Shown here piece after piece: positions 1-64,000 of a stretch of 64,000 nucleotides of DNA. How positions within the stretch are numbered: position 1 is the first letter of the stretch; the number at the start of each line of letters is the position of its first letter. Source of the stretch: Fragilariopsis cylindrus CCMP1102 (lineage: Eukaryota; Bacillariophyta; Bacillariophyceae; Bacillariales; Bacillariaceae). Location of the stretch: positions 1,054,001 to 1,118,000 of the forward strand of contig FMBT01000291.1 of the NCBI GenBank assembly GCA_900095095.1. Reading direction: 5' to 3'. The translations under genes and the position numbers were made by a program. The notes beneath the pieces were generated by a model, which saw only the letters and a list, made by a program, of their open reading frames with translations, was not told the DNA's origin and did not search any database.

Positions 1-119
1 AACCTGCAAATCAATACAGACACTTTACGACAGTAATAAATAGACAAGTTGCTAATACCTATTCTCCACCTCGTCTAGACAAATAAATAAACAAATAAAC
101 AAATATATTCAATTTCATC

Positions 120-1923
120 ATGGGTATATGCAATTCGACAGAAGCTGCTCCTCCGCCTGTAGCTGCTCCTGCTCCTGCTTCTACTAAAGGTACTAAAGCA
201 AAAGCTAAAACTAGTACTAAACCAGTAAGTACTTGTACTACCTACCTGACTTATTTATTTATTTATTGTATGGTTATTCGCTTCGATTGAGATTTTCTTC
301 TGAATGAATGGATCAATCCATTAATCTCAAATCAATCAATCTTTTGTTTTATCTTATTTTTTATTTTTCGTCGTACCATTATTGCTATAACTATATTATT
401 ATTATTATTATTATTATAGGCTTCTAGCTCTAAAGGAGGTAGCAAAACTAAAACTCCAAAAAGTAGTAAAAATGGACTAGTAGAAGGTTCATCAACGGGA
501 AAACACTTCAATGATGTTTACAAGATGGAAAGAAGGTAAGGACGATGATATCAGTAATAGTAGCAGTGTTAATTAAATTAAATTAAATTAAATCAAGTGT
601 TGAATTGAATTGAATTGAACGCCCATCCCAGCAAAAAGGAATTAAATTAAATACGCGATTCATTCATTCCTTTCTTTTAAATATTAATATGTATATATAT
701 ATGGATGGATGATTCTAACATTTTTTCTTCTTATTTATCCGTTCAAATAAATAGCTTGGTGAAGGTGCATTTTCTGTTGTTAAGGAAGGAGAGCACCGTA
801 CAACACACAAGTCGTTTGCTATCAAAATTGTTACAAAAGCCAAACTTTCAAAAGAAGATGAGGTTGCATTAAAGGATGAAATTGATGTTTTGAAGGACTT
901 CGATCATAAGCATATTATCCGTCTATATGATGTGTTTGAGGAACCACAACATTATTACATGATAACAGAAAAAATGACAGGTGGAGAACTATTTGATCGT
1001 ATTGTACAAAAGTCGTATTATAACGAAAATGAGGCACGTGATACTGTTGAAATTTTACTTCAAGCTATTCATTATTGTCACAAGAAAAAAGTCGCCCATC
1101 GTGATTTGAAGCCAGAAAATTTGCTGCTAACGAGCGACAGTGATGATTCGGATATCAAACTTGCTGATTTTGGTTTTGCCAAGAAGGTGAAAGGACCTAA
1201 AACCTTGACAACTCAATGTGGAACGGTAAGTGAGGAAGAAAGTTATACAGAAAAAATATAGTATTATGCGTTTGTGTGTTGTGTGTGTGTTCCAGGTTTG
1301 ATGATGTTTTCCTGCCTCTTTTGCTTTCTCGTTTACGTTCATTATTATATTGAACTAGTGATAATACTATTCTCCTCCCTCACTTTGTAAATTATGTTTC
1401 TGAAAATAAATGACAACAATGATGTAATTAAAACAACCAAAATCAACCACGAAACAAATTAAATCTAAAATTGTAGCCTGGATACGTCGCAGCAGAAATT
1501 CTGGAAGGCAAACCGTACGATACCCAATCCGATATGTGGTCGATCGGTGTCATCGTGTACATCCTATTAGGAGGATACCCACCATTCATTGAGCAAAATC
1601 AACGGACACTCTTCCGTAAGATCCGAAAGGGTACGTACGAATTCCACGAAGAGTATTGGGGACAAGTGTCGGAGGATGCAAAGGACTTGATACGTAATTT
1701 ACTTGTAGTTGATCCTGATAATAGATACACTGCGGGCGATGCACTCAAGAACAAATGGATTGGTGCTGATCGCAAAACACTTGCCTCTCTTGATCTTGGA
1801 ATAAATCTTGCCCAAATTAAGAAGTTCAATGCTAAACGCAAGTTTAAGGCTGCAGTTAGTACCGTTATGGCTGCTAATAAAATGCAATCACTTGGGCTTG
1901 ATTTCAGAAAGAATTTGGATTAA
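120..1923 (+). CDS. Calcium/calmodulin-dependent-type Ser/Thr protein kinase, lipid-anchored N-terminus
   Basis: Exons read as 120-224, 420-535, 755-1225 and 1477-1923, about 379 residues. The N-terminus MGICNS fits N-myristoylation at Gly2 with likely palmitoylation at Cys4, so the kinase is probably membrane-bound. A low-complexity Ala/Pro/Lys/Ser linker leads to the kinase domain: glycine loop LGEGAFSVV, catalytic loop HRDLKPEN, DFG within ADFGFAKK, and the activation segment ending in PGYVAAE. The Lys/Phe-rich tail after the kinase domain (FNAKRKFKAAV region) resembles the autoinhibitory, calmodulin-binding tail of CaMKI. No EF-hands are visible, so it is not a CDPK. Splice sites at 225, 536, 1226 and acceptors at 419, 754, 1476 are canonical. 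Exon 2 leaves two bases of a codon while exon 3 opens in phase 0, so one base is unaccounted for. The kinase call is firm; the substrate is unknown. Confidence 0.88.
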
Positions 1924-2341
1924 GGAAAAAAAAGCAACGAATATAGTACTTAAAAGAATTCTGCAAAATTGTAGTTGTCCTGGATTTCGCGGATATGTGA
2001 TGATGTGCATGAACGCACGCACATATTATATGCGTTTCATTCTTGTCTTTGTCTCAGTTAACATATATATATATTCCAGTGAAGCTTTCCTCATCCGTCT
2101 AAGTCGTTTAAAATTAGAAACCTATGTATGTCTGATGCGATACATATTTGTTTATGGTATCGATTTAAAATAAAATAAAACAAAAATGCGGCATTATTTC
2201 TCCTTAACTCCTCACTATATTATTATCATTTTATTTTATCTACCGTAGACACTAAATAGAATCCTAACGACGAATGATTGATTAGCAGCTAGCATGCAAT
2301 TTATTTACTGATGAGGGCCTTTTAGTTTCTCTTGTTCAATA
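1924..2341. other. Intergenic, convergent 3' ends
   Basis: AT-rich spacer between the convergent kinase gene and the small membrane-protein gene. I see no coding signal beyond chance open frames. TA-rich tracts probably belong to the two 3' untranslated regions. Confidence 0.5.
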
Positions 2342-2758
2342 TTATATCAGACCGTTGCTAGCCAGGAAGACAACCACCAGTACGGCTAAAACAACAAGAA
2401 CACCTCCCCCTAATTTCAACGCTTGTTCTAGACCATTACCTCGTTCTGCCACTGTTTCATCCTGAATTGGAGAAGAAAGGAATCCAGTATAATATTCTTT
2501 TGTACCTACCTCAACTACCGCTTCTTCTTCCATTATTATCTTGTCATCATTGTCATTGTCGTCGTCCCGTTTAATTTTGTCAAAAAGACAAGTATTTATT
2601 CCTCGCTGTTCCTTTCTTCTGACCGAAAATAATAGTGGGCAAGTCGCTTTCGTACTATGATGATGCGAGACTTCGAACGCCTCGAGCACTGGAAATATAC
2701 ATAATGCAACAACGATCATCATCGTCGTCGTCATCGTCATCATCATCATCATTGTCAT
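2342..2758 (-). CDS. Small single-span membrane protein, possibly plastid-targeted
   Basis: A 138-residue frame. It opens with a Met/Thr-rich stretch (CAT/CGT repeats in the DNA), then a hydrophobic segment around residues 14-26 ending in LEAFEV. That arrangement, a signal peptide followed by Phe, is the pattern of diatom plastid-targeting presequences, though the match is imperfect. The middle is acidic. Residues about 115-135 form one clear transmembrane helix near the C-terminus, preceded by the conserved-looking EYYTGFLSSPI and ERGNGLEQALKLGGG segments. I do not recognise the family. The Met cluster makes the exact start uncertain. It ends about 75 bp from the giant transposon, which inserted just upstream of it. 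Confidence 0.55.
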   Translation of the reverse strand: MTMMMMMTMTTTMMIVVALCIFPVLEAFEVSHHHSTKATCPLLFSVRRKEQRGINTCLFDKIKRDDDNDNDDKIIMEEEAVVEVGTKEYYTGFLSSPIQDETVAERGNGLEQALKLGGGVLVVLAVLVVVFLASNGLI

Positions 2759-2834
2759 CGTAGAAGATTTATATTTTTAATTTTATTATTTTAGAACGAA
2801 ATACTCTAGCCTATACCACTGTACAGCAGCTACT

Positions 2835-3010
2835 GGGCCTTCCGTTAGTAAGTCAGTCGTGCACTAAACGCGATTGAAATCAAGATAATTATGTGGGATT
2901 AAATTTTAGCGAGCGAGCGTGAATTTTTTTTGAGAGCGTGTCCAACCAACGGAAATGCTTACGCGCGCTACTAAAATTTTCGGCGATTTAAATAATTTTT
3001 ATTTGGGGGG
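2835..3010 (+). repeat. Left terminal inverted repeat
   Basis: Matches the complement of 17937-18112 with small gaps. Well-kept blocks are GGGCCTTCCGTTAGTA, TCGTGCAC, TTAGCGAGCGAGCG, the T-run followed by GAGAGC, CAACGGAAAT, ACGCGCG and TTTCGGCGAT. By eye identity is roughly 75-80%. Confidence 0.88.
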
Positions 3011-3039
3011 GCTCTTTATAAAGGGGGCAGTATGATCTG

Positions 3040-3130
3040 AAACAAGGTGAAAAAGTTTCACCTTGTTTGACAAACAAGGTGAAACGTTTTCACCTTGTTT
3101 TCCCCTTGTTTGACAAGGGAACGTTCTTCC
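3040..3130. repeat. Left subterminal palindrome cluster
   Basis: Four copies of the half-site AACAAGGTGAAA in alternating orientation, so adjacent copies form hairpins separated by GAC or a few bases. A variant pair built on CCTTGTTTGACAAGGG follows. The same half-sites fill the right subterminal region. Such inward repeats next to TIRs are commonly transposase or accessory-protein binding sites; that role here is inference. Confidence 0.75.
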
Positions 3131-3157
3131 CCTTTTTCACACGCTACTGCCTATCAG

Positions 3158-3165
3158 TATATAAG
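3158..3165 (+). promoter_or_regulatory. TATA-like box
   Basis: TATATAAG lies 65 bp before the ATG at 3223. A TATATAAA on the opposite strand lies about 60 bp before the ATG at 8976, a similar spacing, which supports both as core promoters of transposon genes. Confidence 0.35.
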
Positions 3166-3222
3166 AAATAAGAACACAAGAACATATTCTTGTTGTTGTT
3201 TCTTGTGTGAATATTAACGACC

Positions 3223-3588
3223 ATGGCGAAAAGAAAAGCTGATACTGCTACTACGTCCACGCTAGTACACACGCTAGAATATTGTCGTTTACTACCACAA
3301 CAGATCATTCACTGCTATGCTGCTACGTCCACGCTAGTAGTACACACGCTAGAATATTATCCTTTACTACCACAACAGATCGTTCATTCGGCGGTCCACG
3401 CTGGGTCGTAGTGGTAGCGATGACATGATACACGATGAGTGTGTGTTTTGTGTTCTACTTTCCTGTCGAAGTGGTAGCGAAATATCTACTACACATGAGA
3501 TGAGTGTGTGTTTTGTGTTTCACTTTCTCATAATAAATACATTGTATAAGTTTAGAAGTACAATAATAAACTAACTACATTCATTAGT
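3223..3588 (+). repeat. Leader region with two tandem duplications; possible first exon of the 3589 gene
   Basis: Two copies of a roughly 70-bp unit (GCTACGTCCACGCTAGTA to CACAACAGATC) occupy about 3249-3383. Two copies of a second unit (GTGGTAGCGA to GTGTGTTTTGTGTT) occupy about 3410-3525. An ATG at 3223 in good context (ACCATGGCG) opens a 62-codon frame starting MAKRKADT, ending at 3411. Just before the next gene's ATG at 3589 sits CTAACTACATTCATTAG, which looks like a branch point and acceptor. So 3223 may begin an upstream exon or untranslated leader spliced to 3588, or may be a small separate gene. I could not fix a donor. Confidence 0.4.
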
Positions 3589-5679
3589 ATGCATCTCTTT
3601 AACAACGACGATGGCAAAACAGTCAACATGGAATTGCCAAAGAAAGACGATGTCTTGGCAAGTCTTAGGTTTCGGAACCTTTTATTACAACAACGCTTTA
3701 TAAAGCAGATCAAGAAGGCTGAAGAAGAAAAAGAAGAAGCTGCATTGAAGGCTAAAGAAGAAAAAGAAAAAGCTGCATTGAAGGCTAAAGAAGAAAAAGA
3801 CGAAGCTGCATTGGAGCTCAAGAAGGCTACAAACTGCAACGAATTATTCAAGACGATGTTGGTTAATATGAATAAATTAGTTGGAGAATCAAAGGAAGAG
3901 CTTTCTTTGAAGAAAGAATTAGTAGAACGCATCGACGCGTTCGAGGTTGAATTACAAGATTCAAGAAGACGTAATGAAGAGAAGGATGATCATATTCAAG
4001 CGCACATTCAAACCATAGAAAATTCAGGAAGACGTAATGAAGAGAAGGATGTTCATATTCAAGCGCACATTCAAACCATAGAAAAATTTAAGGCTCTTAC
4101 TAATGCTGCAGACGCTCAATTGGCGATAAAAGACACTCAATTGACTATTTCCAGAGCAGGGGAAGAGGCGGCTGAGATTCGTGTACAGTCGACTTTACAG
4201 GATGGTATAGAGAAGGATGGTCAAATTCAACGCATCGTTGATCAAAACACTCAATTGACGATTTCTGAGGCTCTTTCCAGAGCAAGGGAAGTGGAGGCTG
4301 AGATTCGTGTAGTGGGTTTAGAGTCGACTGTAAAGACTTTACAAGGAGAGGCGACGACTTTAAAGAGTCGTGTAGAGTGTTTCGGAGGTCTGGAGAGAGA
4401 ATTAGAAGACACAAAACGCGAGCTTTCTTCTTCAAAGGATCTGTCGACGGAACAGGCAAACAGGCTACAAGCTTCGAAGAAAGACTTAGAAGACACAAAA
4501 CGCGAGCTTTCTTCTTCAAAGGATCTGTCGACGGAACAGGCAAACAGGCTACAAGCTTCGAAGAAAGACTTAGAAGACACAAAACGCGAGCTTTCTTCTT
4601 CAAAGGATATGTCGACGGAACAGGCAAACAGGCTACAAGCTTCGAAGAAAGACTTAGAAGACACAAATCGCGAGCTTTCTTCTTCAAAGGTTACGTCGAC
4701 GGAACAGGCAAACAGGCTACAACAAGAATTACGAACGAATCTTGAAGAAACGAAGGCAGTATCAGAGTCTCAAGGCAAAGTCATAATCTTGAACAATTCA
4801 CTGTTAGAGAGTCAAAATCAAGAGCTTAGCAGATGTCAAACACTCCACGATAAAGCAACAAAAGTGGTAGACGAACAAAAAATTGAAATAGGAACTCTGT
4901 CTACAAGTCTTACCCTTGCAACCAACTCATATAATGAATTAAAAGCTTGGATTGACGAACAAAAAAATGAAATTACGACTCGTACAACTCTTGCCTATGC
5001 TATCAAATCAGGTAAAATTTACCCACTTGATACCCTTGCGAAGATGAAGAATTTTGTCCGTATTGTATGTAAACGCTTCAAAGACACCACCAGCCATCCT
5101 GTCGATCCTTCTTCTTTTTTCCCAATTGAAGCAGATACGATCCCAACTAATTTACTGCAGGCATTACGTAAGGATCAAGAACTGATAAACCTAATTGAAT
5201 CCGATAATGTTCTTGTAAGTACTTTCTATGAACTTATACGAATGTCATTTGTTGGGGAAGAAGTAGTTGGCGTTGATTATCTTGACACTATTTTAAGATT
5301 CCATGCATGGGTAAGCGAAATGATATTCAAAAATCGTCCTAACTTGTTACTGGCAATCACCAAAATTAAAGCAGTAACTGGCAGAAAAAGGAAGGCCACA
5401 GACACAGGTAAGATTAACCTAACATATACCGCAAGACGTAACGAAAAAGAAGGTTCATTAATTACAGAACCCTGCTTTGGAACGGTAGGAGATGCGCCCC
5501 AAACTAGATCAATTTTGTTACATGAACGTATTGACAATAGACGTTGGCATGCTTATTTACTAAAGAAAGATGGACTAGGCAAGTTATTCTGTCCCTTTTG
5601 TGAACTTTCCTTCAAAACCCAAGGATTTACTAACCATGTAAAAGGCTGTGCACTGCATCCGAAGAGGAAGAAGAAGTAA
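3589..5679 (+). CDS. Coiled-coil protein with C-terminal C2HC zinc finger (transposon left-end gene)
   Basis: A 696-residue frame, unbroken. The N-terminal two thirds is a long coiled coil rich in Lys, Glu and Ala, with KAKEEKE repeats, two SRRRNEEKD-type units and four near-identical 28-residue units. A globular region (about residues 470-600) follows, then a basic patch (GRKRK) and a C-terminal finger CPFC-x11-H-x3-C ending in KRKKK. The gene at 13873-15990 shares this order. The segments VSTFYELI/FRTFNDLI and AWVSEMIF/GWIGTNVF align, and the finger spacing is identical. The DNA segment encoding the RRNEEKD unit is almost identical in both. A role in DNA binding or transposition-complex assembly is likely but inferred. 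No close named family is recognised. Confidence 0.75.
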   Translation: MHLFNNDDGKTVNMELPKKDDVLASLRFRNLLLQQRFIKQIKKAEEEKEEAALKAKEEKEKAALKAKEEKDEAALELKKATNCNELFKTMLVNMNKLVGESKEELSLKKELVERIDAFEVELQDSRRRNEEKDDHIQAHIQTIENSGRRNEEKDVHIQAHIQTIEKFKALTNAADAQLAIKDTQLTISRAGEEAAEIRVQSTLQDGIEKDGQIQRIVDQNTQLTISEALSRAREVEAEIRVVGLESTVKTLQGEATTLKSRVECFGGLERELEDTKRELSSSKDLSTEQANRLQASKKDLEDTKRELSSSKDLSTEQANRLQASKKDLEDTKRELSSSKDMSTEQANRLQASKKDLEDTNRELSSSKVTSTEQANRLQQELRTNLEETKAVSESQGKVIILNNSLLESQNQELSRCQTLHDKATKVVDEQKIEIGTLSTSLTLATNSYNELKAWIDEQKNEITTRTTLAYAIKSGKIYPLDTLAKMKNFVRIVCKRFKDTTSHPVDPSSFFPIEADTIPTNLLQALRKDQELINLIESDNVLVSTFYELIRMSFVGEEVVGVDYLDTILRFHAWVSEMIFKNRPNLLLAITKIKAVTGRKRKATDTGKINLTYTARRNEKEGSLITEPCFGTVGDAPQTRSILLHERIDNRRWHAYLLKKDGLGKLFCPFCELSFKTQGFTNHVKGCALHPKRKKK
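4402..4737 (+). repeat. Four 84-bp in-frame tandem repeats
   Basis: Each unit encodes 28 residues beginning LEDTKREL and ending NRLQASKKD. Copies start near 4402, 4486, 4570 and 4654 and differ by only a few bases, pointing to recent expansion. The 84-bp period keeps four heptads, so it lengthens the coiled coil without disturbing register. Confidence 0.9.
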
Positions 5680-6119
5680 CGAGCATTGTTCCTCTTATCA
5701 CACACACGAAGAATCTTTCTTTTATGACATCAAGGCATGCTACTTACTGTTACGTTCGCGGTACGGGACATATTCAGAATAGTAGTAATATAGCATAGAG
5801 GGAGGACGAAAAGAAGAAGAAAAACAAGACGAAGATTTATTGAACGAACAAGAAGAGCAGATACAAACAGCACAAACGAGAACGAACGAACAGTATAGAT
5901 TCATAATCACCTAACAATAGTTATATTATATAGCGATACGATATTTGTATTTACTTATTTTAATGATGAACGCTCAATGCGTTTATTCTATTATCAATCA
6001 TGAATGAGATGATGCATACACATCATTCTTCTATCTTTCTTCCTTTCTTATATACACTAGTAGTTCTCTACGTAGTATTATTGCTTCCTCTCTTAATCTA
6101 TACACGAAATTGCTCCACG
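5680..6119. other. Transposon spacer between convergent genes
   Basis: About 440 bp between the 3' end of the 3589 gene and the minus-strand gene whose frame can be followed to 6120. It is purine-rich on the plus strand near 5800-5860. A 67-codon hydrophobic frame at 6000-6203 has no support and overlaps the minus-strand extension. Confidence 0.5.
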
Positions 6120-6269
6120 TTATTTCTTTTCACACATATGTTGTTCCAGCTCATCAAGAATAGCACCCGCCTCCGTGAGAGTTTTTACAGGGTCGACATC
6201 TAAGGAAGAGTCGGATTGATTACCATCAACAAATGAGATAAAGGAATCATCACTCTCCCCTAGTAGAAG

Positions 6270-8976
6270 TCATTCTTCATTCATTGCCGTTTCAGCAGCA
6301 TCACCTTGAGCTAAGATTCGGTCCATGTCAAGTGCACCGCCCACAATGTTATCCCACATGCCTGCAGTTTGAATAATGGTACGTTGGCCTCGCAGACTGC
6401 GGCGAAGAGGAGTTGTAGTAACTTCATTTCTTGTAGTTTCTGCCTCCGCTGGAACAACCATACCTCCTGCTGTTTCTGCCGCTGCTGTACCTTCTTCACC
6501 TCCTGTTATTCCTGCCGCCGCTGTAATTCCATTACCTGAAATTCTTCTCCTAAGAATCTGCTCATCCCTCTTCTTAGCAAGACGACTCAAGTGTGCATTA
6601 GCCCTCTTATCCTTTTGGACACCTGTTTTGATTGTCCGACCTTCTCTATCGTCATTGGCTCTTTCCTTACGACCTTCCCCCCGTTGCATTTCATAATAAT
6701 CACTACGATCAGTAGTGTACTCACGTTCCTTGGGCGTTTTGGGAGAAGAGCGTTCCTTTGGCGGTTTGGGAGGAGAGGGTTGTACAAATGCTGCTGCTTC
6801 AGTAGTAGTAGCATGAGTAGAGGATTGTACTTGTTCACGACAAAGTCGGTCGTTCTCTTGTTGCTGTTGTTGTGGTTGCACAGCTTCTTGTTCACGACGA
6901 TCGTTCTCTTGTTGTTGTTGCACAAGTTGCGTATCGCTGTATACCTGTTGTTGTTGTTGTTGTTGCTGAAGACGAAGCCCGTCGTTCTCTTGTTCTTGTT
7001 TTTGTTGCACAAGTTCCCCAGCTTGTTGTTCACGACGAAGCCGGTCGTTCTCTTGTTGTTGTTGCACAAGTTGCGTATCGCTGTATACCTGTTGTTGTTG
7101 TTGTTGTTGTTGCTGAAGACGAAGCCGGTCGTTCTCTTGTTTCCCAGCTTCTTGTTCACGACGAAGCCGGTCGTTCTCTTGTTTCCCAGCTTCTTGGTCA
7201 CGACGAAGCTGGTCGTTCTCTTCTTGTTGTTGCGCAGTTTGTTGTCGCTGTTCCGTAAGAATGTTCGAAACGGTTTTAGAAAGATGCACTTTTGCATCAT
7301 TTGTGGCTTTCAATTTTTCAACAAATTCTTGTTCAGTTCTAAGACGCATTTCATCGTATTGGCGACGCTCTTCCATAAGATTATCTCTTAGAATTTGTGC
7401 TTCACGACGGTCTTCTTCGAATTGACGTTGTTGTTCAGCAAGTATACGACGCTGTTCTTCGATGTTGATTCTTTCGGTATCTTCATCTTCTTCTTCTTCC
7501 TTCATCTCCTCATCCCCATCCTCATCCTCATCCTCATCTACACCATCTACATTAGATGCTACAATAAATAAATAAAGTAATAAATATAGAAAGTAATAGT
7601 TTTCGTGAGAACAAATAATATTACTAAGATTAAAAATACCACAGTATATAGATTAAAAATACCACAGCATGTATTACGCACCGAGAGAAGGGTCCACAAC
7701 GACACTCATCGATTTCGTTGCCATAGAAAGCTGTGCCAAGTAATCAGTGGTTGATTCCATAGAAACTTCTAGTAGTTTCAAAGTGTCTGGAATAGCAACG
7801 CGGAATTCCAACGAAAGGAGGGGAACTTTTACCCCTGTTTTAGCCAACAACTTCCATTGGGTTTTCAATTCTTCTTGAACCTTGAGGGTTTTCTCACCGG
7901 CCCATGACACAGACCATTCTCCTTCTTCGTACATCAAAATTCCCGTACTGGAGTTCGTCGTGTGCTTATTAGTAACCTGCCAAGGTAACCTGATAGCGAA
8001 CATGTGGACAAGCTCATCCTCCTTTCCATTTCTTATGAGTGTTTTCATTCTTGCCCCCATCTCTTTATGCTTGTTTGCGACGTGGGATGCGGCTAATTCC
8101 TCGCCGTACAGGCCGACAGTATTGTATTGCGATTGCCGATGCTTCGGAATCTTCACGATGAGACGATTTCCTTCAGCAATCACAAGACCATGACGTCCTT
8201 CAGTATAGTCATCGGGATCGCTGATAGGTAATGATATAACAAGATAGTCGACTGACTTACTTCCATTATTAATAGCATGTCCTTCTTCCATAACGAAAGA
8301 CAAGCCCTCGATTTGGATATGTTCTGGAAATTCAAGAGCGTTTTTGGATAGAATATGATCTTTCATTTTTGAAGGCGTTATTGTTGTAGAAGGCAACAAA
8401 TGAGGTAAAGTGTTGGGATATTTTTCTTTCGAGACTGGTTGTGATGGCCTGAGATTAAGTTATGAGAAATTACAATAAGGCTCTTGTGTGTGTGAGAAAC
8501 AACCGATGGAAGTAGAAGAAGACACAGGAGTAAAGGGAAACCAACACAATAGGAAAACGGAAAACTTACGATGCGTTTGCGTTGATTGTAATGTTGTTGA
8601 CTTCACGTGTAGTATTAGCCGGAGGAGTACTTTGAATCCTGGCAGAGTCAAGACGCGAAGTTATATGAGGAGTGCGATGAATCCTGGCAGAGTCAAGACG
8701 CGAAGCTATATCAAAGTCGCGGAGAAGTTCGTTATATTTGTTTTCTTTGTAGTAAAAGTTGTACCAGTACTTTACGATTTCTGCTGCTTGCCGACGACGA
8801 GGATCACCGCGTTTACCAAATAGATCAGGTAATTTATCTAGCAATGGTTTGATAAGTTGTTCCTTTCCGTATTGTTTGTTACGATATCTATCTATACCAC
8901 CGGTCCGTTCAATTTGTTGTAGCAAGGTTTTTTGAGCGATGGTAGATAATGGAGAGTAGAATGTTTGCTGTTGCAT
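6270..8976 (-). CDS. Spliced transposon gene: helical N-terminus, unknown middle domain, Gln/Glu-rich coiled-coil C-terminus
   Basis: Proposed exons 8976-8570, 8448-7682 and 7558-6270, 820 residues. The first join is secure: the frame from 8976 runs into a GTAAGT donor, the acceptor at 8449 restores the frame, and the intron is 121 bp. The second join uses donor GTGCGT at 7681 and acceptor TTGTAG ending at 7559. It gives a 123-bp intron and keeps phase, whereas without it the protein stops at 7674 and the downstream frame has an unexplained acceptor. The N-terminus (about 95 residues, with a GGIDRYRNKQ segment and RRRQAAEIVKYW) is helical and basic. The middle is a mixed alpha/beta domain of unknown family. 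The C-terminus is EEQRR/LRREQEAG coiled coil broken by Gln runs from CAA repeats, then a basic region. The frame stays open 49 codons past the stop at 6270-6272, to 6120. Function unknown. Confidence 0.65.
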
Positions 8977-9030
8977 TTTACTCTTCTGGCAAAAAGAACT
9001 ATGAGACGAAACTGTTGCTTTCAGCTACAT

Positions 9031-9038
9031 TTTATATA
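9031..9038 (-). promoter_or_regulatory. TATA-like box for the 8976 gene
   Basis: On the minus strand this reads TATATAAA about 55-60 bp before the ATG at 8976, matching the spacing at the left-end gene. Confidence 0.35.
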
Positions 9039-9108
9039 CACGGCAGATAGTGTAGAAAACGCAACGACCTTGAGTCGGTTCATTTCACTGGAACGTAGAA
9101 CCCGCTGC

Positions 9109-9600
9109 TACTCACAACATGCGCTTTGTGAATCGTTCCTGGCTCTTGTATTTGGCGGTGTCGGTACTCACAACATGTGCTACGCACAACGTGCGCTTTG
9201 TGTATCGTTCCTGGCTCTTGTATTTGGCGGTGTCGGTACTCACAACATGTGCTACGCACAACGTGCGCTTTGTGTATCGTTTCTTGCTCCTGTTTTTGGT
9301 GTTGTCGCTACTCACAACATGTGCTACTACTCACAACATGCGCTTTGTGAATCGTGTTTCTTGCTCTTGTATTTGGCGGTGTCGCTACTCACAACATGTG
9401 CTACTCACAACCTGCGCTTTGTGAATCGTTTCTGGCTCCTTCCTGTATTTGGTGTTGTCGCTACGTACTCACAACATGTGCTACTCACACAACGTGCGCT
9501 TTGTGATCGTGTTTGTTGCTCTTGTATTTGGCGGTGTCGGTACTAACAACATGTGTTACTCACAACCTGCGCTTTGTGAATCGTTTCTGGCACCTGGCTA
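9109..9600. repeat. Degenerate tandem array of about 72-bp units in a divergent promoter region
   Basis: Around seven units share the core ACTCACAACATGTGCTAC, then CGTGCGCTTTGTG, ATCGTTCCTGGCTC and TTGTATTTGGCGGTGTCG. Units near 9166-9309 are almost identical, while flanking ones carry indels. The array lies between the divergent genes starting at 8976 (minus) and 9869 (plus). Several open frames cross it in both strands, but they are products of the repeat and have no independent support. The palindromic core ACATGT and GC-box-like GGCGGTGT could be protein-binding sites. Confidence 0.8.
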
Positions 9601-9868
9601 CACATGGGCTTTGTGTTTCGTTTCTTGCTCCTATTACCTTCCTTCCTCCTATATATTTGAAATGAGCGAAATTTACGCGAGCTACATGCAGTACGGCCGG
9701 TAGGCGATAAGAAAAATTTCTTATACGTACAAGTAGGCGATAAGAAAATTTCTTCACGCGTGCAAAGTCACGCATCGACGAAATATGTTCGCGCCAAAAA
9801 CCGGAACAATTAATTGTGTCATAAGAAATTGCCCGCACAAAACAACAAGAAGACAAGAAAGTTTCAAC

Positions 9869-10705
9869 ATGGCGAAGAAGAAAAAGAATTCATTGCGTGC
9901 TGGTATAGAAGCCGAAGCCGAGATCCTCACCAAGATGATAAGACCACAGGTAGAGGTACCTCATAAAGATCATAGAAGCCGTGTCGTTATAGTTGATCGC
10001 GTTGAAGAAAAGGGTAAATACCGTTTTACCTTCCATTTTGTTGGTGCCGACGAAAATCAGTTTAATGGATCTGTTCAATATGTCACTATTATTAAAGAAG
10101 GCAATCCGTTACTCTTTTTTAGTATCATTGAGACTAACAAAAACAGCAGCAACAAGTTTCCGGAACCGGATATAGGGTGGGCGAAATCAAGAGCAAGGAA
10201 ACTGCTTTATATGGATGTGAAGACAGGAATGGTGCCTTTACATGCCAGGGTAAACGGGAAGAGAACCACGGATAACACAGTCGTTTACATGATGGAAGAG
10301 GAGTACAACTTGTGGAGCTATAAAAAGTTTTCAGGTAGATTGGCAGGCATACGGCGTATTATCAACACAAAAAATGGCAGAGCAGAAGACGATCAGAAGG
10401 CTTTTGATAAATTTGTTGAAAACAATGAAGTATCAACAGTGAGTCACAAAGGATACATTCAATGGCAGGGATCAAACGCACAACGGCTGTTGAAAAAAGA
10501 TATCAAGGACGGGACATTGTATAAGTATACGAAAGAGAACTATCCTAAGCATCATAAGATGCAATTTTGGCTAACAAGACCAGAATACTACGATGAGTTT
10601 CCTTTGTCGGTCTTTCGTGATAAGATCAGGCAAGAAATTGGTTCGGCAAAGTACCTACACACGTTGAAGGTTAGGGGAAAGGCAGCAACGTATAAATACA
10701 ATTGA
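9869..10705 (+). CDS. Transposon protein with an internally duplicated unknown domain
   Basis: 278 residues from the ATG in CAACATGGCG (start MAKKKKNSL); the frame is open a further 28 codons upstream, but this start has the better context and matches other transposon genes. After a Lys-rich N-terminus and a beta-rich region, two copies of one domain are visible. Copy one runs GWAKSRARKLLYMDVKTG to EEEYNLWSYKKFSGRLAGIR. Copy two runs QWQGSNAQRLLKKDIKDG to RPEYYDEFPLSVFRDKIRQE. Shared pattern: W-x2-S-x-A-x2-LL-x2-D-[VI]-K-x-G, then a variable stretch, then E-[EP]?-Y and F-x4-[IL]. Both copies are basic, so nucleic-acid binding is plausible, but no named family is recognised. Confidence 0.7.
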   Translation: MAKKKKNSLRAGIEAEAEILTKMIRPQVEVPHKDHRSRVVIVDRVEEKGKYRFTFHFVGADENQFNGSVQYVTIIKEGNPLLFFSIIETNKNSSNKFPEPDIGWAKSRARKLLYMDVKTGMVPLHARVNGKRTTDNTVVYMMEEEYNLWSYKKFSGRLAGIRRIINTKNGRAEDDQKAFDKFVENNEVSTVSHKGYIQWQGSNAQRLLKKDIKDGTLYKYTKENYPKHHKMQFWLTRPEYYDEFPLSVFRDKIRQEIGSAKYLHTLKVRGKAATYKYN

Positions 10706-10760
10706 ATTATCTCTTCATTCTTCTTTTATAATTAAATTACTATAATTATTATTATTATTA

Positions 10761-10990
10761 ATATACCACACTATTAAGTATGGTGATTACTTCATTTTCT
10801 TCTTTTTTCAAGCAAAATGATCAATTATTTGTATTCTTTACACGGCGGCGGAGGCGGCTACGTTATTATTAACATAGATATCATACCACACTATTAGTAT
10901 GGTGATTACTTCACTTTTTTTTCTTCTTTCAAGCAAAATGATTCTTTTCACACATATTTGTATTCTTTAGACGGCGGCGGATGCGCCTAA
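10761..10990. repeat. Direct repeat downstream of the 9869 gene
   Basis: Two roughly 100-bp copies, 10761-10860 and 10883-10989, share ATACCACACTATTA, GTATGGTGATTACTTCA, TTCAAGCAAAATGAT and TTTGTATTCTTTA-ACGGCGGCGGA. The second copy overlaps the 3' end of the minus-strand gene ending at 10929, so the first copy is probably a duplicate of that gene's tail. Confidence 0.8.
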
Positions 10991-11477
10991 TGTATGTGCA
11001 GTTGTAGTTGGAAGATGTATGTGCAGTTGTAGTTGGGAAACCTTCAATTTCCATTGGCTTAAAGCTATGACCAGTTGTACCAATACCATTCTGCGAGGAA
11101 GAAGAAGAAGAAGAAGAAGAAGAAGAAGACGAGGTATTGTGATTTTCTTCATATGGGTCGGCATGATCACGATATTGAATGATTTGAACATCTTCGTATC
11201 TTCCACCGAGGAAAGTATCATCAACTTTCCCAATACGAATTTCATTTTCTGAAAATTGAGCTAGTACTGTTCCGAAGATTTTGCTAGCATCCTTGGCAAT
11301 ATCATCCGATGATACTGGAAAGTCTGCGGATAAACGAACAAATATTTTTCCATTCGAATCAGAACATGATGTCACTTTTAGTTCACCCTCGATTGAAGTT
11401 TTCTCTTGATGTGTGTTCGATTTTGGTTTGCCAGGATGCCACCATTCTTTAATATGGTTCGCAAAGTAAGTTAACAT
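10929..11477 (-). CDS. Unknown transposon protein, Ser-rich
   Basis: A 182-residue frame starting MLTYFANHIKEWWHPG. The first 110 residues look globular, with alternating hydrophobic stretches (KIFVRLSADFPV, DVQIIQYRDH). A 13-Ser run from CTT repeats follows, then a tail whose DNA is repeated downstream. Nothing in it identifies a family. It sits tail-to-tail with the 9869 gene and head-to-head with the 11808 gene, and its 330-bp upstream region is shared with the latter. Confidence 0.5.
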   Translation of the reverse strand: MLTYFANHIKEWWHPGKPKSNTHQEKTSIEGELKVTSCSDSNGKIFVRLSADFPVSSDDIAKDASKIFGTVLAQFSENEIRIGKVDDTFLGGRYEDVQIIQYRDHADPYEENHNTSSSSSSSSSSSSSQNGIGTTGHSFKPMEIEGFPTTTAHTSSNYNCTYIRRIRRRLKNTNMCEKNHFA

Positions 11478-11807
11478 GATCTTAACAGAATTCTTTTCTT
11501 ATGAGGAGACGACGCAACCATTTTTTTGAAGGAAAATTCTTTCTTATTCAAGAGCGACCGTTAAAGTAGCGACATTTCGTATGTCCGTTTGTTATCGCTA
11601 ACGTTAGTAAGATAAGTACAAAAGAAAACTTGAAATAACATCGCATGACACAAGACGACACATAACAAACTATAACCGCCACCCTGCATGCAAACCCGTC
11701 AAAACAAAAGGAACGACTTTTACGATACGCTTGGTATTGTTGTCACCATAAAACGAAAAGCCGCACAAAACTTTTCAAATTCATTTTTGATTACAAATCA
11801 CATCAAC

Positions 11808-12470
11808 ATGGACGATAAAGCAAGATCAGAGGTAGTCAGACAGCGTCTTAACGCGAAGTTAGCTTCACGTACTGTTAGTACATCTACAGCTGACGATTTT
11901 GTTCGTCACTTACACAGTTTCAAATACACCTTCTTGAAGGAAACCGACCGTTCTGCCACCTTTTTTTTCCCCATCGACGATGATGATGATGATGATGATG
12001 ATGATGTGCCGCCTCCACTGATCCCGCGTGCAGATGTAACAGAATCAGACGATGACAACGATGATTGCGTTCCCGATCCTGCCTCTTCTGCCACCGTTCC
12101 TGCCAACGTTGTTGCCATGGGAAAGGCTCTTGAAGATACTTCAAGCACACCAGGAGAAGGACTAGGAGCTTCGACTGGAGAGACACTTTCGGACGAAGGG
12201 GCAGGAGAAGATTCGTCTGTATGGGTTGCGGGTTCCAATGAAAATGAACTAGGTCCCCTCAGCTACTTCGATCCAGATGTCTTGCGTGTTACAAGAAAGG
12301 TTATGCATCTACAGGTCGATCAAAAGAAAGTAGAATTACGAAATCTTGGTATGGAGGTCCCAGATGATCTATCGATTTTACAAGGTTTAGACACATGGTC
12401 ATTGTTCGGATTCATTAATGAAGCTTTGGAAAAAGATCCTGCTACTAATCTATTCTACCAACAGCTCTAA
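11808..12470 (+). CDS. Unknown acidic transposon protein
   Basis: 220 residues from CAACATGGAC (MDDKARSEVV); an upstream in-frame codon at 11688 is less likely. Helical N-terminus, then a segment FLKETDRSATFFFPI, a ten-residue Asp run from GAT repeats, a Pro/Ser/Thr/Glu-rich middle without predicted structure, and a conserved-looking C-terminus (YFDPDVLRVTRKVMHL, then VELRNLGMEVPDDLSIL). Function unknown. Acidic and probably nuclear if it partners with the basic transposon proteins (inference). Confidence 0.55.
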   Translation: MDDKARSEVVRQRLNAKLASRTVSTSTADDFVRHLHSFKYTFLKETDRSATFFFPIDDDDDDDDDDVPPPLIPRADVTESDDDNDDCVPDPASSATVPANVVAMGKALEDTSSTPGEGLGASTGETLSDEGAGEDSSVWVAGSNENELGPLSYFDPDVLRVTRKVMHLQVDQKKVELRNLGMEVPDDLSILQGLDTWSLFGFINEALEKDPATNLFYQQL

Positions 12471-12495
12471 AATGAAACGAGATATTGATACAAAA

Positions 12496-12750
12496 GCGCA
12501 AAGCATACTAATAATCGGCCGATGTATTTGTTTACACCGTCTTGATACAACAAACTAACTAATATGACTAATCGAACGTCCAGTCTTCACTGACGAATGA
12601 ATTAACTGTGTACGATAATTAACACAAAGCATACTAATCGGCCGATGTATTTGTTTACATCATCTTGATACAACAAACTAACTAATATAACTACTAATCG
12701 AACGTCCAGTCTTCACTGATGAATGAATCAACTAACTGTTTACGATAGAT
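12496..12750. repeat. Two-copy direct repeat of about 125 bp
   Basis: Copies at about 12496-12620 and 12622-12750 share AAAGCATACTAAT, ATCGGCCGATGTATTTGT, TTGATACAACAAACTAACTA, AATCGAACGTCCAGTC and TTCACTGA-GAATGAAT. The repeat lies between convergent gene ends. CGGCCG and GTTTAC stand out, but I see no coding role. Confidence 0.85.
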
Positions 12751-12871
12751 AATAATACAAGCAATTATTTTAAATATACAAATATATGATTTAAAAGGTT
12801 AATTTATTATTATAAGTAGATACTTTTACTAACATTAACAACTGAATACATCGTAAGATTTTAAATTTCCT

Positions 12872-13249
12872 CTAAAATCCAAATCTATACCACGGTTTCT
12901 TTTTCTTCTCTCCATTACCACTTTCAAAGGCACGGATATAATCCTCGCAGATACCTTGTAAAGACGTCTCCTGGGCGATCTCAGTGTCAAGAGCCGCTTC
13001 TTCATCAGCAGAAGCTTGAGCCTGAGCAAGATGATAGTCTGCTTGAGCATCATGGATTACCCGAGAGGCTTTATCCGCGGATAAAGAAATTTTTAAAGCA
13101 AGATGATGGTCAGCTTGAACATCATGGAATACCCGAGAGGCTGTAGCCGCGGATAAAGAAGTTTTAAACTTTGCAATCTTCGCCTTACTTTCGATGCGAT
13201 GGGCAGCAGCAGGAGTACTGGGAGACTTGGGAGATCTAAAAGGAGACAT
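12872..13249 (-). CDS. Unknown small transposon protein with internal repeat
   Basis: A 125-residue frame, MSPFRSPKSPST onward. Two units, FKTSLSAATASRVFHDVQADHH and LKISLSADKASRVIHDAQADYH in outline, follow each other and are also repeated in the DNA. The rest is Ala/Glu-rich and helical, with a basic C-terminus. No family recognised. It is divergent from the 13873 gene. Confidence 0.45.
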   Translation of the reverse strand: MSPFRSPKSPSTPAAAHRIESKAKIAKFKTSLSAATASRVFHDVQADHHLALKISLSADKASRVIHDAQADYHLAQAQASADEEAALDTEIAQETSLQGICEDYIRAFESGNGEKKKKPWYRFGF

Positions 13250-13872
13250 GGCAAAAGTACTAAAAGAAGAGGATTATAATAAGAGTAAAGGATTCAACGT
13301 TTCAATATGTTCGAAACAACGTTTTATGAGCTACTGTCAAGAAAAAAAGAAAGAAGAATTTTTGTGTTATCACGCTATAACAATAGCGTATCATTCAAAA
13401 CTTGAATTAAAAATATTCATTGTTCCATATCGTGGAAAAAGCACGATAACGCGGTTACTCCTAACTTTTTAAACCATCTTGTTTCGTCTTGTTTGAAAAA
13501 CAAGTTCGAACGAAAGAAGTTGAATTTTAATCACGAATGCCAAAACGAACTTAACACGTTCTTATTCTTATCAACCTTACCATGCATAAACGAAATTGAT
13601 GATTCTTATCAAACCAACAGACACCTGCAATATGTACAACCATCGTGTACGATACGTTTTCGTATTTACTTACAACAGACAAGGAGAGTTTGACGACTAT
13701 TCGCTATGCTTTAAGCGGTTGTAACGAGTGTTCTAACAAGATGTGTAGTCATATTTTTTTAAACAGAAATAACAAAAGCATTCATAAATTTGAAAACCCG
13801 AAATTACAAAAGCATCTTGTTTATTTTAATCTTTCACCTGGATACCAAAGGCATAGAAACAAAGGCAAGACA
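13250..13872. other. Divergent promoter region within the transposon
   Basis: About 620 bp between the starts of the 12872-13249 gene (minus) and the 13873 gene (plus). It contains a CTTGTTTCGTCTTGTTTGAAAAACAAG hairpin-like stretch near 13478-13505, a relaxed version of the subterminal palindromes. The plus-strand frame of the next gene is open from 13645, so its protein could start earlier. Confidence 0.4.
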
Positions 13873-15990
13873 ATGGTAGACGTCAACAACATCAACGATG
13901 AAATCAACGATGACATCAACGATGACATCAACGATGACATCAACGATGACATCAACGATGACATCAACGATGACATCAACGATGACGACGCGAACAACAA
14001 TAACAGAAGAAACTGTATTGATGTCAATCGCTGTATTGATGTCAATCACTGCTACTTTGCTTTTAGCAAAGTTGTCCTTAGATATTCGTTTGCATTAAAT
14101 CGATTTCTTACATGGAAGATTAAGCATGTAAGAGAGAAGCTTATGATATCAATCGCAGAGAAGGATGCAACAATCTGTTATTTTGATGGGATGCATCCCA
14201 GAGTTTTGGCTGATCTACAAGATTCAAGAAGACGTAATGAAGAGAAGGATGAGTCTCTCGAAGCAGAGACGAACTTAAAAGCGATAGCCGAGGGTAAAGT
14301 GGTTCGTTTACAGACTCGTGTAACGACTTTAGAAGAAGAAGCGACTTTACAGGGTGAGTCTCTCAAAGCAGAGACGAACTTAAAAGCGACAGCCGAGAGT
14401 AATGTGGTTCGTTTAGAAGAAGAAGCGACTTTACAGGGTGAGTCTCTCAAAGCAGAGACGAACTTAAAAGCGACAGCCGAGAGTAATGTGATTCGTTTAC
14501 AGACTCGTGTAACGACTTTAGAAGAAGGAGTGACTTTACAGGATGAGTCTCTCAAAGCAGAGACGAACTTAAAAGCGACAGCCGAGAGTAATGTGGTTCG
14601 TTTACAGACGTCTCTGGGAGAGGAGGAGAAGTTAAAAAAAGAAGCTTCGAAAATGGTCGATTTTTTACACGAAAAGCGATGTGAAGAAAAAGAAACTTCA
14701 GAACAGAATGCTAAGGGTCTTCAATTCAAATACGAGCAAACAGAGAAGGAGAAAAAAACTCTTAAAGATGATCTTACATCGACCACTAACGACCTCATGA
14801 ACGCAAATGGTAAACTCAAGACATCCGATGGTAAACTCAAGACATCCGAAAAGGCGAAGGTTGCCCTTAACAAGAAATTACAAGAAACAATCAAGGCGCT
14901 AGCTTTAGCGAAAGACGGTACTCATCTTGAATATGTGACTAGGATTGACAAGAATCGTAATTACAAAGCGTCAAAGCTTCAAGAGCTGACCGATTTGGCT
15001 GAGTTGTTATACAAAAAGTTTTTAGAAAAAGATCTTCCCAAAAACAAGGATAATGAAGACTTTCCATTCCCACTCAAGGAAGTTGCCAACGGAGGCGTTC
15101 TTTTAGAGTTGGAACAAGAAATTGATACTATTGTTGAAATCAAATCTGATCAAATTCTCTTTCGTACCTTCAATGATCTTATCTGGAAAATATTCTTCAA
15201 CGACAAGAGTACTAAGACATATGATGTTTTCTTATCCTTCAACGGATGGATAGGCACGAACGTGTTTGATCCGAGGAACGCATTAAACTGTACGATCAGG
15301 AAGAAGCGTAAAAGAGAAGAGGAGGAGTCTACAGCTGCTTCGAAGGTGAGGCGGCAATCAGCTCTTTCGTCAACTTCTAGTCCTACTAATTCTGTGCCAG
15401 CTGGTGGTTCTAGTTCTTCTGCGAGTGGAAGCTTAGCATCACCTACAGGAAGTACTACTACTACTACTTCTACTACATCTACATCTACATCTACGTCCAG
15501 CAAGGCTGGTGGTTTGGCATGGAGAGATTTGTCAGATGGAGCAAAAACTCACGCAAAGAATCTAAAATACTCTCGATATAGTTGGGATAATTTTGGGACT
15601 GTAAGTTCTTTTTCAAGGAAACTAAGTGATTTGAATCCTGAAGAGAAAGCAGCGGTAGATTTCTTATTTGAAGGGGAATGGCCTCCGGCATACGCAGGAG
15701 GCGCAGGTTTTGAGAGCAACTTTGTTTGTGCTAAGCTTGATGCCAAGGCTGGTACATTTTTTATTGACAGAACCGGTGTCCGTTTTTTTTTGATTCGATC
15801 TAATGGTAATAATAAATGGGATGCCATCCGTCTGATTGAGAATAAAGAAGAAAAAACATGTAGATGCCCCTTCTGTAAATCATGGAAAAATAATAAGGGA
15901 ATTCATATGCATGTGAGTCGTTGTCCCGAAAACAAGACCGAGGCCAAGAAGAAAGTTGCAGGTAAAAAAGGTACATCAAACAAAAACTAG
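13873..15990 (+). CDS. Coiled-coil protein with C-terminal C2HC zinc finger (transposon right-end paralog)
   Basis: 705 residues from ACAATGGTAG (MVDVNNIND); up to 76 more if translation begins at 13645. The N-terminus has a repeated INDD tract, then a hydrophobic and basic segment, a long coiled coil built of repeats (SLKAETNLKATAESNVVRL units) and an RRNEEKD unit shared with the 3589 gene. A globular region matches that gene (FRTFNDLIWKIFF, then FNGWIGTNVF), followed by a basic RKKRKREEEE patch. A Ser/Thr-rich linker comes next, then an extra domain absent from the left-end gene (LAWRDLSDGAKTHAKN to GVRFFLIRS), and last the finger CPFC-x11-H-x3-C with a Lys-rich tail. Clearly a diverged duplicate of the left gene. 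Likely DNA-binding; exact role unknown. Confidence 0.72.
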   Translation: MVDVNNINDEINDDINDDINDDINDDINDDINDDINDDDANNNNRRNCIDVNRCIDVNHCYFAFSKVVLRYSFALNRFLTWKIKHVREKLMISIAEKDATICYFDGMHPRVLADLQDSRRRNEEKDESLEAETNLKAIAEGKVVRLQTRVTTLEEEATLQGESLKAETNLKATAESNVVRLEEEATLQGESLKAETNLKATAESNVIRLQTRVTTLEEGVTLQDESLKAETNLKATAESNVVRLQTSLGEEEKLKKEASKMVDFLHEKRCEEKETSEQNAKGLQFKYEQTEKEKKTLKDDLTSTTNDLMNANGKLKTSDGKLKTSEKAKVALNKKLQETIKALALAKDGTHLEYVTRIDKNRNYKASKLQELTDLAELLYKKFLEKDLPKNKDNEDFPFPLKEVANGGVLLELEQEIDTIVEIKSDQILFRTFNDLIWKIFFNDKSTKTYDVFLSFNGWIGTNVFDPRNALNCTIRKKRKREEEESTAASKVRRQSALSSTSSPTNSVPAGGSSSSASGSLASPTGSTTTTTSTTSTSTSTSSKAGGLAWRDLSDGAKTHAKNLKYSRYSWDNFGTVSSFSRKLSDLNPEEKAAVDFLFEGEWPPAYAGGAGFESNFVCAKLDAKAGTFFIDRTGVRFFLIRSNGNNKWDAIRLIENKEEKTCRCPFCKSWKNNKGIHMHVSRCPENKTEAKKKVAGKKGTSNKN
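13898..13986 (+). repeat. 12-bp coding tandem repeat
   Basis: About seven copies of GATGACATCAAC encode repeated Asp-Asp-Ile-Asn. The period is a multiple of three, so copy changes keep the frame. Confidence 0.9.
14240..14620 (+). repeat. Coiled-coil coding repeats
   Basis: Alternating units of GAGTCTCTCAAAGCAGAG-ACGAACTTAAAAGCGACAG and CAGACTCGTGTAACGACTTTAGAAG recur four times with near identity, mirroring the 84-bp expansion in the left-end paralog. Confidence 0.85.
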
Positions 15991-16310
15991 CTATCAAGAG
16001 AAGAAGAAGAAGAAGAAGAAAATGATCGATTGCACGGCTCAGTAACGCTATTCTGTATCCAAAATTCTACTTGAAAGCGTTTTTATAGGACATACGAGGA
16101 ATTCGATTTACAATTACATATAGAATAAGGTTGTTTATTATAGAGAAGAACACACAGAACACAAGAAAATGCTTCGTCTTTTTACTAGCTATTAGTACTA
16201 CATAAGATTCTTTATCTATGTATTATTGCGAGTAGGACTACTGATGTGTTGATAATAATAGCACATAGAAATGAATGTGTGTTATATATCTTTAACTATA
16301 CGGTACTGCT

Positions 16311-17411
16311 CTACTCCTCGTCATCATCTTCCTCATCATCTTCCTCATCATCTTCCTCATCATCTTCCTCATCATCGTCATCACCCGACATATCTTCCAT
16401 GTCACTATCAGAATCTTCTTCTGCGTCTTTTAGGATATCTTCAACAAGAACGTCCCACAATGGTTCTTCCGATTCAATTTTATATTGGCAAATAACAGCA
16501 ACCGCTTCGAAAGCTCTTCCAATTTTACCCGGTCCGTGTCGGAATCGTTCTCGAAGAATTTGAAAACTCTTTGTCATTCCATTAAAGCCTTCATGTCGTT
16601 TTAGGGCCCTTGATTTAAACAATTTGACTGGACGAGAGTCGTGAGTGTTCGGTGAAGAGATAGCTTCTTGATGACCAGAATAACCACCATCTCCAATTGC
16701 TTTCTTTTTTAGTTGTAGCAGTCTCTCTTTTAGACCAGCTAAAGTGAAAATATTCAGGTCGTTCTTTCCTGCTTTGAAAGGCCCTGCCATCCAGATTAAT
16801 TTTGATGAAGCAATAGATATTCCAAGCTCATAATTAACTCCTGCTTTGTTGAATTTGTGGCTGTAGTATTCACTATCTTGAGAAAATTCAGGATGACCAG
16901 GCTCGTACATCCACACGTGTGTGCCATCGACTGTCATAATCCATATATCCTCACCACCTAACTCATCTGGCCAAGTAATCTTCTTGAATTGAAGATATTG
17001 AATCTTTTCGATTATATCCCATATGTTTGTTCGAGCCCATCCTTTATTTATTTTCAGTACTCTATCAATGTCGTCTTCTGTAGGATATTTCCTCAAGTAG
17101 TAGAAAGTCCGCAAGAACCATTGTAAGTTAGTTATTGATCCTTTGAGACGCATTGATCGTGGTGGGTTCGTAGTTGTATCTTCCGCAGTTGAGGTTTGGA
17201 GATCTTCGTATATTCTACACATTGTTGTCGGTGTAACCCCAAACGTAGCTTCGAACCGATACTGATTTGTTTTATCGCCACATCTCCGTAGCTGCTCTTC
17301 ATCGTATTTGACTGTTAAAAGACCTAACCTCAATATTTCGTCATCTGCAACGACATGAGTAAGTCCGCTGTTCCCAGTAGGAATTTCTTCTTCTTCTATG
17401 ATGCCTTCCAT
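16311..17411 (-). CDS. DDE transposase (DDE_Tnp_4 / PIF-Harbinger-ISL2EU-like)
   Basis: A 366-residue intact frame. The catalytic triad is readable: Asp162 in TVDGTHVW, Asp241 in IGDGGYSG, and Glu274 in KRHEGFNG. The segments YYSHKFNKAGVNYELGI, WMAGPFKAGKND and FKSRALKRHE are typical of a large transposase family spread through protists and assigned to the DDE_Tnp_4 superfamily. The N-terminal 150 residues are helical and probably carry DNA binding. The C-terminus is an unusual Asp/Glu run encoded by a CTTCCTCATCAT repeat. It sits 700 bp from the right TIR, transcribed inward, with a TTTC microsatellite just upstream. It should cut at the TIRs and reinsert the element. Assignment to DDE class is firm; the exact family is tentative. 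Confidence 0.85.
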   Translation of the reverse strand: MEGIIEEEEIPTGNSGLTHVVADDEILRLGLLTVKYDEEQLRRCGDKTNQYRFEATFGVTPTTMCRIYEDLQTSTAEDTTTNPPRSMRLKGSITNLQWFLRTFYYLRKYPTEDDIDRVLKINKGWARTNIWDIIEKIQYLQFKKITWPDELGGEDIWIMTVDGTHVWMYEPGHPEFSQDSEYYSHKFNKAGVNYELGISIASSKLIWMAGPFKAGKNDLNIFTLAGLKERLLQLKKKAIGDGGYSGHQEAISSPNTHDSRPVKLFKSRALKRHEGFNGMTKSFQILRERFRHGPGKIGRAFEAVAVICQYKIESEEPLWDVLVEDILKDAEEDSDSDMEDMSGDDDDEEDDEEDDEEDDEEDDDEE

Positions 17412-17449
17412 TTCTTTCTTGTGTAATGTGTGTTGTGTGTATCGTGTTT

Positions 17450-17568
17450 TTCTTTCTTTCTTTTCTTTCTTTCTTTCCTTTCTTTCTTTCCTTTCTTTCT
17501 TTCCTTTCTTTCTTGTGTTGTGGTGTAGTTTTTCTTTTCTTCTTTCTTTTCTTCTTTTCTTCTTTTCT

Positions 17569-17612
<44 letters not shown>
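17450..17612. repeat. TTTC/TTTTC microsatellite
   Basis: About 160 bp of pyrimidine repeat directly upstream of the transposase start, on its promoter side. Frames through it (poly Lys/Arg/Glu or Phe/Ser/Leu) are artefacts. Confidence 0.9.
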
Positions 17613-17629
17613 GTGTTATGTGTACGTTC

Positions 17630-17915
17630 CCTTGTTTGAAACAAGGGAACAAAGCACGAGGATTTGCACGCAAACAACAAGGGAACACTTTGTTCCCTTG
17701 TTTTCACCTTGTTTCTCAAACAAGGTGAAAACACGCGAGGTTTTGCACGTTAAAACAAGGTGAAAAGTTTCACCTTGTTTCAAACAAGGTGAAAACACGC
17801 GAGGTTTTGCACGTTAAAACAAGGTGAAAACTTTTCACCTTGTTTGACAAACAAGGTGAAAACGTTTCACCTTGTTTGACAAACAAGGTGAAAAAGTTTC
17901 ACCTTGTTTCATACC
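17630..17915. repeat. Right subterminal palindrome cluster
   Basis: About eleven half-sites AACAAGGTGAAA in alternating orientation form stacked hairpins. A 38-bp spacer (ACACGCGAGGTTTTGCACGTT core) occurs twice. A variant hairpin GTTCCCTTGTTTGAAACAAGGGAAC is at 17631-17655, matching the variant at the left end. The right cluster is larger than the left. Confidence 0.85.
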
Positions 17916-17936
17916 CCTAATATATCTCAATTTTAT

Positions 17937-18112
17937 CCCCTCCCCTGAAATAATTATATCGCCGAAATGTTCTGGTCGCGCGCGTAAAAATTTCCGTTGG
18001 GCTGGCATGCTCTCAAAAAAAAAAATACTCGCTCGCTCGCTAAATTTTAGTCCCAAGCCATTGTTTGATTTTAATCGTGTTTGGTGCACGATTGACTACT
18101 AACGGAAGGCCC
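17937..18112 (-). repeat. Right terminal inverted repeat
   Basis: Complement of the left terminal repeat; see that entry for shared blocks. The outermost bases read GGAAGGCCC at 18106-18112. Confidence 0.88.
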
Positions 18113-18114
18113 TG

Positions 18115-19251
18115 TAGCTAATCGTACTACAGGATAGATTAGATTAGGACTAAATCATGTCTCGTAGAGACTGAGTCAGTCTCGCAATCTTGCAATCATA
18201 CAATACAATACCGGTCCAGCACGAGGTAATGATCACTCTTTTTATCTACACTACACAAGATACCGCTACATCCATTGTACCCAATACCTACCTATTATTC
18301 ATACTATTACATCTCCATGCTGACTACACTTTAACTGTTTATCTGACCCACCCTGCCTACCCAGCTACATCGAATTAACCCTGTGAACGGGTAGTTCCTA
18401 ACTGTCCTGTAAACTAGCTAGGTGTGAGTTGGTTTCAACCATGAGTGACTGTACAGTTATAGTCACTAGTATTATCAAACTACAAACAGGGAAAATATTA
18501 GGAATCATACAATGTGCATGCCATTGACTCATGCATGCATGGTCAAAGTTCGTTTAATAAAAAAGGATGATTGTTGTTTTAGGATAAACAAGCTAAGCGT
18601 AAGCACAACAATATTACACTGCAATCCTGAATAATGATGATACTGTATGCCTACCGGTATGAAGACCATCCATTAAAGGAGCCATTCAAGGAAAAGACAT
18701 TCCATAGTAGTCCAAAAAATTGATAGATAATACCAACCATTAAAGGTTCTTGTATAATAGTGTGATACTGTACTAGTATCATGTGAAAGTGATCAAGCAA
18801 CAACAAAAATACAAAAATATACCGAAGTGACAAAAAAGCTTCAAGTACTGTACGACTGAATCTTTAATATTGCCCTTATTAATACGTTGTATATTAGAAT
18901 GTAATATGTATACTAGAACACTTTTGCAACGTTCAACGAGCGATGTCGATCGTGTCAATTGTATCATGAAGCTAACACATATATATTATATACTTCGTAC
19001 TCCAGGAATAAACGCGAAGTACTGTAGAAGTGTAGGGGGGTGAGTCGTAACATCTCCTTCGCATTCGCATTGACAGTTGGAGAAAGCACGGCGTAAGAGT
19101 AAGATTTTACTTCTTTCTTGATTGACGATTACACTTTCTCTCTCTCTATCTAGACATAAAAAGAAAGATAGAATAAATTAAAGGAAAATTACAGTTACAT
19201 TCGACGAATAAATCAATTTACGTACAGGACCTCCATCAGTGGACACATACG
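18115..19251. other. Intergenic
   Basis: No gene seen. A 17-bp perfect palindrome, GAGACTGAGTCAGTCTC at 18167-18183, contains a TGAGTCA core of the bZIP/AP-1 type. The rest is AT-rich with only short chance frames. Confidence 0.5.
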
Positions 19252-22089
19252 ATGAGCACAACTGAGATTCCTATCGGGAATGGTGAACAAGGACTTACCA
19301 ACAAAACTAACGAGATGATGGAACAAGCAAAGACAGAGATTGAAAAAGGTCCTACGGGTACGAACAACAACAAAGATGATATCTCCAGTCACAAAGAAGT
19401 AGTGAAAGCGGATGATGGAACAGGAAAGAAGAAAATGTTGATCGGGGGTGGCATACTTCTAATTGTCGTTATCATTGCAGTTGTTGTGTCTTTGGTTGTC
19501 GTCCTTCCAGACTGGAACAAGAAGGAAACCACCAATGGTAATAGCTACAACAGCTTCGAAGGTGATGGGGGTGGTACTGTTACTACTACTGCTACTAAAA
19601 CTCCTAAAGCTACTGGTGCTGATACTGGTGCTGATACTGGTGCTGATACTGGTACTGATACTGGTGCTGATACTGGTGCTGGTGCTGGTGCTGGTGCTGG
19701 AACAGAAAAGGATATTCTTCGTAGAAAAGTTCCTTTTGAAGTCGATCTTCGCCTCTTTTCTGCCAACATCACGGAGCCCTACGTTTCGACTGATGAAGCA
19801 AGAGCTGACCTAGAAATGTTGGCTAAATCCATTGTCAATAAAGTCATTTTAGACGGGGCAAGCTCTGATAATAATAATAATAATAATGGGCGTATTCCAG
19901 ACGGTGCTGATGGTGCAGCTTGAGGGAAGCTTCAAAAAGTGATGGTTCTGGAGGAGGAGATAGTGGAGCAGCCTTTGCTGGTGTAGATGACTTTGAAACG
20001 TACCAGCACGAGGCAGGAGTTGTCAAAAATGATCTAGTGAAGTCAAATGGTGTCCATGTCTTTGCTGCTGTTGACGATAGTATTTTAGTTTGGGATCTTG
20101 CTGGGACACTTCTCGAAAGTATTCCCATGCCGGAAATTGATATTCCAGATCAATCAGATGATAACAACTATTATAGGTGGAAGCCTAAGCCTTACATTCA
20201 AGCCTTACTTATGAATCCATTAGGGGATAAACTCACTGTGGTTGTAAGCGGGTATGGGACGGAATATGACCCCATCAAAGATGGAATGATTATAACCCGC
20301 CCCATTATTTACAGCTACATGGAAACTCGCATAATTGTTTATGATATTGAAGGTGATAAATTGACCAAACTTTCACAGAAAGACGTCAATGGGTACCACG
20401 TTGACTCGTATGCAGTAGGTAACAATGTTCACGTTGTAACCAAGATGTCATTAAACACCTATGACCATTTGACAACGTATTTGCAGCGCTATGCGTTCAA
20501 AGGTATGGATGACGACGAATACATCGAAGCAGCAATCTTAAAGGCAGAAGAAATCATTCCCGATTTTGTCGACAACGTTATGGATGTTGTTACTGTTGAT
20601 GACAATGTCATCCTATCCCGTTTGGCAGTATTCGTGGATTCAATTTCCGACTCAAGTGATACCTATATGAGTGACCTGTTTGGTGGTGGTATTGCCGATA
20701 CTATTACACAGGTTAATTCCTTTGATATGAGCACTACTGGAAGCGAGGAGAATATGGAATTAGATATTTCGAAAGCGGCTATTCTTCACCAGGAAATTCA
20801 GGCTACGTTTATGCCACTGACGAGTGGATCTGGGTGACAGATCAAGGTTGGAACTGGGATATAGAGGAGAATAAGTATGCCGAAAAGACGATGCTTCTTG
20901 GTTTTCGATTCAACGGAGCATCTTCAACATTTTCTGCAGTTGGCTCTGTGGAAGGAAGACTTTTGAGCCAGTTTTCGATCGACTTCGTTAAGAGCGAGGA
21001 CAAGGAGGATGGTAATATCAAGGAATATTTGCGAATCGCAACCACTGAAAGCTTCTTCCAGAGATTCTGGTGGGGGGCTCCACGACCGATGCAAACTGTT
21101 TTCGTAGAAGAAGATAACTCTTCGATTGAACAGGAAGTGGAAGAAGAATCGCGAACGAAGAATCAGATCATCATATTCGAAGTTCCGAAAGTAGACGATA
21201 ACAATAGACAAAATAACGAATTGGTCAGACTTGGAAGCGTCGAACTCGGCAAAAAGGACGAGGTAAGTGCAAGAAGATTGTGTTTAAAAGAAAAAGACAA
21301 AGATGAAGCTTTGTCTAACGTTATTCTGTTGCTACCCCTATTTCTCTCTTTCTTCTCATGATATAGACTATCACCGCTGTGCGCTTTTTTGATAACATAA
21401 GCTATGTTGTCACATTCGAAAGGACAGATCCGTCTTACGTCCTTGACTTATCTGATCCAAAGAAGCCAACAGTTCTTGGCGAGCTCGAAATTCCTGGGTT
21501 TTCTGAGTTTATGCACCCAATCACCAACGACAATTCGGTACTTATCACAGTTGGACAGGATGCTGATGAAGAGGGAAATATTTTAGGCTTCCAGGTTTCA
21601 ATTTTTGATAGTACCATACCTACTGATCCAGTGCTTATTGATCGTCTCGTAATTGAAGACGACGATGGCAGCTGGTCAGGAAGCAGTGCGTCTTGGGACG
21701 AACGAGCATTTCGATACCTAAAAGTTGGTGATCTTGGCCGTCTTATAATCCCTGTCTCCGTCTATTCTCGTTGGGGTAGTTCTGGAGAAAAGATTGGAGA
21801 TGATTTTGTAGGGTTTATGGTATTTGGTGTTGACCTGACCAAGACCGAAAATATTATCACGCGTGAATTCGAGGTCGATCATTCGCAAAATCGAGAGGAA
21901 GAGGAAATTTATGCATTAAACAAAGACAGGTGCTACTGCGGATATTCTTGGCTTCCAGAAAGGAGTATGGTATTCGATGCCAATGTAATGACTATGAGAA
22001 ACCAAAAAGTCGTCAGTACTAATCTTGTCACACATGAAACTCAATGGAATTTCACCCTAAAGGATGACGAAAATTGCTGCAATCCATAG
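19252..22089 (+). CDS. Membrane-anchored beta-propeller protein (PF09826-like)
   Basis: Starts MSTTEIPIGN; residues about 63-84 are a single transmembrane helix after a KKK patch, giving a type II protein with a large external C-terminus. A DTGA repeat linker follows. The remainder matches the secreted C-terminal beta-propeller family: FAAVDDSILVWDL, WNWDIEENKY, RFNGASSTFSAVGSVEGRLL, FERTDPSYVLDLSDP, LGELEIPGFSEFMHP. A secure intron lies at 21263-21366 (GTAAGT...ATATAG). The frame changes twice elsewhere: between about 19908 and 19923, and just before 20800, where GYVYATDEWIW continues in the new frame. Each is equivalent to one lost base. So the annotated span holds three overlapping frames plus the last exon. 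Family known for calcium/metal-linked surface proteins; function here unknown. Confidence 0.78.
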
Positions 22090-24317
22090 AGAGAGTGAGA
22101 GAGAGTGTGTGGTAAATCTGAGATAAGAAAAGAAGAAATCTACATGTTTCCGTGTTACTGTTGTCAGGAGGACACATTACTACACTTTTATACTTATATA
22201 TGATCACTGAATACATAATATGACGGTAATTCAATTAGACCGTAATGCCTTCTATTAATTATATATTAACTATTTGCCCGCTAGCTTATACATGTATACT
22301 ATTTCTAATCAACCATCACTTGTTGATACTCTCCAGGACTGTGCAGCTCAAATCAACTGACTATGATATACTTAATATGTGTATCTAATTATAGAATTTA
22401 ATCCTCTGTAGGTGAAAAGCAGCTCTAATCTTTGCCAAATTTCTACCCTCTCTGCTCTACTAAAGGAGTATCCTTGCATCAGTGTCACTGATAAATAAAT
22501 GCCTAAGATAGCACTACCATAATTTTTTGACAACCAGCTCTTTTCATAATAATTTTTGAATTCATGGCATTGTGCCATTGCCGCTAATACTTCTCTATAA
22601 TCAAGACTCTTTTGTGCTAAAGACAAGACATGAAGCATCATAAGTGAAAGTTGGCCTGGATTCAAACTTATTCAAACCCAAACCCAAAGAAGAACAAACC
22701 ACACGACAATCAATGTCCATTAGTTAATAATACCCCATAAATCAAATCCAGCACAAGTCAGTAATGTACATAGTAGGATTGCTGCTGCTGTGTATTCTCT
22801 GTTTATTGTGGTAGTAGTTGAGCATAGTCCTTCTACAAATCACACATATCATGTACATTAACTAGAATGATAGTCTAAAATGCAATGCTCTGTATTTTTA
22901 CTTTAGCTGCTTTATTTGGTTATTTGATTCATCAGGCACACTTTGTATAGCTGCCACTATGATACTCTCTAATAATACTGCAGTATTAGCTGCTAGCATT
23001 GTTAAGAAGATCTAGCAGAGTTTATAGGTGGTTATCAAGAGCATCGCAGTTCTTTGTTTTCTGGCCATGAAAGGCATGGTCTTAAGTTTGTTTGTCTTTT
23101 GTAGTTAAAACCTTAAAAGACAAAATAATCTCATTGTAAATCTTTCTAAAAAAATGGTTGCTGCACAAATTTGATTATAATATCCAGTGATCCATAAGGT
23201 ACACCAATTTCAGTATCAATTTGCAAATTTGAGTTTGTCCAGCTATGTGTAAACTACTTCTTGTGTGTTTTTGTTGTACACTCCGAAAACACCCAGACAA
23301 ACTCTTTGTTGTGTGCGTGCACAAATTTTGTCATCAATATGTTGATGAAGTTGCAACAGAGAGTGTGTATGCATGATCATCATCAGTAACACAATCCTGT
23401 GAAGCCCTTTCTATGTGATCTTTCCACAGCAAAGAAAGACAAAGGTCTACTATCAACCCTTAAGTTCATCCAGATATCTTATGCTTCATTAGACTATATA
23501 CTCCTTCCTACTACTAGTAGTATTAACATATAGGTCCTACTGTACTATACTATGTTCATTATTAGCGACAATAATGATTTCACGATTGACACGAAGAACA
23601 TAAATCTTAAACCGCTAACCGATATTCCAAAAAGGTAACGGCAAATAAACGGAACTTTGCGCATACGGGTTCTGTAAGCGTGCACATCAAGCTTACACAT
23701 TCCCACTTACTCACTACCTTCGTGGTGTTTTTTAAAATAAACAGTAGAAATATGATACTGTAATTCACAAAATCAACGTACCAACAAAAATTCAGCCATC
23801 TATCGCCTGCAAAAAATAATGATAGTATTACTGTACGATTTTAAATGGATCGAATCAATCAATCAATCACAGCCAATCAAAAAGTATAATAATGATGAAA
23901 GTGGTGCCAGCTCCCCAGTTGTTCTTCTTCTTCTCTGATACACTTCTATTTCTTAAGTGATTGAGAGATTGAACAGTAACGCTTGGCTGACATTTGGCGA
24001 TAGAACATACCTACAGTATCCGTTGGGCAATATAATGAAATACTGTTGGCTTTTGACACCGATACTGTATTTGATGTAATTCTCGCCAACTCTCTACCGG
24101 CGAAATCCTCGTCATTTATTCATGACATTGTGATCGAAGTTTCTTTGGAAATAACTTTTGGACAGCAATAGCGGTTTCGGACAATCATTATTCGTATTTC
24201 AAGTAGTCACATAAAAAATAGTTTCTTCACTTAGTAAACATCTCGTTGAACAAAGTTGAGATAATTATTACAATCAGTTGTCAATCAATTAATTGTCAAT
24301 AAATAATAACAATCATC
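22090..24317. other. Long intergenic region
   Basis: About 2.2 kb without a convincing gene. A 97-codon minus-strand frame at 22372-22665 has no recognisable family and no nearby splice logic. The last kilobase should hold the SIT promoter. I recognise no specific element beyond AT-rich tracts. Confidence 0.5.
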
Positions 24318-26183
24318 ATGACAGGAACCGATAGGTCTGCCAACGCGGCATGCAGGATGTTTAAGTACATATACTCATCACTTCTTCTCGTCTTCAGTAT
24401 CACTCTCATCGTTGGTAACATCTTCAACCTTCAGACACGTCTTTCGTTTCAAACCCATCCTGCAGTCGCTCTGGTTGTTATGCTATTCAGTATTGTATGG
24501 TTGACCATGGTTGAGGGAGGCCAAGGTACGAAACGAGATAATAATATTGTTGTTGTCGTATTTGATCGTTTGCTCCGAATAATATTTCCCAATGCATTTT
24601 TTACCGCGTAACTAACAGTTTTCCCTTCTTTTCTTCCCAATACCTTCTTTCTTACGTTTGATTAGGTGCTATCGTCGGTCTCGGACCCGTCGACCCGGAT
24701 CTTTACAAGGAAAGTCACCCCATGTCACACAGGTGTACTTCGATCGTCTACAAGGGCGACAACCTTCAACGATACCTTCTCGGCCGTCAGTTCATGGTCA
24801 TTTTGATCGTTTTTATCGTCGAACTTTGCGGAGCTACTCACGGAGGTGATCACGGCGTTGAACTTTGGGGTCTTCCCAATTGGATCATCAATATCTTCCT
24901 ATCGTCCGGTGTTGCCATGATTCTCTTTACATGCATGGTCGGCCAGCTCAATTCCGAAATTATTAGTTGCCATTACATGCTTGATTACCGTAAGTTACAG
25001 TATCCGACTATAATTATTCTATCTTAAACATATTGCATGGCATGACATTACATTACATGGCATTATAACATGACACGGAACCTACACAAATGTACTAACA
25101 TTTATTTTTGTTTTGTTGTGTTTTTCGTTGTCATTCATTTTCCCCATTGCTCATAGTCAACAGTTGGTTTGCTCTAATCACTGTCTGGGTTGCATTGGCT
25201 ATTGAATTTTCCGGTATTCTTCATATCTGCTACCTTGTTCAACGATTTGTCGGCTACGTTGCCGGTCAGCCCATCGAGTCTAGGGAACCCGATAGGAGTG
25301 TATTACAGAACATCTTCTATTACGGTCGCTGTCTTATGTCATTCGCTCTACTATGTTTCGCATTTGCAGTCACCTTCGTTGCAATCTTCGAGAAAAAGAC
25401 CACCGTTTGGGAACAAGTTCCTCCATGGGCATCAGTTGTCATCTTCTTTTCCCTAATGGGATGCATTGGAATTCTTGAGGGTTCACAGATCGCCTACTTC
25501 GCTGTCGTCAAGATGCAGACATCCGAACAAGGTCAAGACGGAAGCATGGGTTGGTTCGCCAAGAAGTCGGCATGTATCCTATTCAAGAATCACAACCACA
25601 ATCTTGCTGCCTTCCTTGTTGGACGCCAGCTATGCGTTGTTTCCTGTATGTTCTTCATTGCTCGCATTACGGCCGTTAAACTAGAGCCAGGAGAAGCAAA
25701 CATCTTTGGTGTTCCAGATTGGCTTCAAGCTATATTCAACACCGGTCTTCTTGGTGCCCTCATCGTTGCCGTTGTCGCATCTGTATCTTGGCGTCTTGTG
25801 GCTTCTGCCTTCCCCCTCGCATTCTTCAAGAATCCTCTACCTTACGTTTTCCTACGTCTGTGTCTCTTATTGGAGATGACAGGACTACTTCATGGTGCAT
25901 GGGTTATTGCTTTCATCATCAAAAAGTTGACTCGCGTTCAACGTGATGAAGTGTACATCGGCACTGCCGAAGAACGTTCCGAGAAACTCATGGCTGATAA
26001 ATCCAAGCGTCAGATGTTGGCCGGTAATCCACTCCTGCCTGCGATGTTGGTGACGACGAGCCTCCAGTCGTCCTGTCATATGATGACGATGATGACAAAG
26101 ATGATGATGTGGTAAAAGATGATGAAACCCCTGACGCTGCCGGCACCTCGGTCGAAGGTGACAGTGACGAAATGGCTGTTTAA
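24318..26183 (+). CDS. SIT: Silicon transporter (SIT)
   Basis: Exons 24318-24525, 24666-24989 and 25157-26183, all with phase-consistent GT-AG joins. The protein imports silicic acid across the plasma membrane with sodium for frustule building. The hallmark pairs are present: EGGQ followed by LLGRQ, and EGSQ followed by LVGRQ, in two internally similar halves of five membrane spans each, as in the family. Length about 519 residues, normal for SITs. After the last span and a QRDEVYIGTAEERSEK segment, the current frame ends at 26115 with an odd Met/Thr-rich tail. One base off, the sequence stays open to 26183 and encodes an acidic tail (VGDDEPPVVLSYDDDDD, ending DEMAV), which is far more protein-like. 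A one-base loss near 26040 is therefore likely. Confidence 0.93.
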
Positions 26184-27035
26184 TTCTTCACTATTATATG
26201 TTTCCAATTCTTCTCAAGTTCAAGCATATAATATAATAGCTACATATATGTATTCAGTTTTTACTAAATTATAGTTTAAAAAAAACTAATTAATTAATAT
26301 AACTACTATATTTATCAATTTTACTTTCGACTCAACTTTTCGAACTTTATTCACATTTTACCCGAGTAGGAAGTAGTTTCAGTAAAAATTTGAGAAGTCA
26401 TTTTCGTGTTTGTCTAAGATCTAAACTAGCTAGCTCCAAATACATATTCGGCTGCAAATGGTAGTAACACAGCAGCATATACAAGTAAAACTTTGATGGT
26501 CCTAGTTACATCTGGTACATTGTAAAACTTATCTATTTATTTAGAAAATTGAGGAATGCTTTTCTGTGTACGATGCGATAGCTACTGGTAATAACGGATA
26601 TTGTTAAATTACTGTAAGTTACTGTACCTACAGTTCAAACTATCCTCAAATCTTCCGTCCGTCCATCCACCCGTTTCGGCGCGGGATTCGCGCACAGAGA
26701 AATGGCATTGCTCATTTTATTTTGTTTTCTGAATTACTGTAACTTACTAAGATAGAGTATCAAATCAAATGCACAAATTTGCACAACATCGTAGAAGACA
26801 ATAAATGCTTTCAGCATACTACAAGATTTATAATTGAAGTACATGTAAACTAACATCGATCATCGACTTGTTCAACTGAGAAACTTAGTCGTCATAATCG
26901 TGAGAATATCGGCACTTATTTTTCCTTCTTCCAGCCGCGGTTTAAACTACAATCATATCACCAGCAACGAAATAACAAACGTTATACAATTACTATTGTA
27001 AAAGTGAAAATAAATAAATAAATAGATAAACAATA
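26184..27035. other. Intergenic
   Basis: No gene seen. A GC-rich patch TTTCGGCGCGGGA at about 26674-26686 stands out in an AT-rich region and resembles an E2F-type site upstream of the POLE3-like gene. Confidence 0.4.
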
Positions 27036-28334
27036 ATGAGTTCTCCAATTGTCGCTGTCAGCACAACAACTGCACATTCGCCATCTGTCGATGATAATGA
27101 GACCAAGGATACACCAATGATGGAGGGTGGTGGTGACGATGTTATAACTTCTCCCACAGCAAAGGAGAGTAGCAGTCTTGCTCCTAACACCCCTACTACT
27201 CCCGTCACAACCGAAACCTCCACTGATCCTGCTGCTGTCGCTGCTACTACTGCTGCTTCCGATACTGGGACAACAAACAATAATACCTCCCCTACCACTG
27301 CTACTACTGTTGCTACTACTACTACTACTACTACTGTTGCTCCACCTTCGGCTGTTGAATTTGAACCTCCCGTGGCGTGCGTACGACGAATTTTAAAAAA
27401 GACACTACCTTCATCGAGTAACGTTGGGAAGGATGCCGTTGCGGCTTTTGCCCGTGCAAGTGGTATTTTTATCATTTACTTAACCGCATGTGCGAATGAT
27501 TTTGCACGAGAAAATAGAAGACAAACAATCACAGCTAATGATGTGTTGGCTGCCATCAAGGTGAGTGTTGTAGTGTTATGTGTATGTGTGTGTGTGTGTG
27601 TGTGTGACACTAGCTTCTTCCGACAAAATACAATCTGTGTTTATTATCATTTGGTATTTTGTTCTTCAGCATGCCTTTCCTTTTGGGCAATAATTGTCTC
27701 ATTTTGACTGTTTGAATTAATCTCATTTTTTGGTTTCCATCTTGCCATTCAATACATCGTGCTTTTTAATTGCATTATTTATTATCATCGTCGTTGCTGA
27801 TTTTTTTTTCCCATCACTTCATCTATCTCATTCTTTTAGGAACTCGAATTCGATGAATTTTCTCCAGAGTTGACCTCATTCCTGGAAGGGTATCGCGAGG
27901 CAGAAAAGAACAAAAAGGATGTCAAAGCCAAGGCGGCTGCCGCTAGGGCCAAAGAAGCAAAGGAGGATAATAATAGTGTGAGTGCTGATGTCGATGCTGA
28001 TGCCGATGCTGCCACCACAACTACCACACCGATTGCTCCCGATGTCGTTGTTGCTACTCCAGACGGTGAAACATCACCAGCTACCGAAACCAAAAGTGGT
28101 ATCAGCAAGGGTGATGATGATACCAATGATGACGGAATCGATGCCGATGTTGATAATGCCGATGCGAACGACGATGGCGGAGAAGGAGACGTTTCAATGG
28201 ATCAAGGCGGAGGAAATGACGACGACGACGGTGGTGATATTGAAGATGAAAAGGGGAAAGAAGAAAACGACGATGCAACAAATGGTGGGGAAAATGATAT
28301 GATAGATGATACCGCAGAGGATATGGATGAGTAG
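27036..28334 (+). CDS. POLE3: Histone-fold protein, DNA polymerase epsilon subunit 3 / CHRAC17-like
   Basis: Exons 27036-27560 and 27840-28334 (GTGAGT donor, TTTTAG acceptor), 339 residues. After a Thr/Ser/Ala-rich N-terminus lies one histone fold: VACVRRILKKTLP, then AVAAFARASGIFIIYLTACAND, ARENRRQTITANDVLAAIKELEF. This order and the following LEGYREAEKNKKD plus Lys/Ala-rich helix and long acidic tail match POLE3/Dpb4, which pairs with POLE4 or CHRAC15 in the polymerase epsilon holoenzyme and in ISWI remodelling. The acidic tail (DDD/EDE) is longer than in animals. The N-terminal extension is low complexity and specific to this lineage. NF-YB is less likely because the domain's DNA-contact residues differ. 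Confidence 0.82.
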
Positions 28335-29095
28335 ATTAATATTATAAATCGAAATATATATACAATTAATTTCGATTCTATCTTCTCAATCTTAGAAAAG
28401 ACTATCAGTTATTTATTAGAATACAATGCATCGATGATCGAAAAAGAATAATATATTATGTAACAACTGTATATTCAATACACGAGACAAAACATAAAAA
28501 TGTAGATAGTTGACAAAAGGTATTTGTATTAATAATATGCTATAATTAAATATTTATAATTCATCAGTCTTATTTATAATATACTATTTATCTAGTTCAA
28601 GGGAAGAGCATAATCGACCACAGAATAAAACCAAGACTATGAAAATAACTGTAAATCAACCAAATACAAAGATAAAATAGTATGCGTGAGATTAGAGACA
28701 AAAATATGTATAATAACGAATATTTGTCAGATGAAAGAATGTACCAACTACGGTTATGTCCTATCACGTAATAGCACCAGAGCGCTCGTCAAGGATTGGG
28801 AATGTAGCTTCAACAAAGGGTGGACAAACGTTTCAGGACGAACCCGAAAACAAGCTCGTACAACACCCCGTCACGTTATCTAGAACTGTTTGCTATCGCT
28901 TTTACCTCAGAAAATCCATCCAGAATAGGACGGTCAGCGCGAATCAAAAGCAGGTGACACCGCATGGCATACCAACTGTGTAAAGGTATGCGCGCAGGTC
29001 GAGTTCATGTGTTTATACAACAACAAATTGCAGACATCAACAACAAGGAGTACAGTTTATTTTTTACATACCTGAAATCAATCAATCAATCAAAT
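28335..29095. other. Intergenic, convergent 3' ends
   Basis: AT-rich to about 28690, then moderately GC with two short overlapping frames (28686-28983) that lack a recognisable product. Confidence 0.45.
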
Positions 29096-30133
29096 TTATT
29101 CTAACATGTAAGTTTTCGGTTGGTAAAGTTTGCGATTCCATCTTGGAATCAATCGACGAGATATTGAGGGTATGGCTGTTTGAAAAAGTTCTCGTTCTTT
29201 CATTGATTCATCATTATCTTCTTCCATAATAGCATCGTACATACCCACAAGATGTAGTCGAGAATCCAATAATCCTAGTTTCAAAAGCACTTTATTGTTG
29301 AACGATTTCTGTTCTCTTTCTGGAACTATATTGGCAATAGCCGGTACTAGCCATTTGTCTTCAATGTACATCATACTTCGTGCACAGTGTTGAAGTTGCG
29401 CAGACTGAGCTGCAACCTCAATGATAGCATTTGATCGATCCGATTCCGGTTGGTTTGTATCACACGCAAGTATTACGTTTTGGGAAATACTACTACCCAG
29501 ATGATCTACTGTTTGTCGATCGTTCTCAAGTTTATCCATGACAGATGAAAAGGCTGAAGAAAGTTCTTTCTTTGGTACCGAAGTTAATTTCTCACGCATC
29601 CATGGAAAGAATAATGTTTCTTCAATCTTGTGTAAACCCAAAAGGTTGAAACCAACAACGAAATCAGTTGCATCTTTCAGTGTCTCAGCATTAGTTACAT
29701 CACTTTTCAATGCCAGTCGATGTAGTCGTCCAGCATCTCGGACCAAGCTCTTGATATGCCATCGCCATCCTTGAATGTGAAAATGTTCTAACAAAGCAGA
29801 AGCTTTGCTTTCGGGACCTAGAAACTTCCGAATCTCTTCCATATACAATTCAGGTACTGGTGACGATGACGAAGACAACGACGAAGGTGAAGAAGATGCT
29901 GCTGTAGTTGCATCAACAGATCGTAAGACGCCAATATTTTCAGTAGTAGAGCAACGACGACTGTCAGGGCGGAATATAGACTTTGCTGCTACATGTATCG
30001 GCGACGGTGTTAATAGGCCTCTAGCTGCTATCTTGGTCCATCGACTTGAAAATGCGAGAATCGACCAAATATATAGAGTCGAGACAAGGATTCGATAAAT
30101 ACTCCATCTTTGGCTCATACATAACAACACCAT
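29096..30133 (-). CDS. Hemerythrin-like (HHE) domain protein
   Basis: 345 residues, single exon. The hydrophobic N-terminus with Arg and Ser after it suggests an organelle or secretory signal. The core is all-helical with regularly placed His and Glu: HFHIQGWRWHIKSL, LHRLALK, LLGLHKIEETLFFPWMRE, and later QTVDHLGSSI and QLQHCARSMMYIEDKWLVP. This resembles the HHE cation-binding four-helix bundle, which binds a di-iron centre and senses oxygen or iron. The spacing is not textbook, so iron binding is inferred. Alternative: an unrelated four-helix protein. Confidence 0.6.
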   Translation of the reverse strand: MVLLCMSQRWSIYRILVSTLYIWSILAFSSRWTKIAARGLLTPSPIHVAAKSIFRPDSRRCSTTENIGVLRSVDATTAASSSPSSLSSSSSPVPELYMEEIRKFLGPESKASALLEHFHIQGWRWHIKSLVRDAGRLHRLALKSDVTNAETLKDATDFVVGFNLLGLHKIEETLFFPWMREKLTSVPKKELSSAFSSVMDKLENDRQTVDHLGSSISQNVILACDTNQPESDRSNAIIEVAAQSAQLQHCARSMMYIEDKWLVPAIANIVPEREQKSFNNKVLLKLGLLDSRLHLVGMYDAIMEEDNDESMKERELFQTAIPSISRRLIPRWNRKLYQPKTYMLE

Positions 30134-30832
30134 TGTATATAATAGGTTGCTATCAATTCATGTTGGATTACTGCTGTTGGTTGTTGGTGGTAATATCAAA
30201 CGAATATAAAGAGCCTGTGAGGTCTTCATGCAAACTATTCACTCTCCATCGTGAATGTGTCAGAAATAACGAAAATGAACTGTAACACATTTTTGTGTGA
30301 TCTGCCCAGTATGTTTTAAGAGTTAGTTGGTTACATTGTACACCATCACGTGCTCTTTTTTTAAAAGTCAAACCCACCGTTCAAAGTAAATTTTCAAAAA
30401 AAAAGATAAGTGATCTCAAATTCATTGGCTGTCGTTGAAATTTGTAAAACGCCTGCTACAGTACTGTAGTAAACTTACTTCCGTGGTAAACTGGTCTTGC
30501 ATGCATACGATAAAATCAAAAATCTGAGATTCAGGAATGAATAAAAGTCGCAAGTGTTTAGTATGCGTGACGTAACTACGCGTGTATAATTCAATCAATT
30601 CTAGAACAAAAAATACTTCCCACTGGAATTTTTTACGGAATGTGTTTAGTATTTATCGTTGTATTTGTTCTTCCGGAATAAATAAATGACAGATAATACA
30701 TCACGATACTGTCGTAGGAAAGCAACAGCATACAGTACTTGTACCAATGAAATAGACAAAATTGCATACATACACACATACACACATAGTCTAAACAATA
30801 AACTGTAGAGAAACACGTATGATCACAACATT
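30134..30832. other. Intergenic, divergent promoters
   Basis: About 700 bp between the hemerythrin-like gene (minus) and the F-box-like gene (plus). No further gene seen. Confidence 0.45.
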
Positions 30833-32137
30833 ATGACGATTTCTATGTCTAGAATATTCTATATGATACCGGAACCCTCTCCGGGTGGTAACGAAGATGA
30901 CGACGACGACGACCATGACGACGACGAAGAAGAAGAAGTTTCGCCGCCTACTCGATTCGGTCTAGGATCACGTTCTTCTTGTCTCTCGTGTCTTCGTATA
31001 CACAATTGTCTCGTTAATATTCTTGAATTTCTCTCATTTCCAGACACGAACAACTTCTCACTAGTTTCAAAAGAATGTTACAATGTTCGTTGTCACAAAT
31101 CACTTAATCAGACAAGATCAGGGACGATCCGTCTCGGTAGTAGTGGTAATGGGGGTGTCCAAAGTATTGTCGAATTGATGTTGAAAGTACGAAAACGAAA
31201 ATGGCACAAAAGATTCCGAGGAAATCGAACACATTTGCATTTAACGGGTCTGAATTGTTTATCATCGGATATTGAAAGTATCGATGAAGAATTTATTAAC
31301 AAATGCTATCCACTCAAACATGTAACGAGTCTCGATTGCTCGATGCACAATAATGATGAAGAAAAAGAAGAATTGTCATCGCCATTTTGGCTTTTCAGAT
31401 ATGAAGATTACATAAATAAAGGATTTGCACACGGTCTTGCCTTGTCCCTACTGTACCGAACCTCCGTAAAATCGATATGTCATATCTTCCATTGACATCA
31501 CTTGGTGTAGCATGGATTGCAGAAAATAATCCAAAATTGGAACGTATTCATTGGAATCGTTCTTTAATTTGGCCCATCAATCATCAAACATACGATATTC
31601 TACGAGCGTGTCGTAATCTCAAGGAGCTACACATCGACGATGCAAGACTATTATTTGGTCCGTCTCTTTCACGTCGTCGACGTGCTAGACGTCGACAAAG
31701 ACGACTGCAGCAGCAGCAAAGAAGAACAAGATCAAGATGATAATGGTAATGGTAACGTAAATAACAATGGTAATAATGACGCTGATGGAATCAATCATAT
31801 CAATAATGGTAATGACATCGACATCGACATCGACATCGACATCGACATCGACATCGACAACGACAACGACAATATTGTAGAAGATGAGTTTGATTCCGAG
31901 GCATTGTGGTCGTCTTTGATAGAAAATATTCAGTCCTTGGTTCGAGTGAGTTGCCTTCGAGCTCGATGGTACAACGAAAAATCTAAGTTCACGTCCATTG
32001 GAGAAACAGAAGAAGGTCAGGAATCATTAAAAAGATTTGTCCGATCGGCACCCAATCTAAGATGGTTTCGAAGCGATCTTACAAACGAAAACATTAAAAT
32101 TTTGAAAAAGGAACGACAAAATATAGTTTTTTGCTAA
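30833..32137 (+). CDS. F-box / leucine-rich-repeat-like protein
   Basis: After an acidic N-terminus, residues about 55-85 resemble an F-box: NCLVNILEFLSFPDTNNFSLVSKECYN. Later segments read as LRR: LKHVTSLDCSMHN, VPNLRKIDMSYLPLTSLGVAWIAENNPKLERIHW, CRNLKELHIDDARL, APNLRWFRSDLTNENI. Such proteins act as SCF ubiquitin-ligase substrate receptors. The LRR region is spread over three frames: a break near 31435-31450 (one base lost) and another between 31640 and 31740. A GACATC repeat at 31816-31858 encodes alternating Ile-Asp. Either assembly indels or a decaying gene. Confidence 0.6.
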
Positions 32138-32202
32138 AGCAATTTTAACAGTTATAGCAAACATTATAAGTATAATTTTACTTCTATCATTATTCTGTTT
32201 GT

Positions 32203-34466
32203 TTAATCTAGCTCTTGTTCATTGAAGACATATATAAATCCGTTACTGAATTGAGGCAAATTCATGGAATAGACGGGCAACGAGAGAGGTTGTCTAAAAG
32301 GATTAATGCATAACGATTCTCGACTTGCTGCTCCACCTAGAGATGCACAGTTATAACCACTATATTCGTTGTAATCGGAAAAGACACCAACCACACCTTT
32401 GTTATGATAAAGATAATCGATGACGCTCCTCCAGCTTTCGTATGCATAGAGACCGGCATTCATAGCAATTATCATATCAGGAGGTCCCGATCCACAATCG
32501 AAATTAGGATCTAGGGTAGTATCATCTATACTTTCTCCAGCATAGGTCCCCCCGACAACTCCAACCGTAAGGTTAGTTGTCATTTCAACTCTTAATAAAA
32601 ATCGATCGTCGTTATTGCCATCGCCATCGCCATCGCTCGATGCTGATGTTGCCATCCTGCATTTTGTCGGTAGCATGTCCTCGCGAGCAATAAAAATTAT
32701 TTCGACCTACAAAGATTTAGATAAAGAATACAACAGTAAGATTAGACTCATTAGAATGAAAATAAGATAGAACAAAGCAAACAAACCAGAATGCATTCGA
32801 AGTGGAATAGTATTTGATAATGCAGATTATACACTTTTAGCATGTTAATATTTGAGTCACAGTCTTGACTCTTTCTTACCTTTAAATCTTCTGGTAGTAG
32901 AAATCCCACTTCTTTAAACAAATCCAGAAAGTTGAGTTCCTTCTCTGTGCCAACAACGTGTATGCGAAGAGGGCGTCGTAACATACGTGCAACTGTCACA
33001 GGAACTTCACCGTATTCGACGATGGCATGATATATGGTTAGAGGAAATGTGCAGAGAAGTGCTACTGGACTCTGGGGGGGAATATCACGAAGACGGTAGT
33101 AGTCTTCCCAACTCAACAACCTCCGCAAACCTACAACATTTGTGTTCTTTGAGAGAAGTCGCTCATAGTCCTGATCACAAACTCGTTGCATAGGAGGAAG
33201 ATACTCACTCGGAATGGGAGCGAAACCTTGAAGGTACGACTTTCGAGTAGTTATGTCCACTTGTTGGGCGCTAGAACTATCGCCACCAGCCCAGCCATCA
33301 GTTTCTGTCCTCCACCAAGACGACATCGATAAAGAATAAATAACTTCGCAATCCTCATCACATTTTATATTCATCTGTGATGCCAAAAACTTCTTGTATG
33401 GATCATCTGATAGTTGAAATTCTCGACCGACCAATTTTGCTTGCCAATCTGGATCGAAATATCCAAAGGTTGATAATTCCTCCCGACGTGATACGTAAGA
33501 CATCCAGGTACGACATTGGCAGTCATGCGACCATCCAACAGAACGACAACCACGTTGAGGAGAACAAAAGTACGCGCCAGAACAACTTTTGCAAAGGTTT
33601 TTTGAAGGTCGTCGACAATGTAAACAAAGAGGGCTCTTAGCTGTCAAGGAGAATTTTTCTTCCGAGGAGGAACTATTGGCTAGCATCTTATCTGTCGTTT
33701 TCCTTGTTGATGTCTCAACTTTAATTGTTTTTGTTGTCGTTCCCTTTTTTGTAACTTCATCGTCATCATCATCGTCATCGCAATTGTCGTCGTTGCTGTC
33801 GCTATCATTTTCGTCACAATTGTCGTCGTCGTCGTCGTTGTTGTTGCTGTCATTTTCGTCACCAACATTTTGTTGGTGCTTCTTTTCGTTTTCCATGACC
33901 TTCCGTAAACGTGCTATGGCCACCGCGTCATGATAGTTTTTTTGTGCAGCGTTCTTTATCCATAAAGGGGCGACTTCCATGTCTTCTCTCACGCTATCAT
34001 CGCCAATGCCACACATGAGTTCGTTTTGATTTTTTGATCGTAGATCGGGTGAGATGCAAGCTCCTCGAAGGTCTTCGATCGTCACGTTGGACCAGCGAGG
34101 TCGACCGGATGGATGCGATCTCGCAATCAAAACATCTCCATGAAAGCGCAATGACATTAGTCCAACCGCCATCGCCAATCGTGTTGCTCGAATATTTGGT
34201 GTCGGCTGTGATTTTAATCGACCATAAGAACGGTAATATGCGTAAAGACCGGGCGAATCAGTAGAATTTCCTGGCCGCAATAATGGAACTTCGATCCGGT
34301 CGTCCATTGCGTCAAAATTGCTGATTTCGATATCTTCGTCTTGGTGCAGCAACGAAAGGATACCATGATCGATTTTTGCTGATCCGGTTTCATCCCACGA
34401 GATGTAGTGAGTCTTTAGAGGTTTTGATAGATCCGATGGAATTAGAACAACGACAACTTGCATCAT
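32203..34466 (-). CDS. MYND zinc-finger protein with MSS51-type C-terminal domain
   Basis: Exons 34466-32880 and 32706-32203 joined in phase, 696 residues. A long N-terminal region with an Asp/Asn run leads to a MYND finger: CLHCRRPSKNLCKSCSGAYFCS, then CRSVGWSHDCQC, giving the Cys/His zinc ligands in the standard order. The C-terminal half (SPVALLCTFPLTIYHAI, LRIHVVGTEKELNFLDLFKEVGFLLP, then MIIAMNAGLYAYESWRSVIDYL and VFSDYNEYS) matches the domain shared with yeast Mss51 and relatives. Mss51 controls mitochondrial COX1 translation, but many members of the group are cytosolic with unknown roles, so I do not infer that function. The 3' end is 66 bp from the convergent LRR gene. Confidence 0.78.
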
Positions 34467-35043
34467 GATATCCTTTGATTACAATAAGTTTGTGTGTAGG
34501 ATCCATGCAATACTCTTGTATTACAACAGGGTAATATCTCGGTATGAAGATTAAAAGTGAAAGATTAGATTAAATCATTCTTATCCTCTTGCTTCTCGTT
34601 ATTAGTAACACTTCAAATATCATCGGTGAATGGTTTGTGGCGCGGAAAATAAAAATTGAGCAGCATTTGTTTGAATTTTTCCATCCCCCAATAATTTCGT
34701 TGTCTCATTTTTTAGAATGTTCAGATGGAAGTCTCCTAGAGCATTTTTACCTACAATTCAATCATTACTTTGCCGCACTTCTGGCTGCTACTTTCATAAC
34801 CAGTTGAAAAGATGAAGATGATTCTTGCTATATTTACTGTCTTTATATGTGATCACAAAAGTAAGACAAAGTGAGAATTTGATAATCAAAATAAAATATA
34901 TATGAAAAATTAATAGTAACAGTTAATGGCGTACAAGTTAGAAGGTAGTGGTGGTTGTAATCCTGCCGGAAACAATCTGTATGCAGTCAATTTTCATGCT
35001 AGGACTAGTTGAGTCAAATAATATAACATTGTTTTTAATAAAA
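34467..35043. other. Intergenic
   Basis: 577 bp upstream of the MYND gene and downstream of the flavoprotein gene. No gene seen. Confidence 0.45.
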
Positions 35044-36687
35044 TTAGGACTGCTGTTGCACTTCATTTTCCTTAACTAACAACGACGTCTGATAACTACT
35101 AGAAGATTCCCCAGCCACAAATCCGGTAGACCAACAATTCATGAAGTTATAACCACCTGTCACACCATCCACGTTAATTACTTCTCCACAAAGGAATAAC
35201 CCAGGACAAATCTTGGACTCCATGGTTTTCATATTAATTTCTTTAAGATCAACACCACCCGCTGTTACGAATTCTTCTTTGAAGGTACCCTTGCTAGTGA
35301 TTTCTAATCGACATTCTACTATATTTTGGGCTAACAGGCGAACGGATTTCTTTGAAACGCTCCCCCATTTTGAGTCGGAAGTAAATCCACTTGAGAAAAC
35401 CAGCGCCTGCCATAGACGACGAGGAATGGAATTATTTGGCAACGGACAAACGCTAGCAACGCCTCGCTTTGGATTCGTTTGTGTTACTTTCCATAATTCT
35501 TCCAATACTTGATCCGGATTACTATTGGGTAATGAACCCGCATCCCAATTGATTGTGACATGACCCCTATAATTGATGTCCCGAAATTCTCGAGCAGCAA
35601 ATGCTGAAAGACGTAAAGTGGCTGGTCCTGAAATTCCATGATGGGTGATAAGGAGTGGACCTTCTTGTACAAGTTGTTGTTTCTTCTTCTTCTTCTTTTT
35701 CTTCTTTCCCTTTTCCATGTTGTTGTCGTCGTCGTCATCTTTCGTAGAAGGTTCTATTTGTAGGGTGATACGACCAGAAGGAACGGACACACCAGATAAA
35801 CCATGTAGGAGCCCATTCTCATTTTCGTCGTCTGAAGAAGAAACGGCATGTTTGCAATTAAGGGTAAATAATGACGGAACTGGTTGTACAAGTGGGTCGT
35901 GTCCTAAAGCTTTTGCTAATAAGTGGCCTGCTGGAGCTGATCCAGTTGCCAAAATAATTGAACAAAAATCTTCTTGGGTACCATCCTTGTAATTGACTGT
36001 AAACAGATTGTTACTTCCATCAGCTACTGGTTCATTATCGCTATCATCATTGTTTTTTTTATCAATACTTACTACTTTATTTCGATATCGAATTTCAACC
36101 CCTACGTTTTCCGCAGCTTTCATCAATGTATCAATAATTGTTTGTGATGAATCTGTAACGGGGAACATCCGACCATCTTCTTCTACTTTAAGTATTACAC
36201 CACGTTGTTCGAACCAATCTCTTGCCATAGTCGGAGTAAATCGTTTGTGATAAAGACCATTAAGTTCTCTTTGTCCACGCGGATATCCTGCCAATATTGT
36301 CGGTACGGATTTTGACGTATCATGTAGGACATTACATCGACCTCCACCGGATATTTTCACTTTTGATAAAGTCGAGCTTGTGGCCTCTATAACAACAACT
36401 TCAGTAGCAACTCCGGCATTATTTTCTGCGGCAGCAATTGCAGCAAAGATACCCGAGGCTCCACCACCGACCACAGCAATTTTATTGCTGTTGTTTGGAG
36501 CAAATTGAGCATCATGACGAGAAGAAGGAGACGATGACGATGATGATAACCCAGTTGTTATTGTTGCAAGAAAATTTCGTTTTGTCGTGAACGAGACAGC
36601 TGTGACAGCGAAAATACCTGCAAGTCGCCATGGTCGTCGTCGTTGTACCTGACGTTCTCGCCTTATGACTGTTCTGGATATCATCAT
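35044..36687 (-). CDS. HI0933-family (YhiN-like) FAD-dependent oxidoreductase
   Basis: 547 residues, single exon. A basic, Ser-rich N-terminus of about 70 residues suggests organelle import. Then come the dinucleotide-binding motif VVGGGASGIFAA, the family signature KISGGGRCNVLH, the LATGSAPAGHLLAKALGH segment, LITHHGISGPATLRLSAFAA, and the C-terminal ICPGLFLCGEVINVDGVTGGYNF flavin motif. All are diagnostic of the HI0933/aminoacetone-oxidase-like group, whose substrates are mostly unknown. A Lys-rich insertion (about residues 320-335) comes from AAG repeats. It is divergent from the 37019 gene with 331 bp between starts. Confidence 0.88.
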   Translation of the reverse strand: MMISRTVIRRERQVQRRRPWRLAGIFAVTAVSFTTKRNFLATITTGLSSSSSSPSSRHDAQFAPNNSNKIAVVGGGASGIFAAIAAAENNAGVATEVVVIEATSSTLSKVKISGGGRCNVLHDTSKSVPTILAGYPRGQRELNGLYHKRFTPTMARDWFEQRGVILKVEEDGRMFPVTDSSQTIIDTLMKAAENVGVEIRYRNKVVSIDKKNNDDSDNEPVADGSNNLFTVNYKDGTQEDFCSIILATGSAPAGHLLAKALGHDPLVQPVPSLFTLNCKHAVSSSDDENENGLLHGLSGVSVPSGRITLQIEPSTKDDDDDNNMEKGKKKKKKKKKQQLVQEGPLLITHHGISGPATLRLSAFAAREFRDINYRGHVTINWDAGSLPNSNPDQVLEELWKVTQTNPKRGVASVCPLPNNSIPRRLWQALVFSSGFTSDSKWGSVSKKSVRLLAQNIVECRLEITSKGTFKEEFVTAGGVDLKEINMKTMESKICPGLFLCGEVINVDGVTGGYNFMNCWSTGFVAGESSSSYQTSLLVKENEVQQQS

Positions 36688-37018
36688 TGTTGTATGATTT
36701 TGATGTTATCGGCAATTTATTTGACGTGAGATGATTTATTACGAAGTTATGAATTACAGTATTGATGAATGGATAATAGAGTGATTATATACTGTAGATT
36801 GATGTCGTTGAAACGGGGGAGGAGTGAGTCAGTAGTAAAAGGGGGGTGAACTAAAAAAACAAATCTTAAATCTATTTTAAATCCTTCCGATATCCCAGTC
36901 ACACCCACTGAACGATGTCCTATTCAATTATTGTCATACTTCTCATCACTGTCATCTACTGTACCTATACAATAATCTAAGTCTACAACCCAATGCCTAC
37001 ATAGCCTATAATTGAACC

Positions 37019-37780
37019 ATGCAACGTCGAACAAAAACGTCGGATTCAACTGGTGTATCTACGAAAAATCGTACAAAAAATAATGGATTTGAAGGCAGCA
37101 ATGATAAAAATAAACGGAGAAAATGTCTGAATAATAATCGAACGTTATATATTATAATTGCTGTGCTTCTTGTGGTTATATGTGTGCCGTGGCTTCTCCT
37201 ACCAAAGAATGAATTTACCGAAACTGCTATTCGAGCAGAAAATAAGATAGAAGATTGGTTGCATAATAGTCAAAATAATGATAATAACTACAACTACAAC
37301 TACAACAATTCCCCAGAAGCAAATAAAGACCAACAACAACGAGAACAACAGCAAATAAACAACGAAGACCAAAACCAAAATAAACAACAAGAACAACAGA
37401 ATCGCCCTGATCGTGATACAAGTAATATAGAGAAAATTACTGCCGGAACATCGAATCGTGAAGCATCTGATGCAGCCACAGTACGGATGGAAGCTCAACC
37501 AAGTCGATGGGTGGATGGTGAAAAGGCACTTAAAAAGAAATTACAAGTTTTATATGATCGACAATCGAAAGGAAAAGATTTAGGTGTACCTGTATTGACA
37601 CGATATTTAGGGGAAGATATTCCCGCATGGACTACACCAGATATAATGGATGAAGAGGAATGGAAGAAAAAAGTTGTAGATAAGTATGAAGAAATGAGAA
37701 AAGAAGAGGAGGAATGGAAGAAGGAAATGGCAAAGATTATTACACAACGTGAACGAGATATCGGTATTACCACTTCGTAA
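37019..37780 (+). CDS. Unknown single-span membrane protein
   Basis: 253 residues: basic N-terminus (KNRTKN to KRRKCLNN), one transmembrane helix at about residues 41-60 (IIIAVLLVVICVPWLLL), then an Asn/Gln-rich linker and a conserved-looking helical C-terminus (RWVDGEKALKKKLQVLYDRQ, GVPVLTRYLGEDIPAW, and Glu/Lys coiled coil). The C-terminal domain is probably lumenal or external if the positive-inside rule holds. Family not recognised. Tail-to-tail with the dehydrogenase gene. Confidence 0.65.
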   Translation: MQRRTKTSDSTGVSTKNRTKNNGFEGSNDKNKRRKCLNNNRTLYIIIAVLLVVICVPWLLLPKNEFTETAIRAENKIEDWLHNSQNNDNNYNYNYNNSPEANKDQQQREQQQINNEDQNQNKQQEQQNRPDRDTSNIEKITAGTSNREASDAATVRMEAQPSRWVDGEKALKKKLQVLYDRQSKGKDLGVPVLTRYLGEDIPAWTTPDIMDEEEWKKKVVDKYEEMRKEEEEWKKEMAKIITQRERDIGITTS

Positions 37781-37959
37781 TGAATTAAAAGTATATTCAA
37801 TATAGCTATAGTCACATTCTATAAGTACTACAACTGTACACTATTTTCTACTTTATTTTTTATGAGTGTATCACACTAACTAACTAAGTAACTACTGGTA
37901 AATAGCTAGATAAGTATAATCAAAAAGAGTAATACCGTTGTAATGTTATAGAGGTATTT

Positions 37960-39465
37960 CTATACTTGAACATTGAATGAATAGTACAATATTATAGCAT
38001 ATAGTTTAGTGGCGAGTCTTGTTATGAGTCTTCCAGTCGGGTAGGTAAGGGCTGCCGTGGCAAACATTTCCGTAAAAAAGTTGTATGGTAGGAAGAAAGT
38101 TCCCATTCTTGAACTGACTGCCATACCTGTTTTGTTTTTTTAGAAATTTTTGGTTCAATGAGGTTTAGAGAAGAAAAGATGGGGAAAATTGAGAATATTG
38201 TAATCAAAGAGATATAGTCCAGAAAAAATGGCTACCGTTCCGTTCGTTAACACTATAATACAGGCAACGCGTACGTACCTCCCAAGTCTCGTAGTGCACA
38301 TGCTCCAATGCTGCGAAAGATATCATCGGGTAAGTCCTCAGGTGGAACGGCCGCTTTACAAGCACTCTCCAAGATCTCAATTTTGTGGTCAAGATCGTTG
38401 TAGAAATTAGAAGATACGGGGGATGGATGTACAGCACAAACATCGATGCCCAGGGATTTTAATTCAATGTGTAAACTACACGCCAGTTGACTACAAAATG
38501 CCTTGGTTGCACCTTTATATTTTGTTATTACAAGCAATCAAGCAAAAAATGGTAAGATGCGTTTTGTTTTTGTTTGTAAATCGAACATCGTAGATAGATG
38601 TGAATCATACAGAGTGCAATAACCAGTAAATTAAAAGTAACAAAATAACGTTTAGAAAGAAAGTATATACAGTAAATAACGTACCGTACATGCCAGAGAA
38701 AGGTGTCGGAATGAAACCAGCAACGCTGGAAGTAAAAACTACACATCCTTTCTTTTTCGAACTGACTAATTTCGAAACGAAATGGTGTGTAATATTGACG
38801 GCCGCCGTTGCGTTGCCTTTTGTTTGTTTGTTTGGTCGAAGAGCAGTAGAGCAAAAAGAAAATGAATGTGAGGGAAAATTCACGAGAAATAAAGATGAAG
38901 GAACAATCATTAAGAATAGTACCGTGCATTCAACATATATTATATACGTACATTCGACATTTGCCAAAAGTTTTCCAAGTGGTGCTTGATCGAAGAAACC
39001 TGTTACTAAAAATCCAGCGTTGTTGAAGATAATAGGAATCTCGATATCCTTCGTAGCTTCATTGATTTGTTTCAGGTAGTCAACACCAGGAGAAAAGGCA
39101 CATCCTACGGAACGAAATTCCAGATCTGGAAATGTTTCTTTAAGTTGTTTCATCGTTGCTTTGAGGAAGTCATCATCGAGTGAAACGACGACAACATTAA
39201 GACCCTGTCTGGCTAATTTGAACGACAATGCCTTTCCTATACCAGATCCACCGCCTGTTACTAATGACCAGGTCGCATTGTACCGTTTTTTAAGATCAGG
39301 AACGGGTCTAAATGTCATGAATAACTGAGGAATCGCGTACATTACAACCCAAAAGACGGTCGGAAAGGCAAAGAAAGATAAGATCATAACTTTCCATAAG
39401 GGAGTTCCTTCTGAATTTGCAGCCGCTGCGGCCAAAATTGATGCAGAACACGTTTCTTCCGCCAT
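37960..39465 (-). CDS. Short-chain dehydrogenase/reductase, 17-beta-HSD / 3-ketoacyl-CoA reductase type
   Basis: Four exons, 39465-38952, 38816-38685, 38512-38279 and 38126-37960, all GT-AG and all in phase, 348 residues. An N-terminal membrane anchor (residues about 25-50) precedes the Rossmann fold: VTGGGSGIGKAL for NADP binding, then IIFNNAGFL. The catalytic Ser lies in FTSSVAGF and the Tyr-x3-Lys in MYGATKAF. The Tyr-x3-Lys motif spans the exon 2-3 junction, which confirms that join. The last exon ends in a hydrophobic YNFFTEMFATAAL segment typical of ER-bound members such as very-long-chain 3-ketoacyl-CoA reductases. Substrate (fatty acyl or sterol) is not decidable. Confidence 0.87.
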
Positions 39466-40180
39466 TGTAAACTTTTATTTGGTTGATTGTATTCGCACAA
39501 TTCCCAATCGTTTTGTACAGTATGGAAAGCAAAAAGCAAATGAACAAAGCAATGCGAAAGTTTTAATTAGCCGGCAAGCTGTTTTTCTAGAAAAAAAAAT
39601 TAATTCTAACAAAAATTGTTAGAAAGTAAACATTTATTTGAGTCCCGCGTTATTGTTGATGTATTTATATATTACGAGAAAATTAGTAAAACCTAGCTAC
39701 CACCGTACTACATTGTAGTTACATTCTACGTGGAAAAGTCTAACTACTTATACATAGTTAGAACACAGTTAGTTTGTGGTCAGCGAGATATAACACAATC
39801 CATCAACTGTATCAACACAACACAGCACAACACAATACAACACAACAAGCGATTCATAATGTACTATTGACGATGGACCATAAAAATTAAAATAAAGAAG
39901 AGTCTTTCTATCTGTCTCTATAATAGTTTGAGATGGTTGATTTTTGCTTCATTAAAATATATAAAGTACCATAGCTTAGTAGTTGGTAATTGATAGTCAA
40001 GATCTTTCTCATTTTTCATCATCACGTGTGAATTAACAAAATTATGTAAGACCTTCGTGTCGATATTATTTTCTATAGGTAATCCAATTTGTTAACCGGC
40101 ACGGGACATCCCCTATCAAAAAGACTGTAGAGATTTTTGAATGATACTTTCAAAGGTTTGCTATAGTAGATCCAAATAAA
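39466..40180. other. Intergenic
   Basis: About 700 bp, AT-rich, with an ACAACACA run near 39810-39850 close to the dehydrogenase promoter. No gene seen. Confidence 0.45.
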
Positions 40181-41355
40181 CTATCTGTATCTGGATACAT
40201 TCCGTATAAAAATTTGTATTGCGAAGACGACCCCGACCGCACATCCATTCTGTAAAGCTCCAGTGCCAAAATCCGTCCAGTGATATCCATGGCACCTGTT
40301 GTAGTTTGGGCATCCAATTAATAACACTACACTATTATTATCATTATCATTGCCATCGCCAAGGCCCAAAAAGCCGTACTTGTACGCACGATCGGGAAAA
40401 CATCACATGGTTTCAGTCGAGGATGTGAGCCTACCCAATATTCAAACGAGAATCGTTTCAGACCATAATCATGAGGCCTGGTGGCAAATTTTGGATGAGG
40501 CATCGGGAAAATAGCATCATCCTGTATTTGTAAAGAATATTCTATCATTTCATCCATCTTCTTCGAAAACTGTAATGGATGGATGAGATCTTTGATATAG
40601 GAACAAGTTGCAGTCCAAGTATTCCCTACCATATGTGTGTGTGGTAGAGGAGAGAATCTCGCTGCACAAACCGTGCACTTGTCTACGGACATCAACTGAC
40701 ATTCATCTGAAAAGATAGACTTCGTCATCATGCGACGCATTGCCGTATTCTGTTGAGATGGATGGAACGACCCTTTGTTGTGCAGGTATGTAACTTGTGA
40801 ATTATGGTTTCTACTACAGTAATCATATAAAGATTCTAAGGTCAACCCTTCATCGCCATTCTCAGTTGTTCGTAGTAGGTGACAATTATTTGATCCCGCC
40901 ATTGCACAGATCCGTTTCTCAACATCCTTGGTCGAATTGGTATCACCAATCAAAGTATAATATATCGGAACATCAATACGAATGAAATCCGATGCGGCGT
41001 TATAATACTGTAATTGCTCATCAACGATTTGAAGAGCGTATTCTTTCTTTGATTGGTCATCTTTTGGAATGAAAATATTGTAAAATATAGCTCTTTCGAT
41101 ATTCCTTCTCCCATTGTCAACGTTAAGCTGTTGCGTTTGTATTTGCATCGGAATGTCGTTGTCGTTGTCGTTATCGTTATTAATTCGATTTATGTCGTTC
41201 CTTATTCCGACGAAACGAAACATTCGAACGGTATTCAAAACTGCTGCGGTAACAAATAATAAGACACAGCATGCGTAGAGGGGGTAGCGAATTATCGAGC
41301 GGGGGATCTTCTTGGTATGTATTCGACGGTTTCTTGCATACTTGAATGGTACCAT
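40181..41355 (-). CDS. Unknown type II membrane protein, possibly a glycosyltransferase-like enzyme
   Basis: Starts MVPFKYARNRR; one transmembrane helix at about residues 25-45, then an Asn/Asp-rich stem and a lumenal domain. Segments such as RAIFYNIFIPKD, DVPIYYTLIGD, VTYLHNKGSFHPSQQNTAMRR, HMVGNTWTATCSYIKDL and FSFEYWVGSHPRLKPCD look conserved and recall Golgi glycan-processing enzymes, but no family signature is certain. The frame from 41355 ends at 40327 in a poor hydrophobic tail. After a one-base shift near 40390 the sequence continues as FLGLGDGN, then CPNYNRCHGYHWTDFGTG, to a stop at 40181, which looks genuine. Confidence 0.55.
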
Positions 41356-42057
41356 ACTATAAAATTCATATATATTGTACTTGTCCCAAATCTGTCGTTA
41401 TTCGTCCCATATCTTTGATGTTTTATTAGAGAAAATAGAAGCTTGCGTCGGTCGTCGGACGTTGCAATTACTAGATGGCCAATGGTGTGTACAGCATAAA
41501 ATATAACGCATCATAATCAACTGTGAAAGAGGAAATACAATGTGTACTGTGTGTATGATGTGCCCAGCTATTTTACTGCATCATTGCATGTCATTTGTCA
41601 TTCATGCATTGTAATTTTTTTAGAAAATGTCAAGAAATGAGACGTGCTTTTGTTTTGCGGCAAAATTTGAACGCCCCCCCCCCCCCCCCCCTCACCCCCA
41701 CCTAAATTCCCCTAGAATATATATATTATGTTATACATACAGTACTCAATACCGGTATCATGCATAGCTATCATGTGAGAGGAAGGAGAGGCTATGATGG
41801 ATAGAGGATCTGTCCAGCAGGTAGTTGCGGTACTTACTGGACTATTCTACATTTTTCCAATTAATGATCAACAGTACGACAATTAAAATTGAGTGGGCAG
41901 ATCACATGTGTTCACCGCACCTCTTTTCTTTCGACAACAGCAAGATTTGTATAAAGGCGCTGTCGAGTATTCATTCCTAAATATAAAAAGAGAAGACGAT
42001 GAAATGATTTGGATAATTGCTTTCCATTATTATATAATTATACACGTGCTTTATTAA
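41356..42057. other. Intergenic with an 18-bp C run
   Basis: About 700 bp with no gene. An uninterrupted run of 18 C lies at 41674-41691, followed by CACCCCCACC. Such a tract is prone to length error and to unusual structure. Confidence 0.5.
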
Positions 42058-42779
42058 TTAGAACAGAGTATGGTGTGTTACTTGTTCTTGAACAATCATG
42101 CCCATAGCAGCGATCATAGCCAAACGACCGTTGTTTAATTCTTTCGTTTGCATGTTAGCGAATTCTGTAGGATCCTGCGGTTTCAAACCAAGCGGGTCGA
42201 ATTTCAGGTCACCAGGATAATATTTATCATTCAGTTTAGTCAAATATGTTTTTGCTTCAAATTCTTCTGCTGTGTTCTTTGAAATTGCGTCGATTGGAGA
42301 TTCCCATCCGATTTTGGCACGGAAAAATTCTGCAGTGGCGATACTTCCACCCAGCCACGCAAAGAAGAATGGTGCAATCTCATGAACCTGTGTTAAATGC
42401 GTATTGGCGGGCCCAGTGACTAATCCATTGAAAAACGGATGAAAGGTTCTTGTACAAGATAACCAACGACAGCTAACATAGCGACCCGACCATGAGTGAC
42501 CTCGGCTTCACGAAAACGTTTGATTTCTTGAACGGGAAGATCCGTTGTGAATCCGAGTGGGTCAAAGTTCCCCAATGGTGCGATGGCACCGGGCAAACCA
42601 GCACAAAATTTTGTGGGGTCGGCAGTCCAGCCATTGATGGTAGGATACACCTTACCTTCTTCTTCGTCCCATTCTCCGGTCGCAGCAGAAAGTCCAACGC
42701 TATTCGGGGAATGCTTGCTACTAGGGGCAAATGCAGATGCTCCGCCAACGACAGAAAGAAGGATTAGGGAAGATTTCAT
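42058..42779 (-). CDS. Fucoxanthin-chlorophyll a/c light-harvesting protein (FCP/LHC)
   Basis: The presequence [21 protein letters not shown] is a textbook diatom plastid signal with the ASA-FAP cleavage motif. The mature part has the LHC helices: [23 protein letters not shown] (helix 1), a middle helix around [19 protein letters not shown], and [19 protein letters not shown] (helix 3), plus FDPLG before helices 1 and 3. It binds fucoxanthin and chlorophylls a and c in the thylakoid. The frame from 42779 stops at 42420, but one base off it continues as [16 protein letters not shown] into the rest of the protein. A single missing T in a T run near 42446 explains this. With it the protein is about 240 residues, normal. 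The wording of the helices recalls the Lhcx/LI818 side of the family, which is tentative. Confidence 0.9.
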
Positions 42780-43347
42780 GATGTATATAATTGTTTATGT
42801 TATTGTGGGTAATTTGTTATATAGGCAATAAGCGCTGCGATTGGAATTTATGAATACATTGTGTTGGAGGGGAATACTACCTTTCTCCAAGAAAAGTGAA
42901 GTGGTTGTAATGCCACAACAACATTTTCACCACCGGTATCTTTTTTGTCATCCCTCTCCCGACTGATCCATAACGTTTATGTGTTTTGCTTCTTGAGTCG
43001 TTTGGTTTGAGGTTTGAGTGAGTAAGCGGTATGTGAGTGGCGGATTGAGATTCAATCGCGGTGCGTTGCGTGTGACGTTCTCGTCATAAGATGGTAACAC
43101 GTTATCAGTCTATTCGAGTTAATCAAATCGTTCACGTCTAAGATAACGCACGTCTGGATGCCCATCACCCTTTCAATTCATCTTTTCTTGTTATATTTTA
43201 TATTAGTCGATCGACGATCGACACATTTAAACATAGCTCTCGACGACAACAACAACAAGAGTAGCTGCTCAATAGATCGCAAAGAACAGATTCGATTCGA
43301 TTCAATTTGAAACTAAGGTACGCGATGCCGGGATTTTTTCGACATTG
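42780..43347. other. Intergenic, divergent promoters
   Basis: About 570 bp between the FCP gene and the YchJ-like gene. No gene or recognised element seen. Confidence 0.45.
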
Positions 43348-44315
43348 ATGAGAACATGGATAATTCTATCTTTTTTTGGCGAGAAACTTTTTCTTGATGT
43401 TCATGGCTTTGCAATATCCCATCAACTTCCTGCTGCACTATTGTCGATGCCAGCAACAACATTGTCGCCGTCTTTATCTAGTACCGGTCTCTTTGCCGCT
43501 GGTGGGAAGAAGAAAAAGAAGAAGAAGAATCGAAGTGGAAATGGAAGCGGAAGTGGCACTACAAGTACAGTGTCATCGTTTGGGGGTGCAGCTATGGAAC
43601 TGTGTCCGTGTGGAGTAGGAGAAACATACTCGTCCTGTTGTGGTAAATTACACAAGGATATTAACACATTCAAATCAGCACCGGCAGAACAGGTAGTTCG
43701 GGCTAGATATTCAGCGTACGCTAAAAAGAATGCGGAATTTTTAATCAAATCCACGAATCCTAATCATAAAGATTTTGATAACGATCTAAAGCGATGGAAA
43801 CAAACTATCCAGTGAGTAATTTGAATTGATTGATTAATACTTTTATAAAATAAGTCGGCGTCGTAGTTGAATTGATATCATTCAAATAAAATATTAAATA
43901 CATAGACTCGACTCACCGAACCACAAACAAAAATCCAACCCCCGGATTACATTTTCATTTCTCATTCTTTTTCAGGACCAATATGTATGATAATTTCGAC
44001 ATGCCGAAGTGTATCATCGTTGAGGAAAAGTATAACGACGAAGAAAAATCAGATATAGAAAAAGTAGCGACAGTTCAATTCATTGCGGAAATGGTATTAC
44101 GAGAAACAGGTGAAACTACGTCATTTATGGAAACATCGACGTTTCAAAGATCTACAACTACCGGACCTTGGCTTTATCTATCTGGGAATATTGAAGCAGT
44201 ACCTAAAGGTGACGAAGATGATGATGTCGATGACGACAGTAAGTCAACCAATGAAAAAAATCTTGATAGCGACGATACTATGTCAATAGAAGAAAAAATT
44301 GCTAGTATGCTATAG
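43348..44315 (+). CDS. YchJ/UPF0225-like SEC-C motif protein
   Basis: Exons 43348-43811 and 43976-44315, 267 residues. A hydrophobic N-terminus and Ser-rich region look like an organelle signal, followed by a Lys run from AAG repeats. The SEC-C metal-binding motif reads CPCGVGETYSSCCG, followed by AEQVVRARYSAYAKKNAEFL, the standard start of the YchJ domain. The second exon supplies the NTF2-like remainder (TVQFIAEMV, FQRSTTTGPWLYLSGNI) and an acidic tail. SEC-C motifs bind zinc; the family's function is unsettled. The start at 43348 is the first ATG in frame. Confidence 0.82.
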
Positions 44316-44963
44316 ATAATATATGAGAATATATGATAAAATATGTGATAAGATATGATATATGATATATAATATATTATGATATATGATATATGATAAT
44401 ATAAATCGCATCATCCTAAAGATAACACTTTATCAAAACACTATGCACATGTAATACATATGATACAGGAGGCATATGAAGGCAATACATAGCTACATTG
44501 CAAGCTTTAAAAAATCAATCTCATTGGATTGTTTTCAACTTTGACTCTTGTGCAAAATTAATGCAATATATATATATATGTATATATATATATTGAAAAT
44601 ATATTTGTGCGTTTTATATATTTTGTTTGTATGCATTTTTCTATTCTTCTAAATACCATACTGTACTGAGCTCTATCGAATGATTAAATAGTCTTCAGTA
44701 CATAATTGTAGTTACGATTGTTGTGATCTACAAATCTTAGAATATGATTGTGTGATAAAAATCGCAATGTGTGAGTGGATCGAGGGCCAGACGTCCTACA
44801 AATTTGAGCTTCAAATGCCTCATGCCGGTAATAATGCCTTCAATCAAAATTCTGTCGCCATAGTCAAATAAGTACGAGCACAAAACACAAACCATTCCTT
44901 CATTCTGCCTCATTAGTACAGGCCGAATACGTATAGGAACGAGGAAAGAACGACAATAACACC
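44316..44963. other. Intergenic, TA-rich
   Basis: Contains imperfect ATATGATATAT repeats at 44321-44405 and a TATATA palindrome near 44568-44592. A minus-strand frame at 44737-45006 overlaps the next gene's start and is not supported. Confidence 0.5.
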
Positions 44964-45938
44964 ATGTCCGAAGTTGACGACAAAGATGGCGATCATCACG
45001 ATCCAAATGATAATAATAGCGACGATGATGATGACTATGACCCTACTGACGATGATACCTGCAGTGATAGTGATTTATCCGAAGCATTTAATGATAATGA
45101 CGATGATGATGATGATGATGATGACAGCGACGCCGCCGACGACGAGTCCATCGGGTGGAACAACGATAATATGGAAGATAAACAAGTGGATAGAGAACCA
45201 GGAACCAAGCAACAATTGATGGCAAAAAAAGGGCCTCGAATGTTAAAATTCTTCACCGTTTTCGTAGTATGCATTGCTGCATTATTTGGATACGTCTACA
45301 AAAATAATCCACTTTTATTTGGGCGACAAAGCGGTGTAGAATCTAAATCACATGACAGTTATACGGTGTTTGATCATTATGCATACCTTGATGATGAATT
45401 GTTTTCACTTTCCAATTCTATCGGAAAAGATCTATCCTCATACCGAAACCATTGTCTTCGAGTATTATCATTTACAAAATTCTTTCTACATGATTCAACC
45501 GTAAAGAAATTTCCTAATGCGATGGATGTGGCTGCAACAGCTATTGCCTACCATCGGGTCGGCCTTTGGACAGATAAGAATCTTAATTATCTTCAATCGA
45601 GCAAGGAACAGCTTGAAACAGCACTCGGAAGTAGTGTCCCTTCCGAAGAAATCAATATTATGAGAGAAATCATTCTACAGCAGCATAAGGTCACTGATTA
45701 TACTAACATTAACATGAGTCCAGAAGAAAATGATTTGATAAATGCAGTTCGTAAAGCTTCTTGGGCTGATACGACTATGGGACTTATTAGGTTTGATCTT
45801 CCCGCACCCTTGTTAGAAGCGGCCTATAACCAAGTCCAGGGGATGGATTTTCATAAAAAGATTTTCGAAATGACTAATACGTTGTCACCGAATATCATCA
45901 GTGGGATTATGAATTTAGTGCAAGTTTTGAAATGGTAA
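44964..45938 (+). CDS. Membrane-anchored HD-domain-like protein
   Basis: 324 residues. A strongly acidic N-terminus (Asp runs from GAT/GAC repeats) precedes one transmembrane helix at about residues 92-112 (FFTVFVVCIAALFGYVY). The C-terminal domain is helical with His and Asp placed as in HD phosphohydrolases: YRNHCLRVLSF, ATAIAYHRVGLWTD, ILQQHKVTDY, ASWADTTMG. The usual His-Asp doublet reads His-Arg here, so a catalytic metal site is uncertain. Function unknown; possibly a degenerate member of the superfamily. Confidence 0.6.
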   Translation: MSEVDDKDGDHHDPNDNNSDDDDDYDPTDDDTCSDSDLSEAFNDNDDDDDDDDDSDAADDESIGWNNDNMEDKQVDREPGTKQQLMAKKGPRMLKFFTVFVVCIAALFGYVYKNNPLLFGRQSGVESKSHDSYTVFDHYAYLDDELFSLSNSIGKDLSSYRNHCLRVLSFTKFFLHDSTVKKFPNAMDVAATAIAYHRVGLWTDKNLNYLQSSKEQLETALGSSVPSEEINIMREIILQQHKVTDYTNINMSPEENDLINAVRKASWADTTMGLIRFDLPAPLLEAAYNQVQGMDFHKKIFEMTNTLSPNIISGIMNLVQVLKW

Positions 45939-46593
45939 AATAGGCTCGGGAATATAATATCTCAACAAAAAGAAATGTGTAGGAATAAATAGATATATAT
46001 ATATATGTATGTAATAAAGATTATATCTAAAAAATTATTGATTTCGTCTTCCCTTGCTTCCATGCGATGCAACTTATCCGGTGCTCGATTATAATAGATT
46101 CGTGTATGGAGTAGGGGCATACTCCAGATCTAGACGGGTACTGATCGTATCACTCGATCACAAACAGATAAAGCATTGGGGTAATTATTTTGTATAATGT
46201 GTAACATTGCGTACAGGAACTTTATAATTACAAATTGCAGTTGTGAAAATTATCAAAAAAATGTGACAACTATATATATACAAGAACAACAGGAGCTAGA
46301 GTAAGATATGATGTAGTACAGATATATAAAAGACAAGGAAAGATATTACGTGGGATTGTATTTATTTTGTGGGATTGCATCACACGAAGCGCGCCATAAT
46401 AAGTTCGAAAGTGTTCTCTCGGCGAACTATTCTTTGCTAACTAACCGACGTTACCGGTAGCTGTTCTCGCACCAGAATTCTACACGACACGATATGTAAC
46501 TGAATGAATGAATCGGATCATCACGATCTTTTCATAATCTCAAATCTCACCGAACGAAAAAGTAAATTAAAGTAACAACATACTAAAATCACG
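45939..46593. other. Intergenic
   Basis: About 650 bp, AT-rich, with ATATAT runs. No gene seen. Confidence 0.45.
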
Positions 46594-47419
46594 ATGGCAA
46601 AGGTACGTACTATTTTAGCCCAGAAAAATATTGTGAAGAAGCCTAAGCATGTTTTCGGTTATTGTCCGATCGAAACGACGCTCACTGTTCTTTTTTTCTT
46701 ATTTAATGTGTTTGTACTTGTATCATGATGATGTTGCGAAGATATTATTTTTAATTACCTCAGCTTCTTCTTTTGGAAAGTCGAATGAATTCTCTTCTGG
46801 TTTATGGTTGGAGGAACTAGCTGCGCCATACTTCATTTTCAAAAAGGCTGGATGTGAGATTACATTCGCCAGTCCAGCGGGTGGACCAATTCCAATCGAC
46901 GCGAATTCGTTGCGAGGACCCATGTTAACTGATGAGTCGAAAGAATTTCTTTACGATGCCGATGCTATGGACATGTTCAGTCATACTAAAAAGTTAGAAA
47001 ACGTAACATCGGTTGACTACGATGCTCTCTATATTCCAGGTGGACATGGATGCTGCAACGACTTTGTTGGGAATGACTCAGTCAAAAAGGCCATTGAAAG
47101 TATGTACTCAGCCTCTAAAACTGTCGCTATTGTTTGTCATGGTCCAATTGCACTCGTGGAATGTTTTAAGGCTGACGGTACAACACCTTTAGTACAAGGT
47201 TTAACCGTAACTGGATTTAGTGATTCTGAAGAAGCAGCAGTTGGACACACTGATCATGTGCCATATCTAATTGAGACAAAATTTAAGGAGCAGGGTGCTA
47301 CCTATGAAAAAGCCGATGATTGGTCATCTCATGTTTGTGTCGATGGTAATTTAGTTACCGGGCAGAATCCTCAGAGTTCAAAGGCGGCAGCACAAAGGGT
47401 GCTAGAATTGCTGGCTTAA
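46594..47419 (+). CDS. DJ-1/PfpI (Hsp31-type) protein
   Basis: A 9-bp first exon, 46594-46602, encodes Met-Ala-Lys and splices by GTACGT to 46742-47419, giving 228 residues. The join is supported because the second exon opens ILFLITSASS, the first beta strand expected right after the start. Family marks are the Glu in SGLWLEELAAPYFIF, the YIPGGHG segment, and the nucleophile elbow AIVCHGPIAL with its reactive Cys. These fit the Hsp31 subgroup of DJ-1/PfpI proteins, which act on methylglyoxal or as chaperones in stress. C-terminal DWSSHVCVDGNLVTGQNPQSS is also typical. Confidence 0.88.
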
Positions 47420-48221
47420 TTTTCTGTTTGTCCGTTTCGTGTGTTTCAATAAACGGACGAACACATATTATAATCAGAACGCGGTGTTGACAGCACCTAT
47501 TATAGAATAAGAACAAGAATAAAGATAATAATGATAGTATTTTGATGTGCATCATTACATGAAGTGCAATTGTTTTCTTTCTTCTTTTCTGAGTTACATA
47601 ATACAATACATTGTCAAATCGAATATATCAATACGGCCTAAAGAAAATTCAACGGCGCTTACAAGTCATAAACTAAACCATTATTATTTAATTGCATTAT
47701 TCCGAGGGCATTGTGAACCACAATTGTACTAAGAGTAGGGCAGAAAACATTCATTATATGATAGGTGGTACATTTACTTGTAGGATAACAGGATAGGAGT
47801 GGTTGGCTTTGTGCGCGTTGAACTGACAAATCTCATTGGGGCTGCCAGTTATCAGCACCAAAGAAGATTCCCTATGATATCATACTATACACTACAGTAT
47901 CTCAAACAACTAGGAAGATGTTTATTTGGGTCTGTTACCTCTATTGATTCTATTGATTCAATTGGGAGGGGGTCAAAGAAAATAAGGGTTTAAGGTCAAT
48001 TTTTATACGGCGGGGGGGGGGGGGGATGCGAGGTTTCCGCTGATTTTCGATTTTGTTTTTCCAAATCCAGATCTACAGAAAGATTGAATGTGAAATTTTA
48101 AACATTTAGCAAAATGGGGCCATTTACTTGACTCGCTTTTGAACCTTGAGAATAATAATATTCAAAGCAAAGTAGGAGTTATGTTCTACTTCCGATCGTC
48201 GCCTGAATTTCAACAAAGAAG
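47420..48221. other. Intergenic with a G run
   Basis: About 800 bp with no gene. A run of 14 G lies at 48012-48025, just upstream of the adenylyltransferase gene. A GATTCTATTGATTC repeat is near 47945-47960. Confidence 0.5.
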
Positions 48222-49082
48222 ATGACGAAATCGCCACTGGATGATCTCAAGGCTTTTTGGCTCGCTGTATATGTTGGCTTGGCATATGCCGCCGTAACTC
48301 TTGTGGTTCTTGTCTATCAAATTTGTTGGCCTAAAATTATCACATATCCTTGGAAAGAAGAAGAAAAACAAATAAACCGGACAGTTATCTTTGCCGCATC
48401 ATATAATCCTCCACATCACGGTCATGTTCGGATATTGGAATATCTTTCCAAGCGATATACCAAGGTGATCGCAGTCGTAGGCTTCAATCCCAATAAAGAC
48501 TACTTGGTCTCACCCGAACAACGAGCCGATCTTTTAAGAGACATGTTGAAATCAACCTCAGCAACAAATAATGTAGAAGTTGATGGTGAGTCGATTCTTT
48601 ATTATAAGACCAATTTCTTAGCCTCGGATTGAATCGTCGTAATAGTTTTATGATCATTCAGAGCAATCTATATAATATCTCCTCAATCTTATCTTGTACG
48701 ACTCATCACTTATCATCACATTGTTCTTATCTCGATAGTCGTTGAAGGGTATATTTGGCGTTATGCGAAACGGGTGGATGCAACTCTCTTCATACGTGGT
48801 ATTCGTAGCTGGGAAAAAGATGGAAAGGACGAAAGGTCGCTACAAATTCTTAACACATGGGGGCCGTTGGTATTGGGTCCCGTCTTTCCTGTTAAAACTA
48901 TATATCTTATTGGGGATCCAAAATATAATCATGTTTCTTCGACATTAATTCGAGATATTTGTAATACAAGTAGTAGTGATAATAATTCCGATGACGACAA
49001 GAACAAAGAGGAGTCACTATCGAAGCTAGTTCCGACTCATGTAGCAGGGAAAGTCGCAAAACTATACCGAATAAAAAAGTGA
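48222..49082 (+). CDS. Phosphopantetheine adenylyltransferase-like protein with N-terminal membrane span
   Basis: Exons 48222-48585 and 48739-49082, in phase, 235 residues. Residues about 10-35 are a transmembrane helix. The nucleotidyltransferase motif reads AASYNPPHHGH, corresponding to the T/H-x-G-H ATP site. It is followed by VIAVVGFNPNKDYLVSPEQRADLL and VEVDVVEGYIWRYAKRVDATLFIRGIRSWEKD, matching bacterial CoaD, and the C-terminal SSTLIRDI. CoaD transfers AMP from ATP to phosphopantetheine in coenzyme A synthesis. The membrane anchor is not found in bacterial CoaD. NMNAT is a less likely alternative, since the x-RG-IR motif and order favour CoaD. The end is 94 bp from the convergent METTL17 gene. 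Confidence 0.8.
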
Positions 49083-49176
49083 ACCCTTCCTGATAGTATT
49101 GTATATAGGTAAGCAAGTATAATAGGATACTAAAACATTATTAAATAGGACTACTACTTGTATTAGTGCACCTAAT

Positions 49177-51381
49177 CTACTTTTTGGGAGATGAAAATAA
49201 TTTATCATAGTAGTCTGGCCAAAATCCTCCCCAACGCGACTTTCGAGCTGCACCGTAGATACCAGGTGCAACACTGTTAGATGCTGCTTTCGTAACTCTG
49301 CTGCGAATTATTCTTCCAGGTGCAGCGCAATAATCTATGTAGACATGTCCTTTTTTCTTTATGGGAGCTCGAACTATTCTACCCATCGATTGTCGCTTGT
49401 TTTCGCTACGTAATAACTCAAGTCCAAGATTATCACTGTCCGATTCAATGTAGCGCGATCTCAGCTCTCTAGCCTTTTCGTACGTATCATTCGCCAGATC
49501 GTCATCCTGTTGTGATGCTGCGTCAAAAGCTGCAGCTAACAAATCTGTCACATTATCATGACGAAACGGATCATCTTTCATTGAGGGGTCGTCACGACGG
49601 AATCTCTGTTTTTGTGCAACAATATATGAAAACTTTTCCCCCTTCTTTCTACTGTCGCCAGAGACTGAATGAACAAAGCTGCAAAAGGATGAGTTGAAGG
49701 CGTCTGTTTCAGACATAAGACCATTGTTAGAGAATACTTCAACGTAATCCTGGTCAGATTCTTCCTCATCGTTGTGATCGTTTTCCAGTCCGCCATTCGT
49801 TCCCAGTTCTTCTTGTATTTGAGGTAGATCATGTCCCAGTTTACCGATAGGCTTTTTTCGTAGGAAAAAGTTTTTTTTATGACGTTCCATGGGACATGCA
49901 CCGTTGTGTGTACATGGAGCAATAATATGACAGCGTTCTTCCCACTCAAAATCGGGATCATCCGGTGGGCAGCAATCTAACAACATGTTCCGCACTGCAC
50001 GAACTGAATTAAATCCATCTGGAGTACCAGGTTCGATCATGACAAAAACGCCATCAGGTTTGAGTTTTTCAAATGACATCGCCGCCGCAGCCAAACATGA
50101 CATAACATCAGGAAGATCCGAGGCAGTATAACAAAAAAGCGCTAAATCAAATGTTCCCGGTGAAGACGAATCATCACCCTCATTAGAATCTGACGATGAT
50201 AGGCTGTTGCTAAACGTTACTCGAGGAGGAGGAGGAGGTGTTGGGGTTGTTTCATTATTTATTACATCTTTACTTGTATCAGTTTTTGTTACAACCCGAT
50301 GATGGTAACCTTTTGTCATATATTCTATAAGATTCTTGGAACATTCTCGCATGGTTTTGGAGGGATCGATACCATGCACCCATTCAACGCTCGATGATGA
50401 TGATGAATTATTGTCACAAACATTGTCACTGCTTCCGAAAAGGTCAATCGCAGCAGCTGACGCTGACCCACAGCCTATCCCAAAGTCTAGTATTCGTTTA
50501 GGTTTCCAGGAATTTTCCTTACCTCCCAATAGGCTTTGACATTCTGTAAGCACTCGCTTCGTAATGGCATAGTTTGGTTCAAGTCGATGAGCTAGAGATC
50601 CAAGCGTCTCATCGTATCCATAATACACGGGTTGGAACGAGGAATTGCCCTTATTGTTTATATCATCTCTACTGTTTCTTTTATTGTTTCTAGCATTATC
50701 ACTTGTGGAAGTTTCAGTATCAGCTGGGGCAGTGTTATATGGCTCTTTGTAATTTCTTTTACCATTAACCATAATTCGTCGTTCCAGTTCCCGACGCTCT
50801 GCTAGATTAGATTGCATCGCCATAATCTTACGATGGGCTCGTTTGAGCTGTTTGGACGTCCGATCACCTTCATCAAGAATTTTATACATTGCATTCCTCA
50901 GATACTCTGGTGGATCCCTACGTGGATCAGTTGCACGCCATGCTGCCCTAGCTGGTGCTTCCAGTAGAGCTTTCCATGGTTGAAAGGATGACGCCTCGTG
51001 ATGGTGGTTGTCGTCGTCGTCGTCGTCGTCGTCCTCATCATCGTCGCCGTCATGTATATCGTCATCATCGTTTATTATATAGTCATCTTCATTCATATCG
51101 TCAAAAAAGTCACCGCCAATGTGGTCATCCGTAACGTTGTTAAAAAAAGCACTGCCCTCCTTTTTTTCATTGACGATAGTACTAAATGAATTACCCTCCT
51201 TTTTTCTATTGACGATAATACTGAATGAATTCTTCTTTTTTATCCGTTCATATTCATCACGTCGACGATATTGGTGAAAGGAATTGCGTCGATCGATATA
51301 TATACTGCGTTGGAATGTTCGACATGTTCCTGTCGATATACTTTTCCAACTGCTAGGACCGACCAATCTTCTAAACGTCAT
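49177..51381 (-). CDS. METTL17: METTL17/Rsm22-like mitochondrial ribosome assembly protein
   Basis: 734 residues from MTFRRLVGPSS, an Arg/Ser-rich presequence fitting mitochondrial import. The frame is open 24 codons further, but that stretch is a GTGATGTGAT repeat in the leader. An acidic insert (Asp/His run) precedes the conserved part. LAHRLEPNYAITKRVL leads into a SAM-binding-type motif ILDFGIGCGSASAA, then EWVHGIDPSKTM and FDLALFCYTASDLPD. Iron-sulfur ligands follow in CHIIAPCTHNGACPM. The C-terminus ends with SFVHSVSG and YIVAQKQRF. Family members bind the mitochondrial small subunit and carry a 4Fe-4S cluster needed for translation. Assignment is strong; methyltransferase activity is doubtful in the family. 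Confidence 0.88.
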   Translation of the reverse strand: MTFRRLVGPSSWKSISTGTCRTFQRSIYIDRRNSFHQYRRRDEYERIKKKNSFSIIVNRKKEGNSFSTIVNEKKEGSAFFNNVTDDHIGGDFFDDMNEDDYIINDDDDIHDGDDDEDDDDDDDDNHHHEASSFQPWKALLEAPARAAWRATDPRRDPPEYLRNAMYKILDEGDRTSKQLKRAHRKIMAMQSNLAERRELERRIMVNGKRNYKEPYNTAPADTETSTSDNARNNKRNSRDDINNKGNSSFQPVYYGYDETLGSLAHRLEPNYAITKRVLTECQSLLGGKENSWKPKRILDFGIGCGSASAAAIDLFGSSDNVCDNNSSSSSSVEWVHGIDPSKTMRECSKNLIEYMTKGYHHRVVTKTDTSKDVINNETTPTPPPPPRVTFSNSLSSSDSNEGDDSSSPGTFDLALFCYTASDLPDVMSCLAAAAMSFEKLKPDGVFVMIEPGTPDGFNSVRAVRNMLLDCCPPDDPDFEWEERCHIIAPCTHNGACPMERHKKNFFLRKKPIGKLGHDLPQIQEELGTNGGLENDHNDEEESDQDYVEVFSNNGLMSETDAFNSSFCSFVHSVSGDSRKKGEKFSYIVAQKQRFRRDDPSMKDDPFRHDNVTDLLAAAFDAASQQDDDLANDTYEKARELRSRYIESDSDNLGLELLRSENKRQSMGRIVRAPIKKKGHVYIDYCAAPGRIIRSRVTKAASNSVAPGIYGAARKSRWGGFWPDYYDKLFSSPKK

Positions 51382-52095
51382 GTTCAATGTTAATGTGTGA
51401 TGTGATGTGATGTGTGTGATGTGATGTGATGTGATGTGATTCGATTGATTCATGTGAATTTCTAATTTTCAACAATTAAAATTTACGCCTGAAAATAACG
51501 TGTGGTTACTGCTATTCAGATAGTACTGGAATAGTTTTAGCCCACCTGGCGCAGTCTTATTATAGAATATATACTATATATATTAGGAATGTATATACAA
51601 TGTAATAGTAGTCATTAACACAGTAGTAGTAATAGTAACATAAGCATCTAATCTAACCTTCCGGAAACGCCAACTGTGTACAAAACCACTTGGTATATAC
51701 AGTCTAGTTTTCTGTGTAAAAGTAAGGTATTGTTAGGTATCTAGATCAGATGATAACGATTTTATCGTACTAAAGATGTAAGACTAGTGTGTGCATAACA
51801 TTTTTCTCTATCATACATTCATTATATTGTGTTTTCTGTTTGTGTCGTCATACACCAGGAACAGAAATACCTGGATGATTTTCTATCAAGATAAAAATGT
51901 AGAATAGGGCCAAAGTATACAAAAATATTTGGAGTCTAAATAACATTGATTTTGTTATGGTTCATAGGACATCTAGTAGCTAGCTAATAAATATTGTTGT
52001 CGTTGTTGTTGTGGACTGTCGGTGGGCATCCTTCTATCTGATAAAATAAATTGTAGCTCCTCCCGTCTTGCTGTTTTCATCCATCGTATGATCAT
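51382..52095. other. Intergenic
   Basis: A TGTGATGTGATG repeat at about 51390-51440 lies in the METTL17 leader. The remainder is AT-rich with no gene seen. Confidence 0.5.
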
Positions 52096-53133
52096 CTAAC
52101 CACCACCAAAGATTTGGCAGAGGTATAACACTCCGTTTTCCGCCCTCGCCGTGCCCATTCCCATTTTAAAAAATCGTTTATCGTTAATATTATTCCTTTC
52201 CGCAAGAGCTGCCATCATAAACCTATGTATTTCAGGGACACTTTTCCCTCGTCCGATATTCATTCCTGTCCGTTGAAATGATAGATCAACATCAGTATGA
52301 ATACTAAGTCGATTTTGAAGATCGGTCGGAGTATCAATTTGAAAAAGTTTTCGTTCTTCTGCCATCAATTGTGCTTGTTCTCTAGCAATCTGATCCATAT
52401 GTCGTTCTCTTCGTAATGGTGGTATATTTCGTTTCAATCTTTCTTTATTTACCATTATATGATTGCTTGCATACTTCCCAAGTGCTTGTGGTAACTTTCT
52501 GCAATTTAATAAGATTTTCTTTAACAACTTTTTATCATCTGCCTCGTTATATATATCATATGCCGGTCTTCGAACAACGATCGGTACGTCCTTCTCATGA
52601 TTCTCTAAGTCACTCTGTATCCAATTAAGAACAACAACCTCATTGGTTAATATAGCTGTATCGATTGTCTTTATACTTTCAGATGGTACATCACCTGTTC
52701 GGGTATCAAAATATACCCCCTTCGACTTAGTAGCATGACGTTTTCGGGATTTTTTGCGTTTCGTCCTACCACCCACGCCAAATAGTCGTGAGAAAAAGTT
52801 ACCCTTAGCAGGAGCATTTTTATTCTTGGGACTGCTGGAGGTTTCGGTATCGGTGGTGGGAACGACCTTGGCGATATCAGGAACCATTATGGTAGGTAGT
52901 ACGGTTGTTGTGATTTCCTCCTTGTTCATATCATTTGTATCATTATTATTATTACTGTCTCTGTCACTGTCACTGTTGACTTTATCGTTTAGTTCATTAG
53001 GAAATTCTATTTTCGTTTCCTCTGTACAACTAGCATCCTGATCTGTATTAAATTCTTCTATTATTTCATCGTTCTGGAGAAACAAATTTCGTTTGCTCTT
53101 TGTTTGGAACGCTGGTGCCACAAGCGCTGTCAT
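52096..53133 (-). CDS. CAP (SCP/PR-1, YkwD-like) domain protein
   Basis: 345 residues. The N-terminal 150 residues are acidic and low-complexity with a KRKKSRKRH patch. The C-terminal domain shows the CAP arrangement: NHIMVNKERLKRNIPPLRRERHMDQIAREQAQLMA, then NIGRGKSVPEIHRFMMAALAE, and FFKMGMGTARAENGVLYLCQIFGG. These fit bacterial-type CAP proteins with the His/Glu cavity, usually secreted. No clear signal peptide is present, so a first exon may be missing, or the protein is intracellular. A short Ala/Pro-rich start (MTALVAPAFQT) could be part of a split targeting signal. Confidence 0.72.
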   Translation of the reverse strand: MTALVAPAFQTKSKRNLFLQNDEIIEEFNTDQDASCTEETKIEFPNELNDKVNSDSDRDSNNNNDTNDMNKEEITTTVLPTIMVPDIAKVVPTTDTETSSSPKNKNAPAKGNFFSRLFGVGGRTKRKKSRKRHATKSKGVYFDTRTGDVPSESIKTIDTAILTNEVVVLNWIQSDLENHEKDVPIVVRRPAYDIYNEADDKKLLKKILLNCRKLPQALGKYASNHIMVNKERLKRNIPPLRRERHMDQIAREQAQLMAEERKLFQIDTPTDLQNRLSIHTDVDLSFQRTGMNIGRGKSVPEIHRFMMAALAERNNINDKRFFKMGMGTARAENGVLYLCQIFGGG

Positions 53134-54097
53134 TGTTTTTGTTTTCGTTGCTGTTTTTTTCCGCTTTTTACAAGTAAGTATTGTCCAACAGTAGCGTTAT
53201 AGTGCACGAAGGTGTGATGTCGTGATATGATGCGATGTGATGGCGGTCTATCTTGTTGTATTATATTCTAGCACGAGGAATAGAAAACAAAAATTAAAAT
53301 AGGGTAGAAAATTATGTGTCAATCCCAAATCATCGGCATTCAATGAAAGCACGAGGAGCCTATTAGTATTACAATTGTAGGATACATGGTACAGTAAATA
53401 ATGATGGTATGTTGATGGCGAGAAAATTTGGTTAATTTGAAATTTTTTTACTCTTGTTTTTTTTTTGGCGGTGTATTTACTGCTACATACGATTGAATTA
53501 TTTTTTACGGGATTCCTTTAGTAGATAAAACGATTATTGTGTTCCACGCAGAACAAAATTCTTCGTTTGGAACGATTTCGTTAAGTAAAATATTTCTCCT
53601 CCTCAAATTTACTTTTTTTATAACAAACAGAAATCTAGTACTGTAGATTTCTTTCCTCGTGAGCATTGATTGGCATAGTATGAGATATAAAGTATAAAAT
53701 ATATACAAAAATTGCTATAGACTTCAATAGTTAAAGGTAAAGGCACCTAAATTTTTTCACTTCCATTCCTTCAAATTTTCTAACTCTAAGGAATATTATT
53801 AGATACGGCAATAATATTGGAGTAATCCTCATAGGAAAACTTGAGATGGTTCTCTTCGGTGCATGATTGCGTACTTAGCTTGCCTTACAAAAAGTAAACA
53901 TTTGAATTTTTCGTACGATAAACGTTCAAACACACTACTGTTGACAATAATGGTAATGGGATTGACTCCTTCTAATAAACCAATAATAATAATAAAGATA
54001 AGCATATATATATTACGGTAGGCTGTAAAAGTATAAAAATTCAGGGAATCATCCAAGGATAATGTGGGGGATAATAGTTCAATTCCATCCACATGTT

Positions 54098-54136
<39 letters not shown>

Positions 54137-54370
54137 AGTGAGTATGCAACCATGCCTCTCACTATGCTGTAGGAAAAAAAAAAACATATTATGAATCATC
54201 TTGCTACAGGTGTTATAATTACTATATACTGCTTGCTTAAATAGAATTCGACAGTATAAATTTTTAATATTATAGTATAATATACAGAATTTTAACAATA
54301 GTAGGACCCTGTCCCCTATCATACCCTTATTTATATGAACAACAAAATATCAAATACGTTTCTACTATAC
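53134..54370. other. Intergenic with GT microsatellite
   Basis: About 1.2 kb without a gene. GT repeat at about 54101-54132. Frames at 53505-53708 and 53829-54149 cross AT-rich or repeat sequence and are not supported. Confidence 0.5.
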
Positions 54371-54995
54371 TCATTCCTCCCTCTTGGTTGCAATGGCAGA
54401 TAATGGTTGTGCAGGAGCGGGAACGGGTGGCAGTGTCGTCGACGATTGAGTTGGTGGTGGTGCTACTACTACCGGTGCGATGGGTTGTTGATGAGTTGCT
54501 TCAGAATGTTGCTGAATCGCTTGAGTAATGAATTGTGGCGGTACTAGGGTAGCACCCGGAAGGAAATTTGTTTGACGTTGACCACCAGCGGTTGCAGCAG
54601 CAGCTACTGCCGCTTGTTGCATAGCCAAGGCAGTCATGGTATCATTATATGCCTGTTGAGCGGAGGATCCGTTAGTCGGAGCAGTCTGTGCCAATGAATT
54701 AAGGCTAACTCCTGGGATACTACCTTGTTGCATACCCTGAACAGCCGCTTGCATCGCAGCTGCTGCCGCCTGTTGAAAGTTTGCCATTGCTTGCATTGTT
54801 GCACCAGTTTGCATTACCGGGAAACTAGGATACGATAATGATGATGGTGCGGCCACATATGTACCGGCTGGAGCTGCAGTAGCAGTGATGACGGCGGACG
54901 TTGCGGCTTGGACAGGTACATTAGTAGAATTTGCGGTGGTCGATGTCGATGATTGTGGTGTTAGTTCACTCGTGTTGGATGCCGGTAAATTTTGT

Positions 54996-55030
<35 letters not shown>

Positions 55031-55528
55031 TTGGTCTACTGTCTTGGTACTTTCAATCACAGATACCTGGGCTTGGGCCTGCATAAGTAAACGGGTTAGT
55101 TCGTCGTTTTGATGCTTGATTGTTCCATTCGCTCGTGAAAAGAAGATGACACTTCGTTGAAGATCTTCGACCATCACCTTTTTCCTTCTTCGAGATTCGC
55201 GTGCTGCCTTTCGGTTCTGTTCAAGACGAGTCTCACGAGCCTTATTTGGTGTTTTTGTGGTTACTCGTTTAGTACTATTAATGACAGATAATTGTTGTTG
55301 ATATTTATCATCCTTCGGCGTCATTTTCATTATCTTAGTTTGAGGCTCTTCTGTCGTCATGCTAGCAGCTGTCTGCTGAATTACATCATCATTATCATTT
55401 GATAAATTACTTTCGCTAGTACTTGTAGTAATATTTCTGTTGCTTTCGTCCTCGTCTTCTGTCTTTTTGCGCTTCCTGATTGGAAGTTGCGACGATGTTG
55501 TTTGCGGTTTGAACTCTGTCATTTCCAC
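54371..55528 (-). CDS. bZIP transcription factor, Gln/Ala-rich C-terminus
   Basis: 385 residues, single exon. The basic region RLEQNRKAARESRRRKK has the invariant Asn105-x7-Arg113, followed by a short leucine-zipper-like stretch (MVEDLQRSVIFF, then LTRLLMQ). An N-terminal KRKK patch could act in nuclear import. The C-terminal two thirds is rich in Gln, Ala and Thr, with a CAG/CAA-encoded Gln run, typical of activation regions. Diatom bZIPs include light- and CO2-responsive factors, but this one cannot be assigned to a subgroup by eye. The shared upstream region with the SAC3-like gene contains TGACGT-type sites. Confidence 0.9.
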
Positions 55529-55743
55529 GATGTGTTTGCTGCTGCAATTCGTTACGGTAGCTAAATCTAGCTACTTGGAATCAATTGGATTGGGTACTGT
55601 TTTTGTTTCGAATTCTTGTGTACTGTACAGTGTATTAAATAAGAGAGATGTGAGATAATAGTGAGTACATAAAAGTACTAAGCAAGCAACACTCCTTTCC
55701 CGGGTATTTCATTAAAAAGTTAGTCACTTGCGTGACGATATCA

Positions 55744-55749
55744 TGACGT
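55744..55749 (+). promoter_or_regulatory. TGACGT motif
   Basis: Core bZIP half-palindrome about 220 bp upstream of the bZIP start. It matches the CO2/cAMP-responsive core known from Phaeodactylum promoters; function here is inferred. Confidence 0.3.
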
Positions 55750-55916
55750 AGCGTTGGCTACAAATACAGAAAAACTTGAATTTTATTTCCGGATTAATTT
55801 TTTGACGCCACGGGAGTGCGCTCGTTCTCAGCGAAGAATGAATGGCAGATTGGTTTTGAGAACAAATTCGTCCGCGTCATCATGAATGGCAGATTGGTTT
55901 TGATGTCAAATTCACA

Positions 55917-55924
55917 TGACGTCA
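55917..55924. promoter_or_regulatory. TGACGTCA palindrome (CRE type)
   Basis: A full CRE palindrome, about 390 bp upstream of the bZIP start and 370 bp upstream of the SAC3-like start. A bZIP dimer could bind it, so autoregulation is possible (inference). Confidence 0.4.
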
Positions 55925-56291
55925 ACTTCTATCACCCTGATCGAAAACAGGGGTCATAAAAAAAATTATTACCCCTGATCGAAACATCCCCCCTTTATTC
56001 AACCGCCCCTGAATCTCTCTTGCAAAGACTTGATGTTCCTTTTTTTTCAATCCTAAAACGAAGAAAGACAATGAGAGAAACTAGAAAAGAGCAGAGAGCA
56101 GAGACCCAGATACAATACTGATACATGTATACATACCCCTGAGTAGTGAACAACGACAAACACACAGAGAGACAATGAGAACAAATTAAATTACACCATT
56201 AATAATCATTCATTAACTTTTACTTCATTTGACTTTCTTGTCCTAAACTTTCACTTGTACTTCTATTGAGAGTAGAACTACTACTGCAATC

Positions 56292-58872
56292 ATGTACAAT
56301 CAATATCAGGCCCAGCAATATCAGCAACAACAGCCTTCCTCGTCATCACAGGGAGGAGGCGGTGGGAACATGGAATGGAATGGCACGTCGTGGGTGCAAA
56401 TACAAGTACAATCGCAACCGTATAATAATGATATTAATAATAATAACAACAACAACGTCGTTCCTCCGAATCCTGTCCAAACCTATACTCAATATTATCA
56501 CGGCTGGACTAAGCGTGCAGAGGAACTAAAGACTTTACGTAATGGCAACAATAGTCAGGAGAAGGCAAATAATCCTCAATGGGCAACCTATTATGCAGAA
56601 GAGTCGTCGCGAGCGGCTCACCACTTCCACTCATATCCCCAATCCACGACGGCTCCCTTTTCTTTGCCACCCGCGCCGCCAGATGCGAACAACAACAACA
56701 ACAACAACAACAACCGTGCTGTATCCACAACGGCGGTGAGATCGTCCAGCAGTACAACAGGTAATACGTCATCGGCGTCATCGTCGTCCAATCCCGTTGG
56801 TTCTGTTACGAGGTACGTAAAACGTAATATGGAACGACACGAAGTAAAAAACAATCCACAGTTGAAGAAACTTGTACAAGGTGAAATTGAAAGGCAACTC
56901 GCTGCTGCTATACAACAAGGGAGTTTGCAGTCCAAAAATTGGGATGAGTTGCCATTGATAGATTTGGGGATACATGTAACAACAACTGCTCCGTACCAAC
57001 AACAACAAGCACCGCCTCCACCACCGCCGCCTCCTCCACCGCCTCCACCACCACAACTGCAACAACAACAACAGCAACCATACAATGGTCATCATTACTA
57101 CGAACATAACTCTTCTGTTGGGAAGAACAATTATTATGGTAACTACAACAATAATATGAACAATAATATGAACAATAACAATAACGTTGTGGAAAATAAT
57201 AATACCAAAAATCAATCGTCCTCGGTCAACAGTAAGACGACCAATTACTATGGACCCAATGCTCCCATTCAAAGTAACCCCCTCTCCTCCTTTTCTCCTT
57301 CCTTCTCTTCAACTTCCCCACAGAACCCAAACAAAAAGCATATTCATAATCATAAGAAACAAAATAATAATAAGAAACGTCATCGTCATCATCAAGAAGA
57401 AGAAGATGAAGATTTCATGTCCCTTGAAAGTATATACGGACCTAGTAGCAAAAAGAAGAATCGCAAGAAGAACACAATTCCAACAGATATACACGACAGT
57501 GGATTGGACGTTTCCCGGCAGACGTTGAGCAAACGTGCCAATCGCTTTTCTTCAAGTAGTAGTGGAGGGATTCACAACACAAGTAATGATGATAATCACG
57601 ACAAGTACATGGGTAAACGTACAATTGGTGGATCCAATGTAACGCTAGACGAGGGGGATTATGAAAAAATGACTGTCAAGGGTACGTCAACGATTTGTGA
57701 AAAGGAGTATCTTCGACTAACACAAAAACCACGTCCTGAACTCGTCCGTCCGCTGAATATTCTACAACAACATCTGTGTAATCTCCAACATGAATATTAC
57801 GGCGTATCGTATAGTAGTAATGAAAGTAGTTGTAGTAGTAATGTCAAAAACGATGATGATAAAGATAACGTCGATGGGAGTAAGATTCTCCTAGAAAAGA
57901 TGCGAACCCCACAAGACAAATGGAATACACTTGATAGACCTAAATCATCAAAGCACCGTCCTCGACATGACTACTTGTGGTTTTGTAGTCAATTGAAGGC
58001 TATTCGTCAGGATTGCACAGTACAGCGCATCCAAGACGATTTTGCAGTGGAAGTTTATGAGACACACGCAAGAATAGCACTACAAGAAGGTGATTTGAAT
58101 GAATAGTAAGTACGATGATGTGCATAATAGACAATGTTTAAATGGGGATAATGTGAAAGTTGACATATTTATATTGGAATTGAAAATCTCACATTAATCG
58201 CGCATTTTTTTTTCCTTAACCTCGACCAGTAATCAATGTCAAACACAGCTGAAACAGCTATATAATAATAGTCCATCCACAGGTAGCAGTGAAAGCGTGA
58301 ATATCGTCGAAGATGATGCTGTTGATAATAAAAAGGGTTCGTCTTTCGTTTGGAAAAACCAGGAAGAATTCATTGCGTATAGGCTCTTGTATTATGTATA
58401 TTTATCAACAAACGAAAAATATTCAGGTGGATCGTCGGATATGTTTCATATTATTCAATCACTTACATCAGCACAACGGAGTCATCCCGCAATTCATCAC
58501 GCTCTTAAAGTTCGTGAAGCAATTGCTTGTTCTGATTATTGTTGGTTCTTTCGTTTTGCACACAAGAAGAGTCCCAATTTGGGACTCTTTCTAATAGACC
58601 TTTTGGTTCCTAGTATGCGTTTGCGAGGTTTGAGACGAATTGCTAAGGCGTATCGTCCATCGGTTGGTTTCAGTTATTGTTTGCAACAATTAGGATTTTG
58701 TGAAGGTAATGGGGATGATGATGATAGCAACATTGATGAATGCGAAACGAGGGATAGTATCGAGGTAGGAAAATCGTGGCTAGTTAGTTTTGGTGCGGTT
58801 ATTGACGGTTCCATCTTCGTCACGAAGGACAGTGAGATTAGAGTTCCTGTTACGAAAAGAAGAATTCGCTGA
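56292..58872 (+). CDS. SAC3/GANP-domain protein, LENG8/Thp3-like
   Basis: Exons 56292-58105 and 58230-58872, in phase, 818 residues. The N-terminal half is low complexity: Gln, Asn, Ser and a Pro run. A basic KKKNRKKN patch and the LTQKPRPELVRPLNILQQHL segment introduce the SAC3/GANP domain. Its best-kept part reads YLWFCSQLKAIRQDCTVQRI, then [32 protein letters not shown], bridging the exon join. The end has AYRPSVGFSYCLQQLGF and a winged-helix-like tail. This is the order of human LENG8 and yeast Thp3, which work with Csn12 in mRNA elongation and splicing, rather than of TREX-2 SAC3 itself. Confidence 0.87.
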
Positions 58873-59334
58873 TCTAGTAGTAGATTTGAGTGTATCAATG
58901 ATGTCAACAACAACATTTTATTTCTCATTTGTCACAATCCTTTAAAAAATATTTATCCCAAGATGCATCAAATAATTATATTATATAATTTATATCTTTG
59001 GAATAAAATTACATCTACTCTCTTCCAACCTCTGTCTTTCTTAAGACTGGCTATTATAGCAGTATAAATTAAATACTGTTTTACAGCAATAATATTATTA
59101 GTTTCTTTTCTTTGTACGAGCGTTTTTGCGACATCGTTACACAATGTTGGAACTGTACGTTATTAAGTGTTTGGAAGAACAAATGGATGCAAGGGATTTC
59201 TTATTTTTTAAGGTTTTGCGTGCGTTTCCGAGTACGAGATTCCGGTTTCAGTAATATGATCGTACCGGTATTATATGCAATTTAAAATATTCCAGCAAGT
59301 CGTTTCGGATGTTTGTTTTATTAATATACTGTAA
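58873..59334. other. Intergenic, convergent 3' ends
   Basis: 460 bp of AT-rich sequence; nothing recognised. Confidence 0.45.
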
Positions 59335-59955
59335 TCACGCTTTATCCGCCGCCGCATTCTTCTTCTGTGAAGAAACTTCAGCTTCTTTTTTTCGGCAATT
59401 CTCTAAAGCCCGGAATAAAGATTCCATAGCTTTCGTTCGCGGATCCCACGAACCAAAGGTAACCTCTTGTGATGACGACGACGGTGACGAAGTTATCGAC
59501 AATAACTCTTGACATAACTCATCCGCAATGGTGTTGTTAGTATCTTGTCCTACTTGGACGGACGTTGCTTTCGTTCCATTCACAGAAACCGTCGCCACTC
59601 GTTCTAGGTAGTAGCTCGAACCATAAAGCGAACCAACGACTAGTCCGACTTGGGCAGACGCTACTGCCATAAATGGAGTAACGACCAGATCTACAAATGA
59701 TCGGAATGAACCAGGAGGACCTGTCATCTTTAGGATTGTGCTCCGTAATGGTGTAAACAGCAAGCCGGCCGTCATGAATGCGAAACTGCCTTCCAATGAT
59801 CCTGGTGGTAGCAATGTCTCTGTCTCATTGGGATCCTTTCGTTTTAGAAAAATTGTTCGAATGGAGTCAGCGGCCTTCATTGCTTCGACCAGAGAAAGAT
59901 GATTCTTGGATTCGTCATCATCGATACTATTGAGAACATCGTCGGACTGAGACAT
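59335..59955 (-). CDS. Unknown protein with two membrane segments
   Basis: 206 residues from MSQSDDVLNS; the frame is open a further 21 codons, but the upstream stretch is purine-repeat leader. Two hydrophobic segments (GSFAFMTAGLLFTPL and SFVDLVVTPFMAVASAQVGLVVGSLYG) sit mid-protein. A Ser-rich linker follows, then a helical end (KAMESLFRALENCRKKEAE). Probably an organelle membrane protein; family not recognised. Confidence 0.6.
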   Translation of the reverse strand: MSQSDDVLNSIDDDESKNHLSLVEAMKAADSIRTIFLKRKDPNETETLLPPGSLEGSFAFMTAGLLFTPLRSTILKMTGPPGSFRSFVDLVVTPFMAVASAQVGLVVGSLYGSSYYLERVATVSVNGTKATSVQVGQDTNNTIADELCQELLSITSSPSSSSQEVTFGSWDPRTKAMESLFRALENCRKKEAEVSSQKKNAAADKA

Positions 59956-61081
59956 GTTAGTAACGGTTCTAGGATATGTATCTCTCTCGTCTCCTCTCTT
60001 CCTTTCTCCCTCACACACTCTCCTTTCTTCTCTCTCTAATTATCATTGAACATTCCTAACATCAGATCAACAGATATATATCAGATCATTTTTTTAATGT
60101 TACTGTATGCTGAGTTCTGCTGTGTTGTTGTCGAATTCTTTTTCCAGCGACTTGATTTGAGAAAATCGAATTAGCTGGCATCATCGAAACCCCGCTTCCC
60201 CCCAACAGATTTCAAGCAAAGTAACAGTACAGTAGCTGTTTGAATCAGAGTCAGTCATCTTGACATATATGAGCATAGTATTGGCACCCTTGACTCTAAT
60301 TGAATAGAGCGAGCATGATAACGATGACTCTGATTATGTTTAAAGTCAATAATGTCAACAAATGTGACTATTCTAGGAGGGGTTTTACTTTGTAATCAAA
60401 CAACACATGCATGATACTATAATTTCTTCTGTAATGATACTGGATCTTGTCTTAGAGTTTTGGTCCTACCATACTGCAAGTTTTCAGACAAAGAGTTATA
60501 TTGCAATACACTGCAAGATAAAGCTGAAACTTATATTTTCTAAACCATAGGATAAGGAATTAGGAATCAGAAAAAAATAGATAGGTTCATTGAAATTTCT
60601 ATTTTGGAAAGTAGAGTAGTTAGTAAGGACTAATTTACAAAGAAAAATAAATGACAAAAAATCAATAACATATTGATTGCTACCTAAACCTGAGAGAAAG
60701 AAACTCGCCAATGACCATTGAGCCAGAAGGTAGACTTGAAGGACATACATAGTAATAGATACACTACACTGGTAACACGGCCATCTCTGCTTCAATTCTT
60801 AAAAAAATCATTCTGAATTCTAAAAAACTAGTATTAAAAATTATTCAGAACTTCCACGTGTAAGCTACTGTCTGATCTTACATCATTAGATTTTACTTGT
60901 ACGTCGACGGTACAACAACGTACGCAATAGCATACATACAGAGATAACGGTAGAACGGCGGTAGCCATCACAAACATATGTCAAACAGCAAAAACACATT
61001 TTTCATTTCCAACGAAAGAAAACAAGGTTTCGACGAACATAATACTCGCATTGTGCCCTCAGCCGGATAATAATAACGACG
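59956..61081. other. Intergenic, divergent promoters
   Basis: About 1.1 kb. A CT-rich run at 59985-60035 is the purine-rich leader of the minus-strand gene. A 99-codon hydrophobic minus-strand frame at 60496-60795 is unsupported. Confidence 0.45.
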
Positions 61082-61835
61082 ATGAAAGCTTCCATACTTC
61101 TTTTAGGAGTTTTGACTCCAGCTCTCGCCTGGATTCCGGCAAGCAGATCGATTTCGAAGAATAAGATTTCTCAATTAAATGCTGCTTCGTATGGGAGTCT
61201 CCACGGAGATAATTCTTGTTACTTACCATTGAAACAACTAGACCAAGACTACTACGGTCCTCGGATCGTTCAGGTATGATTGCTGTTGTTTTTGTCGTCG
61301 TGCTGTTTATCTTCATTTATCCTTTTTAAAATTCATTTGTACTCATATATATTTTTCTTTTCTTTCTCTCATAAAGATTGCCGGTGCCTATCCCGGAATA
61401 ACGAGAGAAGAATTTTACGCCACGCAATCGGAACCTCCACCGGAACCAGGGCAATGGAATTATGACTTTAGTGACCCCGATGGACCACAACTTGGAACAG
61501 TGGCAATTGAGGGTAGTAATGTTGTGGCGGTTTGTGAAGATCCTGTTGTAATAATTGCAGAGCACACATCGCTTTCTATCCCATTACCTGAATCTATAAA
61601 GGAACCGGTCGATATTGTCGTGTTAGTAGATAGAGATTTAAATCGATTCGCAGAAAGAAAATTCCTTGTACTTGATGTAGGTGAGGATGCATTAATAATT
61701 GCAGCATTCCCATTTAAAACAGACTTGCCTCCAAATTGCGAAATCCTGGGGCAGGCCGTTCTTTGCCAAGTGCCGTGGCTACCGAGTATGAAACCTACCA
61801 AATCAGGGTTCCTAGAAGCGGATGAATATTTCTAG
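61082..61835 (+). CDS. Unknown plastid-targeted protein
   Basis: Exons 61082-61273 and 61377-61835, 216 residues. MKASILLLGVLTPALA-WIPASRS is a signal peptide with an aromatic residue after the cleavage site, the diatom plastid-import pattern. The mature part includes GAYPGITREEFYATQSEPP, WNYDFSDPDGPQLGTVAIEGS, VVAVCEDPVVIIAEHTSLSI and PVDIVVLVDRDL. These look strongly conserved, and the second half is beta-rich. I have the impression of a conserved algal plastid family but cannot name it or its role. Intron donor GTATGA is slightly unusual. Confidence 0.72.
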
Positions 61836-62311
61836 AGGGAAGTTCAAAGCAGTCGTCTTGGATATAACAATCAGCCCAAATAACTTAACTAATAGCCCCA
61901 CAACCGTGTACCTATTTTGGAGAAGTACAAGCATACAAACTGTACCAGTTTTGAGTTATAGTTTCTGATTGATTTATGTCTCACGATTGAACCTAAAATT
62001 ATCTAATAATAAGGATCAATAGCTAATACTATAACATGCTATGTGTTTGTATGAATATGATAAATGCTTTTATATGGATCTTTTCTTGTGTTTCGCCTTA
62101 CCAATTCATTGCCGTACACCACATGGGATCGTATGTGTTAATAGTAGACTCTATATTTGTATCGTAAGAAACACACAAAACTATCCAGAACTATTATTGT
62201 TGCAGTTACCATAATGATTAAATTTCCCAACAGAAGAGTTATGTTCCTAGTAATGATGACCATTGTATGGTTGCTGTTGCTGTTGATGAATATGATGTTA
62301 GCTCTATAATC
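61836..62311. other. Intergenic, convergent 3' ends
   Basis: 475 bp, AT-rich. No gene seen. Confidence 0.45.
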
Positions 62312-63740
62312 CTATCTCTTTTGTTTTTTTCTTTTGCATTTTGTGGGACTATCCAAACTGGAAGAATCGACAGCTTGTAAGATCTTTTTCACCCCAGACG
62401 TGATACCCACCTCTTTCATATCATTTTTGTTCATCCATCGCATTTGTTTTCCCGAAATAGTAGTCCATTCTAAGTCGCTTCCAAGATCTACATAAAGATT
62501 TCCGACTTCTATCCACATATGGTGTCGAACATGACTAAAAATATGTTCTAATGGGTCCTTCTTGGCATGACGCGACAAGTCGGAGATGGTCGTGGTAATG
62601 TCATCATTCGGATGATCCAAAAACAAGTCCTTGACGAGCAACTTGGACAGGGATCGATCGCGGTCTGCTTTACTCGGTATCTTTATTAAACCTGATTGAT
62701 TCTTCTTCTTGTCTTTGATTCGTACGGTGCATACATTGGGGAACTCCCATTGTCCAGCCAGTAATCCTTTACTGGGTCGTTTTATCATAAGATAACGGAC
62801 GCTATAGTCGTCTTCGATGTCATTACTTTCGCCATCGATGTTAGACATACGATTCAGAAGGACCGCAACGGCAAGATCTTCTTCTCGTTTTTCTTTTTTG
62901 GGCGGATCAGTTGGAAATACTGAGTGACCGAGTTTTGCGGCTTCTTCTTGCGTACTATCGGAACAAATCGATTCTCGGAATTGATCTATGATATTTTGGG
63001 TCGCATCGTGGTCACAAAACTCGCATTTTGAAGTATTGTTCTTTTGTGACGTAGTAGTAGTAAATAATTCTGCTTCGTTCTTTCCATCGTCGTCATCTTG
63101 TAGAGCAGCGAGATAGGAACGACCGAGTAGCGTACTTAAGTAATATTCTGTAAGCGGATCTCGATCGTCGATACCTGAACCTGATGGTGCACAATATGTG
63201 GCGCCAAGTTCCATAAGAGCTTGATTGACCATACCAGGTGAACTTCCATCTCCAGCCTCAACAATTTGACCAGCTAATTTCCAACCCAGCTTATCCTTAA
63301 GAATGGGGTGCTTAATATGATTAGCAATCCCTCTTAATCGTGATAAGACTCTACAAACATTCCCATCCACAACAGGGACACAAACATCAAAAGCAATTGA
63401 TGCAATAGCTGCAGCAGTGTATGGACCTATCCCCTGAATCTTAGACAGCCCTTGAGGTGTCGTAGGCAATTTCCCATCTAACTCTTTAACAACATATTTA
63501 GCACCCTGATGTAGATATCGTGCCCGTCTATAAAATCCTAACCCTATTATATACACAATTAATTGATTAGAATGAATGAATGAATGAATGATATCGACAG
63601 GATTAAAAAGAATTAAGAAAGAACAGAACAGAACAGAACAGAACACAACATAACATACTACGACTGACCTGCCCAATGTGCGTTAACTTCATCTTCGGTA
63701 GCTGCTGCTAATTCGTATACGGTAGGAAAAGATTTCATCC
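62312..63740 (-). CDS. MUTYH: MutY-type A/G-specific adenine DNA glycosylase, 5' end beyond the window or unresolved
   Basis: Two exons are clear: 63740-63669 and 63543-62312, phase-consistent. They begin KSFPTVYELAAATEDEVNAHWAG and GLGFYRRARYLHQGAKY, the MutY region following the first catalytic helices. The helix-hairpin-helix reads IQGIGPYTAAAIASIAF and the catalytic Asp lies in VPVVDGNVCRVLSRL. The protein removes adenine paired with 8-oxoguanine. The iron-sulfur ligands are spread out: GATYC, then about 55 extra residues, then CEFC and a later Cys. A Nudix-like C-terminal domain follows (MIKRPSKGLLAGQWEFPNV). The acceptor at 63741-63742 shows that upstream exons with the N-terminal helices exist; I do not see them before the window edge. 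Confidence 0.88.
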
Positions 63741-64000
63741 CTATTTGTTATTGTTATTGTAATTGTTGTTGCAATTTGTGTTATTGGTGTTGTTGTTGTT
63801 GTTGTTGTTTCGGAGGCGTTTTTTGTTTTGTTTGGTTTCGAATCGAAATATAGAAAGTTAGAAACATTGAGAAAAACGCTGATTAAGTCAATCATTATCT
63901 TGGAATATTAATATACGTGCGAAGAAACGAATTACGGTATATAACCTCTATAGTAACTTCTCTGATGTATATAAGTTAAGTTTATTGCTGGATTGGTTGT
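63741..64000. other. Intron or upstream region of the MutY gene
   Basis: Begins with a splice acceptor on the minus strand. Contains a GTT trinucleotide run at about 63788-63810. No MutY-like coding sequence is recognised here. Confidence 0.4.

Follow-up and report, generated by a model that had tools for sequence, protein, structure and literature searches.

The diatom Fragilariopsis cylindrus CCMP1102 carries a region of about 15 kb in which a transposase gene and a set of unfamiliar open reading frames (ORFs) lie between inverted ends, raising the question of whether the region moves as one unit and, if so, what kind of transposon it is. The window analysed here (64,000 nucleotides, contig FMBT01000291.1, positions 1,054,001 to 1,118,000) had been interpreted in a first-pass annotation as containing a transposon at 2833..18114 bounded by terminal inverted repeats (TIRs). 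The segment 2833-18114 is indeed a single mobile element, and those coordinates proved exact to the base: the element, termed W, occupies 2836-18111 and is bounded by CTG target duplications, as read from the junction letters in the window. Its ends comprise the following features:

2833..2835, no strand: left target-site duplication CTG, following the same CWG rule as other pairs
2836..3100, plus strand: left TIR with two subterminal palindromes (3040-3068 and 3072-3100)
17702..17909, no strand: right subterminal palindrome array of AAACAAGGTGAAA half-sites (11 exact)
17849..18111, minus strand: right TIR
18112..18114, no strand: right target-site duplication CTG, from the junction letters

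The inverted ends of W begin GGCCTTCCGTTAGTA and match in 90% of the first 30 alignment columns and in 74% over 280, and a blast comparison of the left and right ends gives 77% identity over ~265 bp (E 3.8e-49), in agreement with the matching ends described earlier. The pattern CWGGGCCTTCCGTTAGTA has 40 matches (24 exact) in the 67.9-Mb assembly when up to one mismatch is allowed, and its reversed control has none. The subterminal palindromes likewise stood up to scrutiny: with up to one mismatch, 16 copies (15 exact) of the half-site AAACAAGGTGAAA were counted across the 64-kb window, against 0.25 expected and a count reached in none of 100 shuffles, and all 16 fall within the two W ends. AGCTA and other target duplications can be read by eye at the W junction and were dropped; CWG was chosen because short derivatives on contigs C202 and C83 and convergent exact-TIR pairs were compared, a CWG duplication being present in all four of the W-type pairs. 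An Rfam search of the 64-kb window returned no match.

Mobility of the whole unit is indicated by an empty site on contig C331, in which window 1-2805 (99% identity) and window 18115-19571 (94%) are separated by 41 bp, with no W sequence between the flanks. Compared with the joined W flanks, C331 has several small indels around the junction, and the exact pre-insertion letters are unseen. Because the whole 15.3 kb is lacking from C331, the possibility that the TIRs bound the transposase part alone is refuted, and since the C331 allele does not have the inner genes there, they are not host genes fixed in this position. That the interior belongs to W is further supported by the 1.19-kb element on C202, which has ends of the W kind with CTG duplications and an interior matching 13629-13815. 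This derivative contains no palindrome half-sites, and the palindromes are therefore not required by every family member; the 0.93-kb derivative on C83 has 16 exact half-sites. The first-pass annotation had named several full-length copies as support; the assembly searches (39 of 127 candidates scored in one of them) yielded no further full-length W, so that the evidence for movement of the complete element is a single insertion and a single empty site.

The ORFs and internal segments of W are given below; elements B to E are its relatives in the same genome.

3589..5679, plus strand: g1, 696 aa, coiled coil with C-terminal CPFC...H...C; N-terminal and C-terminal parts common with B
5943..6082, no strand: AT-rich spacer between the convergent 3' ends of g1 and g2, matching spacers of B and C
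6270..7505, minus strand: g2, 411 aa, Q-rich repetitive ORF with no Pfam match at E<=1
7674..8366, minus strand: g3, 230 aa, matching only itself in the genome
8566..8976, minus strand: g4, 136 aa, basic ORF
9785..10705, plus strand: g5, 306 aa, presumed transposase partner, with relatives inside B, D and E
10929..11477, minus strand: g6, 182 aa ORF
11688..12470, plus strand: g7, 260 aa, with a homologue in C
12538..13710, no strand: block common with B and containing g8 (DNA identity 94.5% for the C164 copy, 90.4% for the C88 copy)
12872..13249, minus strand: g8, 125 aa ORF, in a region multicopy in the genome
13741..15990, plus strand: g9, 749 aa, coiled coil with C-terminal CPFC...H...C, part common with B
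16311..17411, minus strand: g10, 366 aa DDE transposase (D162, D241, E274)

Ten ORFs are described here, about nine of them besides the transposase; the earlier count was about eight genes. The ten longest ATG ORFs of W measure 749, 696, 411, 366, 306, 260, 237, 230, 192 and 182 aa, compared with a longest ORF per dinucleotide shuffle averaging 110 aa and reaching at most 171 (n=100); the lengths of g4 and g8 fall within the shuffle range. Two of them overlap g2, the 237-aa ORF in a different frame of its strand and the 192-aa ORF antisense, making g2 less certain than the other ORFs.

The DDE transposase reported earlier was substantiated by an alignment (A3) in which D162, D241 and E274, which we take to be the catalytic triad of g10, are invariant in 25 of 25 sequences. 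Twenty of these match DDE_Tnp_4 (PF13359), and g10 itself lies below Pfam significance. A search of solved structures with the transposase profile gave no match, and the g5 profile gave one (E 0.14), nothing usable. The presumed partner g5 has only two other genome-wide matches at E<=0.001, inside D (~16 kb from the transposase) and E (~2 kb), and a weaker relative in B (28% identity); each of these three elements also holds a transposase. A profile search of g5 and 42 relatives found no Myb/SANT domain at E<=0.5, the best weak match being ELK in 2 of 43 (E 0.002), and a precomputed SAP domain is present in two other g5 relatives. The transposase search, in which 7,998 candidates were scored, gave 169 relatives, 120 of them listed. 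Among the listed relatives of the transposase and g5, five longest-contig sizes coincide, with the same source in three cases (3505, jgi; 4435, ena; 5605, lgn) and different sources in two (1333 and 1609), a hint that transposase and g5 relatives lie on common contigs.

Among the ten window ORFs scanned, no cargo ORF of W exceeded the Pfam cut-off. Two sub-threshold matches, one between g9 and a family of herpesvirus capsid proteins (12.2 bits against a cut-off of 25, E 0.2) and one between g8 and DNA_pol_A_exo1 (E 0.018), are taken as chance. The g3 protein has six relatives in the protein database (59-100% identity, few gaps when aligned). Evidence for selection, as read from sequence comparisons, is mixed across the cargo: dN/dS is 0.39 for g7 (217 codons) and 0.69 for g8 against one more distant copy, g8 differs from B by no synonymous and 3-9 non-synonymous changes, and in the g1 and g9 segments common with B dN is near or above dS.

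The related elements differ widely in size: B is 26.7 kb (two insertion sites), D is 20.0 kb, C is at least 19 kb with its left end unseen, and E is 5.4 kb, with two large genes and a 187-aa low-complexity ORF. Set beside E, W is larger than the usual two-gene element, as had been proposed. CWG is present at every end seen (both ends of W, B, D and E, and the right end of C), and the duplications of W, B, D and E are CTG/CTG. The Pfam scan of B, C, D and E covered 13 of their ORFs, and domains in W relatives include ubiquitin-like, Ulp1, DnaJ and helicase-associated domains. The transposases of B and D, and in part that of C, bear a ubiquitin-like domain that ends in GG, and C and D encode an Ulp1-type protease. 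C648:128751-164322 is a possible 35.6-kb element, with a TIR of ~30 bp similarity and CTG on both sides; a comparison of its ends alone found no longer similarity, and it was not accepted. Among the 100 listed of 141 places, a 44.9-kb TIR pair on C278 was rejected: its two ends differ in TIR subtype and, taken as 3-kb stretches, showed no similarity by blast, and by eye the ORFs just inside resemble host genes. C70 carries a TIR pair of nearly the same length.

Several segments of W are common to other giant elements. Counting only blocks that reach 200 bp and 80% identity (with the right end of E truncated by ~22 bp), W and B share five blocks (3,589 bp, mean 89.0%), W and C two (868 bp, 88.9%), B and C six (2,499 bp, 88.2%) and B and D two (514 bp, 93.2%), with transposase identities of 33%, 34%, 46% and 46%, respectively; no such block links W to D or E. 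The g9 segment 14560-15491 has 93% DNA identity to B, and the spacers of B and C that match 5943..6082 match spacers of D and E in turn. Overall, the shared blocks are 80-98% identical but the transposases only 33-57%, and the giant elements of this genome therefore appear to have swapped genes as modules.

One alternative is that unrelated transposons, inserted in nested fashion, enlarged a normal element of transposase and g5, the cargo then being debris outside the working element. Among the giant families of the brown alga Ectocarpus, most contain nested insertions (PMC12477816), and in W the blocks 12538-13710, 3292-3923 and 14560-15491 recur elsewhere in the genome (39 of 127 candidates scored), the g8 region being multicopy. 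An inverted 12-bp end match of 10 was seen in 2 of 21 shared blocks, whereas 60 random intervals reached 9 at most; the other 19 gave background-like matches of 7-9. The two blocks with a match of 10 both concern the g8 region, one being the W-B block 12538-13710 and the other a B-C block that has the same end in B, so g8 may have been inserted separately. For the element as a whole, the ORFs of 749, 696, 366, 306, 260 and 230 aa are open and the relatives of g3 and g5 elsewhere are of similar length, and we consider this explanation improbable.

Gene capture is common in other DNA transposons, and a Pack-type origin, with captured host gene fragments as passive passengers, could accommodate the dN near dS in the g1 segment common with B. 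Against it, g3 has no other genome match, the two matches of g5 are weak and inside other elements, the eight matches of g1 are confined to the window, B on C88 and the C46 overlap, and the shared modules occur from element to element, leaving this reading somewhat less probable still. The size, inverted ends and multi-gene content of W, together with the sub-threshold g9 and g8 matches, might instead suggest an integrated virus or a Maverick- or Teratorn-like virus-transposon hybrid. This is very improbable: polymerase, capsid or packaging domains were absent above cut-off from the 10 window ORFs and 13 ORFs of the relatives, scans of viral contigs with the transposase and g5 yielded no confirmed relative among 27 and 37 pattern matches, and W combines a 3-bp CWG duplication with a PHIS-type transposase.

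W is thus very probably a giant, likely self-sufficient cut-and-paste transposon of the PHIS (PIF/Harbinger) superfamily, duplicating CWG and having exchanged part of its cargo. The earlier label of PIF/Harbinger-like is upheld at the superfamily level by the DDE_Tnp_4-type transposase, the TIRs and the 3-bp duplication, and fails in the strict sense because the duplication is CTG rather than the required TWA. Judged from the published description, the W group appears NuwaI-like by transposase and CWG. As in NuwaI, W combines a 5'-CWG-3' duplication, a DDE transposase with a separate second ORF and a TIR starting with G (PMC4482050). NuwaI elements are described as found only in animals, with TIRs of 12-61 bp, and their autonomous candidates average ~4,462 bp and have two ORFs, of which the second is Myb/SANT (PMC4482050). 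By contrast, W is a diatom element of 15.3 kb (relatives 20.0 and 26.7 kb) with ten ORFs and TIRs of ~265 bp, departures from a description that is not strict, and its presumed partner g5, unlike most NuwaI second ORFs, has no detectable Myb/SANT.

In the proposed mechanism, g10 and g5 would bind the W ends, and perhaps the 29-bp palindrome arrays, join up these ends over the intervening 15 kb, and cut out and insert the element at CWG, everything between the ends moving along. The eight ORFs besides g10 and g5 would be cargo, part of it exchanged with other giant elements by recombination, perhaps via the shared gene blocks and 3' spacers. Given the domains of the relatives listed above, and with no metabolic gene recognized among the scanned ORFs, consistent with the earlier remark on the cargo, we think it plausible that most cargo serves the elements, and infer the same for that of W.

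Giant multi-gene elements are known from other eukaryotes. The KDZ, EnSpm and Sola-1 elements of Ectocarpus are, like W, giant stramenopile DNA transposons, many with additional genes, with maximum lengths of 15.2 to 30.3 kb, but belong to other transposase superfamilies; the autonomous Harbinger elements described there all have two genes arranged tail to tail and make ANT or TNA duplications (PMC12477816). Starship and Teratorn are likewise giant and multi-gene, but unlike the DDE-type W, Starship relies on a tyrosine recombinase and Teratorn is a fusion of piggyBac with a virus (PMC6431247, PMC10175614, PMC12134995); neither Harbinger nor PIF occurs in the main text of PMC6431247. Rice Ping/Pong (PIF/Harbinger) resembles W in its transposase and partner ORF, TIRs and small non-autonomous derivatives, but measures ~5 kb, and larger versions showed poorer excision and reinsertion in yeast (PMC10288884), a size penalty that makes elements of 15-27 kb unexpected. 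Searches of open-licence PMC papers, covered mostly at title and abstract level, turned up neither a giant Harbinger/PHIS element nor a ubiquitin-like-transposase fusion in PHIS.

A bolder and rather doubtful proposal is that the giant PHIS elements form a guild of modular mobile islands, trading modules despite different ends and distant transposases, some with a ubiquitin-like-GG/Ulp1-DnaJ control circuit (C, D), in which the Ulp1-type protease with DnaJ could release, stabilise or de-conjugate the transposase; W would be a recent heterozygous member whose accessory set (g1-g4, g6-g9) overcomes the size penalty.

PIF/Harbinger-type elements are as a rule two-gene, and the 15-27 kb CWG members in this diatom depart from that rule. 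The 5.4-kb E beside the giants provides a natural series from cut-and-paste transposon to gene-carrying island, which also bears on whether accessory proteins lift the size limit, and with a ubiquitin-like leader and an element-encoded Ulp1 in the relatives, post-translational control of transposition becomes testable.

An allele that lacks the unit, inverted ends flanked by CTG, and ten ORFs (g1-g10, comprising the DDE transposase g10, its presumed partner g5 and cargo) bear out the proposal of the first-pass annotation that the 15.3-kb element, here called W, is one large, many-gene TIR transposon. The main additions to that annotation are an empty allele on contig C331, a small relative in the same genome, a ubiquitin-like leader and an Ulp1 protease in relatives, and module exchange among giant elements.

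The window corresponds to C90:1054001-1118000 of the 67.9-Mb, 818-contig assembly. The inverted copies at 2836 and 18111 both start GGCCTTCCGTTAGTA, with CTG flanking each side, and the W TIRs are 90% identical in the first 30 alignment columns and 74% in 280. The same CWG triplet flanks both sides in 4/4 same-contig convergent pairs of exact ends:

C83: convergent exact-end pair, 0.93 kb, CWG on both sides
C90: convergent exact-end pair, W itself, CWG on both sides
C202: convergent exact-end pair, 1.19 kb, CWG on both sides
C470: convergent exact-end pair, 0.33 kb, CWG on both sides

The 1.19-kb C202 element has CTG duplications and ends of the W kind (~70-73% identical across 145 bp), and contains a 93% match to window positions 13629-13815. 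It contains no half-site of the 29-bp subterminal palindromes inside the W ends; the 0.93-kb C83 element contains 16 exact half-sites.

On C331, window 1-2805 (99% identity) is followed by 41 bp and then by window 18115-19571 (94%), with no W sequence between the two flanks; the locus therefore exists in a second version that lacks W, most likely on the other haplotype. Several small indels near the junction separate this allele from the window flanks, and thus it is an empty allele and not the exact precursor. Flank divergence between the W contig and C331 is uneven (6% right, 1% left).

ORFs of 749, 696, 411, 366, 306, 260, 230 and 182 aa in W exceed the longest ORF (171 aa) in 100 dinucleotide shuffles, a maximum not exceeded by g4 (136 aa) and g8 (125 aa). 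The 411-aa g2 has a repetitive sequence, and two other ORFs, one of 237 aa on its own strand and one of 192 aa on the complementary strand, overlap it. In g10, the catalytic residues D162, D241 and E274 are invariant in an alignment of 25 sequences, and at least 169 protein-database relatives were found at E<=0.001 among the best 7,998 word-sharing candidates scored, the matches listed including one from Nitzschia inconspicua (47% identical); a record labelled as a Bacteroidota MAG is 57% identical over 62% of the query. The presumed partner g5 has 95 relatives in the database, itself included, with 38% identity to a Bacillariaceae MAG and 40% to a Bacteroidota MAG. Few database relatives of either protein carry an organism name; the Bacteroidota-labelled ones are taken as mis-binned eukaryotic contigs, and the host is probably a diatom. 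None of g1-g9 scored above the Pfam cut-off; g3 has six database matches of 59-100% identity, near full length.

The best other transposases in the genome are 32-38% identical to g10 across long stretches, with short pieces reaching 61% (26 genome matches). Following transposase matches and shared DNA led to three further giant elements (B, C and D) and the small relative E:

C648:462977-468359: E, 5.4 kb, CTG/CTG, TIR of ~310 bp, 81% identical
C158:110697-130651: D, 20.0 kb, CTG/CTG, 69-bp TIR block, 88% identical
C88:716168 to contig end, on to C46:170423: B, ~26.7 kb, CTG on both sides
C670, at least 1900-20950: C, right end of D type, left end beyond the contig

E consists of two large genes, for the transposase and a g5-like protein, and a 187-aa low-complexity ORF. 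D encodes a transposase, a g5-like 799-aa ORF and a 2,391-aa ORF with an Ulp1 match. The halves of B were joined via a 706-bp overlap (99.9% identity), and a second B insertion on C164, with other flanks, is 99.3% identical across 14.2 kb, to the contig end. A 424-aa ORF of B, C46:171014-172285 (+), has the helicase-associated domain PF03457 in two stretches (E 1.2e-26). The ORFs of element C comprise one of 2,423 aa with DnaJ and Ulp1, NOT1-like and IQ-motif ORFs, and those for a g7 homologue and a transposase; none resembling g5 was found in C, whose left end is missing from the contig. D-type ends occur at 141 places (3 in the reversed control) and B-type ends at 58 (19 in the reversed control), many of both on short elements, and the duplication is common to both sides in all seven exact convergent B-type pairs under 0.5 kb. 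At C83:300324-318278 and C306:92213-104483, Ulp1 matches lie ~3-17 kb from g8-like copies, possibly marking a further giant element; neither region is among the transposase matches listed. Two W-type ends at C648:128751-164322 lie 35.6 kb apart with CTG on both sides, their similarity extending only ~30 bp.

The transposase ORF of D, C158:111583-113349 (-), carries an N-terminal ubiquitin-like domain (PF00240, E 4.9e-13), alignable with ubiquitin as far as ...GRLCGG, followed by a linker and DDE_Tnp_4. In B, C164:483004-484203 (+), an ORF with the same domain (E 2.3e-13) precedes the catalytic ORF, with an intron-like GT...AG gap between the two, and the transposase ORF of C (C670:19248-20429) retains the last part of the domain, including GG. 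Pfam searches found no such domain in g10 or E. Two large ORFs are associated with Ulp1:

C670:11789-19057: 2,423-aa ORF of C, DnaJ and Ulp1 protease domains
C158:120335-127507: 2,391-aa ORF of D, Ulp1 match, sharing 90% identity with its counterpart in C

PF02902 has 11 matches genome-wide, two of them within C and D. Ulp1-type proteases cleave ubiquitin-like proteins after GG, which raises the possibility that C and D each process the transposase they encode.

Blocks of at least 200 bp at >=80% identity, 21 in total, are shared between elements. Five, averaging 89.0% identity over 3,589 bp, are common to W and B, and two (868 bp, 88.9%) to W and C; B shares six with C and two with D, C shares five with D, and D shares one with E (227 bp, 96.5%, within the g5-like gene). 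No block at this threshold was found for W-D, W-E, B-E or C-E. Over the catalytic region, the transposase of W is 33-35% identical to those of B, C, D and E, that of B 46-47% to C, D and E, and those of C and D 57% to E. The C and D transposases are 89% identical, making these elements close relatives in which block sharing is expected; whole-element descent does not account for the W-B, W-C, B-C, B-D and D-E sharing. A mosaic 751-aa ORF of B, C88:737756-740008 (+), combines g1-like and g9-like segments, matching W DNA at 89-99% at its g1-like N-terminus, 80-93% in its g9-like middle and 73% at its g1-like end; the terminal CPFC...H...C residues are invariant in g1, g9 and the B protein (3/3 sequences). 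An AT-rich spacer of W (5943-6082) matches B and C spacers at 3' gene ends, and in E the spacer that separates the convergent gene pair matches spacers of B, C and D; modules may have been exchanged through such spacers. Inverted matches at block ends are within background for 19 of the 21 blocks. The other two, both at the g8 region, match at 10/12 positions (background maximum 9), so that the g8 region is possibly a separate insertion of its own. As to selection on the cargo, dN/dS is 0.39 for g7 against its homologue in C (217 codons) and 0.69 for g8 against the C306 copy. The segments that g1 and g9 have in common with B yield ratios close to or above 1, with few changes, and over its 125 codons g8 differs from B at 3-9 non-synonymous and no synonymous positions; none of these comparisons with B supports purifying selection for g1, g8 or g9.

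Groups of the PIF/Harbinger superfamily (PHIS) are described as defined by target duplication, CWG corresponding to NuwaI (PMC4482050), and the same account describes NuwaI elements from 16 animal genomes as mostly two-ORF, ~4.5 kb, with TIRs of 12-61 bp (PMC4482050). W resembles NuwaI in its CWG-type duplication (CTG) and transposase type, but differs, as tested here, in size, TIR length and the Myb/SANT partner; it is called NuwaI-like within PHIS here, rather than a proven NuwaI member. Giant KDZ, EnSpm and Sola-1 elements are reported from a brown alga, in which all autonomous Harbinger elements are described as two-gene (PMC12477816), and excision and reinsertion are reported to be lower for larger PIF/Harbinger elements (PMC10288884). 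The open-licence literature searched, mainly titles and the beginnings of abstracts, yielded no giant PHIS element.
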